Assembly (NCBI RefSeq): GCF_014696435.1
Contig: NZ_JACJQG010000003.1
Location: 62,001-126,000, forward strand
Source of the DNA: Calothrix anomala FACHB-343
GTDB taxonomy: Bacteria > Cyanobacteriota > Cyanobacteriia > Cyanobacteriales > Nostocaceae
Direction of reading: 5' to 3'
DNA length: 64,000 nucleotides
Below the pieces are notes generated by a model. The model did no database searches. It was not told where the DNA came from and was given only the letters and a program-made list of their open reading frames with translations. Position numbers and translations under genes: made by a program. Each line of letters starts with the position of its first letter. Positions within the stretch are counted from its first letter, which is position 1. Below, piece after piece: positions 1-64,000 of the stretch.

Positions 1-57
1 TCCCAAAATCGCCCCGTTTTCCTCACCAGTTCTTGCAGAAACCAACCCACTACTCAT
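1..57 (-). CDS. Partial ORF of unknown function, runs off left edge
   Basis: An ATG on the minus strand at 57-55 opens a reading frame with no stop to the window edge, about 19 codons, beginning MSSGLVSARTG. It lies two bases downstream of the stop of the NlpC/P60 gene, so it could be the next gene of the same transcript. Too little is visible to assign a family, and chance openness over 19 codons is quite possible. Confidence 0.3.
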   Translation of the reverse strand, partial: MSSGLVSARTGEENGAILG

Positions 58-59
58 AT

Positions 60-767
60 TTATTTGCGCCCCTGTGGTTCATAACTCTTCACAACTCTGC
101 CAGCACCACGCAGTTGTTGATAATATGACCGACTAACCTCATCTCCTGTTTCCGTTAGTCGATCAATTCCTATGCCATTGCGTCCTTTATCTTTCCCCGA
201 ACTATGAATGTAGCAACTATCCCCTAAATAAAGTCCCACATGAGTTGCTTTTTCGGGATTACCAAAAAATATTAAATCCCCTGGTTCTAATTCAGCCATT
301 GCAACTGCTTGGGTAAAAGCTTCCTGTTGATAAGCATCTCGCGGTAACCAGATACCCACAGACACAAAAGCCGCTTGCATTAATCCCGAACAATCGTAAT
401 TCGGCCCCACCGTACCGCCCCAAAGGTAATAATTTGATTGTTGCATTGCTTGGTGAGTAAAAGCGATCGCACCCGGTAAGAGTTTTTTAATATCCGCAGC
501 CGATAATCTGGTTGCCCGATAAGGTAAAGTAGCTGTTTGTAATAAACCAACATCACTCAGAGATACCCACCCTGGGTAATCATCTTCACACAAATACACT
601 TCAACAGCTGCATCCTGAAAATTAGCACTTACCCACAGATGTCGCCCAGTCGCAGCTTGAGTTGCTAGGCGACTACATTCAGGTGAATCATATAAATTAA
701 GGTCAGCCAGACAATTGTACTCAGCCGATGTGAGATTTTGGATTGAAGATTCTAAATTAGATACCAT
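60..767 (-). CDS. NlpC/P60 family peptidoglycan endopeptidase (C40), SH3b N-domain
   Basis: Predicted gamma-D-glutamyl-L-diamino acid endopeptidase that trims murein peptides. The 235 residues match the length and layout of the cyanobacterial NlpC/P60 enzymes known from Anabaena and Nostoc: an SH3b-like N-terminal half (about 1-90) and a papain-like C-terminal domain. The nucleophile is Cys126 in YDCSG, with His176 (ATHVGLY) and His188 (YIHSSG) completing the triad. No signal peptide is visible, as is usual for this subfamily, which acts on cell-wall recycling peptides. Its start codon is only 22 bp from that of a divergent serine hydrolase, another cell-wall type enzyme. The family is certain; the exact substrate is inferred. 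Confidence 0.93.
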   Translation of the reverse strand: MVSNLESSIQNLTSAEYNCLADLNLYDSPECSRLATQAATGRHLWVSANFQDAAVEVYLCEDDYPGWVSLSDVGLLQTATLPYRATRLSAADIKKLLPGAIAFTHQAMQQSNYYLWGGTVGPNYDCSGLMQAAFVSVGIWLPRDAYQQEAFTQAVAMAELEPGDLIFFGNPEKATHVGLYLGDSCYIHSSGKDKGRNGIGIDRLTETGDEVSRSYYQQLRGAGRVVKSYEPQGRK

Positions 768-789
768 TCTGCAAGGTTATTAGCTAACA

Positions 790-1746
790 ATGATTTTTTT
801 CCGTAAAGACGAACAACTCGAAAATCTCGGTTCAAGTATATTAGAAGCGACTTGGGCAGAATTTCCCACATTAGCCCGAAATCAAATTGCTCTGACTTGG
901 ATTGTCTACGATCCGCCTGTACTAGTAAATACTGGTGGAGCATTAACACCAGATGCCTTTTGGAACCATACAGTCCGTGGTTTTACTTACCGGGGAGTCG
1001 AGCGAATTTACCCGGCAAGTGTGGTGAAATTATTTTATTTAGTAGCCGTTCACGAATGGTTAGACAAAGGCATGGTGCAACCTTCTAAAGAATTGGAAAG
1101 AGCCATGGGCGATATGATTGTTGATTCGAGTAACGATGCTACTAGCTTAATAGTTGATGTATTAACTGGTACTACATCCGGCCCGGAATTACCTCCCGGC
1201 CCCTTTGAAACTTGGAAATCCCAGCGCAATTTTATCAACCGCTATTATCAGTCTTTAGGTTGGGAAGAAATGCAGACAATTAACGTCTGTCAAAAAACCT
1301 GGGGTGATGGCCCTTATGGCAGAGAACGGGCATTTTATGGAGAAATGCTAGAAAATCGCAATATGCTGACCACAAATGCGATCGCTCGATTGTTACATAG
1401 TATAGTCGGGGGCGTTGCCGTTTCCAGTGCGCGATCGCAAGCCATGATGGGCTTACTTCAACGCAGTCTCAAAAGCGAAGATTTACCCACAGATGTAGAA
1501 GAAGACCAAGTTACAGGCTTTATCGGCGGTGGAATTCCCCAAGACGCGCAAATTTGGTCAAAAGCCGGATGGACAAATCAGGTACGCCATGATGCAGCAT
1601 ACATTGAAATCCGCGATCGCCATCCCTACCTTTTAGTCTTGTTCACAGAAGGTAAAGCCAACGCCAAAAACCGAGAGATTTTACCTTATGTCTCCAGACT
1701 AATTAGCGAAGCCGTCAGCAGTTTATCAATAGAGAATAGAGGCTAA
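790..1746 (+). CDS. Serine hydrolase, class A beta-lactamase / DD-peptidase fold
   Basis: A 318-residue member of the penicillin-recognising serine hydrolase fold. The SxxK motif is S77-V-V-K80, an SxN-like triad follows at S114-N115-D116, and the KTG-like box is replaced by S257-K-A-G-W261. There is no signal peptide, so a periplasmic beta-lactamase role is uncertain. A DD-peptidase-like or esterase activity on cell-wall material is equally possible. It is divergent to the NlpC/P60 gene with 22 bp between start codons, which fits a shared cell-wall theme. The gene stops immediately before a TCAACAG tandem repeat array. The weak third motif means substrate cannot be read from sequence. Confidence 0.82.
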   Translation: MIFFRKDEQLENLGSSILEATWAEFPTLARNQIALTWIVYDPPVLVNTGGALTPDAFWNHTVRGFTYRGVERIYPASVVKLFYLVAVHEWLDKGMVQPSKELERAMGDMIVDSSNDATSLIVDVLTGTTSGPELPPGPFETWKSQRNFINRYYQSLGWEEMQTINVCQKTWGDGPYGRERAFYGEMLENRNMLTTNAIARLLHSIVGGVAVSSARSQAMMGLLQRSLKSEDLPTDVEEDQVTGFIGGGIPQDAQIWSKAGWTNQVRHDAAYIEIRDRHPYLLVLFTEGKANAKNREILPYVSRLISEAVSSLSIENRG

Positions 1747-1840
1747 AGTCAACAGTCAACAGTCAACAGTCAACAGTCAACAGTCAACAGTCAACAGTCA
1801 ACAGTCAATAGTCAACAGTCAACAGTCAACAGTCAACAGT
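1747..1840. repeat. Heptad tandem repeat array (TCAACAG)n
   Basis: About 13 head-to-tail copies of TCAACAG with one variant TCAATAG, starting directly after the stop of the serine hydrolase. This is a short tandemly repeated repetitive sequence (STRR) typical of heterocystous cyanobacteria; the same unit recurs near 39.3, 48.3 and 62.5 kb. Confidence 0.95.
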
Positions 1841-2103
1841 AAAAATACTGATATCATCAGCTTTTGTGTCATTTGGAATAGTAAGTTGATTAACACCGTG
1901 GTATAAGAGAGAAAAAAAGCGATCGCCAACAAATGACCATTGACCATTGACTATTGACCATTGACCATTGACCACCTCAGTAATTCCGTCAAATACAGGA
2001 TGTAATAGTTAAACTTTTCGTGTTAAATAGTTACATGTTGTCAAGATTTCTTGAATCAACAGAAACAAACCGACATTTTATGTGTGGCAATATTGTGTAA
2101 GGA
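1841..2103. other. Intergenic region with a TGACCAT heptad array
   Basis: No gene is visible. Around 1933-1974 there are six copies of a TGACCAT/TGACTAT heptad, a second STRR family. The last 20 bases before 2104 carry an AAGGA ribosome-binding site. Confidence 0.75.
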
Positions 2104-2955
2104 GTGAATGTGAATAATATTTTTGTTCGTAAAACAAGCTTTTGGTTATCGAATCTAAGTGCGATCGCTATTTTAGGTACTACTGGCTTACCTACTTTCG
2201 CCCAAACAGCAGATACTATAGATAATCTAGGTAATCTAGGTAGTCAGCAGTTAAGTGAAGCTTCCACAACTGAGTCAGCCAACCCAGTAATTGCAACAGA
2301 AGCGACAAACCAACAACTACCTAATGAACCTACAACTTTCTTAGTTAAAGAAAAGTTACCTAATATTGCGACAATCAAAACTGCTAGCCGGATATTTACT
2401 CCCGTTCCCGGTACAGCAGAAACTACCGCAGCTGCGTTTGCACCCCAAAACCCAGAATCTACACCTACAGCATCAACGTCTCAACCAGCGAATACAACAG
2501 TAGCGCAAGCAGATATCGACCCCGGTAGACCTACTCGTGGTGGTAGAAGCTATATTGGTATTGCTGGTAACATCGGCTTGAGTGGTAGTGACTCAGCTTT
2601 AGGTGATGGTAACTTCGCCGTCATCAGTAAAGTTGGGCTAACAAACGCTATCTCAATTAGACCAGCAGCCATATTAGGAGATAACACTACAATTCTAGTT
2701 CCCCTCACCTATGATTTTACCTTTCAACAGGTAGCCGATCCATTTAGCGAACCTTTACCCATTGCGCCTTACGTAGGAATTGGTGCAGCCATTAAAACCG
2801 GCGATAATTCTGAAGCCGCCTTTTTATTATCCGGTGGGATTGATGTACCCTTAACTTCTCAATTTACCGGAACAGTTGGTGTCAACGCTGGCTTTTTTGA
2901 AAATACCGACATTGGTTTATTGGTAGGAGTTGGTTATAACTTTAGTGGCTTCTAA
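2104..2955 (+). CDS. Exported protein, putative outer-membrane beta-barrel
   Basis: A 283-residue protein of unrecognised family. An N-terminal signal-like hydrophobic stretch (about 14-32, ending near PTFAQ) is followed by a Ser/Thr/Pro-rich low-complexity region (40-145). A glycine-rich C-terminal domain has alternating hydrophobic segments and ends in YNFSGF. The terminal aromatic residue and strand pattern fit a small outer-membrane barrel. The start is GTG at 2104; AAGGA lies unusually close to it, so the in-frame GTG at 2110 may be the true start. It is flanked by heptad repeats upstream and a bidirectional terminator downstream. Function unknown. Confidence 0.7.
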   Translation: MNVNNIFVRKTSFWLSNLSAIAILGTTGLPTFAQTADTIDNLGNLGSQQLSEASTTESANPVIATEATNQQLPNEPTTFLVKEKLPNIATIKTASRIFTPVPGTAETTAAAFAPQNPESTPTASTSQPANTTVAQADIDPGRPTRGGRSYIGIAGNIGLSGSDSALGDGNFAVISKVGLTNAISIRPAAILGDNTTILVPLTYDFTFQQVADPFSEPLPIAPYVGIGAAIKTGDNSEAAFLLSGGIDVPLTSQFTGTVGVNAGFFENTDIGLLVGVGYNFSGF

Positions 2956-3046
2956 ATCCTAGCCTTGTCAATCCCCCGTAAAAAGCAGGGCTGTTTTATT
3001 TCATAAAAAGCCTGAAAATGCCAGGGTTTTCAACGAATATTTTGAG

Positions 3047-3082
3047 AAAATCACGCAAGGACAAAACCTTTGCGTGATTTTT
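3047..3082. terminator. Bidirectional hairpin terminator
   Basis: AAAATCACGCAAGG pairs with CCTTTGCGTGATTTT with one bulged base and a six-base loop. A T-rich run follows on the plus strand and the A-rich start serves the minus strand. It lies between the converging barrel gene and gcvP. Confidence 0.75.
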
Positions 3083-3207
3083 AATAGTTATGTATAGCTG
3101 TTGACAGTTGACTGTTGACAGTTGACAGACTTAAAAGCCTTTTATTGTCAGGGTTTTATCTTAGGTTGATGTCCTAATCTATCTGGCTACAGCTATATTA
3201 GCAGTAA

Positions 3208-6132
3208 CTATTGTTGGGAATAAGCCTCCATTGGGAGACAAGAACAGACGAAATTGCGATCGCCAAAAGCTGCATCAATTCTACCGACACTCGGCCAGAA
3301 TTTATGTTGACGAGTCCAAGGTGCGGGGTAGGCTGCTTGTTCGCGGGAATAGGGATGATTCCATTCGCCAGTAATTAAGCTTTCGGCAGTGTGGGGCGCA
3401 TTTTTCAAAACGTTATCCTGCGCATCCACTTTACCTGATTCAATTTCGGCGATTTCTTGGCGAATAGCAATTAAAGCCTCGCAAAAACGATCTAATTCTT
3501 CCTGAGATTCGCTTTCTGTGGGTTCCACCATGATTGTACCAGCCACAGGCCAGGAGACAGTCGGCGCGTGAAAGCCGTAATCCATCAGCCGTTTGGCGAC
3601 ATCATCAATTTCGATACCTGCCGATTTTTTCAGCGATCGCAAATCTAAAATACATTCATGGGCAACTAGTCCATTTTTCCCTTGATACAACACGGGATAA
3701 TACTGTTCAAGTCGCTTGGCGATATAGTTAGCGTTGAGGATTGCGACTTTAGTGGCTTGGGTTAAACCAGCCGCACCCATCATGGCAATATACATCCAAG
3801 AAATTACCAGGATACTAGCACTACCCCAAGGCGCAGCTGCTACCGCCCCTAATGTACCGCCTGTTTTAACTAATGGGTGTCCTGGGAGAAATTCTACCAG
3901 ATGGGAAGCCACGCCAATCGGCCCCATACCAGGGCCACCGCCACCATGCGGGATACAGAAGGTTTTGTGTAGGTTGAGGTGACAGACATCCGCGCCAATA
4001 TCGCCGGGGCGACAAATTCCCACTTGGGCGTTCATATTCGCCCCATCCATGTAAACCTGTCCACCATGTTCGTGAATCACAGCACAGATTTCTTGAATGG
4101 CTTCCTCAAACACCCCATGAGTTGAGGGATATGTCACCATTAACGCCGCTAATTCGCGACTGTGTTTTTCAGCTTTAGCTTTGAGGTCGTTAACGTCAAT
4201 ATTACCTTGTGCATCACAGGCAACGGCGACAACTTTCATTCCGCACATCACCGCGCTAGCTGGGTTGGTTCCATGTGCTGAGGTGGGAATCAAGCAGACG
4301 TTACGGTGTGCTTCGCCTCGGCTTTGATGATATTCGTGAATTACCAACAACCCGGCGTATTCACCTTGAGAACCGGCGTTTGGTTGCAGAGAAATTCCCG
4401 CAAATCCTGTAATTTCAGCTAACCATGATTCTAGTTGCTGAAAGAGGATTTGATAACCCAGGGTTTGTGATGGCGGTGCAAAGGGATGAATTTTGCCAAA
4501 TTCTGCCCAGGTAACGGGTATCATCTCCGCAGTGGCGTTTAACTTCATCGTGCATGATCCTAAGGGAATCATCGATGTTGTTAAAGATAAATCCTTAGTT
4601 TCTAGCTGATGTAGGTAACGCAGTAACTCGGTTTCTGAGTGATAGCGGTTAAATACGGGATGAGTTAGGTAATTGCTGGTACGGGTAAAAGTTGAGTTTT
4701 GTAAAGGCGATGGACGTTGTGTGGCGATCGCATCTGCAATTTCGGCAAAATCAAAATCTAGGCGATCGCTATTAGCAAAAATCTGCCATAGTTCTATCAC
4801 ATCATCGACTGTGGTTGTCTCATCTAAAGAAATACCCACCTCAGTCTCAGCAAAAATGCGTAAATTAATATTACGTGCTTGGCAACCTGCGAGAATTGTC
4901 TCTAAATTGCGTCTTCCCAGTTCTACCCGCAAAGTATCAAAAAACGGTTCCGAACTGATGCTGTAACCGAGACGCTTCAATCCAGCCGCCAAAATTAAAG
5001 TTAGCTGATGGATATTCTCGGCAATATTCTTCAATCCATCCGGGCCGTGATAAACAGCGTACATACTCGCCATCACAGCCAACAAAACTTGAGCAGTACA
5101 AATATTACTTGTAGCTTTTTCCCGGCGAATATGTTGTTCGCGGGTTTGTAAAGCTAAACGTAATGCAGGTTTACCTTGGGCATCTTTGGATACACCAACA
5201 ATTCGCCCGGGAACTTGCCGCTTATACTCTTCCTTTGTAGCAAAGTATGCTGCATGAGGGCCACCAAATCCCAAAGGAATACCGAAACGCTGCGTACTAC
5301 CAATAGCAATATCAGCTCCAAATTCACCAGGAGGGGTGAGTAAAGTTAAGCTTAGGGGATCTGCTGCTACCGTCACCAATGCACCCTTAGCATGGGCTTT
5401 TTCGATAAAAGCGCGGTAGTCGTAAACTGTGCCATCACTCGCAGGGTATTGCAGAACTGCGCCAAATATTGGTTGCTCAAAATCAAAGGTTTGATGATCG
5501 CCAATAATAATATTTATCCCCAGAGGTTTAGCCCTGGTTTGCAGTACATCAATGGTTTGGGGATGACAATCATGAGAAACAAAATAGGCGTTGGCTTTAT
5601 TTTTACAAACGCCGTAACTCAAACTCATAGCTTCGGCGGCGGCTGTTCCTTCATCGAGTAATGAAGCATTAGCAATTTCCAAACCCGTTAAATCTATGAT
5701 TAGCGTCTGGAAATTTAACAGCGCCTCCAAGCGTCCTTGGGCGATTTCTGGCTGATAAGGAGTGTAAGCTGTATACCAACCAGGGTTTTCTAGGATATTG
5801 CGCTGAATCACTGGTGGAGTGATGCAGTCGTAATAACCCATACCAATAAAGGAACGGAAAATTTGATTTTTCTCAGCAATTTTTTTTAATTGACCTAAGG
5901 CTACGTACTCAGATTGAGCCTCTGGTAATTTTAATCCTCCCTTGAGGCGAATTCCTTGAGGTACAGTTTGATCGATTAACGCATCCAGGCTGGAAATACC
6001 TAATACATCGAGCATATGCTTGATGTCATCAGAGTTAGGCCCGATATGCCTTTGTATAAAATTATCTAACTTTTGCTTCCTTTGGTCTAAGATTTGGCGA
6101 TCGCTAGACTTGGGAATAGGGGCTTTTACCAC
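3208..6132 (-). CDS. gcvP: Glycine dehydrogenase (decarboxylating), glycine cleavage P-protein
   Basis: This PLP-dependent P-protein decarboxylates glycine and passes the aminomethyl group to the lipoyl arm of GcvH. In cyanobacteria the system handles photorespiratory glycine and one-carbon supply. At 974 residues it is the long homodimeric form with both halves fused. The N-terminal part has [12 protein letters not shown]. The PLP lysine lies near residue 720 in [16 protein letters not shown], followed by the glycine-rich loop. It is the last gene of gcvT-gcvH-gcvP on the minus strand; a 203-bp gap containing heptad repeats separates it from gcvH. No defects are visible. Confidence 0.98.
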
Positions 6133-6186
6133 AAATTGCTCTCCCGATGGAACTATTTAATATTTTGCAATAAATATGAGGGAATT

Positions 6187-6283
6187 GGGCATGGGGCATT
6201 GGGCATTGGGCATTGGGCATTGGGCATTGGGCAAAAGTCAAATAGAATTCTTAATTTTGAATTTTGAATTTTGAATTTTGAAT
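6187..6283. repeat. Two adjacent heptad arrays, GGGCATT and GAATTTT
   Basis: At 6187-6232 the unit GGGCATT repeats about six times; at 6247-6283 TTTTGAA repeats four to five times. They sit in the gcvH-gcvP spacer. The same two arrays appear side by side after the pentapeptide gene (8806-8882), so they seem to travel as a pair. Confidence 0.9.
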
Positions 6284-6335
6284 TTTTTGTCCTCCTTGTC
6301 CCCCTTCCCTTGTCCCTCCCCAGCCCCCTGCCCTA

Positions 6336-6716
6336 TTACTCTGCCACCAAGGCTTTATACTCTTCTGCACTCAAAGCATCATTGATTTCATCGAGATCGT
6401 TGACGCGAACTTTGAGAAACCACGCCTCACCGTAGGGATCTTCTGCGAGTAGATCTGGATTATCGATCAATTCATCATTGCGTTCGATTACTGTACCGGA
6501 AATTGGCGCATACAGGGTTTCAACAGCTTTTACTGATTCAATCGTGCCAATAGTATCTCCCTTAGCGATCGCGTCGCTAACTTCAGGCAGTTCCAAGAAC
6601 ACGATATCGCCTAATTGATCTACGGCAAATTCGGTAATGCCAATAGTAGCAATTTCCCCTTCTAACCGCACGTATTCATGAGTATCCAGGTATTTTAAAT
6701 CTTCAGGATAGTCCAT
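6336..6716 (-). CDS. gcvH: Glycine cleavage system H protein
   Basis: Lipoyl carrier of the glycine cleavage complex, shuttling the methylamine intermediate between P-, T- and L-proteins. Its 126 residues are standard. The lipoylated lysine is K63 in [15 protein letters not shown], the conserved hairpin of this family. The N-terminus [10 protein letters not shown] is typical of cyanobacterial GcvH. It lies between gcvT (140 bp upstream) and gcvP on the same strand and is probably co-transcribed, although the spacers are large enough for internal promoters. Confidence 0.98.
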
Positions 6717-6856
6717 AGATTTCCCTCATCACATCAAAAAAATTATTGCCTCAAGATAAATCCCAGGCATATCTGGTAATTAACCATACTTTGACTGGCA
6801 ATTTTTAGATAGTATTGCCAATGTGAAATTTTTGAATTTGGCTTAGGTGCGTTAGC

Positions 6857-7996
6857 TTAGTTAGTCACGCGATTTTGGGAACGGTAAAAAGGTCGTTTAA
6901 CCACAGATGTGGGGTAAGTTTTACCGCGAATTTCCACTTCTAGTTGCTGACCCACAGAGGCTAGCTTTGAAGGGACATAGGCTAAAGCAACAGGATAACC
7001 AAGTGTAGGTGAGATTGTACCACTGGTAACTTCCCCTACTACTTTACCTGAAGATAATACTTGGTAACCATGACGGGCAATATTCCTACCGGACATTTGC
7101 AAACCCACCAAGCGACGCTGCAAGCCAGCTGCTTTTTGTTGTTCTAAAATGGCACGACCAATAAACTCACCTTTGGTATCTAAGTGTACCAGCCAACCTA
7201 AACCTGCTTCTAAGGGTGTAGTGTTGTCATCGATATCTTGCCCATAAAGTGCCATTGCCGCTTCTAGTCTCAGGGTATCTCTAGCACCCAACCCGCAGGG
7301 AATGACACCAGCATCATAAAGACGTTGCCATAATTCTATACCCACTTCGGGATCGACCATGATCTCAAATCCATCTTCGCCAGTGTAGCCTGTACGGGCG
7401 AGGAAGCCTGTTTTATCTAGTATTGGTGCTTGCAGGTGTCCAAAGGCTTTTATGGGGTGTAAATCTGCTTCTACTAGGGGCTGGAGATAATTAATAGCTT
7501 TTGGCCCTTGTACAGCTAGTAACACTTTATCTTTTGATAGGTCTTGAAATTCTGCTGTTTTCAAGTCCAGGTGTTGCAATAGCCATGCTTTATCTTTATC
7601 TGTGGTTGCCGCATTGACAATAATTGCTACTTGTTGCTTACCAGTGCTGTCTTCACCTTGGTAATAAACAATAATGTCGTCAATAATTCCGCCCTGGGGA
7701 TTTAACAATACTGTATATTGCGCTTGACCTGGTTTGAGACGGTTTAAGTCTGAGGGAACTAAAGCCTGTAGTTGAGAAATTGGATTGTCACCGACGAGAG
7801 TAAATTTACCCATGTGGGAAATATCAAACATGCCGGCAGCATTTCTCACCGCTTCATGTTCGCTGGTAATCCCCGCAAACTGTACTGGCATTTCCCAACC
7901 ACCAAAGCTGGTGAGGCGTGCTTTCAGTTCCACACCCAGTTGATATAAAGGAGTTCTCGCCAAAGATAAGGCGATTTCTGATTCTTGATTAGCCAC
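6857..7996 (-). CDS. gcvT: Aminomethyltransferase, glycine cleavage T-protein
   Basis: Transfers the one-carbon unit from aminomethyl-lipoyl GcvH to tetrahydrofolate and releases ammonia. The 379 residues include the GCV_T domain (MFDISHMGKF near the N-terminus, TGYTGEDGFEIMV in the middle, GLGARDTLRLEAAM with the folate-site aspartate) and the C-terminal barrel domain (VGEVTSGTISPTLG). It is the first gene of the minus-strand gcvT-gcvH-gcvP set. The upstream spacer contains a MITE-like element. I saw no recognisable glycine riboswitch there. Confidence 0.98.
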   Translation of the reverse strand: MANQESEIALSLARTPLYQLGVELKARLTSFGGWEMPVQFAGITSEHEAVRNAAGMFDISHMGKFTLVGDNPISQLQALVPSDLNRLKPGQAQYTVLLNPQGGIIDDIIVYYQGEDSTGKQQVAIIVNAATTDKDKAWLLQHLDLKTAEFQDLSKDKVLLAVQGPKAINYLQPLVEADLHPIKAFGHLQAPILDKTGFLARTGYTGEDGFEIMVDPEVGIELWQRLYDAGVIPCGLGARDTLRLEAAMALYGQDIDDNTTPLEAGLGWLVHLDTKGEFIGRAILEQQKAAGLQRRLVGLQMSGRNIARHGYQVLSSGKVVGEVTSGTISPTLGYPVALAYVPSKLASVGQQLEVEIRGKTYPTSVVKRPFYRSQNRVTN

Positions 7997-8100
7997 AGAT
8001 CTTTTTGTGTTTGCGATCGCACTTTAACATCTATCTATCCTAAGAGATGGGCATGGGGCATTGGGCAAAATTACGTCAGTAAGAAGGTGGAGTTTTTCAT

Positions 8101-8252
8101 ACTTCTAGGACTTACACAGTGTCATATATTGTTCATGCTTTTTGTCAATGGTCAATAGTCCACAGTCCAAAAACCTGAATTTTGACCATTGACTTTTGAC
8201 TTTTGACCACCCTTGTGAGGGTTTTTGTGTTCGGTGCGTAAGTCCTAACTTC
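8101..8252. mobile_element. MITE-like element with 13-bp terminal inverted repeats and 5-bp target duplication
   Basis: TAGGACTTACACA (8106-8118) and TGCGTAAGTCCTA (8235-8247) are inverted repeats matching at 12 of 13 positions. Both are flanked outside by the direct repeat ACTTC (8101-8105, 8248-8252), as expected for transposition. The 142-bp interior has no ORF; it contains TGACTTT/TGACCAT heptads and a small hairpin followed by Ts (8209-8226). It lies in the 314-bp spacer between divergent gcvT and the pentapeptide gene. Confidence 0.72.
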
Positions 8253-8310
8253 ATTCCAGTAGGCTTTAATAGTTAATGGCAGAATTGTTGAGATTTATTA
8301 AGCAAAAGTT

Positions 8311-8805
8311 ATGAAGTATAGGCGAGTACTAGCTAGCTTGGTCTTAGCTATGGTTCTTTTCTTATTTCCCTTATCGGCACAAGCTGCAAGTTCTTCCAGT
8401 ATTACCCGTTCTGCTGGCGACGAACTTAAAGGTAAGGATTATTCTGGACAAAGCCTGATTGGCTCAGAGTTTACCAATATCAATTTAGAAAACGCCAATT
8501 TTACCAATGCTGACCTACGCGGCGGCGTATTTAACGGTACGGTTTTGCAGGGAGTCAATTTTCATGGCGTTGATTTTAGTAATGGTATCGCCTACCTAGC
8601 CAAGTTCAAAAATGCTGATTTAAGCGATGGAATTTTCACAGAGGCCATGATGTTACGTTCTACTTTTGACGAAGTTAACATCACAGGCGCAGATTTTACC
8701 AATGCAGTCTTAGATGGAGTCCAAGTTAAGAAACTTTGTGCTAAAGCTAGCGGCATTAATTCCAAAACTGGCGTAAATACTCGCGAGTCGTTAGGTTGTA
8801 GGTAG
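8311..8805 (+). CDS. Pentapeptide-repeat protein, exported to lumen or periplasm
   Basis: A 164-residue protein with a signal peptide (hydrophobic 5-22, likely cut after AQA near 26) and a right-handed quadrilateral beta-helix of pentapeptides (about 40-135). Examples are LENANFTNADLRGGVF and GVNFHGVDFSNG, with the usual A(D/N)LXX pattern. A C-terminal pair of cysteines (KLCAKASG and SLGCR) may form a disulfide cap, as in cyanobacterial thylakoid-lumen pentapeptide proteins. The molecular role of such lumenal proteins is generally unknown. It stands alone, followed by paired heptad arrays. Confidence 0.88.
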   Translation: MKYRRVLASLVLAMVLFLFPLSAQAASSSSITRSAGDELKGKDYSGQSLIGSEFTNINLENANFTNADLRGGVFNGTVLQGVNFHGVDFSNGIAYLAKFKNADLSDGIFTEAMMLRSTFDEVNITGADFTNAVLDGVQVKKLCAKASGINSKTGVNTRESLGCR

Positions 8806-9205
8806 GCATGGGGCATTGGGTATGGGGCTATGGGGCAAATAGAATTCTTAATTTTGAATTTTGAATTTTGAATTTTGAATTGTTTGTCCCCCTCTCCCCC
8901 TACTCCCGACACAAGGGTTTTCACTAAGTATTTATTCCTACAAAATGGGTGGTTTCGAGGGCAACAATCACCTTAAAAACACAAAAAATCCTGAAATCTA
9001 TATAAATTAACGGTTTCATATATCCACATCAGGCGACTACACCTTAGAATGATTCATTGAAAAGTCGAGCCGATGGGATTTGCAGCCATTTTGAGTAAAA
9101 CTGCTCCCAAAGGATGACTTTTGTATTAGTACAGACAGAGATTTGCGTAAGGATGCATCAGGTTGTGTCTATGCTGAATCTCAAATAAACCTCAAGGAGT
9201 TTGAT
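8806..9205. other. Spacer before the HU gene with heptad arrays
   Basis: The first 75 bases hold GGGCATT- and GAATTTT-type repeats, a second copy of the paired arrays seen in the gcvH-gcvP gap. The rest has no gene. In-frame codons extend upstream from the HU gene to 9143 but do not resemble HU, so they are treated as leader. Confidence 0.6.
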
Positions 9206-9490
9206 ATGAATAAAGGTGAATTAGTTGATGCAGTAGCTGAAAAGGCTAGCGTAACCAAGAAGCAAGCAGATGCAGTTCTGACTGCGGCTTTGGAAACCAT
9301 CATTGAAGCTGTATCCTCTGGCGATAAGGTAACCCTGGTAGGCTTCGGTTCTTTTGAATCACGGGAACGCAAAGCCCGTGAAGGCCGTAACCCCAAAACC
9401 AACGAAAAGATGGAAATTCCTGCTACCAAGGTTCCTGCTTTCTCTGCTGGTAAGTTGTTTAGAGAAAAGGTTGCACCCCCAAAAGCTTAA
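9206..9490 (+). CDS. hup: DNA-binding protein HU
   Basis: A 94-residue histone-like HU protein that binds and bends DNA without strong sequence specificity. It has the complete HU fold: MNKGELVDAVAEKASVTKKQ helices, the VTLVGFGSFE core and the arm motif RKAREGRNPKTNEKMEIP, ending FSAGKLFREKV. The start is ATG 9206, preceded by AAGGAG at 9194-9199. An alternative upstream start would add a non-homologous extension. In heterocystous cyanobacteria HU has been linked to heterocyst differentiation. The downstream CobD-like gene begins 26 bp later with only a weak hairpin between, so read-through is possible. Confidence 0.97.
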   Translation: MNKGELVDAVAEKASVTKKQADAVLTAALETIIEAVSSGDKVTLVGFGSFESRERKAREGRNPKTNEKMEIPATKVPAFSAGKLFREKVAPPKA

Positions 9491-9516
9491 GTTCTTTTTT
9501 TAGGAACTTTGATTTA

Positions 9517-10596
9517 ATGCGGCAACCTGCACACGGGGGCAATTTAGCTTGGGCAGCAGCACTAGCTGGCTGTCCCCCTGCTGCTATTCTGGATTTTTCT
9601 GCCAGTATTAGCCCGTTGGGGCCTCCAAATAGCGCGATCGCGGCTATTCAATCCCACATAGGTAATCTTCGGCACTATCCAGACCCTAGTTACAGTGACC
9701 TGAGGCTCGCTCTCAGTCACTTCCATCAACTACCTTTTGAGTGGATTCTGCCGGGTAATGGCTCTGCAGAATTACTTACATTAGTTGGTCGCGAATTAGC
9801 CCAGCTAGCCGCAACCGTTGTCATAACTCCAGCCTTTGGCGACTACTACCGGACTCTGTCGGCATATAACGCTCAAGTACTGGAGTTTCCCGTTAACTGG
9901 GAATCGACAGCTGATTTGTCAGCTTTTCTTGACAAAGGCAGCAAAAATTTTCAGGACATGGGACTACTTTTAAACAATCCCCATAATCCAACGGGAAAGC
10001 TGTTTTTCAGGGAAGCGATTCTTCCCTACCTGGATCAATTTGCCTTAGTAGTGGTAGATGAAGCGTTCATGGACTTTTTGTCGCCCGATGAGGAACAAAG
10101 TCTCATAGCGCTAGTACAGGAATATGAAAATTTAGTAGTGTTGCGATCGCTTACAAAATTTTACAGTCTGCCCGGTCTCAGACTGGGATATGCGATCGCT
10201 CATCCCGACCGCCTATCAAAATGGCAGTTATGGCGCGATCCCTGGCCTGTCAACACATTGGCAGCAGCAGCAGCCATTGCTGCAATTCAAGATAGGGAAT
10301 TTCAACAACAGACCTGGTTATGGCTTCCACCTGCAAGAAGTCAACTCCTTCAGGGTTTAGCGGCAATTCCAGGATTAAAACCATACAACAGTGCTGCCAA
10401 CTTTTTACTGATCGAGTCAAATCGGTCAATTACGCAGTTGCAGCAGCAATTACTGACGGATAGCCAAATTTTAATTCGCGATTGCTTGAGTTTTAAAGAA
10501 CTAGGCGATCGCTTTTTCCGCACAGCTGTACGTACTCAAACCGATAACCAACGCCTACTCACAGCGTTAAACTCAGTAATAACTGCTGAGTGTTGA
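9517..10596 (+). CDS. cobD: PLP-dependent aminotransferase, CobD / threonine-phosphate decarboxylase-like
   Basis: A class I/II fold PLP enzyme of 359 residues. The opening HGGNLAWAAALAG and DFSASISPLGPP are typical of L-threonine-O-3-phosphate decarboxylase (CobD), which supplies the aminopropanol linker of cobalamin. The PLP lysine is near residue 214 in LTKFYSLPGLRLGY, with NNPHNPTG and VVDEAFMDF as cofactor motifs. It is related to HisC, so a histidinol-phosphate aminotransferase role cannot be excluded, but the N-terminus favours CobD. No other cobalamin gene is in the window. Spacing to HU is 26 bp. Confidence 0.8.
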   Translation: MRQPAHGGNLAWAAALAGCPPAAILDFSASISPLGPPNSAIAAIQSHIGNLRHYPDPSYSDLRLALSHFHQLPFEWILPGNGSAELLTLVGRELAQLAATVVITPAFGDYYRTLSAYNAQVLEFPVNWESTADLSAFLDKGSKNFQDMGLLLNNPHNPTGKLFFREAILPYLDQFALVVVDEAFMDFLSPDEEQSLIALVQEYENLVVLRSLTKFYSLPGLRLGYAIAHPDRLSKWQLWRDPWPVNTLAAAAAIAAIQDREFQQQTWLWLPPARSQLLQGLAAIPGLKPYNSAANFLLIESNRSITQLQQQLLTDSQILIRDCLSFKELGDRFFRTAVRTQTDNQRLLTALNSVITAEC

Positions 10597-10717
10597 GTTT
10601 TGTGTCGGTTATCAACAGTTAATGGCCAGTTACCTCTAACTTTCAACTGGCCACTAACTAAATAATTCGTAATTTGTAATTCGTAATTGATTGAGGGAAA
10701 TCAGGGAGAAAAATACC

Positions 10718-10760
10718 CCATGCCCAATGCCCCATGCCCAATGCCCCATGCCCCATGCCC
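10718..10760. repeat. ATGCCCA/ATGCCCC heptad array overlapping a start codon
   Basis: Six units of ATGCCC(A/C) just before and into the flavoprotein gene. The array carries several in-frame ATGs, including the probable start codon at 10755. Confidence 0.88.
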
Positions 10761-12248
10761 ATTGACTACGATATTGTAATTATTGGCGGCAGTCTGACTG
10801 CACGTTATGCGGCGTTAGTTGCGAAACAACTACACGCTAAAGTCGCCTTGGTAGAACCTAAACTCAACTATGGGTTTTTTTATCACCAAGCAATTAGCGA
10901 AATTGCCAATCTAACCCAGCATCTGCGTGAATCAGTGGGTTTAAGTATTCCTAACTGTGAGTTAGAAACACCAGAGAAATCGCCCATATCTGTAGTCTTG
11001 CCAGAGGCTATGTTATATGCCCAAGGCGTTGTTTCCAATATAGAAGCGCAGCATTCTATCGCTAGCCTAGCCGCCTTGGGAGTGGATGTAATTGTTGATA
11101 ATGGTCAATTTCAATCTTCACCCCATCTTGCATTTGCTATTGGCGATGCTAGCGCTGGTATACGTCAACGCCTTCTGCGATCCCGTACCTATTTACTAGC
11201 AACTGGTTCCCGTCCCGCAATTCCAGAAATTGATGGATTATTAGCTACAGGCTACTTTACTCTCTCGAACATTTGGCAATTCCTCCTGTATCTCCCCAAT
11301 TCTCCCGCGCCCACACCACCAAAAGATTGGGTAATTCTCGGTGGTGTACCCCAAAGTATAGAAATTGCGCAAACCTTAGGCAGATTAGGTTGTAATGTAA
11401 CTTTTATCGTCAACCGTTCCCAGATTTTACCGAATATCGATCCAGAAATATCTCAGTTACTTCAGGCACAATTACAAGTTGATGGCGTGCGTATTTTTAC
11501 GAATACTGAAGTAACCCAGGTAAGGCGAATTGAAGATAAAAAGTGGGTTCAAGCCGGAGATAAAGCTATTGAAACTGATGAAATTTTAGTAGCAACTGGA
11601 CAGCAACCAAATGTTGAATCTCTCAATTTAGCAGCAGTCAACGTGAAATGGTATCAGCATCGTTTAGCAGTCAATAAAAAACTGCAAACTACCAATCATC
11701 GTATTTACGCTTGTGGTGATGTCATTGGTGGTTATGATTTTATCAATGTTGCTAAATATGAAGCGAGAATAGCGTTAAATAATGCCTTATTTCTGCCACA
11801 TTCACAAGTTAATTATCGTTGCATCCCTGTAGCGGTATTTTCTCAGCCGATGTTAGCACAAGTAGGCTTGACAGAAAAAAAAGCAAGGCAACAATATCAT
11901 CAGCAAGAAGTTTTAGTTGTAAGACAATATTTTAAAACAGTAGCCGCAGCCCAAATTCATAACGAAACTACAGGTATTTGTAAATTAATATTATTACGTA
12001 ATGGCAAAATTTTAGGAGCCGAAATATTTGGTGCAGCCGCAGGAGAATTAATTAATATAATTGCTTTGGCAATGTCTCAAAATTTGAAAATTCACCAGCT
12101 AGAAAATTTATCGCCTATATATCCGAGTTTTGCCGAGATTATCGAAAAATCTGTACAAGAGTGGCACAAACAACAGTTAAATACTGATAATTCTCGCGTG
12201 GAATTTATCGAAAATTTCTTACATTTCCGCCGCGATTGGAATATTTAA
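10755..12248 (+). CDS. Pyridine nucleotide-disulfide oxidoreductase family flavoprotein
   Basis: An FAD/NAD(P) oxidoreductase of about 497 residues. The FAD fold begins at the N-terminus (YDIVIIGGSLTARYAALVAK), an NAD-binding Rossmann fold lies mid-protein (DWVILGGVPQSIEIAQTLGRLG), and FAD motif II is YACGDVIGGYDFINVAKYE. A C-terminal dimerisation domain follows. The redox CxxxxC of lipoamide dehydrogenase and mercuric reductase is absent from the N-terminal helix, so it is a non-disulfide member and the substrate is unknown. The frame opens at 10734 inside a heptad array; ATG 10755 (MPIDYDIV) puts the Rossmann fold at the usual distance and is preferred. The next gene starts 16 bp on. Confidence 0.85.
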   Translation: MPIDYDIVIIGGSLTARYAALVAKQLHAKVALVEPKLNYGFFYHQAISEIANLTQHLRESVGLSIPNCELETPEKSPISVVLPEAMLYAQGVVSNIEAQHSIASLAALGVDVIVDNGQFQSSPHLAFAIGDASAGIRQRLLRSRTYLLATGSRPAIPEIDGLLATGYFTLSNIWQFLLYLPNSPAPTPPKDWVILGGVPQSIEIAQTLGRLGCNVTFIVNRSQILPNIDPEISQLLQAQLQVDGVRIFTNTEVTQVRRIEDKKWVQAGDKAIETDEILVATGQQPNVESLNLAAVNVKWYQHRLAVNKKLQTTNHRIYACGDVIGGYDFINVAKYEARIALNNALFLPHSQVNYRCIPVAVFSQPMLAQVGLTEKKARQQYHQQEVLVVRQYFKTVAAAQIHNETTGICKLILLRNGKILGAEIFGAAAGELINIIALAMSQNLKIHQLENLSPIYPSFAEIIEKSVQEWHKQQLNTDNSRVEFIENFLHFRRDWNI

Positions 12249-12264
12249 AAACGATAATAAATTT

Positions 12265-12819
12265 ATGAATCAGCAACCGCAAAATAAAAATTCTGAGCTA
12301 GGTAAATTAATTACAACTCAAGAAGCTGTAAATTTACTTTTTGGTGAAGGATGGCTGAATGAAGCTGTGAGGATTGAAGATGAAGGAAACTCTACTATTA
12401 GCGCTGGTTTAGATTGGTTGAATAGATTACCACCTGTAATCCTCAATCTATCTTTATTTGAGCGCTTATCAACGCTGCGTGTATCGCTCAACCGTGAAAT
12501 CAAGCTGATAGTTGAAACCTGGAATTTAGGCGTAGCTACAACAGCTGCAACTGAAGCTGCAATGACGCGCATTAAACAGCATTTGCTATCTCCTGCTCCT
12601 GAACTCATCCCTTATTTAGAAGCTACTTTATTGCAAGATGATTTATACGGTGAAGAGTTTATTTCTAACCGAGAAGTTCTCAAATTTTTAGTTGCTGTTT
12701 TGTTGACTGATGCAGATAAAGAAGAAATTGCAAATCAGGCTGCTAATTCAATCCGCGCACAGGTTATATCTCAGGTAAATTTCCTAGAAAAACCTTCTAC
12801 AGGAATTACCCAAAGCTAA
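12265..12819 (+). CDS. Conserved-looking hypothetical protein
   Basis: A 184-residue soluble, mostly helical protein; I do not recognise the family. The N-terminal part (20-75) contains LLFGEGWLNEAVRIEDEGN and the middle is rich in Leu/Glu helices. There is no signal peptide, membrane segment or metal motif. It begins 16 bp after the flavoprotein stop and is likely co-transcribed, so a role connected with that oxidoreductase is possible but unproven. Confidence 0.65.
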   Translation: MNQQPQNKNSELGKLITTQEAVNLLFGEGWLNEAVRIEDEGNSTISAGLDWLNRLPPVILNLSLFERLSTLRVSLNREIKLIVETWNLGVATTAATEAAMTRIKQHLLSPAPELIPYLEATLLQDDLYGEEFISNREVLKFLVAVLLTDADKEEIANQAANSIRAQVISQVNFLEKPSTGITQS

Positions 12820-12873
12820 GGTTAAAATAAACCGCAGAGAACGCATAGTTTACAGAGAAATAAGTGCATTAGA

Positions 12874-13005
12874 TGTAGGTTGGGTTGAGGCTTTGCGAAA
12901 CCCAACATGAATTTCAAAAACTCAACATAGATGCTGGTGTTGGGTTTCCTTACGTCAACCCAACCTACGCCAAATCAGTTTTTTGACGCTAACTGAACCG
13001 TATTG
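12874..13005. repeat. Nested inverted-repeat element, copy 1
   Basis: A 132-bp element starting TGTAGGTTGGGTTGA, with GAAACCCAACA and GTTGGGTTTC inside, then TCAACCCAACCTACG and a tail GCTAACTGAACCGTATTG. A diverged 112-bp copy lies at 53697-53808 in the same orientation. The outer arms pair to a long hairpin. No ORF. Confidence 0.75.
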
Positions 13006-13130
13006 AGATATAGTTTTCAAAACTTACAGCTAGATTTTTCAATGATATTTTAGCGATCGCACTCAATCAAGGGTGAATAAGAAAACAAAACTGATAGTTT
13101 GTAAATTTCACAAATGATTTACGATTGCTA

Positions 13131-13203
13131 TATAATACAGCCTGCGAAGGCAGGCTTTGTTTGTATAGCCCCACCCTTGAGGGTGAGGGCGTTAATGTGC
13201 AGC
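13131..13203. repeat. Dispersed palindromic element, copy 1
   Basis: Contains two hairpins, GCCTGCGAAGGCAGGC and CACCCTTGAGGGTG, joined by TTTGTTTGTATAGCCC and ending GCGTTAATGTGC. The reverse complement matches 62338-62410 except in the second hairpin, whose arms differ but still pair. It lies in the 408-bp spacer 12820-13227, which otherwise shows no gene. Confidence 0.72.
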
Positions 13204-13227
13204 ATCACATAGAATTGCTATTACGCA

Positions 13228-13935
13228 TTACGAATTATTAATTACAATCCATATTACGCCTGCTGTGACTAAGGGAACAGTCAGGTTATCTGTACCATGC
13301 GGTGAAACACCTTCGGCTAATGTAGCTAAAGTACCGCTAACCAACGCCGCCAATACTGCTTTATCAACTCCATAAGCTACTGCTAAAGGACTGAGTGAGG
13401 AACCTGGAAGTAAGATTAATACCAAAAAAATTGCTGTTGTACTGGCGAGAAACATTGTTAATGAACCCTCCCAAGAACGAACCGAATTTAGGATTTGGTA
13501 TTTATGTTTACCGAAACGTCTCCCAATTAATGCGGCTAGTGCATCGCCCCAAGTCATCGCCATAACTCCAGCTACAGCAATCGGGACATAATCTACAGGG
13601 CCATTTGGTCGCCAAAGTAGCGCAAAGAGCAATGTTACAGAAAGTGCAAAATATACCGTACCTGGTGAACTATCATCAGTATCCATAGCCCGGATGATGC
13701 GATAACGGTAAAGCAGATAATTGACAGCGATAAAGCTAGCAAAGGGTACAATTCCAATTTCCCAGCGATTAAACAGCAAAAGCACGCCAAATACCCACAT
13801 TCCTGCACCAATATGGATAATTTTACGAGTTAGATTTGGCGGGACATGCAACAATCTACCTAATGCTTCACCAAATAACAGTAGTGCGATCGCATAACTG
13901 TAAGATGCTGTTAATCCGATAAAATCGTTACCCAT
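13228..13935 (-). CDS. Phytol kinase / CTP-dependent polyprenol kinase family membrane protein
   Basis: A 235-residue integral membrane protein with about six or seven hydrophobic helices. It has the family motifs RKIIHIGAGMW near 38-48 and WGDALAALIGRRFGKHKY around 130-147, followed by SWEGSLTMF. These place it with phytol kinase (VTE5-like) and dolichol kinase/phosphatidate cytidylyltransferase proteins. In cyanobacteria the likely role is phosphorylating phytol released from chlorophyll for tocopherol and chlorophyll re-synthesis. The exact lipid substrate cannot be settled by sequence alone. Its start lies about 40 bp from the 3' end of the upstream DUF3685 gene on the same strand, so the two may be co-transcribed. 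Confidence 0.8.
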   Translation of the reverse strand: MGNDFIGLTASYSYAIALLLFGEALGRLLHVPPNLTRKIIHIGAGMWVFGVLLLFNRWEIGIVPFASFIAVNYLLYRYRIIRAMDTDDSSPGTVYFALSVTLLFALLWRPNGPVDYVPIAVAGVMAMTWGDALAALIGRRFGKHKYQILNSVRSWEGSLTMFLASTTAIFLVLILLPGSSLSPLAVAYGVDKAVLAALVSGTLATLAEGVSPHGTDNLTVPLVTAGVIWIVINNS

Positions 13936-13975
13936 ATCCCTATCTTCCTCTGCTGCTTGTGCTAACTAATCGCTT

Positions 13976-15772
13976 TCATCCCCTATTACCTTTATCGCTT
14001 TTACGTTTAAAGCTTTTTTCTGTTAACGAAACACTCCCAATTCCTTGGAGAATTCCCCTACCAATTAAACCTAAACCTCGCCCAATAATTTGCGTGAGAA
14101 TGAAGACAATCCCGCTACCAAAAACCGCTAATAAAGATTGTAGCTGAGGCGCGATCGCATCCCGAAATTCTAATACTAAAGTTACCGCCAATGGTACATT
14201 TGCTAATTCGGCTAATTCTTGTCCGCGAGGTGCATAAATTGAAGTTTTCGCAATTCCCCGTGGTGCAAATACAAATATCTCATAACGGCTTTCAAAAATT
14301 GCTCTTGGCTCATTTATATAATTATTCAATCTATATTTCCACGATAAATTGTTTCTAAATTTTTCAATTTCTCGCGTAGAAATCAATTTGCGATCGTAAT
14401 ATTCTTGCTTAACTACTTCTAAATCTGCTAAAGAATTGAGTAGTGGCTGTACTACTCCATTAGCTACCTGAATTAACAAGTTTTCTAAAATAATTAATGC
14501 TTGTGATTGGGCTTCTGGGCTAGCAGCCGAGTAAAAATTATTATCAATTTGCAAATCAATTTGGAATAGCAAATGCGCAAATAACTCTACTACCAAAGGA
14601 ATTTTATGCAGAATTTCTTTTTGAACAATTTCAATATTTTGTAGTAAAAAATTAACAACTTCCAAAGAGCGATCGCCTATTTGCACTCGCTTAAATTTAC
14701 CAAAAAAATCTGTCAAGCTCACCTGCCACAAATCACCTAATATTGTTCCCTTTAAATCACTTAATTTATCTGGGGAAATTTGCGCTACTCTTAAATCATC
14801 TAATTGTTGCGCTAGCTTTTGCAAAATTAGATAAAGTAGTTCTCGCTTTTTATCTTCCCGTAATATATCTATTTCTAAAGGAATCTCTGTGACATTTACT
14901 AAAGGCAATTGCAATTTATTAATACAAGCTGCAAATAAATTAGATTGCAATGCTCTAGGACTCAGCAAAGGTGGGGAATTTTGTAACTGTTGTGAATCTG
15001 ATAAAGTAGTTACACGAATTGCAGAATTAATTGCTGATGGTAATTGCACAGAAGCGGGAATAAATTGCTGTTGTTCCTGTTCCCTTTCTGCTTCTGAAGC
15101 TGACATCTGATTTAGTAGCCAACGTGCTGCTAATAATTCTCGTCGCCTTCCTGCGAGAATTGCTTGTTCCATCAAGGGTAATCCAGGAACTTGCAGTTTT
15201 GCTGTTACCGAGCTAAGTGTGGTTTCAATATAACCAATTCCTGATAAACGCAATTTATTTCGCAGTTTAGCGAAAGGAATTGCTGATGGCTGATGGCTGA
15301 TTGCTAAGTTGTGATTATTGATTGTTGAATCTTGAATTTCGATTTCCGCAAACCAAGCAGAACCACCTTGTGCAACTTCTTGCATAGTCGCAACTAATTC
15401 AGCAATAGGAGTACCTTTAGGACAGTAACCATCCACACCAGTAGCCTTTGCTGCTAACAGTAACCCTGGTTCTGTAACAGAACTTAAAAGTAATATAGGC
15501 AAATGAGGATATAAAGCTTTGAGTTGTCCGCACAGTTGTAAACCAGCTTGTGGCTGCTTGGGTGAACGGTGATTAGCTAATTCCAAAACCACTAAATTTA
15601 CTTGGTTGGGGTCTTGTTTGGCTAATTCTGTTAAAATTTGTAAAGCAGCAGTATCCGTTTCTACCTCTGCTACTATGAGCAAATTGGGAATTTCTACCAA
15701 TCCTACCCTTAGCCCTAAACGAAAAATCGGGTCTTGGTCAACTAATAATAATCTCAAAGGGCGATCGCTCAT
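13976..15772 (-). CDS. Pseudo-receiver domain fused to DUF3685 (Ycf55-like)
   Basis: A 598-residue protein: a response-regulator receiver fold (about 6-125) with LLLVDQDPIFRLGLRVGL at the start and GVDGYCPKGTP around the conserved lysine, then a long DUF3685 region to the C-terminus. The residue at the phospho-acceptor position is glutamate (E64 in VVLELANH) instead of aspartate, so normal phosphorylation is unlikely. A hydrophobic stretch near 550-590 (LLAVFGSGIVFILTQIIG) suggests membrane association. DUF3685 is found in cyanobacteria and plastids with no firm function. It lies just upstream of the phytol kinase-like gene. Confidence 0.82.
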   Translation of the reverse strand: MSDRPLRLLLVDQDPIFRLGLRVGLVEIPNLLIVAEVETDTAALQILTELAKQDPNQVNLVVLELANHRSPKQPQAGLQLCGQLKALYPHLPILLLSSVTEPGLLLAAKATGVDGYCPKGTPIAELVATMQEVAQGGSAWFAEIEIQDSTINNHNLAISHQPSAIPFAKLRNKLRLSGIGYIETTLSSVTAKLQVPGLPLMEQAILAGRRRELLAARWLLNQMSASEAEREQEQQQFIPASVQLPSAINSAIRVTTLSDSQQLQNSPPLLSPRALQSNLFAACINKLQLPLVNVTEIPLEIDILREDKKRELLYLILQKLAQQLDDLRVAQISPDKLSDLKGTILGDLWQVSLTDFFGKFKRVQIGDRSLEVVNFLLQNIEIVQKEILHKIPLVVELFAHLLFQIDLQIDNNFYSAASPEAQSQALIILENLLIQVANGVVQPLLNSLADLEVVKQEYYDRKLISTREIEKFRNNLSWKYRLNNYINEPRAIFESRYEIFVFAPRGIAKTSIYAPRGQELAELANVPLAVTLVLEFRDAIAPQLQSLLAVFGSGIVFILTQIIGRGLGLIGRGILQGIGSVSLTEKSFKRKSDKGNRG

Positions 15773-16252
15773 AGTTTACTTCAAAACAGAAACCTGTTCC
15801 CCAGCTAGACAACAACCTTGATACTCCCCATTGTCACCGAATTTGTGATTTTAAATTTTCGCTGTTCAATTGGAAATTCAAAACCAAGAATTTAAAAGTC
15901 TTGATTCACCCTTATACATTGAAGTCAAGGATCAATCTTCAACCTAAAATCGCGGCATAAAAAATAAATGACGCTGAGTCCGTAAATTTTATTTACGAAC
16001 ACAAGCGTCTATCTAATTTTTATGGAATTTCCAAAAGGTACGATATTTAAAACATGGTAGTTAAATATAGAGAAGCAACTTGTATAGGCAGGTTTTGCGA
16101 ATTTCAGAGGTAATTCTTGAGAGCAACGCCGCGCGAGAAATATTTCTCAGCTTGTAGATGTTGACAGATGCAAACTAGCGTTGTGCGATCTTCAAGCGCT
16201 TGAGCAATACAGCATCCAAAATTCAAGATACTATTTACCTGAATCCAGCTAA
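15773..16252. other. Spacer downstream of the Fur-family gene
   Basis: A 480-bp region with no gene. It contains a nested inverted repeat (15970-16009), annotated separately, and AT-rich unremarkable sequence. Confidence 0.55.
15970..16009 (-). terminator. Inverted repeat, candidate terminator of the Fur-family gene
   Basis: GACGCT/AGCGTC outer arms enclose CGTAAAT/ATTTACG inner arms. On the minus strand it is followed by ATTTATTTTTTATG, T-rich as for an intrinsic terminator, but it is about 240 bp from the gene's stop. Confidence 0.42.
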
Positions 16253-16699
16253 TCAACTTGCTTGTGAATTGCGATAACCATAAAAATTAATGCTGTAATC
16301 AGTAATCTTTACTCCCGTTTGCTGTTCAACTTGACGAATAAATTCTTCTGGTAGTTCTATATGAACATCCAGAATTTGATTCGTATCCACACAGTTAACA
16401 TGGCTATGAGAATCACTGATATTACCGTATAAACGCCCGTCACAACGTTCAATACATTCGATGATACCTTGACTAGATAAAGCTTCTAGGTTTTGGTAGA
16501 CAGAAGTATGACCGATATCTTTACCTTGCTGATTCAGGCGATCGTAAATTTCTCTAGCAGAAAGATGCTCGTTAGCTTGCCAAAGTAATTCTAGAATAAA
16601 GCGACGCTGGCGGCTCACACGCATTCCTAACAACTGACACTGCTCAAGAGCATCTTCTAAAGAACGAATTGGTTTTGTAGTTACTGCTTGTTTTGGCAT
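16253..16699 (-). CDS. Fur-family transcriptional regulator, FurC/PerR-like
   Basis: A Fur-superfamily repressor of 148 residues from the ATG at 16699; an upstream in-frame ATG at 16738 would give 161, but family length favours the shorter form. The winged-helix part has RVSRQRRFILELLW, HLSAREIYDRL and the recognition helix GHTSVYQNLEALSSQGI. The metal region has GNISDSHSHVNC. The C-terminal CxxC zinc pairs of FurA and Zur are absent, which matches my memory of the FurC/PerR subgroup that responds to peroxide in Anabaena. The subgroup is inferred; the family is certain. A very long upstream spacer suggests complex regulation. Confidence 0.85.
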   Translation of the reverse strand: MPKQAVTTKPIRSLEDALEQCQLLGMRVSRQRRFILELLWQANEHLSAREIYDRLNQQGKDIGHTSVYQNLEALSSQGIIECIERCDGRLYGNISDSHSHVNCVDTNQILDVHIELPEEFIRQVEQQTGVKITDYSINFYGYRNSQAS

Positions 16700-16738
16700 A
16701 TTTTTAAGTTTGTTAACAGTTGGGGTAGTTTTCCCCAT

Positions 16739-18068
16739 TTAAGGTAAATTGAATATTCTTACTTATATGCGAAGACGTTACTACTTTTTACCTTGAGTGT
16801 GTAGTTGCTGTTAATCGCTGGGGAAATTACAAGTCAAGCTAAAGATTGTTTATTTGTTGAGGTCGTTTTACTCTTCCTAATCTAAAACAAACTCATTACA
16901 ACTTTAGCTTAAATTGGTTGGTAATGTCCACCAAAGGCCTGATGTGTCACTTGTGCGGAGTAAATACTCTAGAGTTGGGCTAGGGAAGAAAGATATTCTC
17001 ATGATTCGCTGACATAAAACAGAGAGAGTAGAGGAAACATCCGATACCAGTACAAGGCTAGCTTTGCATGAGAACTAATGCAAGTGTCAAAAAAATCAAA
17101 AATAATTTCGCTTCAGCCGATTTAGCGGTATTGCTTTGAGGGTTAAAGTAATATCCTTTGTGCCGGATTATTCTCTAACCTGAATATTAGTCTAATAAGA
17201 TCAGACAATTGTTTTAGTTACAAAAATAACATTGTGTTAAATATAAATACGGCGATTATTATTAGCGAGTTATTTTAGATACTTATTATAAAATTAAACT
17301 TCACCGTACAAGAGTTGACTATCTAGAATTTCTTAAACATTGACTATTGACCATTGGCTATTAAGTATGTAATTGCATTAAACCTTTTAAGATTAGGTTC
17401 CTAAAACTCAAATTGCATGATAATCTCTTTGAAACAAGATAATTACTCTGAGTAAAGAAAATAATCTTTTCGGCATAGCATCACCAACGGAAAATCGTAA
17501 TGTAATTAACACGGAAACCATTGGGAAAATCAGCAAAATTTCCGCATATTCACGTATTAACATAACTTCCGCATATTTACATAATGTCTAACAGGTAAAT
17601 ACAGAAAGCAGAAGATTTAACTTATGAGTATGAGTTAGCTGCGCTTTCAGTATTTACTGTGTAATTTTTATGGAGTAATAACTATATCAAAAAAATTACA
17701 ACTGACAGATGTATGCAAAGCGCAAAGTTTATACCTTTGAAGTATGAATAATGAAAGCGCAATTGTTAGTGGCATACTCTACGGGTGAATACACTGCAAA
17801 GGTAACAAGATGTGATTCTTAGCTGTAGACTACCTATCTTTTCAACAGGAGGTTTGCCTAGAGGTGAAATGAATGCCAGTAACTTTTAAGCGAAGAATTG
17901 TTCTTTAAATTTCGGCAAATAGACAAAGACGTTACAGGGCGCGATATTTATCGCGTCTTTAATTTTATCCATGAAAATAACAGAGCGAATCTAGCATCGC
18001 TACCTAAAAACTGCTACTGTGGATTGTCGAGCCTACAGTTGAGTATAAAAAAAGTAGCTGCTGAGTCA
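16739..18068. other. 1.3-kb gene-poor divergent spacer
   Basis: Between the Fur-family gene (minus) and crr6 (plus). No convincing ORF; the in-frame extension of crr6 back to 17898 does not resemble the family. Noted within it: TTCCGCATATT(C/T)AC repeated at 17540-17553 and 17567-17580 (27 bp apart), and an AT-rich core 17215-17350. Probably carries the promoters and perhaps an unannotated RNA. Confidence 0.5.
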
Positions 18069-18542
18069 ATGACAATCACGATCGCAATCAACACTGATTC
18101 CATTAACCGTCTGGATCTGTCGCCCGCCGCAACGCTGATTGAACAATTATTGCAAGAAGGCGCGATCGCATCCCAAGAACAGCAACTGCGCTTTGATATT
18201 AAATACGATTTAGAGCCAGGAGATCCCAGAGAAATTTCCGAGATTCCGGAGGTGCGGCTGTGGTTTGTCCGTTTAGATGCTAAATATCCCTGGTTACCAT
18301 TTTTATTAGACTGGAAAGCAGGCGAGTTTGCCCGTTATACCGCCATGCTGGTACCACACCAATTTAGTGCTAAAGAAGGTATTCAGTATAATCCTGAAGC
18401 CTTAGAGATATTTTTGATGCACAAAATTTTTGTTTTAAGTGATTGGCTAAAACAGCAAAATCTCCCAGTGCAATCGCGACTGAAATCTCTGGCACAAATG
18501 CTAGGTTACGAATTAGATGACGCTTTCTTTGAAGCTTTTTAA
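18069..18542 (+). CDS. CRR6 family protein (DUF1817), NDH-1 assembly factor
   Basis: A 157-residue soluble protein of the chlororespiratory reduction 6 family. In plants CRR6 helps assemble the NdhI-containing arm of the NDH complex; cyanobacterial homologues are thought to act likewise. Family signatures visible are RLDLSPAATLIEQLLQEGA near the N-terminus, PREISEIPEVRLWFVRLD and the aromatic PWLPFLLDWKAGEFARYTAM. ATG 18069 (MTITIAIN) gives the family's normal beginning; longer in-frame versions add unrelated sequence. The ndhCKJ operon is 42 kb away in the same window. Confidence 0.86.
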   Translation: MTITIAINTDSINRLDLSPAATLIEQLLQEGAIASQEQQLRFDIKYDLEPGDPREISEIPEVRLWFVRLDAKYPWLPFLLDWKAGEFARYTAMLVPHQFSAKEGIQYNPEALEIFLMHKIFVLSDWLKQQNLPVQSRLKSLAQMLGYELDDAFFEAF

Positions 18543-18574
18543 ATATAGTAGATTGCAAGTTAGGTATAGATAAT

Positions 18575-18674
18575 TGTTAGGGCAAGGCAGTGCCTTGCCC
18601 CTACAAAGTTACCTGAAATACGCTGTAATTTTGACTATGGACTATGGACTATTGACCATTGACCATTGACCATA
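18575..18674. repeat. Palindrome plus TGACCAT heptad array
   Basis: GGGCAAGGCAGTGCCTTGCCC (18580-18600) is a near-perfect hairpin of a kind also seen in degenerate form around 30448-30478. It is followed at 18633-18674 by TGACTATGGACTAT and TGACCAT heptads. Confidence 0.7.
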
Positions 18675-18675
18675 T

Positions 18676-19437
18676 TTAATTAATCCGACATATCAAACTT
18701 AATGCAGTATTAAATGCAAATTCGACAGCTTTAGATTTGCTAGGTAAGGCAGCTTGCCAGAGCCGATAATCGTTATAGGCAATAATTAAATTAGCAATAT
18801 CATAAGTTTGAATCTTATTTAATACTTCATATTGAGCAGATTCAAAATCTTTGAGAGTACCCTTTTTAGCGAGAATTTCTTGTGCTGCTTGAATGAATCC
18901 ATCTAGACTAGCCTGTCTATATTCTTTACCGATATTTTCTGTAAATAAGGATGAGGATTTGAAGGCTTTGACTTCTTCTAGCAGCAACTTGGCGATTTCT
19001 TTGCCTAATTCATTATTCCAATCATCAGGCAGTTGAATATCTAAATATTCAGATTCATTATCTTGATATTTAAGATATTCGTTAATATCCAGGGTAAATT
19101 GAGTGAGTTTTTCACCAGCTAATAGTTGCTGTAAAGGATTAATGCTGGTATTAATCGCAGGTTCGCGGTATATTTTCTCTTCACCTTCTTGACATTCAAA
19201 CACAAGATATGTCCAAATACCTGACTCACTAGTTTTATCTGTTCGTGCTTGATAAAAAGTTATTGTTCCCTCTGCTTCTAATTCGTAATAAGCATTGTGA
19301 ACGTCAGCAAAGTTGCAGCCATGCAAGTGTTGAAAGTTAAGAATTCTTTGAAAAATTCCAGTTATATGATATAGCTGACTTTCAATCTGAATGTAACGCT
19401 TAGGACTGCTAAGAAAGCCATGCAATCGAATCGCCAT
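18676..19437 (-). CDS. Hypothetical protein
   Basis: A 253-residue soluble protein; family not recognised. It opens MAIRLHGFLSSPKRYIQIES, has an alpha/beta N-terminal half with many aromatic residues (QRILNFQHLHGCNFADVH) and an acidic helical C-terminal half. There are no signal peptide, membrane segments or cysteine/histidine metal motifs. The gene is isolated, with spacers on both sides, and its stop is immediately next to a TGACCAT heptad array. The long continuous frame and ordinary codon usage support a real gene. Confidence 0.65.
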   Translation of the reverse strand: MAIRLHGFLSSPKRYIQIESQLYHITGIFQRILNFQHLHGCNFADVHNAYYELEAEGTITFYQARTDKTSESGIWTYLVFECQEGEEKIYREPAINTSINPLQQLLAGEKLTQFTLDINEYLKYQDNESEYLDIQLPDDWNNELGKEIAKLLLEEVKAFKSSSLFTENIGKEYRQASLDGFIQAAQEILAKKGTLKDFESAQYEVLNKIQTYDIANLIIAYNDYRLWQAALPSKSKAVEFAFNTALSLICRIN

Positions 19438-19988
19438 CTATTTTTCCTTTTGATAGATCAAAATTCACCGTACATGCACCTATCTAAAGACCATAGGGTG
19501 ACTATTAAAGAGTAATTTGGGGCGTTAGATTCACTTATATGCTGAACAAATTCGGTGCTTGAGTAAACATGCGATCGCCCAAAAGCCAATTAACCTCAAT
19601 TATCAAGACTGAGGTTGTTAGTCTTTAGTTTTAATGTCAATAGAGGATTGGATGAATCCAATTTGTATATTTCCCAAAAATTTGGCGAAGCTAACGGTAT
19701 TTGAGAAAATACATAAAAATAAATTTATTTTGCTCAAAAGCTACTCTAGTCAGGATTGACATCTACTTGAGATTTTATGTATATGTTCCGGGTTAATACA
19801 TAAATTTAAATCCGCTACATTGTAGCGGATTTAATAACATCAACAGATCAGTTGTTGGGTGACAAACAGTAGCGAGTAACGATCCCCCGAAATTCATTTA
19901 AGAAATTAAGTCCACTACCAATTTAACAAACATGACAAAAGCTAAGAATAATTGTCTTTTGTCTTTTGTTTTGGTCTTAAATGCGGAT
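19438..19988. other. 551-bp spacer with a perfect 14-bp inverted repeat
   Basis: No gene is visible. It includes the palindrome at 19806-19834 (listed separately). The remainder is AT-rich. Confidence 0.55.
19806..19834. promoter_or_regulatory. Perfect inverted repeat, operator or terminator
   Basis: TTAAATCCGCTACA and its exact complement are separated by a single T. With such a short spacer it may act as a dimeric protein site or cruciform, but it could also fold as a terminator for the GT9 gene, whose 3' end is 155 bp away. Confidence 0.45.
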
Positions 19989-20930
19989 TTAGCCACCTAA
20001 AACTTTCTCTAAAATTACTTTAGGTGGAATATCTGCTAATTTGCCTGTCGCAGATTTGATCCCCAAAAATTTCTCGCTCTGAGGTAATAGCTGTGCTGGC
20101 TCCGTATCGCCAAACAAAGCAATGGTATAAGTTTGTACAGCAACGCTGAGTTGCAGGGCGATGCTGTCAGTAGTCAGCAGCAAACTTGCACCCCCAACGA
20201 TCGCGGCCAGCTTACCGATATTGCCTGGGGCTGTCACTTTAAGATGATGACAAGATTCCAAAAGCGATCGCACAATCGGCTCATCCTCAACTGTTTGCAC
20301 GAGAACTATCGGCAAATCTGGCTGCTTTTGTTGAAATTCTTGAATAATCTGCTGCCAGCTACTTGCCGGATAGATGGGCGACAATTGGCTAGAACCAGGA
20401 TGAATCAACACATAACCGGTTTCATTGACTCCCAGGCGTTGTTGTTCTTTTTGTGCCCACTCAATATCTGGTTTCGGCACATTCACAGCTAATTCTGGAC
20501 AAGAGGACTGAATGCCAAAGCCTTGCAGCAAGTTATGGTAAAGTGCTGGCAAATATTGAGCAGGGTTGAAAGGTAGAGTTTTGGTGAGAAAAGCTGCTCC
20601 TTTACCTTGATAGCCAATTCTGGTGGGAATTCCCGTTAACCAAAGCAAAAGACCAACTAACCAGCTTCTACCGATAGTAATGGCGACATCGTACTCGCGA
20701 TCGCGAATTATGCCCACCAAGTTACTCCAATCTGCCAAACTGTTACGATCTCTGAAATCAAAGGAAAGTACCTCGTTAACTGACTTGCTAACCCGGTAGG
20801 CAGCCTTTGACCGGGGTTCCACTACGACATCGATCTGCGCATTGGGATAAGAACGCTTCAGATCGTCTAAAGTCGGAAACAAAAGAATTTGCTCGCCAAT
20901 TCCGCCAGGTACAAGGGCTACTACTCGCAT
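19989..20930 (-). CDS. Glycosyltransferase family 9 (heptosyltransferase-like)
   Basis: A 313-residue GT-B fold enzyme of family 9, which includes ADP-heptose:LPS heptosyltransferases. The N-terminal domain starts MRVVALVPGGIGEQILLFPTL. The C-terminal donor-binding domain has YVLIHPGSSQLSPIYPASSW and GGASLLLTTDSIALQLSVAV, the usual nucleotide-sugar region. It probably adds a sugar to lipopolysaccharide or another surface glycan from the cytoplasmic side. Cyanobacteria often lack heptose, so the donor may differ. It is divergent to ispD with about 60 bp between starts. Confidence 0.85.
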   Translation of the reverse strand: MRVVALVPGGIGEQILLFPTLDDLKRSYPNAQIDVVVEPRSKAAYRVSKSVNEVLSFDFRDRNSLADWSNLVGIIRDREYDVAITIGRSWLVGLLLWLTGIPTRIGYQGKGAAFLTKTLPFNPAQYLPALYHNLLQGFGIQSSCPELAVNVPKPDIEWAQKEQQRLGVNETGYVLIHPGSSQLSPIYPASSWQQIIQEFQQKQPDLPIVLVQTVEDEPIVRSLLESCHHLKVTAPGNIGKLAAIVGGASLLLTTDSIALQLSVAVQTYTIALFGDTEPAQLLPQSEKFLGIKSATGKLADIPPKVILEKVLGG

Positions 20931-20999
20931 AATATTTATTGACGCTTACTCGCTCCCTATTTTAGGGGAAAATATATAGCCAAAAGATTGAAGAATTCT

Positions 21000-21680
21000 G
21001 TGTATTTACTAATTCCAGCTGCAGGCATCGGACGAAGAATGGGGAGCGATCGCAATAAACTCCTACTCAAAGTGCGATCGCAACCGCTAATTACTTGGAC
21101 TCTCAAAGCCGCCGAAGCGGCAACTAGCATCACTTGGATTGGCATTATCTCTCAACCTGATGATTGGGATGATTTTCGGGAAATTGTCGCTGATTTAAAG
21201 CTGACTAAACCCGTGGAATTTATTCAAGGAGGCTCTACCAGGCAAGAGTCGGTTTACAATGGCTTGCAGGCGCTACCAGCCGCCGCAGAGCAAGTTTTAA
21301 TTCACGATGGCGCGAGATGTCTAGCCACGCCAGATTTACTTAACGCCTGTGCTGAAGCTATTCGCCATTGTCCGGGCTTAATTGCTGCCATCCCCGTCAA
21401 AGACACTATCAAAGTTGTAGATGAACGTGGCATAATCCAAAGTACCCCCGACCGCAGCCAATTATGGGCAGCACAAACTCCTCAAGGATTTGATGTGAAG
21501 TTATTAAAAGAATGCCATGCCAAAGGCGTGCAAGAAGGTTGGGAAGTAACTGACGATGCAGCTTTATTTGAAAAGTGTGGTATCGAAGTGCGCATAGTCC
21601 CAGGTGAGGAGACTAATTTGAAAGTGACCACTCCCCAAGATTTAGCGATCGCGGAATTTATTCTCAAAAGCAGGGAATAG
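21000..21680 (+). CDS. ispD: 2-C-methyl-D-erythritol 4-phosphate cytidylyltransferase
   Basis: Third step of the MEP isoprenoid pathway: joins MEP with CTP. It has the nucleotidyltransferase signature LLIPAAGIGRRMGSDRNKLL at the N-terminus, VLIHDGARCLATPDLL in the centre and WAAQTPQGFDVKLL with VTDDAALFEK near the C-terminus. About 226 residues, normal for the family. GTG at 21000 (MYLLIPAAG) is preferred; a TTG at 20988 would add four residues. Another MEP gene, ispG, lies 6 kb downstream. Divergent to the GT9 gene. Confidence 0.96.
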   Translation: MYLLIPAAGIGRRMGSDRNKLLLKVRSQPLITWTLKAAEAATSITWIGIISQPDDWDDFREIVADLKLTKPVEFIQGGSTRQESVYNGLQALPAAAEQVLIHDGARCLATPDLLNACAEAIRHCPGLIAAIPVKDTIKVVDERGIIQSTPDRSQLWAAQTPQGFDVKLLKECHAKGVQEGWEVTDDAALFEKCGIEVRIVPGEETNLKVTTPQDLAIAEFILKSRE

Positions 21681-21689
21681 GGGCTAGGG

Positions 21690-21810
21690 AAGGGAGACAA
21701 GGGGGACAAGGGGGACAAGGGGGACAAGGGGGACAAGGGGGACGACAAATGCCCAATGCCCCATGCCCAATGCCCCATGCCCAATGCCCCATGCCCAATG
21801 CCCCATGCCA
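21690..21810. repeat. GGGGGACAAG decamer and ATGCCCA/C heptad arrays
   Basis: Five copies of a (GGGGGACAA) unit at about 21695-21745 are followed by eight ATGCCC(A/C) units at 21749-21808. Another heptad family (TTGACTA) sits at 21884-21910, just before scpB. Confidence 0.88.
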
Positions 21811-21917
21811 TTGACAAAACATATTGTCAATGATATAATCCCTCAAACTTGTAACTCCACTCTGGTCACTTGTCAGTTGCTATTGACTATTGACTATTGA
21901 CTATTGACTCTGGACTA

Positions 21918-22460
21918 ATGACTACAGCCACAGCGACGAAGATAGAAGCAATTCTCTATTTAAAGGGTAAGCCCTTGTCGCTCGGTGAAATAGCCGAGTA
22001 TGCCGCGTGCGATCGCGCTACAGTTGAGGAAGGCATAATTGAACTGATGGACGAATATGCCCGCCGCGATAGCGCTTTAGAAGTCGTAGAGACAGCAAAT
22101 GGTTATAGTTTGCAATTGCGGTCTGATTTTCACGATTTAGTACAAACTCTCATCCCTGTAGAATTGGGTTTAGGTGCATTACGGACTTTAGCCGCGATCG
22201 CCCTTAATAGCCCCATACTGCAAACCGACTTAATTAACCTGCGCGGTTCAGGAGTATATCAACACGTTCCCGAACTAGTGGAACTTGGTTTCGTCAAAAA
22301 ACGCCGAGACAGCGATTCTCGGTCTTATTCGTTACAAGTAACGCCGAAATTTCATCAGTATTTTCAAATCGAGCAACTGCCTCAAATATTAGCCACAACT
22401 CAAAAAGAGCAACAATTAGAGCTAAATTTAGAACTGGAAGCCGAGGCAGTAGCAGAATAA
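21918..22460 (+). CDS. scpB: Segregation and condensation protein ScpB-like
   Basis: A 180-residue winged-helix kleisin-associated protein that, with ScpA and SMC, forms the bacterial condensin. Two winged-helix units are visible: ATKIEAILYLKGKPLSLGEI with VVETANGYSLQLRSDF, then ALRTLAAIALNSPILQTDL with LVELGFVKKRRD. The tail is acidic. ATG 21918 (MTTATATK) is chosen; upstream in-frame codons come from a TTGACTA heptad array. ScpA is not nearby, as is common in cyanobacteria. Confidence 0.85.
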   Translation: MTTATATKIEAILYLKGKPLSLGEIAEYAACDRATVEEGIIELMDEYARRDSALEVVETANGYSLQLRSDFHDLVQTLIPVELGLGALRTLAAIALNSPILQTDLINLRGSGVYQHVPELVELGFVKKRRDSDSRSYSLQVTPKFHQYFQIEQLPQILATTQKEQQLELNLELEAEAVAE

Positions 22461-22925
22461 GTTGTGTGGTTGTGAGGTATATTTTTGACATAGGCATCGG
22501 GCATTGGGCATCGGGCATTGGGCATCGAAACAATTTTGGATTTTGGATTTTAGATTTTAGATTGGAATCCATGCATCGCAAATCTGTCTTGAAAAGTGAC
22601 GCTCCTGCGTCGCTCTAAGCGAAGCTATGCCGAAGGCTTTACGCTGCGCTAACAGATCGCCGGAAGCTGGCGCTCCGACTTTTCGCAAAATCTAAAATTC
22701 CTTGTCCTCCTTGTCCTCCTTGTCCTCCTTGTCCCTCCGAAGTTCTGATCGCCGGAAGCCGGCGCTCAGACTTCTCTCCTTGTCTCCCCTGCTCCCTGCT
22801 CCCTGCTCCTCTGCCCAATTCAACCTACCCCAAGATAGAGCCAAGGGCTTATACCCGTGGGGAATGCACTACCCTTGTACTATGGTTTAGAGTAGAATCA
22901 GCAACTAAGCTACAAAACACTGCCA
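22461..22925. repeat. Repeat-rich spacer with palindromic direct repeats
   Basis: Holds GGGCAT(T/C) heptads (22495-22527) and TTTAGAT heptads. Two direct copies of a 27-bp palindromic unit beginning GATCGCCGGAAGC lie at 22655-22681 and 22747-22773. A TTGTCCTCC array (22701-22735) lies between them. No gene apart from a chance frame. Confidence 0.8.
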
Positions 22926-23270
22926 ATGGAGTTTAATCCCGACTTTCTTAATGACAACTCTGAGGAACAAGCCAACCAGCTTCTAAACGACTACTTTGAG
23001 GAAAATCCCAATCAGCTGCTGAAATATCTACAGCATCAGTCGCCTGAAGTTTTAGCTCGCGTTGCCCAGTCCGTAAGCCCCGAAATTAAGCAAATTATTT
23101 CGCAAAACGTCCAAGGACTTGTGGGAATGCTACCCCCTGAAAATTTCAACGTGCAAATCACAACCGATCGGGAAAATCTAGCGGGTCTTTTAGCATCGGC
23201 AATGATGACAGGCTATTTCCTGCGCCAGATGGAACAGAGGATGCAGTTAGATCATTTATCTAATCAATAG
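22926..23270 (+). CDS. DUF760 family protein
   Basis: A 114-residue helical protein of the cyanobacterial and plastid DUF760 family. It opens with an acidic helix (NDNSEEQANQLLNDYFEENP), then LLKYLQHQSPEVLARVAQSVSPEI, and ends LLASAMMTGYFLRQMEQRM. No catalytic residues are evident. Plant members are plastid proteins of unclear function. The gene stands alone between repeat-rich spacers; ATG 22926 gives the usual family start. Confidence 0.82.
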   Translation: MEFNPDFLNDNSEEQANQLLNDYFEENPNQLLKYLQHQSPEVLARVAQSVSPEIKQIISQNVQGLVGMLPPENFNVQITTDRENLAGLLASAMMTGYFLRQMEQRMQLDHLSNQ

Positions 23271-23276
23271 ATAAGA

Positions 23277-23346
23277 GTCAGTTGTTAGTTGTCAGTTGTC
23301 AGTTGTCAGTTGTCAACAATCAACAATCAACAATCAACAATCAACT
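23277..23346. repeat. TTGTCAG and AACAATC heptad arrays
   Basis: Four TTGTCAG units followed by four AACAATC units between converging genes. Confidence 0.88.
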
Positions 23347-23376
23347 ACTCAGTTGTATCCTCTGTTCTCTACCTGA

Positions 23377-24585
23377 CTACTTCTTATGAGGATAAGCCCC
23401 TGATTGCACTTTGAATGTTTGAGTTTTGCCGTTGCGGTTGACTTCGATTTCTAGAATGTCTCCCACTGAGCTTGACTCGACTAGCCTCTGCACTTGCGCC
23501 GAGGTTTTAACTGGCTTGCCGTTAATTTTTTGAATTACATCGCCAGGAAGTAGTCCGGCTTGTTTGGCTGGGGAATCATCCAGAGTACCTTTAATGACAA
23601 CACCAGCATCTTGCTGAATATTAAGCTGATTTTCTTGATTAATCTGCTGCTTTTTCGTGGGAGTTAAATCGGTCATTTCCACTCCCAAATAAGGATGTTC
23701 GACACGCCCTTTGGTAAAAAGTTCATTCGCAATCCGCGCAGCAGTTTCAATGGGGATAGCAAAGCCCAAACCTTGAGCATCAGCCCGAATTGCCGTATTC
23801 ACGCCAATCACCTCGCCTTGGGCGTTGAGCAAAGGCCCGCCAGAGTTACCAGGGTTGATTGCTGCGTCAGTTTGAATAAAGCTAACTCGCTTTTCGGGAA
23901 CGCCAACTTGAGCGCTAGTGCGATCGGTAGCGCTAATAATGCCAATTGTCACAGTATTATCTAAACCCAAAGGATTGCCAATTGCGATCGCCCATTGACC
24001 GGGAATCAAGTTTTGCGAAGTCCCTAGTTTGACAGTAGGTAATTTACTCGCGGGAATTTTCACCACAGCCACATCTGTCACCGCATCGACACCCAAAACC
24101 TTACCCTCAAATGACCGTCCATCCTTGAGGGTAACTTGTACCGTGTCTGTATCAGCCACTACGTGAGCATTAGTTAATAACTCGCCGTTAGCACTTAAGA
24201 TAAATCCTGAACCCGTACCGCGTTCAATTCGCTCTTCCGGCATTGGTTGCTCATCTTCGCCAAAAAATCGCCGCAATAGCGGATTTTTTAAAGCATCCGA
24301 AATTGGATTAGCTACTTTACGGGTGGCATTAATTCTTACCACCGCCGGGCCGACTTTTTGCACAGCCGTAGCAATAAAATTCACATTATCGCCCCCAGTG
24401 GTGCCTATAGGCCCGGCAACTGGACTAGGTGCTGCGGTTTCTGGCGGTAAAGCTGCGGTGACATTTCTTAATTCCTGAAAAGAGTACCTTTTTGGCAGGA
24501 AATAACGACTACCTAACAAACCTGCACCACCACCAATTAACAGTAAAGATATATATACGGCCAGCTGCTTTAAGGATAACTTCAT
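23377..24585 (-). CDS. HtrA/Deg family serine protease with PDZ domain
   Basis: A trypsin-fold periplasmic or thylakoid protease for damaged proteins, one of the HhoA/HhoB/HtrA group of cyanobacteria. The N-terminal membrane anchor is LAVYISLLLIGGGAGLLG. Triad residues are His in LLTNAHVVAD, Asp in AVTDVAVVKI and Ser in NPGNSGGPLL. A single C-terminal PDZ domain carries GLLPGDVIQKINGKPV. About 402 residues from the ATG at 24585 (MKLSLKQ); an upstream ATG would add five. The paralogue name cannot be decided from one sequence. It is divergent to the LysM-M23 gene. Confidence 0.93.
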   Translation of the reverse strand: MKLSLKQLAVYISLLLIGGGAGLLGSRYFLPKRYSFQELRNVTAALPPETAAPSPVAGPIGTTGGDNVNFIATAVQKVGPAVVRINATRKVANPISDALKNPLLRRFFGEDEQPMPEERIERGTGSGFILSANGELLTNAHVVADTDTVQVTLKDGRSFEGKVLGVDAVTDVAVVKIPASKLPTVKLGTSQNLIPGQWAIAIGNPLGLDNTVTIGIISATDRTSAQVGVPEKRVSFIQTDAAINPGNSGGPLLNAQGEVIGVNTAIRADAQGLGFAIPIETAARIANELFTKGRVEHPYLGVEMTDLTPTKKQQINQENQLNIQQDAGVVIKGTLDDSPAKQAGLLPGDVIQKINGKPVKTSAQVQRLVESSSVGDILEIEVNRNGKTQTFKVQSGAYPHKK

Positions 24586-24837
24586 AATAATTTCACTCAC
24601 AGGACAGCAATGCAGTTGCTAATTTCTAAGTTTAGTCAAGCAAATAACAAGTGGATAGATCAACTTCACAGGAAATTAAAGAAAATGTAGAGAGATATTA
24701 AGTAATTTTAATTTCTCTCAATCGCCTTGCACAAAATTTCTGGGGAACTACTAACTCCTAATCCACTTCTACTCCCCAGTACCTCATTTAAAATCTAATT
24801 TAGATTTTAAATATTGACCCTCTGTTTACTGGTAGAC

Positions 24838-25716
24838 ATGAATCGTCCCTACCGTCTAATGTTTATCTGTGGTTTAGTCAGCACTTTGGGGCTAGGATTT
24901 ATCTTTTCGGGCGGACAAAGTGCTAAAGCTGGTGTAGAGAGTTGCCCAACTCCAGCCCTATCTCGGTTCCAGCGCCATATAGTTGCTCGTGGCGAAACGC
25001 TAGAGACTATAGCCCAGCGCTATAACCTCAGTCCGGCAACTATTATCAGTATGAATCCTAATGTGAAAAACGGCACTGTAACTGTTGGTAGCGAACTTCA
25101 GATTGCTCCCTACAATGGAATTGTGGTTGAAGTGCCTCAAGGCCAAACTTGGCGACAAGTAGCAGCCAAATATAAAGTGCGTGCTGATGCCATGTTTGAA
25201 ATTAATGGCTGTCAAAAAGATCCCCGAATTGTCTTTGTTCCTGGGATCAATGGGGCTTCAACTCGCGTTATCACTGCACCGCCGGCAGCAAATCAGCCAT
25301 CTAGCCAAATTAGTGGCTATCCTTTACCAGCCGTGACTACAGTAGCTTTACCCTATGGCTGGCAAGTTAATCCTAATTCTGGTGAAGTCTTTTTCCACAG
25401 TGGCGTAGACTTATTTGCGGCTATTGGTACACCAGTACAAGCGATCGCCCCTGGAACCGTCGCCTTTGCCCGCGAACAAGCTAGTTATGGCAAATTAGTC
25501 ATTATCAATCACGATGGCGGACTTCAAAGTCGCTACGCCCATCTTGATACTATTAAAGTAACTGCTGGTCAACAAGTCAAAAAAGGAGACTTGTTAGGAA
25601 CCGTCGGTACAACTGGACAACCCGCAGCCAAACAACCTCACCTACATTTTGAAATGCGTTCTAGTTCATCCGTTGGTTGGGTAGCCCAAGATCCCAAAGG
25701 TTATTTAAAGAAATAA
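24838..25716 (+). CDS. LysM and M23 peptidase domain protein
   Basis: Exported murein hydrolase or hydrolase regulator of about 292 residues. A signal peptide (YRLMFICGLVSTLGLGFIF) is followed by two LysM modules, one with IVARGETLETIAQRYNL and one with VVEVPQGQTWRQVAAKYKV. The M23/LytM domain has HSGVDLFAAIGTPV, RYAHL and HLHFEM, so the zinc residues (H and D in HxxxD; H in HxH) are intact and catalysis is plausible. ATG 24838 is the sensible start; TTG 24814 precedes it in frame. Likely role: septal or cell-wall remodelling. Confidence 0.93.
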   Translation: MNRPYRLMFICGLVSTLGLGFIFSGGQSAKAGVESCPTPALSRFQRHIVARGETLETIAQRYNLSPATIISMNPNVKNGTVTVGSELQIAPYNGIVVEVPQGQTWRQVAAKYKVRADAMFEINGCQKDPRIVFVPGINGASTRVITAPPAANQPSSQISGYPLPAVTTVALPYGWQVNPNSGEVFFHSGVDLFAAIGTPVQAIAPGTVAFAREQASYGKLVIINHDGGLQSRYAHLDTIKVTAGQQVKKGDLLGTVGTTGQPAAKQPHLHFEMRSSSSVGWVAQDPKGYLKK

Positions 25717-26049
25717 GTAGTGCAGTGTAATTAAAGACAACTGGCGAGGTTTGTCATTTGTCATTTGTCATTTGTCATTGGTAAGGATTTCAAGTATGTT
25801 CACATTGCGTAACATAGTTTGGTTTATTCCCGCCGACTGACCTAGAACTAATAGCAATTAGCAAAAATCAAACCATAAAACCATTATTTCTACTACCTTT
25901 CTTAACCTTAACCAGCATACCAGGAGATATAGAACTTAAAAAACTCTGCGTACCTTTGCGCTAACCTTAGCGTACCTTTGCGTTTCAGAAAATTATCTTT
26001 TGTGCAGCTTCCCAAATAAACAAATTAATAAATTAGTATCAACCAATTC
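25717..26049. repeat. Spacer with TTGTCAT heptads and a GCGTACCTTTGCG direct repeat
   Basis: Four TTGTCAT units at 25754-25780. GCGTACCTTTGCG occurs at 25948-25960 and again at 25970-25982, a common dispersed type. No gene. Confidence 0.72.
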
Positions 26050-27090
26050 TTAACTCAAAATAAATTGCATCACATCAGTAGATTTGACAACATGCATCCC
26101 CGCAGCAGCAAACCTACTAAAAGCTGCATCAGCTTGTTCCGTATAGTCAACAACCCCCGGAACAACCACAGGCGAAGTACAATCCTCCAACAGGTAAACT
26201 TTTTTCGCTAAATTCGCATCTATTTGTTGAATTTCTGTTAATAAATCGTCAATTGTCCAAGCAACACAATGACTTTTAGCTTGACCGCCAATAATCACAG
26301 CATCAAAGTTTAAAAGTTGCTGAATTAAGCGCGTATTCTTTTGTGCTAGAGGATTTTGGGCAAAATCTATTAAAACTTCTGGGCGTAAAACAGAATAGTT
26401 CTCCGTTAAAGGATTATCGCCCTTAATTTCAAATTGGGTTTGACTCTGGCGCGCAATACAATGAAAGAAAATTGCTGCTTCTACTGCAGAAACTAAAGCA
26501 TGACCAATACCGCCTAACATGGAATGATAAGGCCAAACAGTCAGAGGATATTTACCATCTTGACTTAGCTGTTTAACATAGTGATAGGCATGTTTTTCTA
26601 ATAGTTGATAATCGCCCTGAGTAATACTATTAGCGACTACAGGATTCACTTGCCAAATCCCTTTTTCGATATCAGATAAGGTAATATTTGTAGCTGCTGG
26701 TATTGGATGTTCGCCAGCTTGATTTATCCAAAAAATGGGATGGAAGATTTGCATCGCTGTGTGGGTATCCAAGGTTGGGGTAATGGTTGTAATTACCCCT
26801 AAATGACGATAAATGAATTCACACAAGCGCTGATTATCTTCTACTGCTCCATTACCCGATTTACCCCCAACAAATAATTCAAATTCAGGAATACAAAAAG
26901 TATTTTGAACATCAATTAACAGTAAACAAATCCGAGTTTTATCGCTAGAGCTTGGTTGAATATTATATTGTTTTGCCCATGCTTCCGCTTGAGCAGCAAT
27001 TTCTTGGTAGGGTACGCGCCAGACTGAACCCACTGTATCGGGGTGAAACTGTGGCGGAATTGGGAGTTGGCTATTGGTTTGAGTATTCAT
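26050..27090 (-). CDS. Cysteine hydrolase, isochorismatase/nicotinamidase fold, long form
   Basis: A 346-residue isochorismatase-superfamily hydrolase. Catalytic aspartate D60 lies in LLLIDVQNTFC, a DTH metal-like motif at 108-110, WPYHSMLGG near 186-194, and the nucleophile C275 in GGQAKSHCVAWT. Typical members have about 200 residues; here an N-terminal extension (1-50) and an insertion around 115-180 enlarge it. The nicotinamidase-like WP(Y/V)H motif hints at an amide substrate, but this is not proven. There is no partner gene; it is divergent to ispG across 351 bp. Confidence 0.8.
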   Translation of the reverse strand: MNTQTNSQLPIPPQFHPDTVGSVWRVPYQEIAAQAEAWAKQYNIQPSSSDKTRICLLLIDVQNTFCIPEFELFVGGKSGNGAVEDNQRLCEFIYRHLGVITTITPTLDTHTAMQIFHPIFWINQAGEHPIPAATNITLSDIEKGIWQVNPVVANSITQGDYQLLEKHAYHYVKQLSQDGKYPLTVWPYHSMLGGIGHALVSAVEAAIFFHCIARQSQTQFEIKGDNPLTENYSVLRPEVLIDFAQNPLAQKNTRLIQQLLNFDAVIIGGQAKSHCVAWTIDDLLTEIQQIDANLAKKVYLLEDCTSPVVVPGVVDYTEQADAAFSRFAAAGMHVVKSTDVMQFILS

Positions 27091-27441
27091 ATTTGAATTG
27101 AGATGATAATTATATACTCCTGAATTACCGTAGTAATTAAAGCTGCGCCTTTATTTATTTCATAGACAAAGCTGATGCAAGTTGATTTCCTAAAATAATT
27201 GGCTTTGATGATAACATTAATAACTCAGTAACAGAGCGATCGCCAACTCATCACAAAGCTTGGTAAATCCTCTATTTTCCGTCGAGATCAAAGCCGATAA
27301 ATCTGCTTTATTTCTACCCCTGTCTCTGTTTCTTATTTTTTTACTCCCACATTGACTAAAATCGCCCTAACTGTGGCAATCTGAAAAACAGAGAAATCGA
27401 AATTTGATATTTTCGCTACAGCAAATTTACCTAATGCGGTT
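27091..27441. other. Divergent spacer upstream of ispG
   Basis: 351 bp with no gene, repeat array or clear hairpin; one HIP1-type octamer near 27237. Presumed promoters for ispG and the cysteine hydrolase. Confidence 0.5.
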
Positions 27442-28668
27442 ATGCAAACTCTGCCCACAGTTACAACTGTAAACACCACATCTAGCGAACTCACCTTTGA
27501 TACAACAATCAAGCGCCGTAAAACTCGTCCGGTAAAGGTGGGAAATGTCACCATTGGCGGTGGCTACCCTGTAGTAGTCCAGTCAATGATTAATGAAGAC
27601 ACCCTAGATATCGATGGATCTGTGGCAGCTATTCGTCGTCTGCACGAGATTGGCTGCGAAATTGTGCGTGTTACTGTGCCTAGTCTGGCTCATGCCAAAG
27701 CTTTAGCGGAAATTAAACAAAAACTCCTGCAAACCTATCAAGACGTACCCATCGTTGCTGATGTGCATCACAATGGGATGAAAATTGCTTTAGAAGTTGC
27801 TAAACACATCGAAAAAGTACGTATTAATCCCGGTTTGTATGTGTTTGAAAAACCAAATGCCAATAGAAGTGAATACACCAAAGCCGAATTTGATGAAATT
27901 GGCGAAAAAATCCGCGAAACTTTAGAGCCGTTAGTTGTCTCCTTAAGAGATCAAGGTAAAGCCATGCGCATCGGGGTAAATCATGGTTCTCTGGCTGAGA
28001 GAATGTTATTTACCTACGGCGATACCCCAGAGGGGATGGTGGAATCAGCTTTAGAATTCATTCGCATTTGTGAATCGCTAAATTTCCATAATTTAGTCAT
28101 TTCCATGAAAGCTTCCCGCGTCCCAGTCATGGTAGCCGCCTATCGTCTCATGGCCAAGCGCATGGATGAATTGGGTATGGAATATCCCCTACATTTGGGT
28201 GTCACCGAAGCTGGAGATGGGGAATACGGGCGAATTAAATCTACTGCTGGTATTGCTACCTTACTCGCTGATGGCATTGGCGATACAATCCGCGTCTCAT
28301 TAACAGAAGCACCAGAAAAAGAAATTCCCGTTTGCTATAGCATTCTCCAAGCCTTGGGATTGCGCAAAACAATGGTGGAATATGTCGCTTGTCCTTCTTG
28401 CGGACGCACCTTATTTAACCTGGAAGAAGTACTGCACAAAGTCAGAGAAGCAACTAAACACTTAACTGGGCTAGATATAGCCGTTATGGGTTGTATTGTA
28501 AATGGCCCTGGTGAAATGGCAGATGCGGACTATGGCTATGTAGGTAAAACTCCCGGTTATATTTCTTTATATCGTGGTAGAGAAGAAATTAAAAAAGTCC
28601 CAGAAGACCAAGGTGTAGAGGAATTAATTAATCTCATCAAGTCTGATGGACGCTGGGTAGATCCTTAA
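27442..28668 (+). CDS. ispG: 4-hydroxy-3-methylbut-2-en-1-yl diphosphate synthase
   Basis: Sixth step of the MEP pathway, an iron-sulfur enzyme (GcpE) using reduced ferredoxin in cyanobacteria. 408 residues. The TIM-barrel part shows [19 protein letters not shown] and [11 protein letters not shown]. The [4Fe-4S] domain shows [16 protein letters not shown] and [18 protein letters not shown], so all three cluster cysteines are present. The first 25 residues are less conserved and an internal start is possible. A short hairpin separates it from the downstream ctpA-like gene. Confidence 0.97.
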
Positions 28669-28679
28669 GATTTTGCCAA

Positions 28680-28700
28680 CGGCGACCCTGATGGTCGCCG
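28680..28700 (+). terminator. Short GC hairpin after ispG
   Basis: CGGCGACC pairs with GGTCGCCG across a five-base loop, 12 bp after the ispG stop. No T-run follows, so it may be an attenuating or processing hairpin. Confidence 0.4.
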
Positions 28701-28814
28701 GATTGCCAAGTATTTTGCTGTAATAAGAATACATGTTTCTGTGTCACAGTGATACCCTGTGTTACATTGAGCATACTGACTATACAAAATTTTTCCTCTG
28801 GCGCAGCTGTCATT

Positions 28815-30098
28815 ATGGTGATTACAAAAAGTAGGCTGGTTTTGGGTGCTACTGCAGTGACGCTCTCAACTATTGCTATTACAAGCCTGGGCATTCACTC
28901 GCGAGGTCAGGCTTTAAATAACAGTCCCAAGGAATTGATAGATGAGGTTTGGCAAGTAGTTCAGCGCCAATACGTAGACGCTACTTTTAATCAAGTAGAT
29001 TGGCAGGCTGTACGCAAGGAGTATTTAAATAAGAATTACAGCAGTAAAAAGGAAGCATATAAGTCCATCCGGGAAATGCTGAAGAAGCTGGATGACCCCT
29101 ACACCCGGTTTATGGACCCGGAAGAATTTAAAAATATGCAAGTTGATACCTCTGGAGAACTCACAGGTATCGGTATCACAATTAGTCAGGATGAAAAAAC
29201 CAAACAGCTAGTTGTTATTGCCCCGATTGAGGATACTCCCGCATTTAAAGCCGGGATTTTAGCCAAAGATGAAATTCTCCAAATCGACGGTAAAAGCACC
29301 AAGGGGATGGATACTAACCAAGCTGTATCCCTCATTCGTGGCGAAGCTGGAACCAAGGTGAAACTGACCATTCGCCGTAGCGGACAAACTAAACAGTTTG
29401 AAATCCAGCGCGCGCGGATTGAAATTCATCCAGTTAAATTCTCGGAAAAACAAACACCATCAGGTACTGTTGGCTACATTCGCTTGAACCAATTCAGTGC
29501 AAATGCTGGCAAAGAAATGCAAAATGCCATCAAAAGTTTAGAAAAAAAACAAGTTGTTGGTTATATTTTGGATTTACGGGGGAATCCTGGTGGGTTACTA
29601 TTCTCTAGCGTCGAAATTGCCCGCATGTGGCTAGATAAAGGGATTATCGTCTCGACTATTGACCGCCAAGGCGAGCAAGAACGGGAAGTAGCCAATGGAC
29701 GCGCCTTAACAAATAAGCCGTTGGTCATTTTAGTTGATAAAGGTTCAGCTAGTGCCAGTGAAATTCTCTCTGGTGCTTTGCAAGATAACAAACGCGCTAC
29801 TTTGGTAGGCACTCAAACCTTTGGTAAAGGCTTAGTACAATCAGTCCGCCCACTGGAAGATGGCTCTGGATTAGCGGTGACAATTGCTAAATATCATACT
29901 CCTAGCGGTAAAGATATTAACAAGCATGGGATAGATCCAGATGTCAAGGTAGAATTGAGCGATGCTCAAAGACAAGAGTTATGGCTCAACGAGCGGGATA
30001 AATTGGCAACAAAAGAAGATCCGCAATTTGCTAAAGCAGTGGAAGTTTTAGGTAAGCAAATTACGGCTCAAAGTACCACGACAACGGGCAAAAATTAA
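28815..30098 (+). CDS. Carboxyl-terminal processing protease (S41 family)
   Basis: A CtpA/CtpB/CtpC-type protease of about 427 residues with a signal/anchor helix (LVLGATAVTLSTIAITSLGI). Its PDZ domain has SGELTGIGITIS and GILAKDEILQIDGKS. The catalytic part has the serine in DKGSASASEILSGAL and the general-base lysine in GTQTFGKGLVQS. In cyanobacteria CtpA matures the D1 protein of PSII; which paralogue this is cannot be assigned here. ATG 28815 (MVITKSRL) places the signal peptide at the N-terminus; in-frame codons upstream lack homology. Confidence 0.93.
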   Translation: MVITKSRLVLGATAVTLSTIAITSLGIHSRGQALNNSPKELIDEVWQVVQRQYVDATFNQVDWQAVRKEYLNKNYSSKKEAYKSIREMLKKLDDPYTRFMDPEEFKNMQVDTSGELTGIGITISQDEKTKQLVVIAPIEDTPAFKAGILAKDEILQIDGKSTKGMDTNQAVSLIRGEAGTKVKLTIRRSGQTKQFEIQRARIEIHPVKFSEKQTPSGTVGYIRLNQFSANAGKEMQNAIKSLEKKQVVGYILDLRGNPGGLLFSSVEIARMWLDKGIIVSTIDRQGEQEREVANGRALTNKPLVILVDKGSASASEILSGALQDNKRATLVGTQTFGKGLVQSVRPLEDGSGLAVTIAKYHTPSGKDINKHGIDPDVKVELSDAQRQELWLNERDKLATKEDPQFAKAVEVLGKQITAQSTTTTGKN

Positions 30099-30117
30099 AA
30101 ATTGTAAATTTTATACT

Positions 30118-30309
30118 TTATTGGGGTTGGCATTTACCAGCCCTAATTAATCCTACCCGACGCGCGATCGCTTCTCCTTGGGATGAAAAGGGGCCCCACT
30201 GTTCAATAATTTCTGGCTTATCTTCCCCACCATCTAAGTTGTCTACGATCTCGCAATGGCCAGCAGGACGCTTGACAACATACCAAATTTCTTGTGTTGA
30301 ATCAGTCAT
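30118..30309 (-). CDS. Small conserved-looking hypothetical protein
   Basis: 63 residues, opening MTDSTQEIWYVVKRPAGHCE, with QWGPFSSQGEAIARRVGLIR as a second block. The aromatic/glycine pattern and compact size look like a real small cyanobacterial protein, but I cannot name the family. It converges with the ctpA-like gene with a 19-bp gap. Confidence 0.62.
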   Translation of the reverse strand: MTDSTQEIWYVVKRPAGHCEIVDNLDGGEDKPEIIEQWGPFSSQGEAIARRVGLIRAGKCQPQ

Positions 30310-30704
30310 AGGCTTAATTAATAATAGGGGCTAGGGACTAGGGGAGAGAAATTTTGATGTTTGGTTGTAAAATTTTTTGGTGAATAGCGGAATTGAAAGA
30401 TTTACAGGGAATTGCAATTTGGTGAGGTACAGATAATCGTTGATTGTAGGGGCATTGGCACTGCCATGCCCCGAAGCGCGTACCTCATTTACCTATAAAT
30501 ATGCTGTATTTCTTCCTTGTCCACCTTCTGTTTCATGCAAGGCGATGAAATTTATTTCATCGAGACTGTCTTTTATCCCCAGCCCTAAACTAGATGTTAT
30601 TAAAGCACAGTGCAAACCCCAGAAGATATAGTTTGCTGTTTTTGGCATGTTGTAAAATAAACAATAGAAGGATTCGGAGGGCCATTAACTGGTCATAAAC
30701 GCCT
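30310..30704. other. Spacer upstream of hflX
   Basis: 395 bp with no gene. It contains a degenerate GGGGCATTGGCACTGCCATG palindrome (about 30448-30470). A strong GGAGG lies at 30676-30680, followed by an in-frame TAA at 30696-30698 just before the hflX frame opens. Confidence 0.5.
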
Positions 30705-32450
30705 ATAGAGACTATCTATGGAAATCTCCAAGGTTTAAAGTCCAGCCAGCTGAAGCAACTACAGCGGCTGTACCACCAGCGCATACCGGGCGATCGCATC
30801 AGTACGTCCGAGTTTTCCCAGCGACTGGCAGCAATCAGTACAGAAATCAATCAGCCTGTGTGTGCCTACCTCAACCGTCGCGGACAAGTGATTCGTGTAG
30901 GGGTAGGCACACCGCGTCAGACGCAAATCCCACCCCTAGAATTGCCCCGTTATGGTGCAGAACGACTTAGCGGTATTCGTTGCATCGCCACTCACCTCAA
31001 GTCAGAACCACCCAATGACGGGGCGCTGACAGCGATGGCTTTACAACGTTTAGATGCTTTGGTAGTACTAAATATTACCGGCACGGGATTTACCCGTCGA
31101 GGTGGAGGCGCTACTGGGTATGTCAAAGAAGCTTATTTAGCGCACCTGACACCCCAGGAATCTCAGGCTGTGCTGGCCAGTGGGAATTTATCTAAAGTTG
31201 GGTCGAGTGGTGTGCAGTCGCCAAGCTGGAATGTATCGCCACCAATGAGTTTGGATGAATTAACACAGCAGGATTTTCTCGATTTAGTAGAAAATCTGGA
31301 AGCTGAATTTCAGCGCGAATTTGTTGCCCAGCAAGTAGATATCGACCACGATCGCGTGTTAATTGTGGGAGTGATGACAGACGAAAAGAGTCATTTAGAA
31401 TTCCACGATACCTTGGCGGAATTAGCACGTTTAGTAGATACAGCCGGGGGCGATGTTTTACAGACAGTACAACAAAAGCGATCGCGGATTCATCCCCAAA
31501 CAGTCGTTGGCGAAGGTAAAGTCCAAGAAGTCGCCTTAACAGCCCAAACTTTAGGCGCAACTCTCGTCGTCTTCGATCGCGACCTCTCACCCGCCCAAGT
31601 CCGCAATCTAGAAGCCCAAATTGGCGTTCGGGTAGTCGATCGTACCGAAGTCATATTAGATATATTCGCCCAACGCGCTCAGTCCCGTGCTGGTAAATTA
31701 CAAGTCGAACTAGCACAGCTAGAATATATGCTGCCCCGCCTGACTGGTAGAGGGCAAGCCATGTCCCGATTAGGGGGTGGTATCGGTACTAGAGGCCCTG
31801 GTGAAACCAAACTAGAAACTGAACGCCGCGCCATTCAGCGACGGATTTCGCGATTGCAACAAGAAGTCAACCAGTTGCAAGCCCATCGTTCCCGTTTACG
31901 CCAACGCCGACAGCACCGAGAAGTCCCCTCAGTAGCTTTGGTTGGTTATACCAACGCTGGTAAATCCACCTTGCTCAATGCCCTCACCAATGCGGAGGTA
32001 TATACAGCCGACCAGCTATTTGCAACTCTTGACCCTACCACGCGCCGTCTAGTAATTTCCTATGCCGAGACAGGTGAAACCCAAGAGATTCTACTGACAG
32101 ATACAGTAGGATTTATACATGAATTGCCAGCCTCACTAATGGATGCTTTTCGCGCTACCTTAGAAGAAGTCACAGAAGCAGATGCTTTACTGCATTTAGT
32201 CGATTTGTCTCATCCAGCTTGGTTGAGCCATATTCGCTCAGTTAGAGACATTCTCGCCCAAATGCCCGTGACTCCAGGCCCAGCACTAGTGGTTTTTAAC
32301 AAAATCGACCAAGTCAACAGCGAAACCCTAGCCTTAGCACGAGAAGAGTTTCCTTTAGCAGTATTTATATCTGCTAGCCAGCGTTTAGGATTAGAAACCC
32401 TACGCCATCGCTTAACCCAGCTGATTCAATATGCTGTTGACTCGCGGTAA
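30705..32450 (+). CDS. hflX: GTPase HflX, with apparent non-standard start codon
   Basis: Ribosome-associated GTPase of the HflX family, thought to split stalled ribosomes. G1 is VGYTNAGKSTLL, G3 DTVGFI, G4 NKID; the HflX domain has LDPTTRRL and GRGQAMSRLGGGIGTRGPGETK. The first ATG/GTG in frame is GTG 30858, but 51 codons upstream of it also read as HflX-like protein (ETIYGNLQGLKSSQLKQL). That stretch is bounded by TAA at 30696. From memory, close homologues begin METIYGNLQ; here the methionine position is ATA (30705-30707). Either ATA is used, or the protein is N-terminally short. Coordinates follow the conserved reading. Confidence 0.85.
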   Translation: METIYGNLQGLKSSQLKQLQRLYHQRIPGDRISTSEFSQRLAAISTEINQPVCAYLNRRGQVIRVGVGTPRQTQIPPLELPRYGAERLSGIRCIATHLKSEPPNDGALTAMALQRLDALVVLNITGTGFTRRGGGATGYVKEAYLAHLTPQESQAVLASGNLSKVGSSGVQSPSWNVSPPMSLDELTQQDFLDLVENLEAEFQREFVAQQVDIDHDRVLIVGVMTDEKSHLEFHDTLAELARLVDTAGGDVLQTVQQKRSRIHPQTVVGEGKVQEVALTAQTLGATLVVFDRDLSPAQVRNLEAQIGVRVVDRTEVILDIFAQRAQSRAGKLQVELAQLEYMLPRLTGRGQAMSRLGGGIGTRGPGETKLETERRAIQRRISRLQQEVNQLQAHRSRLRQRRQHREVPSVALVGYTNAGKSTLLNALTNAEVYTADQLFATLDPTTRRLVISYAETGETQEILLTDTVGFIHELPASLMDAFRATLEEVTEADALLHLVDLSHPAWLSHIRSVRDILAQMPVTPGPALVVFNKIDQVNSETLALAREEFPLAVFISASQRLGLETLRHRLTQLIQYAVDSR

Positions 32451-32559
32451 ATACTAAAAATTTAGTAAATTTTGTCTTTTAATTACAATGCTGTAGTTAT
32501 ATTTAACTACGGCATTTGTTATATATATGTAAATATTTTGTCTACAGATATTAATAATT

Positions 32560-33216
32560 ATGACTATAGAAGCCCAAAACTGCCCACCAACAACAGATAT
32601 AGTAGAAAGTGAAAATATAAATATTTTGCCATCTAAATATCTACAAATAGATAACTTTCTCACTTCAGAAGAACATCAGCAACTACTCCAATATGTTTGC
32701 CAACAGGAAGCAAACTTTGTAAATACCAGTACTTCTACTAATGAAGTAAATTATCGTCAATCAAAGGTGCTTTATTATTTCCCTGATTTTTCTCAATTAA
32801 TTTTGCAGAAAATAGAAGCTGTTTTACCTGAAGTAATCGATAAATTGGCTATCCCAGCATTTACGAGCAATTATATTGAAAGCCAACTCACTGCCCATAA
32901 TGATGGTAATTATTACAAAATTCATAATGATAATGGTAGCCCAGAAACTAGCCTGAGAGAAATTACTTATGTTTATTATTTTCATCAAGAACCTAAAAAC
33001 TTCTCAGGTGGAGAATTGCTGATTTACGATAGCAAAATTGCCAATAGCTTTTATGTAAATGCCGATTCTTTTCAAAAAGTTGAGCCTCGAAATAATAGTA
33101 TTGTCTTCTTTCTCAGCCGCTACATGCACGAAGTACTGCCTGTAGTTTGCCCCTCTAGAGTTTTTGCAGATAGCCGCTTCACTATTAACGGCTGGGTTAA
33201 TCGCTCTGTTGTTTGA
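32560..33216 (+). CDS. 2OG-Fe(II) oxygenase, prolyl 4-hydroxylase-like
   Basis: A 218-residue double-stranded beta-helix dioxygenase using 2-oxoglutarate and Fe(II). Iron ligands are the HxD in YYKIHNDNG and the distal His in RYMHEVLPV; the 2OG-binding Arg is in RFTINGWVNR. Other conserved parts are FSGGELLIYD and ITYVYYFH. The first 40 residues are non-conserved. Substrate unknown: protein hydroxylation or small-molecule modification are both possible. Codon use is AT-rich compared with neighbours. It follows hflX by 109 bp. Confidence 0.87.
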   Translation: MTIEAQNCPPTTDIVESENINILPSKYLQIDNFLTSEEHQQLLQYVCQQEANFVNTSTSTNEVNYRQSKVLYYFPDFSQLILQKIEAVLPEVIDKLAIPAFTSNYIESQLTAHNDGNYYKIHNDNGSPETSLREITYVYYFHQEPKNFSGGELLIYDSKIANSFYVNADSFQKVEPRNNSIVFFLSRYMHEVLPVVCPSRVFADSRFTINGWVNRSVV

Positions 33217-33957
33217 CTACTTACGGGAGAAAGATAACAGTTTAAATCGCCATGTATAGTGCATTTTTCTATCAGTATTGCTATAGAAATCGTCAATGAT
33301 TTATGAAATATTACATCTATAGTTGTTGACTGTTAAGCGTTGACAGTCAACAGTCAACAGGCAAAAACGATATTTTGTAAACCTGAAATAGGATTGCTAT
33401 ATATAGCAATGCGTTTAAGAGTTACAAACACCTATCTTCCTTGTCCTCCTTGTCCCCCTTGTCTCCCTTGTCCTTTTTGTTGATATATCAAATAGGATGG
33501 CTATATATACTGAATTAAGTTTAAGTAGGATGTAGCTTGCCCTAACATTCAGGGCTAGAGAATATGACTAGTTAAAAAGCAAGATATTCATATCCGAGCG
33601 ATAATTCAGTTAATTATACCTGTTATTTTACTGTTTGTTTTCTCAAAAAAGTCACGTGGCGATTGTAAACCAACAGGAAGTATTCCATAAAATCCGATAG
33701 TTTTAAATGCCTAAATTAAAAATTTCATGAATCTCTCTAAAACTCTAGACTATTTTCCACGATCTGTGGCAATTTATATTCATCACTAACTTAGCAGTAG
33801 CTTTCACTGAAACTATCAGTGTTGACAGTACCCAACAATTACAAAACTCTGTGATAAAAGTTTGTCAAGTCTTGGCTGGATTCCGGTGAGAAAATCATAT
33901 CTTTTGAGATTACAGGCAAAACGTAACAGGTTGATGGATGACAACCACATACATATT
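33217..33957. other. Spacer with mixed short repeats
   Basis: No gene. Contains GTCAACA units (33340-33360), a CTTGTCC(C/T) array (33436-33475), and two copies of AAATAGGAT(T/G)GCTATATATA near 33386 and 33490. Downstream is AT-rich; the frame back to 33862 is unlikely to be coding. Confidence 0.6.
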
Positions 33958-34812
33958 ATGAGCATTCAACGCATATCCGCTTTAATTTTGATATCTTTTG
34001 GCAGCAGTTTACTGCTTGCCCCATCTGCTCAAGCAGCGAGTTTTACAACTAATATTAGCCAATCTACAAACTCTAAAGCAAATATTTGGTTAAAATCTAT
34101 TACTCAACAGGATAAAGAAGGAAAAAATCAGGAATTTAGTAATTTTTCCTTTGTTAATAAAGTTACAGGATTAGAAAATCCTGAATACACAGGGGGTAAT
34201 ACTGGTGCAGCCAGTACAGATAGAGGTGATAGAGCTTCTACACCCAACAATATACCAGTCGCCGAAGCTCCAAAACCTGAGGAAATTGTTGCTTACTTGA
34301 GTAACAATAACCTCAACAACATTATTGATACTGAAGACCAAGGGGCTTTTAAAATGAACCTCTGGTTCGATACTACTATTAGCCAAGATAGTTCTGGTTT
34401 AGACAACCTCTTCTTTTGGGAACGGGGTATGAACAGTGACTTGGGGATTCAAGCCATTGATGAAAATGGCAATTTATTGGGTAACTTCTTAAAACTGACG
34501 AGAACAACTCAACAAAGCGCTGGATACAAGATTGACACGAAAGAAATTGGTGGTGCTCAAGAAGTTGGTTCTTGGGGAGTCAGTCTCAAGCAGCTAGGAT
34601 TAACCGATGGACAAGCTACCACAGGTATTAAAGGCATTCAAGTGCTAGCTGAAGGAGGTAAGAACGGTTTCAACGGCCCTGATTTCAAAGTCATTGCCAG
34701 AAAAGCTGATATTCCTCAAGCTGTACCTGAACCTAGTACAATTGTTGCCTTGGGGGCGTTAGCAGTGACGACGCTGAAAGTACTCAAGAAAAAGCTGTTA
34801 GTACAAATTTAA
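33958..34812 (+). CDS. PEP-CTERM sorting-domain surface protein
   Basis: A 284-residue exported protein: signal peptide (ALILISFGSSLLLAPSAQA), a beta-rich body, and the C-terminal PEP-CTERM tripartite signal with VPEPSTIVALGALAV followed by a basic tail (KVLKKKLL). Such proteins are processed by exosortase and become extracellular or surface-bound. The body (DNLFFWERGMNSDLGIQAID, VGSWGVSLKQLGL) resembles exosortase-dependent surface proteins of cyanobacteria, but I could not place it firmly. ATG 33958 gives a clean signal peptide; the longer GTG version adds 32 residues. No exosortase gene is present in the window. Confidence 0.85.
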   Translation: MSIQRISALILISFGSSLLLAPSAQAASFTTNISQSTNSKANIWLKSITQQDKEGKNQEFSNFSFVNKVTGLENPEYTGGNTGAASTDRGDRASTPNNIPVAEAPKPEEIVAYLSNNNLNNIIDTEDQGAFKMNLWFDTTISQDSSGLDNLFFWERGMNSDLGIQAIDENGNLLGNFLKLTRTTQQSAGYKIDTKEIGGAQEVGSWGVSLKQLGLTDGQATTGIKGIQVLAEGGKNGFNGPDFKVIARKADIPQAVPEPSTIVALGALAVTTLKVLKKKLLVQI

Positions 34813-35258
34813 ATTTTTCTCTCTTCTGGTGAACAATGTCCAGCAAAATACATCTGCTGGACATTGACCAGTCTGAGTATATTTCCTAAATTTCAATGGA
34901 AATCCTCAAGTCTAAATTCTACCAGTAACTAATCACCCAAAATATTGCCAAGTAGTGCTTTAATACTCAACAAGTTGTTTTAATAGTAGCGGTTAATACT
35001 TAAATTAAATTTAAATAGCCGAGTAATCACCGTATAGTTGCTGAGGCTATCACTATTGAAAGTGCAATAATATCGATTTATTAAGAAAACCTGGTGCAAA
35101 CATACAATTAGTCAAGAGTCCATAGCTAAAAATCTATCGACTATTGACTAAACTTTATTTGTATAGGAATAAAATTATTGTGACTTTTAACTGAACTCAA
35201 GGATGGTAATACTGGCAAAGTTCTAAAATTAAGAATATTAAAACTAATTGAGGAAGTT
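34813..35258. other. Spacer before grxC
   Basis: 446 bp without a gene. It contains the inverted repeat 34837-34863 and then AT-rich sequence. GAGGAAG at 35249-35255 serves as the grxC ribosome-binding site. Confidence 0.5.
34837..34863 (+). terminator. Hairpin after PEP-CTERM gene
   Basis: TGTCCAGCA and TGCTGGACA are exact complements with a nine-base loop, 25 bp after the stop. No strong T-run follows. Confidence 0.5.
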
Positions 35259-35531
35259 ATGGCTGCAAAAGTAGAAATTTATACCTGGAGGACTTGCCCA
35301 TTTTGTATCCGCGCTAAAAATTTGCTAATTACCAAGGGTGTTGAATTTATTGAATACAGCATCGATGGTGATGAGGTAGCAAGGGATAAAATGGCTCAAA
35401 GAGCAAATGGAAGACGCTCTTTGCCTCAAATTTTCATCAACGATGATCATGTTGGTGGTTGTGATGATATTCATGCTTTAGATCGTCAAGGGAAGCTAGA
35501 TGAGTTACTCGCAGCTGGCAATAGTGTATAG
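35259..35531 (+). CDS. grxC: Glutaredoxin 3
   Basis: A dithiol glutaredoxin of 90 residues that reduces disulfides with glutathione. The active site is C13-P-F-C16 in TWRTCPFCIRAK. GSH-binding parts are RRSLPQIFI (with cis-Pro) and GGCDDIHALD. It lies 120 bp upstream of gshB, whose product makes glutathione; this grxC-gshB order is common in cyanobacteria and implies co-regulation. Confidence 0.97.
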   Translation: MAAKVEIYTWRTCPFCIRAKNLLITKGVEFIEYSIDGDEVARDKMAQRANGRRSLPQIFINDDHVGGCDDIHALDRQGKLDELLAAGNSV

Positions 35532-35651
35532 AGGGATGATGGATGAAAATTACGCTTTATTTATTACAGAAGGAAGTGTAAATCAGCCTGAACATCAAGG
35601 GATAATGTAAATTGAATAACTTTAAATTTCCTGGTGCTTGAGGCAAAAAGC

Positions 35652-36638
35652 GTGAAACTAGCTTTTATCATCGATCCCATCCATCAGCTCGATCCATGTC
35701 ACGATACTAGTGTTGCCTTAATGGAAGCAGCGCAAATACTCGGACATGAAGTGTGGATAACGCAGGCTAATCTGTTGACTGTAGTAGAGGGAAAAGCCTG
35801 GGCTATTTTACAGCGCGTAGAAATTACTCCAGTTCAACTGGTGGAAGGACGCTATTTTGCAGCAAATCCTTGGTACAAGTTGAGCAATGCAGAAAGCTTG
35901 TTGACTTGCTTAGAAACAATGGATGCTGTTTTTATGCGGACAGATCCACCAGTGAATGATGCTTATCTCTATGCAACTTACATTTTGGATTACATCGACC
36001 AAAACAAAACCTTAGTCATTAACAGTCCCAAAGGTATCCGAGGGGCGAATGAAAAAATGTACGCCCTCCAGTTTACCGATGTAATTCCCGAAACAATAGT
36101 AAGTGCTGATAAGGTGGTTATCCGCAATTTCTTAGAAGCAAAAGGCGCAGCAGTGCTAAAGCCACTAGGAAATAAAGCTGGGGAAGGGATTTTATTTTTA
36201 CAACCAAGCGATCGCAATTTTAACTCTATTGTCGAACTCAGCACTTCTCAAGGTCGAGTACCAGTAATGGTACAAACCTACCTACCACAAGCAAAAGAGG
36301 GAGACAAGAGAATCATTCTTCTCAATGGCGAACCCATTGGCGCTCTCAATCGCCTGTCTAGCAGTAGTGACTTTCGCAATAATATGGCTACTGGTGGTAC
36401 AGTGGCAAAAACGGAAATTACCGCCAGAGAGCAGGAAATTTGTAGACAATTAGCCGACAAATTACGCCAAGACGGCTTAATTTTTGTGGGTATTGATGTG
36501 ATTGGCGGTTACCTGACTGAAGTGAATGTTACTAGCCCAACTGGAGTTAGGGAAATCGACAGACTAGATGGTACTAACCTTGCTAGTCAAGTTATTCAAT
36601 GGGTTGAGCAAACGCTACAAGATAACGCAAACAAATAA
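35652..36638 (+). CDS. gshB: Glutathione synthetase
   Basis: ATP-grasp ligase joining gamma-glutamylcysteine and glycine. 328 residues from GTG 35652 (MKLAFIIDPIHQL), which has GAGG 9 bp upstream; a GTG at 35634 would add six residues. Family signatures are FMRTDPPVNDAYLYATYIL, NSPKGIRGANEKMYALQF, VLKPLGNKAGEGILFL and the C-terminal DVIGGYLTEVNVTSPTG. It follows grxC on the same strand. Confidence 0.97.
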   Translation: MKLAFIIDPIHQLDPCHDTSVALMEAAQILGHEVWITQANLLTVVEGKAWAILQRVEITPVQLVEGRYFAANPWYKLSNAESLLTCLETMDAVFMRTDPPVNDAYLYATYILDYIDQNKTLVINSPKGIRGANEKMYALQFTDVIPETIVSADKVVIRNFLEAKGAAVLKPLGNKAGEGILFLQPSDRNFNSIVELSTSQGRVPVMVQTYLPQAKEGDKRIILLNGEPIGALNRLSSSSDFRNNMATGGTVAKTEITAREQEICRQLADKLRQDGLIFVGIDVIGGYLTEVNVTSPTGVREIDRLDGTNLASQVIQWVEQTLQDNANK

Positions 36639-37028
36639 CTAATGACAACTGAACTATCAATAAAAATAATTTAGTTTCTGGAGTTTTTTAGTTTCTTCTA
36701 CTTTAGGGAAGCCTATGCCTATGTAATTTCCCGATCGCACAGCGAAAATACATACAAGTGAGAGCAGTTGTAGTGGGGCTAGTCTTCCCGAATTTTCAGC
36801 AAATAATTTCTATTTTCGCTATTTTATCCCATACAAAATTGAGGACATCTGAGTTAGCAGACTCATGCCCAATTTCATCAGGTTTGGGGTTAGGGTTGAG
36901 GAGTTTCGTCACTAATTAGCAATCTTAGTGATGGAACCGAAATAATTTACTCTTGATTGGCATCAACTCCATACCTAACACTTTCTATACTGTCTTTAGT
37001 TCGACCTGAGAATTAATTTGGCGATCGC
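36639..37028. other. Spacer between gshB and ftsZ 3' ends
   Basis: 390 bp between converging genes. No gene, heptad array or obvious terminator hairpin was found. Confidence 0.5.
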
Positions 37029-38321
37029 TTAATTTTTCGGTTGGTTGCGTCGCCGTTGCAGAAAATCAGGAATATCTAAGACAGGTTTTTCTTTGGGTTC
37101 GGGAATAGGAGAAGGTGGGCTAACAGTTGGCGGCTGTTGTGATACCGGTCTTCTGGGTGGCGGTGTGGTGACTCTGTTGTTAGCAACTGTTTGTTGTGGT
37201 GCTGCTTGTGGCTCACCTGTAAACCCAGTTGCAATTACAGTAATCCGGACTTCTCCTTGGAGTCTGTCATCAATCACCGCACCAAAAATAATATTGGCGT
37301 TGGGATCGACTACTTCATAAATTGTTTCCGCCGCAGCGTTGACTTCATGCAAGGTGAGATCGCTACCACCAGTAATGTTAAATACAACTCCTCTAGCTCC
37401 TTCAATCGAACATTCGAGTAATGGCGAAGAAATAGCCGCGATCGCCGCTTCTCTAGCTCTTGATTTTCCAGAACTCACGCCGATTCCCATTAATGCCGAT
37501 CCCGCATCAGCCATCACAGCTCGCACATCCGCAAAGTCAACGTTAACTAAGCCAGGGATCGTGATGATATCAGAAATACCTTGTACCCCTTGACGCAGGA
37601 CATCATCTGCATAGCGAAAAGCTTCTTGTACTGGTGTTTGTTCGGGGATCACTTCCAACAGCTTATTGTTAGGGATGATAATTAGCGTATCTACCCTACT
37701 TTTCAGACCTTCAATTCCTTGCTCTGCTTGACTGGTACGGCGTCGTCCCTCAAATACAAATGGACGTGTCACCACACCAACTGTCAGCGCGCCCATTTCT
37801 TTGGCTACTTCTGCAACGATCGGCGCTGCGCCAGTTCCCGTACCACCGCCCATACCAGCAGTGATGAATACTAAGTCAGCTCCTTCTAAAGCTGTAGCTA
37901 TTTCATCTCTCGACTCCTCTGCTGCTTTCTGTCCAATAGCCGGATTACCGCCTGCACCTAAACCGCGAGTCAGTTTCTGCCCGATTTGTAACCGACTAGG
38001 AGCACCAGCTAAGGTAAGAGCTTGGGCATCTGTATTAATTGACCAAAACTCCACGCCACTGACATCAGACTCAATCATGCGGTTAACAGCATTACCACCA
38101 CCGCCACCTACACCAATCACTTTGATGTTGGCAACTCTACCAGGAACAATCTCTCCAATGCGGTTACTTTCAGAGGTCATCTTTTTACCGTCATGATTTT
38201 GTCCAAAGTTCAGCCCTGAGTGATTAAAAGGATTGGTCGAGTTAACAGCCAGTGAGAACCCTGACTGTCCCACTGATTGGGAGTTTTTATAGGTAAGCCC
38301 TTGGTTATTATCAAGTGTCAT
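37029..38321 (-). CDS. ftsZ: Cell division protein FtsZ
   Basis: Tubulin-like GTPase that forms the division ring. 430 residues with a cyanobacterial N-terminal extension (about 1-62) before [20 protein letters not shown]. The tubulin signature [10 protein letters not shown] and T7-loop region [11 protein letters not shown] are intact. A Pro-rich linker leads to the C-terminal conserved peptide [11 protein letters not shown], which binds partner proteins. It lies downstream of ftsQ on the same strand, but 1.3 kb away. Confidence 0.98.
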
Positions 38322-39622
38322 TGGATTTGTGAAAGGTAGATAAACGACTTTTTCAGGTGTTACTCACCTAAGAGTCAACTATAGTTTGACACTGCCATAA
38401 ATCATGACAGTGTTCTTTATTGTTCTCACTACTTCCAACCCTAACAGGATTGTCAGTGCGAAATTTCGCTACGGCATCAGCCAAGAACGCAGCCGATCGC
38501 ACAACTAGTTCTAGAGAAGTATACCTATATTTACTTAAAAATGATCTGTATAACTTCAGTCTATGATTAATATTTTCAGTCTTAGGTTGGTAATTTAGCT
38601 TGATTGGAATTTGCTGTTGCCAATGGTTTTCTCCCGCGATTACTAAGAAATTAGAACGGTTACTAATTTTACAACTTACAGTATTGATTTTTTTTCTGGC
38701 GATCGCCACTCTCAAAATGTTAATTTTGTATATTTTATAATCTCCTTTCAAAGAAAAATACTGGTTAAAGAAATTATTACCAATATTAAATTTGACTAAC
38801 TCACAAATACGCCAGTGTTTAAATATACATATAACTACAGTACAAGTGAATCTACACCCAAAATTACACTCAGAGCGTACAACTTGTAAAGACAGGTTGT
38901 CAGGCTTTGTGTCTGATTGAGAAATATTTTTAATAGGTTTCATCATTGGAGATGATTGCACCTGATTACACAAAATTTGCCCTCTACTTGTTAATGTTTA
39001 GGTTGCTGGTCAATGGATAGCAAACCTTGATTGATTAGCTGTTGAGTTTGTTAACTCACGTTGGTTGGAGAAATATTCTACCTTATAGAAATCGTTACTG
39101 GTGTCGCTGGCACAGATATCGCCAAATAGCTATCCAACTTAGATAGTTTAGGGTGAGGATAAAATGTCCCCAGTTTTCACCAACCAAAGCTGACGACACA
39201 TAGGGTAAATTGTCACAAGAAAATCTCACAACAAAATACGAAAATCGCTCTTAAGAGTCAACCGTCAACCGTCAACAGTCAACAGTCAACCATCAACGCT
39301 ATTTTCAAGTTAGCCATTCACAAGAAAATCTCACAACCAAACATGAAAATCTCTCTTTCCCATGCCCCATGACCAATGCCCCATGCCCATTTTCAAGCTA
39401 GTCTGGCGAAAACTTTCTACCCTATGGCTAAATGTTAAAGTAAAAATAGAGATGCTTTTACTGACTAGGGCAGGTTTTGTAAATTCCCCTCTCATGTTAT
39501 TGGACAGTTAACGCTGATTGCCTGATTGGTCACTGAAATCTAAAAAAATAATTAATATATTCAGTAGCATATAATTTTTCAGTTATTCACAGCTTTGTAT
39601 ACATAAAACCAGCAACATTTGT
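38322..39622. other. 1.3-kb spacer between ftsQ and ftsZ
   Basis: Presumably the ftsZ promoter and leader region. It contains GTCAACC/GTCAACA heptads at 39258-39295 and GCCCCATG units near 39360-39390. A 201-codon open frame (38368-38973, minus) has no family resemblance or good composition and is not called as a gene. Confidence 0.5.
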
Positions 39623-40468
39623 TTAGGGAGTTCGGATATTTACCTTTAATTTTTTTTGGTTCAATTGTACTAAAGGATTTTCGGGGTTTTGAATATCAAT
39701 GTATTCTATTTGGCTAGAATTCAACTTGCTAGGTAAATGGCGCATTTGAGCTAGCATTTTAATTTGTTCGGCTAAATGGGAGCTAGGCGGGCCTAAATGT
39801 ACATTCCCTAGTTCTGTTTTCAAAATTAAATTTGTGGGATTTTGACAATCAATTTCTGTAACTTTGACGGAACTTTGACTCACAGACAGATAAAGTTGGC
39901 TCCAGTAAGGTAGATATTGTTCTGGTTTGCCAATGACTTTGAGACTAGGTAATGTACCAGTAGAATTCAACGCTCTGTATTTATCTAAAGGTATCCAAAC
40001 TCCGTTAGCGTCTATTAAACCTACAGATTCTTGTTTGTTACTATTTTCAGTATTTGTACTGTGAGTAGCTTGAGTAAACGCTACAGGTACTCGTTCCTGG
40101 ATTTCAATAATTAATCCTGGGGGGAACAGACGGCGCGTCACAATTGCTTGTGCAATGGTGGGTTGTCGCTTCAATGATTCTGCGATCGCAGCTGGTTGAA
40201 TCCGCCATAAAGACTGAGGATAGGAAATAGCGAGTAGCGATCGCATTGTCTCCTCTGACAGTGATTGATTCGCTGATTTGACAGCAATTTGATTAGGCGA
40301 ATTGAGTACCCACATTGGTTGAATTGCTATCCAAAGCAAACATCCTGCCAGACTACTAATAGCAAAGGTTCGCCAAATAGTCTGAATAATTCTCATCTGC
40401 TGCTGTCGCCGTAATTTTTGACGACGTTGGGCTAAATCCATACGGGACACTGATACTAAGCCAGCCAT
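39623..40468 (-). CDS. ftsQ: Cell division protein FtsQ/DivIB
   Basis: Bitopic divisome protein of 281 residues. A basic cytoplasmic N-terminus (RRQKLRRQQQMRIIQ) is followed by one membrane helix (FAISSLAGCLLWIAIQ). The POTRA domain comes next (NQIAVKSANQSLSEETMRSL; PAAIAESLKRQPTIAQAIVT; PPGLIIEIQERVPVAF), then the FtsQ beta domain with GLIDANGVWIPLDKY. The usual upstream neighbours murC and murB are absent here. Confidence 0.93.
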   Translation of the reverse strand: MAGLVSVSRMDLAQRRQKLRRQQQMRIIQTIWRTFAISSLAGCLLWIAIQPMWVLNSPNQIAVKSANQSLSEETMRSLLAISYPQSLWRIQPAAIAESLKRQPTIAQAIVTRRLFPPGLIIEIQERVPVAFTQATHSTNTENSNKQESVGLIDANGVWIPLDKYRALNSTGTLPSLKVIGKPEQYLPYWSQLYLSVSQSSVKVTEIDCQNPTNLILKTELGNVHLGPPSSHLAEQIKMLAQMRHLPSKLNSSQIEYIDIQNPENPLVQLNQKKLKVNIRTP

Positions 40469-41625
40469 TAAAACCTCAATTGTGGGTGAGCGTCAAAATT
40501 ATTGATACCTACGGGAGGGTCAATTAATTTTAGTAAACTCTGTTGGCATGTTGTAGCCTTGATTCTCAAGACTTTTTTCACGTTTGAGTAACAATCTACC
40601 GCAACTACATTAGGATTGTGGCACGAGGAAAAGCGAATCGAAAAGTTAGCGCTGCTAATTTTAATTCTCATGTAACCTTTTGACTGTAGGGTCACAGCCA
40701 TTATCTGCTAAAAAATCTACAGTAGCCGTCTGAGAATATTTAATTTATTTGTATATATACATTCAACTTTATTAAGTATTAATGCTTAGGATTTCTGAGG
40801 GCGATCGCTACTTTTTTTCACTTCCTCAACTCTTTGTCAAGAGCTTAGTTTTCAACTTTTATTTATATACTTGACAGAGTCGATTTTGTCCTCATATTGT
40901 CAAAAGTCCAGAGTCAAAGGCTAACTTGGACTTGAAACTGCACCCCACAGATTGCATCTGGCACCAAAGTATTTATACAGAGTTAATAATTTTTCAATAA
41001 ACATTAAATTTTTGCAATAAAACGAAAAACCAAGTTTATTAGCCTGTGTAAGCAAGCTTAATTTGTATCGCTCACTCTTATAGGGTGTAGGTGCAAGATA
41101 TCAAACAGCCTTAACATCAATATATAAGTCTAGGCGCGTCAAAGCTGATTAATCGCAAAATATTACTAGGTAGCCGTTAGAACATATAGACATCTGAGTT
41201 TTTTTTGCAGATAATTACAAATTATTAATTTAAATATAAATATTTTTGGTGTTTGCCTTGACAAAAAAACTGCAAAATGATATGTATAGCAATCTGCGAG
41301 CAAATAGTAACTTTTTTTACATATAAACTTAGCTATTGCGCCTTTTGCCTAATCAACTATAGACCAGAGATTGTCAAAAGCTCAATAGCAGCTGTACAAA
41401 TGACAGATACACATAACGTATAAGGAAGAACTAGCTTTCAGCAATCTACCGATATTTGTTTGTCGCGATGTCTTCAACAACTTTTTCGGAGAACGCCTTT
41501 GAGATCTGTCTTCCACTAGACAAAAATTGTCTATGCATTACTTACGTACCTCTATATTAGATAGAGATTTCGCGATAGCAAAAGATACAAAATAAAACCA
41601 GATCTAAATCTACATCTGCATCTAC
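40469..41625. other. 1.16-kb AT-rich spacer upstream of the NTPase pair
   Basis: Between ftsQ (minus) and the NTPase (plus). No gene is supported; a 77-codon frame touching ftsQ looks non-coding. No tandem repeats or strong hairpins. It likely contains the promoter of the STAND locus. Confidence 0.5.
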
Positions 41626-42957
41626 ATGAGAACGACCCTAAATTTGTCACGGTTTTATAAAGCATGTAACCCTAGCTACACACTCAATATGGGTGATGTA
41701 CTGGATAAGCAGTACTATATAGATTTTTCTGATGTACGTGGTTGCAAAATAGTTGAAGAACTACAACGTACTATCACCCGGATTTCGCCTGATGAGCCAA
41801 CCTGCCAATTATTTACAGGTCATATTGGTTGTGGGAAATCCACAGAGTTACAGCGTCTCAAAGCAGAGCTGGAAGTAGCAGGATTTCATGTAGTTTATTT
41901 TGAATCCAGTCAAGACCTAGATATGGCGGATATTGATGTCAGCGATATATTGTTGAGTGTCGCTCGTCAAGTCAGTGTTAGTTTAGAAAAAATTGGTATC
42001 AAACTCAAACCGGGTTATTTCACCAACTTATTCAAAGAAATTGGGGATTTTTTACAAACTCCGATAGAATTATCTGGACAAGCAGAATTATCTCTAGGTA
42101 TTGCCAAAATTACTGCCAAAACTAAAGATAGCGCCCAGATGCGCAATCAATTAAGGCAATATTTAGAGCCACGCACTAACAGTATTTTGCAAGCAATTAA
42201 CGAGGAGATATTAGAAAAATCTGTTGAACAGCTCAAACAACGCGGTCAAAAAGGCTTAGTAGTCATCGTTGATAACCTAGATCGGGTGGATATGCGTCCT
42301 GTAGCTTCTGGACGCACCCAACCAGAGTATCTGTTTATTGACCGAGGAGAGCAGTTACGCCGACTCAAATGCCATTTAGTCTACACCATTCCCCTAGCCT
42401 TGATTTTTTCTAACGAGTACGAAACACTCAAAAATCGCTTAGGTGGAGGAATCGCGCCAAAAGTTTTACCAATGGTACTGGTGCGTCAAAGAAATGGTGA
42501 AGACTCAGAGCCAGGAATGTCACTTTTGCGCCAGCTGGTTTTAGCCAGAGCTTTTCCAGAAGTTCCTTGGGATGAAAGATCTGAATTAATTACAGATTTA
42601 TTCGATGATCGAGATACCCTATGTCGGATATGTCGTGTCAGTGGCGGTCACATTCGTAACTTATTAGGTCTGCTGTACAGTTGCTTACAACGGCAAGATC
42701 CGCCTTTTTCTCGAGAATGCTTAGAAGCAGTCATCAAAGACTATCGAGATGACCTGTTGTTAGCTATTGATGAATATCAGTGGAAATTACTATTTGAAGT
42801 AGTGCAGCAGCAAAGCGTTAAAGGCGAGTCCGACTACCAAAGCTTACTACGCAGTATGTATCTTTTTGAATACCGAGATCCTCAAGGACGTTGGTTTGGT
42901 ATTAGTCCCGCATTAGCAGAAACAGAAAAAGTCCTGACTTGGCAGCAAAATACATAA
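41626..42957 (+). CDS. P-loop NTPase, partner of the STAND-WD40 protein
   Basis: A 443-residue stand-alone P-loop ATPase. Walker A is GHIGCGKST (65-73) and Walker B LVVIVDNLDRVD (211-222). The middle carries ESSQDLDMADIDVSDILL and the C-terminal part has CRICRVSGGHIRNLLGLLYS, like the helical lid of AAA/ORC- or KAP-type ATPases. There is no signal or membrane segment. This type is widespread in filamentous cyanobacteria and is described only as an ATP-binding protein. It is followed 289 bp later, on the same strand, by a giant STAND-WD40 protein; the pairing suggests a joint signalling function. Family detail is from memory and uncertain. Confidence 0.85.
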   Translation: MRTTLNLSRFYKACNPSYTLNMGDVLDKQYYIDFSDVRGCKIVEELQRTITRISPDEPTCQLFTGHIGCGKSTELQRLKAELEVAGFHVVYFESSQDLDMADIDVSDILLSVARQVSVSLEKIGIKLKPGYFTNLFKEIGDFLQTPIELSGQAELSLGIAKITAKTKDSAQMRNQLRQYLEPRTNSILQAINEEILEKSVEQLKQRGQKGLVVIVDNLDRVDMRPVASGRTQPEYLFIDRGEQLRRLKCHLVYTIPLALIFSNEYETLKNRLGGGIAPKVLPMVLVRQRNGEDSEPGMSLLRQLVLARAFPEVPWDERSELITDLFDDRDTLCRICRVSGGHIRNLLGLLYSCLQRQDPPFSRECLEAVIKDYRDDLLLAIDEYQWKLLFEVVQQQSVKGESDYQSLLRSMYLFEYRDPQGRWFGISPALAETEKVLTWQQNT

Positions 42958-43246
42958 GCAATGCAAATCAATAATTAAAAAATATTGTCAAAAATTTGCA
43001 CCCAAGGTAAACCATTCTGACTTCCTGCTCTATCTACAACCGTCTCCATAGCAGCTATCAATCTGTAGGTTAGATAACCAGCAAAATGGTACCCAATGCT
43101 TCTTAGCCATCACTAGTGGCTTGATTGACGCCACCCTGTACTAGCTACTCGTTGTAATTGTTCCCCAAATCCAAAACCTAGCATTGCTAAGTATTTCGGC
43201 TGCTTAATGTGTAATTTTTTCTTCTTTTATCGCCCTGGTTTTATTT
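42958..43246. other. Spacer inside the NTPase pair
   Basis: 289 bp with no gene and no clear terminator, so the two genes could be one transcript. Confidence 0.45.
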
Positions 43247-46200
43247 ATGACAAAGTGGCAATTCACAGCAGCTATCGTTAATGATAATCAACATGCTCTA
43301 CAAAGGATGGTTCGGGCAATCAAGCTCTCTAAAGGCCAATTTGCTTTGATTTTAGTCCGATGTAATTATGGGCAATTACGCGAGCAGATGTTGGGTAATC
43401 TTCGCTTACTAACTAAAGATATTTATATTCGAGAAATATTTCTGCCACCATCAACGAATGCTTTACATACACAAATCATCAAAGAACTCTTTTTAGATCA
43501 TCCTGTGGTGGCAAAAGACACTTTACCATCAGCTGTAATGGTTTTTGGGCTAGAGTCAATTCTTGCTCTAGATAATTTTTTGGCTGGTGTTAATCAAGCT
43601 AGAGACATTTATGCTGCTACTTTTCGATTTCCGCTAATATTTTGGCTACAAGATGACATCGCATCAATGCTATCAAGATTAGCTCCTGATTTTAAAAGTT
43701 GGGCAGCTACGACAATTAAATTTGAATTAGCTAAAGAATATTTAATTGCTTTAATCCGCCAAGAAACTGAATCTTTATTTGCGAAAGTTTTAGAGGCTGG
43801 TGCAGATAATTTTTTATCAAATGATGCTCTTGATTTAGCTCCCAAATCCCAAAATCGCCGAGAAATTGAGTCAGCAAGAAATGATTTACTGCGTCTATAT
43901 GGAGTCAAATTAGAGCCAGAATTAGAAGCAAGTTTAGAATTTGTTTTGGGGCGCGATGAATACGCCAACGATCAAGTCGATAGTGCTTTATTTCATTATC
44001 AAAGAAGTTTGGAACTGTGGCAACAGGTCGGTTCTGAAGAAAGTGGATTTGGAGATTTACAAGAGAATTTAGAAGTATATTCTCCCCATCCACCAAAATT
44101 AGCTTCGCCACCACTTCTGCGACAAGCTGTGGTAGTTTTCCATCTTGGCTTGTGTTATCGGCGCATGGCAGACTTATACCAAGGTGCTGATAGTAAATAC
44201 TGGCAAGATGCGCTGTTTTGGTTTAGAAAATGCTTAGAGATATTAGAAGAAGCACAAAGACAAGATTTAGTAGCTAAATTTATCTTACCTGCTTGCGAAA
44301 TGCTGCAACGCTTACAAGAGTGGGAAGAATTAGAAGAATTGGCACAAAAATCTTTAAAGCTACATGAAAATTATGGTAATCAAGCCCAAGTTGCCCAAGA
44401 TTACGGCTTTTTAGCAGATGTAGCCGCTTCCCAATCAAATTGGGTACTAGCCCATGAATTAGTCAACACAGCACTTTCGATTGCAGAACAAACCACAGAA
44501 GTTACCCGTCGCCAGGAAAGTTGGTATCTGTTAATGCTAGCCAGGACACAGAGGCATCTTGGGGAGTGGGAAGAAGCAATTAATAATTTAGAATGGGCTA
44601 AGGTAGTCTGTGAACTCCAGTATGAGCCATCGCTGTATTTAGAAATTTTAGAAGAATTGCGATCGCTCTACTTTTTTGAACGTCATGACTACACAGAAGC
44701 TTTTAGCCTCAAACAAGAAAAAATTCAAATAGAACATCAGTACGGTTTTCGCGCCTTTATTGGGGCAAGTCAATTACAGCCACAACGCTATCGAATTAAC
44801 CCAGTACTGGAACCGCAAAAAATACCCTTCATTCCTGAGGAAGTAGCCCAGGAAATTGCTGCATCTGGACGCCAACAAGATATTAGTCGATTAATTGAAC
44901 GCATTACTCGTGCTGACTATAAACTGACAGTGATTCACGGGCCTTCCGGTGTCGGTAAAAGCTCAATTCTCAAAGCAGGTTTAGTCCCAGCTTTAAAAGG
45001 AAAAGTCATCGGCGAACGCATTCCTTTACCGATTGTATTATCTGTATACACAGATTGGATAACAGCATTGGGGCGCAGTGTTAATCAAGTACTGACGGAA
45101 ACAGAAATCTCGACTGCACCAGAAATTACCCCAACTATCCTCATTGAAAAACTCCGGTTAGCATCGGAACGCAATCACACAATTATTATTATTTTTGACC
45201 AATTTGAAGAGTTTTTCTTTGTCAGTACATCTCCTGAAAAGAAGATTCAATTTTATAAATTTTTTAGCGAATGTTTAAATATTGCCTTTGTTAAAATTAT
45301 CTTAGCTATTCGAGAAGATTATTTACATTATTTATTAGAATTTGAACGTTTAAGTAAAGAAAATAGCGATGGCTTATACGATTTAGGTATCATTAATAAA
45401 AATATTTTAGATAAAGATATTCGCTATTTCTTAGGTAAATTTAACAGCAATGATGCTATTAATATTATCAAAAGTTTAACCCAACGTTCTCATTATGAAA
45501 TTACAGATGAATTAATTAATCAATTAGTGCATGATTTAGCTGAAGAAGTAGATGAAGTCCATCCGATTGAGCTACAAATAGTCGGTGCCCAACTACAAAC
45601 AGAAAATATTACTACCCTCGCCCAATACAAACTCTGTGGCGGCTCGACCAAACTAGTAGAACGCTGGCTAGAGGAAGTAATCAAAGATTGCGGTCAGAAA
45701 AATGAAGAGAAAAGTTGGAAATTATTATTTGAATTAACCGATGAAAAAGGTACAAGACCCCTCAAAACCAAAGCTGATTTGTCAGTTGCTCTTGGCAATA
45801 ATTTGGCAACCATGTCTGATTTTGACTCGGCTTGGGAATTTATCTTAGAGATTTTGGTAGGTTCAGGGTTAATTTTACGCGAGCCAGAAGAATTAGGCGA
45901 TCGCTATCAACTCGTTCACGATTACTTAGTGGAACCAATTCGCCAAAAAAATAACTATGGCATGGTTGCTGAACTAGAAAAAGTCAGAATTGAAAAAGAC
46001 CGAGCTGAAGTAGCACAAAAACTATCTCAAGAACAACTCAATTTAGTTTTACAAAAGCGATTGCGAGAAGCCCGGATCGCAGGCGGGGTATTGGCAATCA
46101 TGGCAGGGTCAATAGCCATATTATGGTGGCAAGCTGACTTACAAAGAAGAGCAGCAATTCTACAAAGCTTAAGGGCAGAACGTAGTGAAACTAACTTTAA

Positions 46201-48274
46201 AATCAGTGCTATTACTGCTGCCAGCGAAGCTCTATTTGCCTCCAATAAAGAATTTGATGCCTTGTTAGAAAGTTTACGGGCTTGGAACAGGCTAAAACTT
46301 TCAGAAGGAGTGCAAGCAGAAAATAAAATGCGGGTAGTAACAGCCTTGCAACAAGCTGTTTATGGTGTGAAAGAGCAAAATCGCCTAGAAGGACATAGTG
46401 ATATTGTCTGGGGCGTTGCTTTTAGCCCTGATGGTAAATTGTTAGCCTCAGGTAGCACGGATAAAACAGTCCGAATTTGGCTGCCTAATGGAACTTTACT
46501 ACAAACTCTCGCAGGTCATAATGATGCTGTCACCAGTGTCAGTTTCAGCCCTGATGGGCGCTTCCTGGCTTCGGTCAGTCTAGATAAAAATGTACTCATC
46601 TGGCGGAAAAATCCGACTACAGGGGAATTTGACCCACAGCCATACAAAACTTTGGAAGGTCATGGCGATTGGATTTATAGTGTCACTTTTAGTCCAGATG
46701 GGGAGTTATTAGCGACTGCTAGCAAGGACACCACGATTAAACTCTGGAGTAAAGATGGAAATTTAGTCAAAGTCCTTCGAGGACATCGGGGATGGGTTAA
46801 CTGGGTAACCTTTAGCCCTGATGGACAATTTATTGCCTCAGCCAGTGAAGATAAAACCATAAAAATTTGGCGAAGAGATGGTAACTTAGTCACTACCTTG
46901 CAAGGACATAAACAAGGTGTCATGGCTGTCGCCTTTAGTCCTAACGGTCAAATAATAGCTTCTGGGGGTAGAGATAAAATCATCAAGCTTTGGCGCAAAG
47001 AAGACAATAACAGTAAAGATGGCTTTTATTTTCGTCCCAGTAAAACTTTACAGCAGAATAGCAAGACAATTTGGAGCCTAACCTTTAGTTCTGATGGTAA
47101 AAAGTTAGCCTCTGGCAGTGATGATAACACCATTAATCTTTGGAGTATCAAGGGTAATTTATTAGATACCCTCAAAGGACATAGTGACGCCGTATCCAGT
47201 GTTGCCTTTAGCCCAGATAACAAACTTCTAGCATCAGCTAGTTATGATAAAAGCGTGAAATTGTGGCGTTTAGACGCCCCAACAATACCCATCCTCAAAG
47301 GTCATCAAGCTAGAGTTTTAAGTGTCGCTTGGAGTCCTGATGGTCAAATGTTAGCCTCTGGTAGTAAGGATAAGACAATCAAACTCTGGGAACGAAATCC
47401 CAAAAGCAATGAAGCTAAAGTCCATCTTTACAAAACTTTGCAGGGACACTTAGATAAAGTTCCTAGTGTCACCTTTGACCCTAAAGGCGAGATTTTAGCC
47501 TCGGCTAGCCACGACAAAACCGTCAAACTCTGGCGACGCGACGGTACTTTATTAAAAACACTCTCAGGACATAGCGATAACGTTCTGAGCGTCAATTTTA
47601 GCCCGGATGGCGAGCTATTAGCCTCAGCTAGTAAGGATAAGACGATCAAACTTTGGAGCCGTGATGGTCGGTTATTGACAACTCTAGTAGGGCACAATGG
47701 ATGGGTAAATAGCGTTAATTTTAGCCCAGACGGTCAAATTTTAGCTTCTGCTAGCGACGATAAAACCATCAAACTGTGGCGGCGTGATGGAACTTTACTA
47801 ACCACTTTCTCGCCTCAAGATAGTTGGGTGTTAGGTGTCAGCTTTAGTCCTACTGACCAATTATTAGCTTCAGCTAGTTGGGATAACACAGTCAAGTTAT
47901 GGCGGCAGGATGGTACCTTATTAAAAACCTTGTTAAAAGGCTATAGCGATAGCGTGAGCGCTGTGACTTTCAGCCCTAACGGTGAATTCCTCGCGGCTGC
48001 GAGTTGGGATCGTACAGTCAAACTCTGGAGCCGCGAGGGAAAATTAATTAAAACCTTGACTGGGCATCAGGGTGCAGTATTAAGCGTCAGTTTTAGTCCT
48101 GATGGGCAAACATTAGCTTCAGCTAGCGATGACAACACAATTATTCTCTGGAATTTGAATATTGATGACTTACTGCAGCGTGGTTGTAACTGGGTGGATG
48201 ATTACCTCAAGCACAACCGCAACGTCGATCAGCGCGATCGCACTCTTTGCGAAGGTATCATCCCTAACCCCTAG
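43247..48274 (+). CDS. TPR-STAND NTPase-WD40 giant signalling protein
   Basis: 1675 residues. Order: an N-terminal domain (1-215) with FPLIFWLQDDIASMLSRLAP, like the degenerate NTPase-like head of cyanobacterial TPR proteins; TPR-like helices (about 235-505); a STAND NTPase with Walker A GPSGVGKSS (near 565) and Walker B IIIIFDQFEEFFF (near 645-657). One transmembrane helix follows (942-962, VLAIMAGSIAILWW), then 14 WD40 repeats (1045-1638), enough for two seven-bladed propellers. STAND proteins are switch-like sensors in signalling, immunity and programmed death; the WD40 part would sense a ligand. No separate effector enzyme domain is visible. It is paired with the upstream P-loop NTPase. 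Confidence 0.9.
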   Translation: MTKWQFTAAIVNDNQHALQRMVRAIKLSKGQFALILVRCNYGQLREQMLGNLRLLTKDIYIREIFLPPSTNALHTQIIKELFLDHPVVAKDTLPSAVMVFGLESILALDNFLAGVNQARDIYAATFRFPLIFWLQDDIASMLSRLAPDFKSWAATTIKFELAKEYLIALIRQETESLFAKVLEAGADNFLSNDALDLAPKSQNRREIESARNDLLRLYGVKLEPELEASLEFVLGRDEYANDQVDSALFHYQRSLELWQQVGSEESGFGDLQENLEVYSPHPPKLASPPLLRQAVVVFHLGLCYRRMADLYQGADSKYWQDALFWFRKCLEILEEAQRQDLVAKFILPACEMLQRLQEWEELEELAQKSLKLHENYGNQAQVAQDYGFLADVAASQSNWVLAHELVNTALSIAEQTTEVTRRQESWYLLMLARTQRHLGEWEEAINNLEWAKVVCELQYEPSLYLEILEELRSLYFFERHDYTEAFSLKQEKIQIEHQYGFRAFIGASQLQPQRYRINPVLEPQKIPFIPEEVAQEIAASGRQQDISRLIERITRADYKLTVIHGPSGVGKSSILKAGLVPALKGKVIGERIPLPIVLSVYTDWITALGRSVNQVLTETEISTAPEITPTILIEKLRLASERNHTIIIIFDQFEEFFFVSTSPEKKIQFYKFFSECLNIAFVKIILAIREDYLHYLLEFERLSKENSDGLYDLGIINKNILDKDIRYFLGKFNSNDAINIIKSLTQRSHYEITDELINQLVHDLAEEVDEVHPIELQIVGAQLQTENITTLAQYKLCGGSTKLVERWLEEVIKDCGQKNEEKSWKLLFELTDEKGTRPLKTKADLSVALGNNLATMSDFDSAWEFILEILVGSGLILREPEELGDRYQLVHDYLVEPIRQKNNYGMVAELEKVRIEKDRAEVAQKLSQEQLNLVLQKRLREARIAGGVLAIMAGSIAILWWQADLQRRAAILQSLRAERSETNFKISAITAASEALFASNKEFDALLESLRAWNRLKLSEGVQAENKMRVVTALQQAVYGVKEQNRLEGHSDIVWGVAFSPDGKLLASGSTDKTVRIWLPNGTLLQTLAGHNDAVTSVSFSPDGRFLASVSLDKNVLIWRKNPTTGEFDPQPYKTLEGHGDWIYSVTFSPDGELLATASKDTTIKLWSKDGNLVKVLRGHRGWVNWVTFSPDGQFIASASEDKTIKIWRRDGNLVTTLQGHKQGVMAVAFSPNGQIIASGGRDKIIKLWRKEDNNSKDGFYFRPSKTLQQNSKTIWSLTFSSDGKKLASGSDDNTINLWSIKGNLLDTLKGHSDAVSSVAFSPDNKLLASASYDKSVKLWRLDAPTIPILKGHQARVLSVAWSPDGQMLASGSKDKTIKLWERNPKSNEAKVHLYKTLQGHLDKVPSVTFDPKGEILASASHDKTVKLWRRDGTLLKTLSGHSDNVLSVNFSPDGELLASASKDKTIKLWSRDGRLLTTLVGHNGWVNSVNFSPDGQILASASDDKTIKLWRRDGTLLTTFSPQDSWVLGVSFSPTDQLLASASWDNTVKLWRQDGTLLKTLLKGYSDSVSAVTFSPNGEFLAAASWDRTVKLWSREGKLIKTLTGHQGAVLSVSFSPDGQTLASASDDNTIILWNLNIDDLLQRGCNWVDDYLKHNRNVDQRDRTLCEGIIPNP

Positions 48275-48291
48275 TAACGCTGCCGAGAAAT

Positions 48292-48332
48292 GTCAACAGT
48301 CAACAGTCAACAGTCAACAGTCAACAGTCAAT
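48292..48332. repeat. TCAACAG heptad array
   Basis: Five to six copies of TCAACAG. The array supplies the last codons and the stop of the minus-strand gene at 48314-48643. Confidence 0.93.
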
Positions 48333-48643
48333 TTTTCCTCTGTGCTGTCCTCTGGTTGCAAGTTGGCTAAAAAAGCTTGTAGCTTCATCCGCTCAATATA
48401 AGGCCAGCCACCCTCAGCCTCAATATCTTTGAGTAACGAGTAAAGTTGCTGACGATTTTCAGGTAAAGTTTCTTGAAAAGCGCCATCGCGGATTTCTCGG
48501 TGCAACTGCTCTAACTGCCGCAGCAGAGCCAAAATAGCTATCGAATTTTTTTGACAACTTTCTACTGCATCATACACCGTAGTTGTAATCGTTTCTAATT
48601 TAGAAGCCAATTTCTCTGTATCTAAGCTTCTGTCGTTGTTCAT
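48314..48643 (-). CDS. Hypothetical coiled-coil protein ending in a heptad repeat
   Basis: 109 residues, largely helical (KLASKLETITTTVYDAV; LLRQLEQLHREIRDGAF), with a conserved-looking EAEGGWPYIERMKLQAFL near the C-terminus. Family not recognised. The final residues (KLTVDC) and the TGA stop come from the reverse complement of the TCAACAG array, so repeat insertion or expansion set the present C-terminus. It converges with the STAND-WD40 gene with a 39-bp gap. Confidence 0.65.
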   Translation of the reverse strand: MNNDRSLDTEKLASKLETITTTVYDAVESCQKNSIAILALLRQLEQLHREIRDGAFQETLPENRQQLYSLLKDIEAEGGWPYIERMKLQAFLANLQPEDSTEEKLTVDC

Positions 48644-49391
48644 TCCAGCTTTTCCTAAAAATCAAGTCTACTCAAATTTACCGGAGATTTTTGGCTTTTA
48701 CGGACGAAGGGCGATGTTATACCATTTCCCTTTGGGTGGTTGCTTGTTGCTCCTTAGTGGTTTCTACAAGGGCAGAGTATGACTAGATTAACCTGCGGAT
48801 GCAACAGAATTGCGATCGCTTCTTAATCAAAGCTGTGAGCTTTCCGCCAGCCTCAAAATCAACTAAAGGCGATCGCAATCTTCTTAGTTAATACCAGATT
48901 GCTTTGATTTTGAGTTTCAAAAAATCGTATGATCTGGCTGATTTCCCTATTTAAACCAAGGGCTGTATGTAGTGGCGACACATACATCATACATAATGTC
49001 TAAAGCGATGCCACTTTTGCCATACGCTATAGAAAAGTACCAAGGGAATTTTCCCCTTTTCTTTTCCTGAAAGCTCAGGGCCAATACCGCTCTGTGTCTG
49101 GCCATACTTAACCTATGTGCCTAGACTCTACTCCATGCTGACTATCTCAAACCGATGCTGTGTACTGGCCAAACTAGGATTTCTATCCTAGAACCAACAG
49201 CAACAGGTTGACAGAGGTTTAGCAAAGATTCAATTTGAGCGGTAGCACCCAGCTAACAGTAACCCCTTTGGGAAACATTTAAAGGCGATTAGCCTGATAA
49301 ACCCCGCCATTAGGGCTGTTTCTCATCAGAGAACAAAACTTTAGTGCAGTTTTACAACGTTAGATATTAATTTTTGAAATTGAGGTTGACT
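48644..49391. other. 748-bp upstream region of psbO
   Basis: No gene. It contains HIP1 octamers and a TTGACA at 49208-49213 that could be a -35 box, although no good -10 follows at the right distance. Presumably the psbO promoter and leader. Confidence 0.45.
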
Positions 49392-50225
49392 ATGAGGTAT
49401 CGCGCTTTAATTGTTGCATTTTTGGCCTTGTGCTTGGGGCTAATCACAGCTTGTAGCGATGGTTCATCTGCTAGCAGTAGTAAAGATGTACTCACCTATG
49501 AACAAATTCGCGGCACTGGTTTGGCTAACAAATGCCCTCAACTAGCAGAAACAAGCCGTGGTTCCATCCCCTTAGATTCTAGCCAGTCCTACTCCATCAA
49601 AGAACTTTGCTTGGAACCTACTAATTTCTTCGTTAAAGAAGAACCCGCTAACAAACGCCAAGAAGCAGAATTTGTTGCTGGTAAGCTGTTAACCAGATAT
49701 ACCTCCACTATCGATCAGGTACAAGGCGATCTGACATTTAATCAAGATAAGAGCTTGACATTTGTAGAAAAAGATGGTTTGGACTTCCAAGCTATTACCG
49801 TCCAACTCCCTGGTGGCGAGCGAGTTCCTTTCTTGTTCACCATCAAAAACTTAGTTGCACAAACACAGCCTGGTTTGAATAGTGTTAATACCTCCACAGA
49901 TTTTGAAGGCACTTTCAAAGTACCTTCCTATCGTGGTGCTGCTTTCTTAGATCCCAAAGGTCGTGGTGTTGTTACTGGCTATGATAATGCCGTAGCTTTA
50001 CCTGCTCAAGCAGATGATGAAGACCTTACCCGCACTAACGTTAAGCGTGCTGAAATTCTTAGTGGCAAAATTTCCCTACAAGTAGCAAAAGTAGATAGCT
50101 CTAGTGGTGAAATTGCAGGTACTTTCGAGAGCGAACAGCCCTCTGATACAGATTTAGGTGCTGGTGAACCCAAAGAAGTCAAGATTCGTGGTTTGTTCTA
50201 CGCTCGCGTTGAACCCCAAGGCTAA
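49392..50225 (+). CDS. psbO: Photosystem II manganese-stabilizing protein PsbO
   Basis: 33-kDa extrinsic PSII subunit that shields the Mn4CaO5 cluster on the lumenal side. 277 residues from ATG 49392 (MRYRALIVAF). The N-terminal export signal ends at LITAC21, a lipobox-like motif. Mature signatures are LTYEQIRGTGLANKCPQL with a partner cysteine in IKELCLEP, LTFVEKDGLDFQ, GAAFLDPKGRGVVTGYDNA and the C-terminal KIRGLFYARVEP. An upstream TTG in the same frame would add six residues. Followed by a strong terminator, so monocistronic. Confidence 0.98.
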   Translation: MRYRALIVAFLALCLGLITACSDGSSASSSKDVLTYEQIRGTGLANKCPQLAETSRGSIPLDSSQSYSIKELCLEPTNFFVKEEPANKRQEAEFVAGKLLTRYTSTIDQVQGDLTFNQDKSLTFVEKDGLDFQAITVQLPGGERVPFLFTIKNLVAQTQPGLNSVNTSTDFEGTFKVPSYRGAAFLDPKGRGVVTGYDNAVALPAQADDEDLTRTNVKRAEILSGKISLQVAKVDSSSGEIAGTFESEQPSDTDLGAGEPKEVKIRGLFYARVEPQG

Positions 50226-50308
50226 TTTATCTTGAGTACCGCAACTGACGGGCACTCACATCAGCATAATAATTCTGTAAGCATTAGGCTTGAATGCAAA
50301 AATTAACT

Positions 50309-50346
50309 CACATACACCTTTTATTGCTAGGTGTATGTGTTTTTTT
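50309..50346 (+). terminator. Intrinsic terminator of psbO
   Basis: CACATACACC and GGTGTATGTG form a perfect 10-bp stem with an 11-base loop, followed by seven Ts. Confidence 0.88.
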
Positions 50347-50673
50347 GTGGATCAAATAAAGCGCGATCGCTAATTTATTACACTTTGCATCTCAAAATTC
50401 AGTTGTCAATTGTTATACCAATCCGCATTCTCATAGGTAATTAAGATTTTTGTAGGGGCGGGGTTTCCCAGCCCTTGTGTGAGTTTCCCCACCCTTGAGT
50501 GGGTTTCAATGTTACATTTTTGATTGCAGTTAGGTATTAGTTATTGAAAGGATCTGGTCTAATACCCGCCCATAGCAAGTGGCGTGATTTTTAGATTTAT
50601 TTGTACGGGCGGGTTCACCGCTATCTTTATTTATTAACAAAGATGCAAATAAAGCCGCTCCTACCACAGTCCT

Positions 50674-50707
50674 AAACTCCATCCTCTTATGGGTGGAGTT
50701 TTTTATT
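50674..50707 (+). terminator. Orphan terminator-like hairpin
   Basis: AAACTCCATCC pairs with GGGTGGAGTTT (one G-T pair), loop of six, followed by a T-rich run. No coding gene precedes it on the plus strand after psbO. Confidence 0.6.
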
Positions 50708-51359
50708 TATAGATTGTAATTTTTTAAATATATCTTTATTAAGAGAACCTAAATCAATTAAATTAAATTCATAATTACACAAAATTTATAAATTTAAACT
50801 TTAAATTCATCGTTAATATTTACAACTGATAAACAAGAAAATCATTTGCTTTAAAAATAGTTGTTTAAAATTAGCACTTACTTGCTATCAACTACTGCTT
50901 GACAATAGATCTCTAAGTATATTTAAGGCAAAAATTAAACCTTTTTATAATAATTATGATTTTCTGGCAATTATTTACGTATTTTTACTAGACTCAATCT
51001 TTTTTACTGTTTGGCATAATTTGCAAAGGTTTATTTTTTTTATTTAGAAGTTCGCCGGATACTTCATAATTCAAATTCGGTACAATCTCGGTTCCAAATT
51101 TAATAAGAAATTTTATATTTTGGCTATATAGAGTTATTTGGCTGCAAGGAATACCAAAGCTAAATAACAAAAACAATCCTAAATTCGCTTGTTGAGATTT
51201 GGTGCGATCGCTAAAAAAAACTATGGTTTATTCAGCATCAAGTTGTTATGTACCATAGGTTAATTTGGCTCATTTAGGCTGATATTTAGCTAATATCATC
51301 CCATCGCACCAACTTTAGCAACGAATCCTTTTTTTGCTTTGCTTAACAAATGCGGTGCT

Positions 51360-52136
51360 ATGCCTACCACAGTCACCAACGAACTGAAGCATGAAACTTG
51401 GCAGTTATTGCGAGAATATCAGCAAACTCGCTCAGAAACTGTTCGCAATCAACTAGTTAATCTCAATTTTGGGCTAGTGAGAAGAGAAGCTCACTACTGG
51501 ATGAATCAATGCCATGAAAATTACGAAGATTTACTGCAAGTCGGTTGTTTAGGTCTAATTAGGGCGATCGAGAAATTTGAAATTTCTAAAGGATATGCCT
51601 TTAGTTCTTTTACTATTCCCTATATTCGCGGTGAAATTCAACATTACTTGCGAGATAAAGGTGTGACTGTGCGGATTCCTCGACGCTACTTAGCACTGCA
51701 ACAGCAAGCTATTGGAGTCTCCCGTTCTTTACGAGTAAAATATAATCGTCAGCCAACAGACTCTGAACTAGCAGCCGCATTAGATATTTCCCCCGATGAA
51801 TGGCAGGAAATTAAATTAGCATGGATCAATCGCGCACCTTTGAGTTTGGATGTACCCATCCAAGATGGAGAAGAAGGCGCAACTAGCTTAGGCGAATTAG
51901 TACCAGATCCGCATTACCGTAGTTTTCAATTAGCACAAGAAGACCAAATTCGTCTACAACAAGCTTTGGTTCAACTAGAACAACGAACCCGCGAAGTTTT
52001 AGAATGTGTCTTTTTACATGATTTGACGCAAAAACAAGTAGCAGAACAGTTAGGAATTAGCGTAGTTACTGTTTCTCGGCGAGTCAAAAAAGGGTTGGAT
52101 TTGTTAAAAAATCTCATGGGTGTAGCGGAAGATTAA
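51360..52136 (+). CDS. sigF: RNA polymerase sigma factor, SigF type (group 3)
   Basis: A 258-residue alternative sigma factor. Region 2 has DLLQVGCLGLIRAIEKFE and AFSSFTIPYIRGEIQHYLRDKG, followed by VRIPRRY; region 4 ends with the helix-turn-helix LTQKQVAEQLGISVVTVSRR. It is closest to cyanobacterial SigF, which in Synechocystis controls type IV pilus and phototaxis genes and in Anabaena has related surface roles. ATG 51360 (MPTTVTNEL) is chosen; an upstream start would add seven residues. A lipoprotein gene lies 165 bp downstream. Confidence 0.93.
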   Translation: MPTTVTNELKHETWQLLREYQQTRSETVRNQLVNLNFGLVRREAHYWMNQCHENYEDLLQVGCLGLIRAIEKFEISKGYAFSSFTIPYIRGEIQHYLRDKGVTVRIPRRYLALQQQAIGVSRSLRVKYNRQPTDSELAAALDISPDEWQEIKLAWINRAPLSLDVPIQDGEEGATSLGELVPDPHYRSFQLAQEDQIRLQQALVQLEQRTREVLECVFLHDLTQKQVAEQLGISVVTVSRRVKKGLDLLKNLMGVAED

Positions 52137-52300
52137 CTATCAATCAGTTGCCCCCGCAGTTATGCTGGTCTCACAGTACTAAAAATAACCATTGAAATCA
52201 AAAAAATTAGGTTATAAAAGGAACAGACTTAGCCTTGAATAAAAATTTTAGGCATGTTTATGTTCCAAACAAATTTTCCTATAGCTTTTGAGAACGGCTA

Positions 52301-53218
52301 ATGGGTAGAAAAAATTCCACAATCGCGGGTGTAGCCATTTTAATGTTAGCGATCGCTGGATGTAGTTCTGAAGAAACACCACAGGCTAGCAATCCTAGTC
52401 CTGCGGCTAATCTTCCCCCGACTACAAAATCAGCAATTAAATCGCCAACTGCTACCCAATCTTTTAATAATCCAATTGTCCCTGGTAAACAATCAAAAGT
52501 TGCCGCCGCAACTTATAGTCCATCGGCTACTTTGATTCAACCCACTAATGCTACAGAGCGGTTAGTGATGATAGCAAAAGGCCGAAATGACCCCTTTGCC
52601 GAAATTGTCCAAGCACCAACAGTTCAAGGACTTACCACAAATACGGCAAAATCTATTCCTAAGTTACCTCCCCTACCAATTGCTCAACCACCAGCAAAAA
52701 AAGTACCAGTACGTAGTGGAGTACAATCAGTTAGTCTAAATCCACCAGGAAGCAACAAGGCAAAACCTGTGTCTAAATTGGCTCTTGTGGCAAAAACTCC
52801 CAAAGTTGCGCCTAAATTGTTGCCTAGATTAACTCCAGTATTACCGCCGGTTATTCCTAGTCCCAAACTAGTATCTGTATTACCAGAAAAACCACAACCA
52901 GAATTAGCAAAATCTGTGCTTGTAACTGGCGTAGTTTTAATTGGTAAACAACTCCAGGCGATTATCCAAGTCCCAAATGAACCTACTAGTCGCTATGTAC
53001 AAGCTGGACAGCGATTAGCTAATGGTCTTTTAATTAAACGTATTGAAATGAATGAAGGCTCCAATCCTGTTGTGATTGTGGAACAATATGGTATTGAAGT
53101 TGCCAGAATGGTAGGCGATAATCCTGCTAATTCCGCAACACCAACTACAAACCCTGGCGCAAATCCTGTTTCTTGGATAACGCCATCCCAACATATTGTT
53201 GCTGTCGGAGCTTCATAA
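52301..53218 (+). CDS. Lipoprotein of unknown function
   Basis: 305 residues. A lipoprotein signal ends at LAIAGC, followed by a long Pro/Ala/Thr/Lys-rich flexible region (25-205). A compact C-terminal domain (about 205-275) contains VLVTGVVLIGKQLQAIIQVP and SRYVQAGQRLANGLLIKRIE. That small beta domain resembles the PilP/GspC-type periplasmic modules of pilus and secretion systems, an inference from pattern only. It follows sigF, a pilus-linked sigma factor in other cyanobacteria. Its TAA is directly followed by the GTG of the next gene, implying translational coupling. Confidence 0.75.
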   Translation: MGRKNSTIAGVAILMLAIAGCSSEETPQASNPSPAANLPPTTKSAIKSPTATQSFNNPIVPGKQSKVAAATYSPSATLIQPTNATERLVMIAKGRNDPFAEIVQAPTVQGLTTNTAKSIPKLPPLPIAQPPAKKVPVRSGVQSVSLNPPGSNKAKPVSKLALVAKTPKVAPKLLPRLTPVLPPVIPSPKLVSVLPEKPQPELAKSVLVTGVVLIGKQLQAIIQVPNEPTSRYVQAGQRLANGLLIKRIEMNEGSNPVVIVEQYGIEVARMVGDNPANSATPTTNPGANPVSWITPSQHIVAVGAS

Positions 53219-53464
53219 GTGGAGACTAAAGAAAAAATTGAATTTGCTGGCTTACCATTAGCTGTTTATCGAGAGATAGCAGCGCATTTGCGTCAAGTGG
53301 AAGGCTTGGAAGTCGGTTTGATTCCCCAATCATCCCTACAGTTTGATTATTACCAAAGTCAAATTGAAGGCTTGTGGTTATCTTGGAAATCAAGTCCGAC
53401 AACTCAAAATGTCCAACTGGTTCAGCAAATTCTCGCTTATTACCGAAATCGCTATGGTCTGTAG
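53219..53464 (+). CDS. Small hypothetical protein, coupled to the lipoprotein
   Basis: 81 residues from a GTG immediately after the lipoprotein stop. It has alpha/beta character: YREIAAHLRQVEGLEVGLI and a C-terminal QQILAYYRNRYGL. Family not recognised. Zero-base spacing strongly suggests the two products are made together. Confidence 0.7.
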   Translation: METKEKIEFAGLPLAVYREIAAHLRQVEGLEVGLIPQSSLQFDYYQSQIEGLWLSWKSSPTTQNVQLVQQILAYYRNRYGL

Positions 53465-53926
53465 GAAGTCAGGTAATAAGTAGTACTTGTACTTATTAAA
53501 TTTAAGTACACCAACACACATGAAAAATCAACTAGGGGCTAGGCGCTAGTATTTTTTACTGAGCATCCAGCATGGGCGTAGTTTTTTTAGTTATGCCTAT
53601 GCTGTGCGTAAGTATAACTATTCTGTGAGAATAGTTAACATGAATAAGGTATAAAAGTCAATGCCCTATGCCCCAATACGTTCATTTAAGGATAATTGTA
53701 GGTTGGGTTGAACGAAGTGAAACCCAACAAACCCCTGGAAATGTTGGGTTTCGTTCCTCAACCCAACCTACGTAGTTTATGGTTTTTGGCGCTAACTGAA
53801 CTGTATTGCCTTATGCCCCATTTTCAATTTAATTTAAAATACTATTTTATTTTGACTGGGCTACGTAATTTTCAGGTTGATTTTATAAGTTATATATAAA
53901 GCATTACGAATTACATAATTGTAAGA
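53465..53926. other. Spacer with hairpins and repeat element copy
   Basis: Contains an AGCATGGGC/GCCTATGCT imperfect pair (53568-53600), AACTATTCT-GTG-AGAATAGTT (53616-53636), and the nested inverted-repeat element 53697-53808. No gene. Confidence 0.6.
53697..53808. repeat. Nested inverted-repeat element, copy 2
   Basis: TGTAGGTTGGGTTGA at the start, GAAACCCAACA and TGTTGGGTTTC inside, TCAACCCAACCTACG and then GCTAACTGAACTGTATTG. Matches 12874-13005 in order and orientation, with a shorter centre. Confidence 0.75.
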
Positions 53927-54547
53927 CTAGACCAAACCAGCTTGAAAAATTTGGCTTGGGGTGAGATTTAATTCGGGAAAAGCTTGGGATATGATGCGAT
54001 CGCTTTGTTGAAACTTGCTTACCTGATATTCGCCATCAACTAAGTTACAGACAGAAATTGTTGGTTGTTTGGGGTTACCAAGAAAATTCCGTCCCCCGCA
54101 AGCGGCATAATCTACTATCCAATATTCTGGTATACCCATCTCTTCATAGTCAGCATATTTGATATAGTAATCATCCCGCCAGTTAGTTGATACAACTTCG
54201 ATGGCTAAAGGTATGGACGCCCCTAAACTAACTATGGATTCTTTTTTCCACAATGGTTCATTTACCAGATTTGCACGATTGAGTACTAAGACATCTGGTA
54301 AATAACCAGAATCTTTTTCTGGAGGTCTAACTATAGCTTGGTTTGGGATAACGTAGGGAAGGTCTAATCTGTCAAATGCAACAGTTACTTTTCTGGCGAT
54401 AAAACCCTTGACTTCTTCGTGTTCTCCTACTGGTTGTGCCATTTCAACAATAGTTCCATTATGTAGTTCATAACGTACCCCTGAGTTTTCCGGGAGCCAA
54501 TTGACGAATTCTGCAAAGGTGACTAACTTGGGTATGGCTTGAGTCAT
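53927..54547 (-). CDS. Uma2 family endonuclease-like protein (DUF820)
   Basis: 206 residues with the PD-(D/E)XK nuclease-like fold common in many paralogues in cyanobacteria. Candidate catalytic residues are the Asp in SGYLPDVLVLN and Glu in PLAIEVVSTNWRDDY, followed by KYADYEEMGIPEYWIVD. The N-terminal block FAEFVNWLPENSGVRYELHNG is typical. Biological role unknown; nuclease activity is only predicted. It stands alone. Confidence 0.9.
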   Translation of the reverse strand: MTQAIPKLVTFAEFVNWLPENSGVRYELHNGTIVEMAQPVGEHEEVKGFIARKVTVAFDRLDLPYVIPNQAIVRPPEKDSGYLPDVLVLNRANLVNEPLWKKESIVSLGASIPLAIEVVSTNWRDDYYIKYADYEEMGIPEYWIVDYAACGGRNFLGNPKQPTISVCNLVDGEYQVSKFQQSDRIISQAFPELNLTPSQIFQAGLV

Positions 54548-54807
54548 AGCTAATAGAGAATTACTGCTCTAGAAATATTATCTCTAATCTCTGGGGCTAT
54601 AGTTAGCTTGACTCTAACATCATGGTTCAGCAGTTGAATTGAAATGATGGTATTGTGACAGCTTATATCCGACTAATTACTGTACAGTACGGATGTCTGG
54701 AGCAAAAGTTCATCTAATATTATGCAATTGTAAATTGCTGAGGTAAACTGGCAAGCAAGTAATGCAAAATATTACTCAGCTGGTCTTCGGTCTTGGCATC
54801 ACTCACA

Positions 54808-57567
54808 ATGGACAACTGGCAATTTCTGATACAGAGACAGGGCGATCGCGCTTGGCATACCCTGGAATCGCCAAAAGGAGAAATTATAGAGGGTCGGTAT
54901 AGAGTTTTGGCTCGTTCTAACCGTCCTAATATAGATGTGGAAGTAAGGGTAATTCACTCCTCTACCCAAGAGGTACCACCTAAGCGGCGAATTCAAAAGC
55001 GATCGCGCCGTACTAATAATGAAGGCTTAATGGCGGTAATTCCCTATACCTACTTCAAACCAGGAATTTGGGAGTTGCAATGTTCTGGTGATTTGATGTC
55101 GGATATTCTCGGTAAATCTTGGCAGTACAATATCTATTTACGAGTTTTACCGCAGCAAACAGATGTCCAGGTAATTCCATCAGATGATAGTAATGATGTG
55201 TCATTGGATGCTGATGATGAATTAACAACGATTTCTGTTGTCAATTTGCTGGCAGGTAACTCAGTAGAATCTACATCTGTACAAAATTCATCTCTCAGCG
55301 AACCAAGACCGGCAATTACACCGCAAACTAGCTCTCAGACAAAGACGCCAGTTGAAGATCTGGAAGAAGATGTCATCATAGATCAACCTGTCAGCCCTGT
55401 GTGGGTTAGAGGCGCGACGGCAGAGCAAATTTTACAAAATTTAATAGATTTAGCTTTACCTAGCGGGGAATCGCTGTTAGATGAGGATCTGCTAGCAGAA
55501 CCGCAAATACAACCAGCATTACCACCATTATCGCTAAATTTAGAGCAAGAAACCTATGTTGCGCGTTGGGGTGAAGCTCTGACAATTAATGGGCGGGTAG
55601 AACTGCAAGAAAAAACGGATTGGGAGGTAGAGATTCCTTACTTAGAAAGTCTTTACTCTCTAGAAGTAAGAATTTCGCTGCGATCGCCTGTAAAATCTGA
55701 TATTTTGAATGAGGTTAGGCAATCATTACCGAATGAACTCTTGCCTTTTAATATTGAATCTTCAATTAATATTCCTGCTGATTGCGAATCAAAATTAATT
55801 TTAGCGGAAGTCAGTTTGTATGGTGCGCTGACTAATGTTGGTGAAGTGACACTTTTAGCTAGCCAGCCATTTACAATTACAGCAGATGTCAGCGAATTAC
55901 TGGCAATTACAGCCGCAGTTACTAATATTCCTGATCTTGAGGAATTAGAAGTTGCTGAAGTCCCTGAACGAGCTGCTGGAATTGATTTGTCACTGTTAAA
56001 TTTAGTCAAAGCTGTACCTTCAGATCAATCTCTGACTTTAGAAAATAAATTTTTACCGCCGGAAATTAAACCGCGATCGCGCAAAAAATCATTAGATAGT
56101 CATCGGGGGCTAGAATTGCCGAATATGCCGCCTCTACCGCCAATTAAGCCAGTGGATACGGCAATTTTGGCAGAATCTTTGACAGCAGAGGCGACAACCA
56201 CAGAACTTGCTACACAGCCAGAAAGCTTGGAGAAGGTGGAAACCTTAGCCGCTATCAATATGGAGCAATTAGTAATTAAAAATCGGCGCATGTCGATGCT
56301 GGCTACTACATTTCCATACTTGAAACCGTTAATGGCGGCGACAGATGAAGATGAAGTGGTTCAAAGTGAGGTTGTTGATACATCTAGCTTGCATTCGCCA
56401 AAAAACTCACAGATGCAGCATAATGCTTTAGCTGGGACTGAGAATACAACTGAGTTGTCGATTGACGATCAACAATCTCAGGTAACATCTGTGACAGAAG
56501 TATCTGTATCTCGACGTTCCAAGTTAATCGACGCTTATGTTGCAGAAGTTACTAACTCCCCTCGTCCGGAGTTAATTGACGATTTTGTCACACCAACAGC
56601 AACTCCACCTAGTTCGGAATTAATCGATGAGTCGATATCCCCAACAGAAACTCCGCCTAGTTCGGAATTAATCAATCGAGATGTACCCGCAACAGCAACT
56701 CCACCTAATGCAAAATTAGTGATTGAAGGTAATCCTTACTCTTCGCCACTGATTACAAAATGGCTAGAAAATCAAGGATTCACTTTACCGGAACCGATTC
56801 ATTTACAAGACCAAGACGAAGAGCGTGATGTTGTAGTATCTGAGACAATCACAACTCAACCAGAGCGTGTTTCTACTCAACCGGAAATGTCATCTATTGA
56901 TACCAATACTGAGGAGATTCCGTCAGATTGGTTAGCGATCGCCCAACAGGATTTAGAGTCAGCAGATAACCTGGCAAAAGCATATTCCACACCATCATTA
57001 CCAGTTCCCCCACCACCACCGCCACCGCGTTATCAAAAGATACCCCTACCTAAGCGGGAAGAAATTGTTGTAGATGATATTTATGTTGAAGAAGAACCGG
57101 AGGTAGAAATACCAGAAAATCTGCCTGTAGAAGAGGAAGTACCAGAGGTACCATTGATAGCAGAGCGATCGCCTTTACCGCGAATGGCTGGGCCTGTAGT
57201 CGAACTCTTACCCACACCAAAATTGTATGTACCAGAAGGCGAACTGATTGCCGGTTTATCTGTTAAGGTACGTTTGGAATTACCGCAAGTGTCTTCAGAA
57301 GTAATTTTGAAACTATGGATTGAAGATTGTCAAAGCCGTTGGTTAATTGATGGCCCCCACTTGCTGAAGAATTTGCAGACTAATTCTGGGGGAAGGTTGG
57401 AGGTGACGACGCAGTTAGATATTCCTTTTGGCTGTGTAGAAGTCCGCATTGAGGCGATCGCGCTGAACCCCGAAACCCAGCAGGAAAGCCATAAAGTATC
57501 GCTAACACGAGCTGTGATTCCACCCAATTTACCAACTTTGCAATTAGATGAATTATTAGGTATTTAG
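54808..57567 (+). CDS. Large hypothetical protein with internal repeats
   Basis: 919 residues from ATG 54808 (MDNWQFLIQRQGD); a TTG at 54793 precedes it. No family recognised. It has a beta-rich N-terminal domain (1-120: WELQCSGDLMSDILGKSWQY), a central beta domain (about 250-370), and a long disordered Ser/Thr/Pro/Glu region. That region carries a repeated block of about 17 residues (ELIDxxVxPTxTPPSS; nt 56515-56720) and a polyproline run. A C-terminal domain (about 800-910) has LYVPEGELIAGLSVKVRLEL and WLIDGPHLL. There is no signal peptide or membrane helix. The long open frame and ordinary codon use indicate a real gene. Confidence 0.8.
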   Translation: MDNWQFLIQRQGDRAWHTLESPKGEIIEGRYRVLARSNRPNIDVEVRVIHSSTQEVPPKRRIQKRSRRTNNEGLMAVIPYTYFKPGIWELQCSGDLMSDILGKSWQYNIYLRVLPQQTDVQVIPSDDSNDVSLDADDELTTISVVNLLAGNSVESTSVQNSSLSEPRPAITPQTSSQTKTPVEDLEEDVIIDQPVSPVWVRGATAEQILQNLIDLALPSGESLLDEDLLAEPQIQPALPPLSLNLEQETYVARWGEALTINGRVELQEKTDWEVEIPYLESLYSLEVRISLRSPVKSDILNEVRQSLPNELLPFNIESSINIPADCESKLILAEVSLYGALTNVGEVTLLASQPFTITADVSELLAITAAVTNIPDLEELEVAEVPERAAGIDLSLLNLVKAVPSDQSLTLENKFLPPEIKPRSRKKSLDSHRGLELPNMPPLPPIKPVDTAILAESLTAEATTTELATQPESLEKVETLAAINMEQLVIKNRRMSMLATTFPYLKPLMAATDEDEVVQSEVVDTSSLHSPKNSQMQHNALAGTENTTELSIDDQQSQVTSVTEVSVSRRSKLIDAYVAEVTNSPRPELIDDFVTPTATPPSSELIDESISPTETPPSSELINRDVPATATPPNAKLVIEGNPYSSPLITKWLENQGFTLPEPIHLQDQDEERDVVVSETITTQPERVSTQPEMSSIDTNTEEIPSDWLAIAQQDLESADNLAKAYSTPSLPVPPPPPPPRYQKIPLPKREEIVVDDIYVEEEPEVEIPENLPVEEEVPEVPLIAERSPLPRMAGPVVELLPTPKLYVPEGELIAGLSVKVRLELPQVSSEVILKLWIEDCQSRWLIDGPHLLKNLQTNSGGRLEVTTQLDIPFGCVEVRIEAIALNPETQQESHKVSLTRAVIPPNLPTLQLDELLGI

Positions 57568-57679
57568 ACATGCCTAGCAACTGCGGCTGTGTTAAAAATC
57601 TTTAGAATTTAAAAAATGAGACAGAATTTGCAGTAAGCTCATCTTGAATTGAAGTTTAATTTAACAGGAATCATTGACT

Positions 57680-57820
57680 ATGGTATCTCAACTTTTGCCT
57701 TCGATTTTGGCTAGTACTTCCTACCTACCTGCTCTGTTCGTTCCCATCATTGGTTGGGGCGTACCCATCGCCGTATTTGCGTTTTTGTTTCTATACATTG
57801 AACGCGAAGATATTGCCTAA
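57680..57820 (+). CDS. psaI: Photosystem I reaction center subunit VIII (PsaI)
   Basis: A 46-residue single-helix PSI subunit that contacts PsaL and supports trimer or tetramer organisation. The sequence begins MVSQLLPSILA, has the membrane helix (FVPIIGWGVPIAVFAFLFLY) and ends IEREDIA, the hallmark C-terminus of PsaI. A strong terminator follows. It converges on the psbEFLJ operon. Confidence 0.95.
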   Translation: MVSQLLPSILASTSYLPALFVPIIGWGVPIAVFAFLFLYIEREDIA

Positions 57821-57871
57821 TTGAGTAATAGCTCAATTAACCAACAACTAATGACCCATTAATAATTAATA

Positions 57872-57903
57872 CCGCCCATCTCAGTGAGATGGGCGGTTTT
57901 TTC
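57872..57903. terminator. Strong intrinsic terminator between psaI and psbJ
   Basis: CCGCCCATCTCA and TGAGATGGGCGG are perfectly complementary around a single G, followed by TTTTTT. The symmetric stem could serve both converging units. Confidence 0.92.
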
Positions 57904-57969
57904 ATAATGCTGATTTCTAAACAAGTGCTAGAGAATCTACACTAATTACGGTATTGGCTCTAGCTAATA

Positions 57970-58089
57970 TTAAAGTGAAGAACCGATTCCGGCATAGGCT
58001 CCGTAAAAGAAAATGCCGACAACAGTTATTACACCTAAACCTGCGATCGTAGCGACGACCCACAGAGGAATTCTCCCACTTCCAGACAC
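57970..58089 (-). CDS. psbJ: Photosystem II protein PsbJ
   Basis: 39-residue one-helix PSII subunit. The start is GTG with GGAGG upstream (on the minus strand, 58097-58101 region). The product begins [19 protein letters not shown], continues with the membrane helix and [13 protein letters not shown]. Last gene of psbE-psbF-psbL-psbJ. PsbJ helps electron flow at the QB site and assembly. Confidence 0.95.
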
Positions 58090-58159
58090 AGTTTTCTCCT
58101 CCCTTTACAACAAATCAACGCAAGTTGAATAAACGAATGATTAACAAACTTTGTTCCAG

Positions 58160-58279
58160 TTAGTTAAAGAAGTAACTGGAGAACAGAATACCCAGAACAA
58201 AAACTAGTAGTAGTCCCAGGTACAGAGAAGTCCGGTTGAGTTCTACCGGCTGATTATTGGGATTGGGCGTTCTTTCCAT
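58160..58279 (-). CDS. psbL: Photosystem II protein PsbL
   Basis: 39-residue one-helix PSII subunit: [20 protein letters not shown] followed by the helix and the invariant SSYFFN end. It is needed for QA function and dimer formation. It lies 9 bp after psbF. Confidence 0.96.
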
Positions 58280-58288
58280 GAGTTGCTC

Positions 58289-58426
58289 CTAGCGTTGAAT
58301 AAACTGCATTGCGGCGATCGCGCCCAAGAAGAAGACAGTTGGCACACCTAAGGTGTGAACTGCAAGCCATCTAACTGTAAAAATTGGATAGGTAACTGGT
58401 TGATTGATGTTGTTGCCGCTAGTCAT
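58289..58426 (-). CDS. psbF: Cytochrome b559 beta subunit
   Basis: 45 residues: [20 protein letters not shown], then LAVHTLG with heme ligand H24, and the end AAMQFIQR. It pairs with PsbE to hold the b559 heme at the edge of the PSII reaction centre. ATG at 58426, nine bases after psbE. Second gene of the conserved psbEFLJ operon. Confidence 0.96.
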
Positions 58427-58435
58427 GATTTCAAA

Positions 58436-58684
58436 CTACTTTCCGATAAAGTTTTCAACTTGCTTTTTAGCTTCAAAGCGGTTGTTCACAATAGGAACTT
58501 CTTGACGTACTTCGGTGAAATACTCGTTAGGACGGGGTGTGCCAAAAACATCATAAGCCAGTCCGGTGCTGACAAATAACCAACCAGCGATAAATAATGC
58601 TGGGATGGTGATGCTGTGAATTACCCAGTAACGAATGCTGGTAATAATGTCCGAAAACGGACGCTCTCCAGTGGTACCTGACAT
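58436..58684 (-). CDS. psbE: Cytochrome b559 alpha subunit
   Basis: 82 residues, with the heme ligand H23 in [13 protein letters not shown], one membrane helix ([19 protein letters not shown]) and the lumenal tail ending QVENFIGK. Essential for PSII assembly. First gene of psbEFLJ; candidate promoter just upstream. The ycf48 and rubA genes upstream on the same strand are PSII assembly factors, a conserved cyanobacterial cluster. Confidence 0.98.
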
Positions 58685-58720
58685 CGAGTTTTTACCTTTG
58701 CAAAGACAGTTATTGAGTTT

Positions 58721-58751
58721 ATTATCCTACAAAGTTTAGAAAGAGTTACAA
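58721..58751 (-). promoter_or_regulatory. psbE: Candidate sigma70-type promoter of psbEFLJ
   Basis: On the minus strand TTGTAA (-35) and GATAAT (-10) are separated by 19 bp, about 37 bp before the psbE ATG. The boxes are near consensus but the spacing is long. Confidence 0.4.
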
Positions 58752-58802
58752 CTTGCAACTTCCTTCTCATAAATCTGGATAATTACATAGGCGATTGTGG
58801 CC

Positions 58803-59825
58803 CTAAGCAGGCTCGGAAGCGGCAGTTGCGGCTACATTGGGATTATATTTTAGTAAAATACCGCGATCGCCAATAATAAATCCTTGGTTGGGCTGGAAAA
58901 ACACGATCTTGTAAAAATTAGCCGCTACTGTTTCCACATCCCGGTCTTTTTCCCAAGTTTTACCACCATCAGCACTGTGCAGTAAATTACCGCTACCGCC
59001 ACCAACCCAAATGTCATTAGGCGTGCGATAAGCTAAATCCAGTAAACCCCAGCTAGTAGATAATTCGGGATTTTGTGCTTCTTGCCACTCATCGGGTTTT
59101 GTTGGGTCACTAAATTGTACCTGACCGCCCCGTGCTAGCATCCACATTTGCCCATCTTCAGCAAAGCCCATGTTCTCTACGCGACGAGAACTATTGCGGT
59201 TATGGGGTACCCAAGCATTTTGTCCTGGTTCCCAAGTAGAGTAAAAGCTACCTTTGGCAGAAACAGCGACATATTTACCATCGATAGAACGTTCTAGGTT
59301 ACGTACCACACCCACTGCTGCTTCTACTTGAGCTTTCCAGTTTTTACCGCCATCTTGGGTTTGATAGATAGCGCCCACATCAGTAGCCATTTCAGCTGCG
59401 TTTGGCCCCAAAGCGCTGACACTAATCGGATTACCAGGTAATTTTTCACTCAGAGCAATCCGCGACCAAGAACGACCTTCATCAGTAGTATGCAGTAGCA
59501 AACCAGGCTCGCCTGCAATCCACCCTTCTTTACCCGCAAAACTTACAGCATCAAAGCGATACCTAGAGTCATCAAGTTCTAGATTTAAGGGTTTCCAAGT
59601 ATCACCGCCATCATTAGTTTCTAAAATTGTGGCGTTGCTACCTACTAAGTAACCATGCTGGGGATTTTCTGTAAAAGCAATATCTAACAGCTTTGCTTCT
59701 GTGGGGACAGAAATAACTGCCCAGGGGTTATAGCTAGTAGAGGGAACTTTGCTACAACCTATACACATCAGGACAACTATCAACAAGGCAAATATTCGTT
59801 GCCAACCTTTTAAAATTGCTTGCAT
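58803..59825 (-). CDS. ycf48: Photosystem II assembly factor Ycf48 (HCF136 homologue)
   Basis: 340-residue lipoprotein: signal LLIVVLMCIGC with the lipobox cysteine, then a seven-bladed beta propeller with repeated DGGKTW/DEGRSW Asp-box-like motifs (NDGGDTWKPLNL, TDEGRSWSRIAL, QDGGKNWKAQV, ADGGKTWEKD). It binds early D1 on the lumenal side and helps build the PSII reaction centre. It sits upstream of psbE and downstream of rubA on the same strand. Confidence 0.96.
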   Translation of the reverse strand: MQAILKGWQRIFALLIVVLMCIGCSKVPSTSYNPWAVISVPTEAKLLDIAFTENPQHGYLVGSNATILETNDGGDTWKPLNLELDDSRYRFDAVSFAGKEGWIAGEPGLLLHTTDEGRSWSRIALSEKLPGNPISVSALGPNAAEMATDVGAIYQTQDGGKNWKAQVEAAVGVVRNLERSIDGKYVAVSAKGSFYSTWEPGQNAWVPHNRNSSRRVENMGFAEDGQMWMLARGGQVQFSDPTKPDEWQEAQNPELSTSWGLLDLAYRTPNDIWVGGGSGNLLHSADGGKTWEKDRDVETVAANFYKIVFFQPNQGFIIGDRGILLKYNPNVAATAASEPA

Positions 59826-59857
59826 CAGTATTTTTTATTTCGTAATTGTTTCTCAAT

Positions 59858-59955
59858 TTGTCAGTTGTGAGTTGTCATGGGGAATAGGGCATGGGGCATT
59901 GGGCATTTGTTAATTTATTTCCCTTGTCCTCCTTGTCCTCCTTGTCCTCCACGTC
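59858..59955. repeat. GGGCATT and TTGTCCTCC repeats
   Basis: Short runs of TGTCA, GGGCAT(G/T) units (59885-59908) and a TTGTCCTCC array (59924-59952) between rubA and ycf48. Confidence 0.8.
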
Positions 59956-59993
59956 TCCCTCATGCTTATGGGTGGAGATGTTTAACTAAGTAT

Positions 59994-60338
59994 CTATTGT
60001 AACCCGTAGAGACTGATAAAAAATAAGAAGGCCAGTGCCAAAGCGCCGAAAATCAAGAGGTTTTTTTGGGTTGGGGTCAAGGTGTTGACACCTAAACCGT
60101 AACCCAGATTTTCCCGAAAGCCTGATACTTGACCTGCTGGGCCGATACTAGTGAAAGCTTGTTTTTTTGCACTGCATACAGGACAGCGCCAATTTATAGG
60201 CAGATCTGCGAAGGGTATTCCTGAGGGAATATCATGTTTGTCGTCTCCCTTTTCAGGTTCGTAGACGTAACCGCAGGCACGACACTCATAGCGGTCTAAT
60301 GCTTGAGTATCAACAGCTTGTTCGCTTTGTTCGCTCAT
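59994..60338 (-). CDS. rubA: Membrane-anchored rubredoxin RubA
   Basis: 114 residues. The rubredoxin iron site is C19-x-x-C22 (ECRACGYVYEP) and C52-x-x-C55 (RCPVCSAKK). A C-terminal membrane helix (LLIFGALALAFLFFISLYGL) anchors it to the thylakoid, with the Fe domain on the cytosolic side. RubA is required for early PSII assembly in cyanobacteria and plants. It heads the rubA-ycf48-psbEFLJ cluster and is divergent to ndhCKJ. Confidence 0.96.
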   Translation of the reverse strand: MSEQSEQAVDTQALDRYECRACGYVYEPEKGDDKHDIPSGIPFADLPINWRCPVCSAKKQAFTSIGPAGQVSGFRENLGYGLGVNTLTPTQKNLLIFGALALAFLFFISLYGLQ

Positions 60339-60478
60339 TGCTTAGGCCTCACAGAGGAGCAAATATTAAATATACGTTACAAATTATGACATAACTGTTA
60401 GACTTTTCTATCACAACTAAAAACGAATCAAATACCTTCAGTACTTCTGTTTCCCAGATTTCAGAAAAGCCTAAAAGA

Positions 60479-60484
60479 TATAAT
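60479..60484 (+). promoter_or_regulatory. ndhC: Candidate -10 box upstream of ndhC
   Basis: A perfect TATAAT 50 bp before the ndhC start in an AT-rich stretch. No good -35 is present at 17 bp, so this is only a suggestion. Confidence 0.33.
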
Positions 60485-60534
60485 GTAAAAGAAAGTTACA
60501 GCGTTATTTACACCATAAGCGGTAGATATCCATT

Positions 60535-60897
60535 GTGTTTGTTCTCAGCGGTTACGAGTACCTTCTAGGCTTTCTCATTATCTGTAGCCTAGTGCCTGCC
60601 CTGGCGCTCTCAGCGTCCAAGCTCCTACGACCCAGTGGCAAAAGTGCGGAACGGCGCACCACTTATGAATCCGGAATGGAACCCATTGGTGGAGCCTGGA
60701 TTCAGTTCAACATCCGCTACTATATGTTTGCCCTGGTTTTTGTCGTCTTTGATGTGGAAACTGTGTTTTTGTATCCTTGGGCGGTAGCTTTCCACCGTCT
60801 AGGGCTATTGGCATTCATTGAAGCGCTAATTTTTATTGCAATTCTTGTAATCGCCTTAGTTTACGCATGGCGTAAAGGAGCTTTGGAATGGTCTTGA
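60535..60897 (+). CDS. ndhC: NAD(P)H-quinone oxidoreductase subunit 3
   Basis: 120-residue membrane subunit of NDH-1 (three helices). The signature loop [20 protein letters not shown] with its conserved Glu-Ser-Gly is present, as is [13 protein letters not shown]. The GTG start gives the family beginning [12 protein letters not shown]. First gene of ndhC-ndhK-ndhJ; its last 10 bases overlap ndhK. NDH-1 carries out cyclic electron flow, respiration and CO2 uptake in cyanobacteria. Confidence 0.97.
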
Positions 60898-61625
60898 ATT
60901 CTAATTTAACAACCCAGGACAAAGAGCGCATCATCAACCCGATTGAGCGTCCCAGCGTCACTCAAGACCTTTCAGAAAACGTAATTCTGACTACGGTTGA
61001 TGACCTTTACAACTGGGCCCGGCTTTCTAGTTTGTGGCCGTTGCTATTTGGTACGGCTTGCTGCTTTATTGAATTTGCAGCTTTAATCGGCTCTCGGTTC
61101 GACTTTGACCGTTTTGGGCTAATTCCTCGTTCTAGCCCCCGCCAAGCCGATTTAATCATTACTGCTGGCACAATTACTATGAAGATGGCACCCCAATTGG
61201 TACGTCTTTATGAACAAATGCCAGAGCCAAAGTATGTGATTGCGATGGGAGCTTGTACAATTACAGGCGGGATGTTTAGCGTTGATTCCCCCACGGCTGT
61301 GCGTGGAGTTGATAAACTCATTCCTGTAGATGTGTACTTACCTGGTTGTCCGCCGCGTCCAGAAGCGATTATTGACGCAATTATTAAGCTGCGGAAGAAG
61401 ATAGCTAATGATTCCATTCAAGAACGGGATCAAATTAAGCAAACCCACCGCTATTACAGCACAACTCATAATCTCAAGCCAGTAGAGCAAATTTTAACTG
61501 GTAAGTATATGCAGTCGGATACCCGCTTTACACCACCGAAAGAATTGGCGGAAGCGATTGGTTTACCAGTTCCACCTGCTTTATTGACATCCCAAAAACA
61601 AAAGGAGGGAACTAACCGTGGCTGA
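60888..61625 (+). CDS. ndhK: NAD(P)H-quinone oxidoreductase subunit K
   Basis: 245-residue subunit holding the N2-type [4Fe-4S] cluster. Ligands are the tandem Cys of [11 protein letters not shown], the Cys in [14 protein letters not shown] and the Cys in [13 protein letters not shown]. The C-terminal tail ([17 protein letters not shown]) is the cyanobacterial extension. Overlaps ndhC by 10 bp and ndhJ by 8 bp, so translation is coupled. Confidence 0.98.
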
Positions 61626-62145
61626 TGAAGAATCTAAGCCAGTACCAGCAGCAGAAGAGTCTCTGGTAAAAGCCGGGAAAGTTTCCCAGTGGTTGACGGA
61701 AAATGGCTTTGACCATGAGGTTTTAGCACCTGATGTCAACGGGGTAGAGATAATTAAGGTAGAGTCAGATTTTTTACTCCCTATCTCTACAGCTTTATAT
61801 GCTTACGGGTTTAATTATCTCCAGTTTCAAGGTGGTATTGACCTGGGCCCTGGACAAGATTTGGTGAGCGTATATCACTTAATTAAAGTAGGTGATAATA
61901 GCGATCGCCCTGAAGAAATCCGCTTGAAGGTGTTCTTACCACGGGAAAACCCTACAGTGCCTTCAGTGTACTGGATTTGGAAGACCGCAGACTGGCAAGA
62001 GCGCGAGTCTTATGATATGTTCGGCATTGTCTATGAAGGACACCCTAATCTAAAGCGGATTTTAATGCCTGAGGATTGGGTAGGCTGGCCTTTGCGGAAG
62101 GATTACATCTCGCCTGATTTCTACGAGTTGCAAGACGCTTACTAG
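61618..62145 (+). CDS. ndhJ: NAD(P)H-quinone oxidoreductase subunit J
   Basis: 175-residue peripheral-arm subunit (30-kDa subunit family). Signatures are [40 protein letters not shown] and [20 protein letters not shown] at the end. GTG start, preceded by AAGGAGG inside ndhK. Last gene of ndhCKJ; a GC-rich hairpin follows. Confidence 0.97.
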
Positions 62146-62198
62146 ACAGTGTTGATTGCTGAGTGTCAGCAGTGAGAATTGTGTTATCTCATCCCTAA

Positions 62199-62232
62199 CC
62201 CCTCTCCGGCGGCGGAGGGGGGTATTGTTTTT
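62199..62232 (+). terminator. Candidate ndhCKJ terminator
   Basis: CCCCTC pairs with GAGGGG around a GC-rich loop, followed after seven bases by TTTTT. The CCCTAACCCCTCTCC sequence is also a frequent dispersed motif, so the role is uncertain. Confidence 0.45.
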
Positions 62233-62337
62233 AACACAAAGGTTCGCAAAGGAGGGGAGATATCTGATACCAATTCAAAATTCAAAATTCAAAATTCAAA
62301 ATTAAGAAAGCCAGATGTAATACCAATTCTCTGTGAA

Positions 62338-62410
62338 GCTGCACATTAACGCCCGCAGGCTAGAAGCCTGGGGCTAAACAAACAAAGCCTGCAAAAGCAG
62401 GCTAAATTAT
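62338..62410. repeat. Dispersed palindromic element, copy 2
   Basis: Inverted relative to 13131-13203: GCACATTAACGCCC, a hairpin (CAGGCTAGAAGCCTG), AACAAACAAAGCCTGC and AAGCAGGCT. Stem sequences differ from copy 1 but remain paired, showing compensatory change. Confidence 0.72.
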
Positions 62411-62609
62411 ATGCATCTTCATATTGAATTGGTATAACAAGGTTTCCAGACTTTGCATCTGTTGCTGAATTTTGGAGAATTGGTATAAATTGCATAACTA
62501 CTAATAAGGGCTGTCAACAGTCAACAGTCAACAGCCCTCACAATAGATAGATTGTGCAACTTAAAAGCAGATTAGCTTATCTGAGTGGGAGAATGCAGTC
62601 TAGATGTCA

Positions 62610-63611
62610 TCACCAAAATAGATGATTGAGGAAATTACGAAATAGCTTGATGCCAGTGGGTTCTTGGTAATTTGGCGGTAATAAAGCTAGCATTGCATTC
62701 TGTAATAATACTATGGCTGCATCGACTTCTTGACGCTTGGGTATGCTGCTGTGAGGAAAGTATAAAGGTTCGCCAAAGCGAATAGTTAATTTTTTCCGGA
62801 AAAATAGGTCATGAGTACCAATTAATGCTATAGGTACGATGGGTACGCCAGATTTAAGGGCGTAGATAACAGTACCCCGCTTTAAGGGAACGTGTAATTG
62901 ACCTTCAGTATCTCCTAATCTGCCTTCAGGAAAGAGAACTATACCATCACCCCGCTCTATGATTGTCATCACAATATTGTCTATTTGTCGTAGGGTTTGA
63001 ATATCTTTACCTGTAGGTACGTTCTCTTGAATTGCTGTGGCTAATTCTACTAAGTCTTGTCGTCCTGCTTGTGCTTGTGCAATTACAGCCGATTCTTCTT
63101 TCCAGATCCTAGCTAAAGGAATGACACCGCCAGCAAAGCGGAGGATGAGGCGTTTCCACCACTGATTGTAGAGTGTGCGAGCATCACCTAGTATGTAGTA
63201 GTAAGGATGGGGAGGAATTTCGCTGAGTAAGAGAAAGGGATCGATATGGTGAAGATGGTTAACAGCTAAAATTGCTGGTTTTTGCGGCAGTTTGTCTAAA
63301 TATTCTACTCGGATGCGAAAGCAAGTATGAATGAGCGATCGCAAAACGAAACGCCGCACTTCACCGCTAACTCTCGGTTCTGAATCTTCAACAGTCATGG
63401 CTGTTAATTGCTGGAGAGTTTTTGTCATCATTTCCCGCACAGATGGATCGACAGATGCGGCTAAACCTTCTCGTACTCGCTGGATGGCTGCGGCTGTTAT
63501 CGGTGGTAAACTGTGTGATTGTGTTTGCTTTTCTTGGACTGTAAAAGTTGCTTCTTCAGGGTAGTTTTTAATCACAAATTTTCTAAAATTATTTTTACTA
63601 TTGATAAGCAA
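62610..63611 (-). CDS. 1-acyl-glycerol-3-phosphate acyltransferase family (PlsC-like)
   Basis: 333-residue acyltransferase. The HxxxxD box is in LAVNHLHHIDPFLLL, the glycerol-phosphate box in VLFPEGRLGDTEG, and VPIVPIALIGTHDLFF follows. There is an N-terminal extension of about 85 residues, and a linker (TGKDIQTLRQIDNIVM) between the first two boxes longer than usual. Probable role: lysophosphatidic acid acylation for membrane lipid synthesis; cyanobacteria hold several paralogues, so another acyl acceptor is possible. Divergent to the alpha/beta hydrolase gene at 63687, also a lipid-type enzyme. Confidence 0.87.
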   Translation of the reverse strand: MLINSKNNFRKFVIKNYPEEATFTVQEKQTQSHSLPPITAAAIQRVREGLAASVDPSVREMMTKTLQQLTAMTVEDSEPRVSGEVRRFVLRSLIHTCFRIRVEYLDKLPQKPAILAVNHLHHIDPFLLLSEIPPHPYYYILGDARTLYNQWWKRLILRFAGGVIPLARIWKEESAVIAQAQAGRQDLVELATAIQENVPTGKDIQTLRQIDNIVMTIIERGDGIVLFPEGRLGDTEGQLHVPLKRGTVIYALKSGVPIVPIALIGTHDLFFRKKLTIRFGEPLYFPHSSIPKRQEVDAAIVLLQNAMLALLPPNYQEPTGIKLFRNFLNHLFW

Positions 63612-63686
63612 ATCATAGTTATTACAACTAGGTTATTCACCAATCTCTAGCGAGAAAATTTAAAAAAATTTCTCAAAATTAACAAT

Positions 63687-64000
63687 ATGATTTACCACAG
63701 TGAAGATACTTTTAAAGGACTAGGAGAATTGGCTTTGTATTACCAAAGCTGGTTACCAGAGGGTAAATTTAAGGCAATTTTAGTCATTGTGCATGGGTTG
63801 GGAGCGCATAGCAGTCGATTTGGCAATATTATTGAACAACTATTACCTAAGGAATATGCTATTTACGCTTTTGATATGCGGGGTAATGGGCGATCGCCGG
63901 GACAACGCGGTTATATTAATAGTTGGGCAGAATTTCGTGAAGACTTAAGAATTTTTATTGAGTTAATTCACAATAAATATCCAGATTATCCTATATTTAT
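63687..64000 (+). CDS. Alpha/beta hydrolase, monoacylglycerol lipase-like (partial)
   Basis: The first 104 codons are seen; the gene runs off the right edge. The start MIYHSEDTFKGLGELALYYQ is followed by the oxyanion region VHGLGAHSSRFGNI and FDMRGNGRSPGQRGYI, typical of monoacylglycerol lipase/lysophospholipase (Hydrolase_4) proteins. The nucleophile serine motif lies beyond the edge. Divergent to the PlsC-like gene with 75 bp between starts. Confidence 0.88.
   Translation, partial: MIYHSEDTFKGLGELALYYQSWLPEGKFKAILVIVHGLGAHSSRFGNIIEQLLPKEYAIYAFDMRGNGRSPGQRGYINSWAEFREDLRIFIELIHNKYPDYPIF

Follow-up and report, generated by a model that had tools for sequence, protein, structure and literature searches.

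The window, as the whole 64,000-nucleotide stretch of Calothrix anomala FACHB-343 DNA analysed here is termed, includes two genes on one strand, for a stand-alone P-loop ATPase and a giant partner protein, with both ORFs exactly where a reading of the sequence alone had put them (Table 1). The pair is divergent from ftsQ-ftsZ, a position on which that sequence-only reading was silent. It had described Walker motifs as intact in each gene, and both sets are present, GHIGCGKST and VVIVDNLD as read in the ATPase, and GPSGVGKS (at residue 565) and IIIIFDQFEE in the giant. The anatomy it gave for the giant, an N-domain without a convincing Pfam domain followed by TPR, nSTAND1, a hydrophobic helix and 14 WD40 stretches, was likewise recovered.

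Table 1. Features of the locus, in window coordinates
Feature	Position	Strand	Basis
ftsZ	37029..38321	-	TIGR00065 3.8e-138
ftsQ (FtsQ-type POTRA), divergent neighbour	39623..40468	-	PF08478 8.1e-15 and synteny
Non-coding conserved block, ftsQ-ATPase intergenic region	41363..41412	.	Sequence identity across loci
Stand-alone P-loop ATPase (AAA/KAP/STAND-like), 443 aa, constant component 1	41626..42957	+	ORF call, Pfam, conserved motifs
Partner giant, 1675 aa: N-domain, TPR, nSTAND1, membrane helix, 14 WD40 repeats	43247..48274	+	ORF call, Pfam, hydropathy
N-domain, residues ~1-200, constant component 2, P-loop-less alpha/beta	43247..43846	+	Conservation, AlphaFold model
TPR-like helices, residues ~215-500	43889..44746	+	TPR_12 1.7e-13
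nSTAND1 NTPase domain, residues ~520-930, Walker A at residue 565	44804..46036	+	PF20703 4.3e-31
Predicted membrane helix, residues 942-960	46070..46126	+	Kyte-Doolittle 1.75 over 19 residues
14 WD40 repeats, residues ~1046-1640	46382..48166	+	14 stretches matched

The ATPase and the giant

What the ATPase shares with KAP, AAA_22 and ATPase_2 P-loop ATPases is a set of weak Pfam matches to its P-loop core, which compete at E 1e-6 to 1e-5 with no single model dominating. The KAP NTPase model (PF07693) gives 26.4 bits for a cut-off of 20, AAA_22 passes too (27.7 for a cut-off of 27), and two paralogues (L021, L022) fall below the cut-off for both, though both Walker motifs are kept in the ATPase paralogues. 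KAP NTPases carry transmembrane insertions in their P-loop domain. Assignment to a known, unrelated housekeeping family, an outcome that the earlier reading had named as telling against it, did not come from the Pfam profile search with its weak AAA/KAP matches, and a PDB sequence search up to E 0.1 gave no solved relative.

The middle and C-terminal parts of the giant share the architecture of cyanobacterial nSTAND1-WD40 proteins. Its TPR_12 match is followed in the next stretch by nSTAND1, at 109.3 bits well above the gathering cut-off of 27.1. The nSTAND1 domains of the five giants, which accompany the N-domain, nevertheless form a lower-scoring group, with best stretches of 73-125 bits compared with 354-425 bits at ten other places of the same genome. 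A second, weaker hydrophobic stretch (residues 97-115; 1.65) is inside the N-domain. The WD40 repeats, probably two 7-bladed propellers, number 14 in each of the 26 full-length Nostocales orthologues that were counted (from 29 loci, leaving out L036 and L044, where a contig end cuts the giant, and L040, where it is in two ORFs), and in 315 of 364 comparisons a repeat has its best match in the repeat of the same rank; fast diversification of the WD40 sensor is thereby rejected. The window clade is under purifying selection with low dN/dS, omega being rough since most comparisons have dS above 1.

A conserved core with exchangeable sensor modules

Across 22 genomes the ATPase matches number 90 after merging, and 79 of them are followed within 3 kb, on the same strand, by an N-domain partner, for an expectation of 0.13; chance adjacency is thus ruled out. 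Such a partner is also present at 77 of the best 80 GTDB loci and in 57 of 60 further phylum regions, the latter partly drawn from the same 22 genomes; in 38 of those 57 the two mechanically called ORFs overlap or are at most 20 nt apart. The ATPase's 'obligate-looking' attachment to its neighbour, as the sequence-only reading had it, is therefore well above chance, and homologues usually occurring apart, which it had considered damaging, is not what was seen. What did not stand is a STAND-WD40 protein as the constant partner, as the constant part is the N-domain. The remainder of the partner varies, being TPR, nSTAND1, nSTAND1-WD40, NACHT-TPR or nothing, and beyond the N-domain the partner is accordingly an exchangeable sensor or scaffold module. 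Several paralogues per genome carry different sensor parts, with up to seven pairs in a genome (the present one and G125).

Over 144 pairs the distance matrices of ATPase and N-domain show a correlation of r=0.887, a high value that co-inheritance would by itself produce too; over the 98 pairs with nSTAND1, the values are 0.883 for ATPase with N-domain and 0.781 for ATPase with nSTAND1. The ATPase and the giant's N-domain are, then, a conserved and co-inherited core, for which the available parts of the literature searched gave no name.

For the first ~200 residues of the giant, the Pfam scan gave DUF6276 only (0.047, below its cut-off). An AlphaFold model of residues 1-240 (mean pLDDT 91.8) has an alpha/beta fold in which only 3 residues separate the strand at 34-38 from the helix at 42-55, so that the predicted fold has no room for a P-loop, and the order of its elements would be compatible with a P-loop-less NTPase core. 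Among paired homologues, Walker A is found in 144/144 ATPases and 0/144 N-domains, and the latter have a near-invariant Cys39 and an APD motif. Profile comparison of the two with hhalign detected no homology (probability 0.5-2%), which rules out the N-domain as a sequence-visible copy of the ATPase. It is likely the part on which the ATPase docks.

The reading that we prefer, at a probability of roughly 0.5, is of a two-gene NTPase switch for signalling, with the N-domain serving to dock the ATPase. The TPRs and WD40 propellers of the membrane-tethered giant would bind a cellular ligand, on which nSTAND1 would exchange nucleotide and the giant oligomerise. Clustered N-domains would then dock the separate ATPase and switch it on, perhaps in a ring of mixed active and inactive subunits (speculative, since profile comparison found no homology of N-domain and ATPase), and the activated ATPase would remodel or free some target further down the pathway. 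Rare relatives seem to carry a built-in output, as ATPase-TIR or ATPase-vWA fusions.

Known systems and the defence reading

In the nSTAND2 two-gene system (Kaur et al. 2021, PMC8195603, in its available text) there are likewise two adjacent genes, for an active NTPase and a motif-less, module-bearing partner. Its extra modules, per the same text, are most commonly GT4 or HEPN effectors, whereas those of the present family are TPR, nSTAND1, NACHT and WD40 sensor parts, with no GT4 or HEPN fusion on the motif-less partners scanned (best 25 families of long tables), and here the motif-less N-domain is without detectable homology to the ATPase. The Pfam matches listed include none to nSTAND2. A possibly related group is the 'Npun2340/2341 family' (Leipe et al. 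2004), which the accessible part of PMC8195603 names. With the MoxR-vWA ternary systems (2020, PMC7159879, as far as its available text goes) the connection is through relatives of the ATPase fused into such or similar systems: L135 has VMAP, MoxR and a SAV_2336N-ATPase fusion, and L210 an ATPase fusion with VWA_CoxE and an AAA protein judged MoxR-like by reading. The window locus, in contrast, is a two-gene unit, and no MoxR or vWA gene is among the window neighbours scanned (ftsQ, ftsZ, gshB, psbO, sigF and a 109-aa ORF without match).

These comparisons bear on an alternative, possible if somewhat unlikely, in which the pair is an NLR-like anti-invader system whose propellers sense a phage product, with nSTAND1 oligomerising and the ATPase arm making the infected cell of the filament go dormant or die. 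The STAND-WD40 anatomy, the multiple paralogues with differing sensor parts, and plasmid-borne relatives, including one on a mobilizable and one on a conjugative plasmid, are what it would lead one to expect, as are the MoxR-vWA-like contexts and the ATPase-TIR fusions (L137, L167). Just 6 of 386 genomes have a TIR extension match, three with E near 1e-3, and such rarity rules out TIR as a common output; apart from these separate ATPase-TIR proteins, no enzymatic effector was seen in the window pair or scanned partners. Nor does PADLOC help this alternative, as neither window protein matches most of any antiphage model: for the ATPase the matches are partial (PDC-S20 4.6e-6, mad8 6.4e-5), and for the giant the match to HEAT-ARM_XIII (9.2e-52, five stretches) is repeat-driven, the best stretch being 115 residues of the WD40 part on a 1972-position model, with TPR (0.0028) and LmuB (0.013) minor. 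The phage and viral collections searched, one by pattern scan, gave no relative, and the window clade has its ftsQ-ftsZ position, low dN/dS and in-register repeats. Synteny and the lack of a phage or viral relative in those searches led us to reject the idea that the window copy is a mobile antiphage cassette. Of the claim that the giant is an NLR-like sensor, the STAND-propeller anatomy stands, and a signalling role of that kind is plausible for the family because a few members join TIR and MoxR-vWA-like contexts, with a defence role for the family possible; for the window copy, PADLOC, phage searches, synteny and purifying selection with a stable repeat array lend a defence role no support.

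The ftsQ-ftsZ neighbourhood

The link to ftsQ is present at 42 of the best 80 loci, divergent in every one and with the same position kept across families, and no ORF of at least 120 aa intervenes in 40 of the 42. At the 13 linked loci outside L025-L053 it is kept where, within the stretches covered, gshB (0/13) and psbO (0/13) were not found. In six genomes an additional ATPase module is found at a distance of 8-14 kb from ftsQ, and three of the six carry the divergent one too; the organisms named among the best 80 loci are, we take it, almost all filamentous. All this speaks for a second alternative, a resident system that controls septation or the integrity of the filament, with the membrane-tethered giant monitoring the state of the divisome or septum and the ATPase remodelling a component of the divisome or of a septal junction. 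It is doubtful, as linkage by itself is no proof of function and the pair is dispensable at the ftsQ locus: of the 27 FtsQ-bearing genomes of a chosen list, 14 have the link and 13 are without it among the matches listed, and in G022 ftsQ and orf48314 adjoin with the pair absent. The literature search, in the parts of papers available, gave none joining ftsQ, cyanobacteria and WD40, and the accessible sections of two cell-division papers do not mention an ftsQ-WD40 link.

Within the ftsQ-ATPase interval, 20-nt windows of the block at 41363..41412 reach 0.83 identity to the window (mean 0.44, 12 sequences), though the block is not conserved in L042; it is a possible promoter or operator. Scans for promoters (25, with 21.9 in shuffles) and terminators (10, with 7.7) stay near their shuffled counts and yield no signal, and an Rfam scan of 36000-54000 gave no element at gathering threshold.

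That ATPase and giant act separately, adjacent through operon inheritance only, is very improbable: full-length ATPases without partner (G002, G099, G129; also G066, split in two ORFs) and N-domains without an upstream ATPase (22/101, large N-proteins included) do occur, but pairing far exceeds chance, outlasts a swap of the partner's entire C-terminal part, and is kept at each of the seven ATPase loci in the present genome as well as on an acidobacterial plasmid.

The two-gene switch is thus favoured as a resident, NLR-like one because of the conserved pair, the varied sensor parts and ftsQ/ftsZ next door. In the chromosomes of filamentous cyanobacteria, the window copy appears to be a long-standing inhabitant of the ftsQ-ftsZ neighbourhood that is maintained by selection, and for that reason it most likely senses a condition inside the cell and is not a mobile antiphage cassette. 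Boldest among the readings would be a tie to cell division or to the integrity of the filament. Its extreme form, distinctly improbable, is an NLR-like checkpoint of bacterial multicellularity, with the pair by ftsQ-ftsZ guarding septum or divisome, the core re-used with TPR/NACHT sensors and TIR/vWA outputs as a plug-in signalling joint, and free single N-domain proteins acting as competitors or adaptors.

One constant core combines with very different sensor parts. If the N-domain joins a STAND sensor to a separate ATPase, the pair offers a testable two-protein version of NLR signalling, and in multicellular bacteria the ftsQ-ftsZ copy would, unusually, connect an immune-like architecture with cell division.

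Constancy of the ATPase and N-domain pair

The two genes do form a pair, and what stays constant in it is the ATPase together with the N-domain, the first ~200 residues of the 1675-aa giant, in which a Pfam search found no convincing domain. Both reading frames lie exactly where the sequence-only reading had placed them, with a spacer of 289 nt, and the anatomy it gave the giant is borne out, with TPR_12, an nSTAND1 NTPase (4.3e-31), a hydrophobic helix (residues 942-960) and 14 WD40 stretches following in that order. The 443-aa ATPase has the motifs GHIGCGKST and VVIVDNLD, and gives only weak Pfam matches to ATPase_2, AAA_22 and KAP.

Coordinates of the pair, its neighbours and compared loci
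Feature	Position	Strand
ftsZ	37029..38321	-
ftsQ	39623..40468	-
Conserved non-coding block	41363-41412	
ATPase	41626..42957	+
Giant partner	43247..48274	+
Natural empty site, G022	L199:853-5616	
TIR three-gene variant, Calothrix plasmid	L137:7995-15502	
TIR three-gene variant, G024	L167:3370-10670	
SAV_2336N fusion, Nostoc plasmid	L135:3958-9131	
VWA_CoxE locus, G167	L210:469-4609	
Single N-domain gene, own contig C67	L024:7157-7657	

Seven of these ATPases are encoded in the organism's own genome (9.24 Mb in 144 contigs), and directly downstream of each of the six outside the window is an N-domain protein. Three of these proteins are giants of 1375-2032 aa, and the other three are TPR proteins of 596-793 aa; a giant on contig C53 and a 166-aa single N-domain gene on C67 show no ATPase within the stretch examined. 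The expectation that homologues stay adjacent more often than chance held in 22 genomes, selected from a phylum sample because they gave hits and were mostly in few contigs. Of 90 merged ATPase matches there, 79 are followed within 3 kb by an N-domain on the same strand (0.13 expected; median gap between matched stretches 59 nt), and in the reverse direction an ATPase lies upstream of 79 of the 101 N-domains. Five of the 11 unpaired ATPase matches are fragments of less than 700 nt, that of genome G011 does adjoin an N-domain partner, a weak match (2e-5), and that of G167 is the VWA-linked fusion considered below; near the ATPase no N-domain partner was seen in G002, G066 (a two-ORF split), G099 and G129. 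Of the 22 unpaired N-domains, 13 belong to frames no longer than 215 codons. Matches occur in 56 of the 194 genomes that make up the phylum sample, for eight genomes only with E > 1e-5.

Among the best 80 of 503 GTDB loci the partner is present in 77 (L054 and L073 are without it, and L056 stops ~670 nt past the ATPase), and exactly 14 WD40 repeats are found in 59 of the 63 giants counted at full length. A partner is also present in 57 of 60 further regions, a selection biased to distant relatives and drawn in part from the same 22 genomes: 13 have nSTAND1 with at least eight WD40 repeats, 8 nSTAND1 with fewer, 32 TPR or other domains, and 4 the N-domain only. Partners at greater distance (L216, L217) contain NACHT-like NTPases followed up by TPR arrays, and different STAND NTPases therefore seem to be recruited behind the same N-domain. 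The pair also occurs outside cyanobacteria, as a diverged version (ATPase 4e-29, N-domain 3e-6) lies on an Acidisarcina plasmid. Elsewhere in the organism's own genome (contigs C97, C119, C68, C73, C99 and C124) nSTAND1 occurs in ten places at 354-425 bits, scores much higher than those of the five N-domain giants, whose NTPase is thus a separate subgroup.

In the available parts of three papers covering nSTAND1, nSTAND2 or ternary systems (Kaur 2020, PMC7159879; Kaur 2021, PMC8195603; PMC10907252) the pair is not met, nor is it mentioned in those of two division papers (PMC6175996, PMC12288457). Searches with WD40, ftsQ and ftsZ, or WD-40 and ftsQ, in cyanobacteria returned no paper, subscription literature being mostly outside their scope, and the pair may be described elsewhere.

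Nature of the N-domain

Walker A is present in 144 of 144 paired ATPases versus none of the 144 N-domains, in which Cys39 and the Asp of an APD motif are each conserved in 143. An AlphaFold model of the N-domain from 46 sequences (pLDDT 91.8, pTM 0.86) places strands at 34-38, 61-65, 96-100, 130-134 and 153-158, with helices alternating and just three residues between the first strand and the next helix. The predicted order of elements would suit an NTPase-like alpha/beta core that has lost its P-loop; a Rossmann-type fold would suit too, and profile comparison detected no homology between N-domain and ATPase. Distances in the two correlate at 0.887 over the 144 pairs, which shows stable pairing, not contact.

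Placement beside ftsQ and ftsZ

The window copy looks resident. Divergent from it are ftsQ and ftsZ, and 42 of the best 80 of 503 GTDB loci have the ftsQ link, divergent in all 42 and with no ORF of at least 120 aa intervening in 40. These comprise all 29 of the loci L025-L053, which contain Nostocales orthologues (26 show gshB and 25 psbO, counting loci cut by contig ends), and 13 from Microcoleus, Okeania, Arthrospira, Moorena, Limnothrix and others, in whose available stretches neither gshB nor psbO was seen (0/13 each). Divergent ftsQ recurs in three of the 60 phylum regions (L142, L144, L146), for which only ~3 kb upstream was covered, and of 28 hand-picked genomes 27 have an FtsQ hit, 14 of these with the ATPase divergent within 2 kb. 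Genome G022 has the reading frame orf48314 and ftsQ 70 nt apart, with ftsZ beyond and the pair absent, and the pair is therefore dispensable. A second kind of placement, with an ATPase module 8-14 kb from ftsQ, is seen in G125, G068, G019, G024, G074 and G022, and coexists with a divergent copy in G125, G068 and G024. Most of 12 Nostocales sequences conserve the non-coding block, which lies ~215-260 nt ahead of where the ATPase gene starts.

On an ATPase tree of 153 rows, all 43 linked rows (those adjoining ftsQ) fall inside one starred branch of 88, intermixed with unlinked relatives, and the label needs 7 changes versus 38 in shuffles, for a tree made by a quick method and with some unlinked labels owed to short contigs or later testing (L142, L144, L146). 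Compared with ten orthologues, the ATPase has a dN/dS of 0.03-0.06, the N-domain one of 0.04-0.26 and the WD40 part, where calculable, one of 0.06-0.08; dS is mostly saturated.

Conflict-system contexts and a possible mechanism

Four loci link the family to conflict systems, and their contexts are of three kinds. In G024, and on a plasmid of Calothrix that is mobilizable, an ATPase-TIR_2 fusion gene sits between ATPase and partner; in this three-gene variant the last gene encodes an N-domain-nSTAND1 protein without counted WD40 repeats. On a Nostoc plasmid the ATPase is fused behind SAV_2336N, beside a gene annotated MoxR and a VMAP gene, and in G167 a VWA_CoxE gene and an AAA gene precede a 674-aa protein containing the ATPase. 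That AAA gene, MoxR-like by our reading, reaches 20.3 bits against bpMoxR (threshold 27). The latter two loci have the ATPase family fused into putative MoxR-vWA-like systems.

STAND proteins in general act by NTPase switching and oligomerisation. From the giant's architecture, its propeller or TPR part would bind a ligand, on which nSTAND1 would switch and the giant oligomerise; the constant pairing and the missing P-loop suggest that the ATPase may dock on the N-domain, and it might then remodel a target. Free-standing single N-domain genes (151-212 aa in fetched loci; L024 and L230-L239) turn up repeatedly in other genomes and have partly conserved neighbours, and it is possible that their products serve as adaptors, or competitors, for the ATPases.
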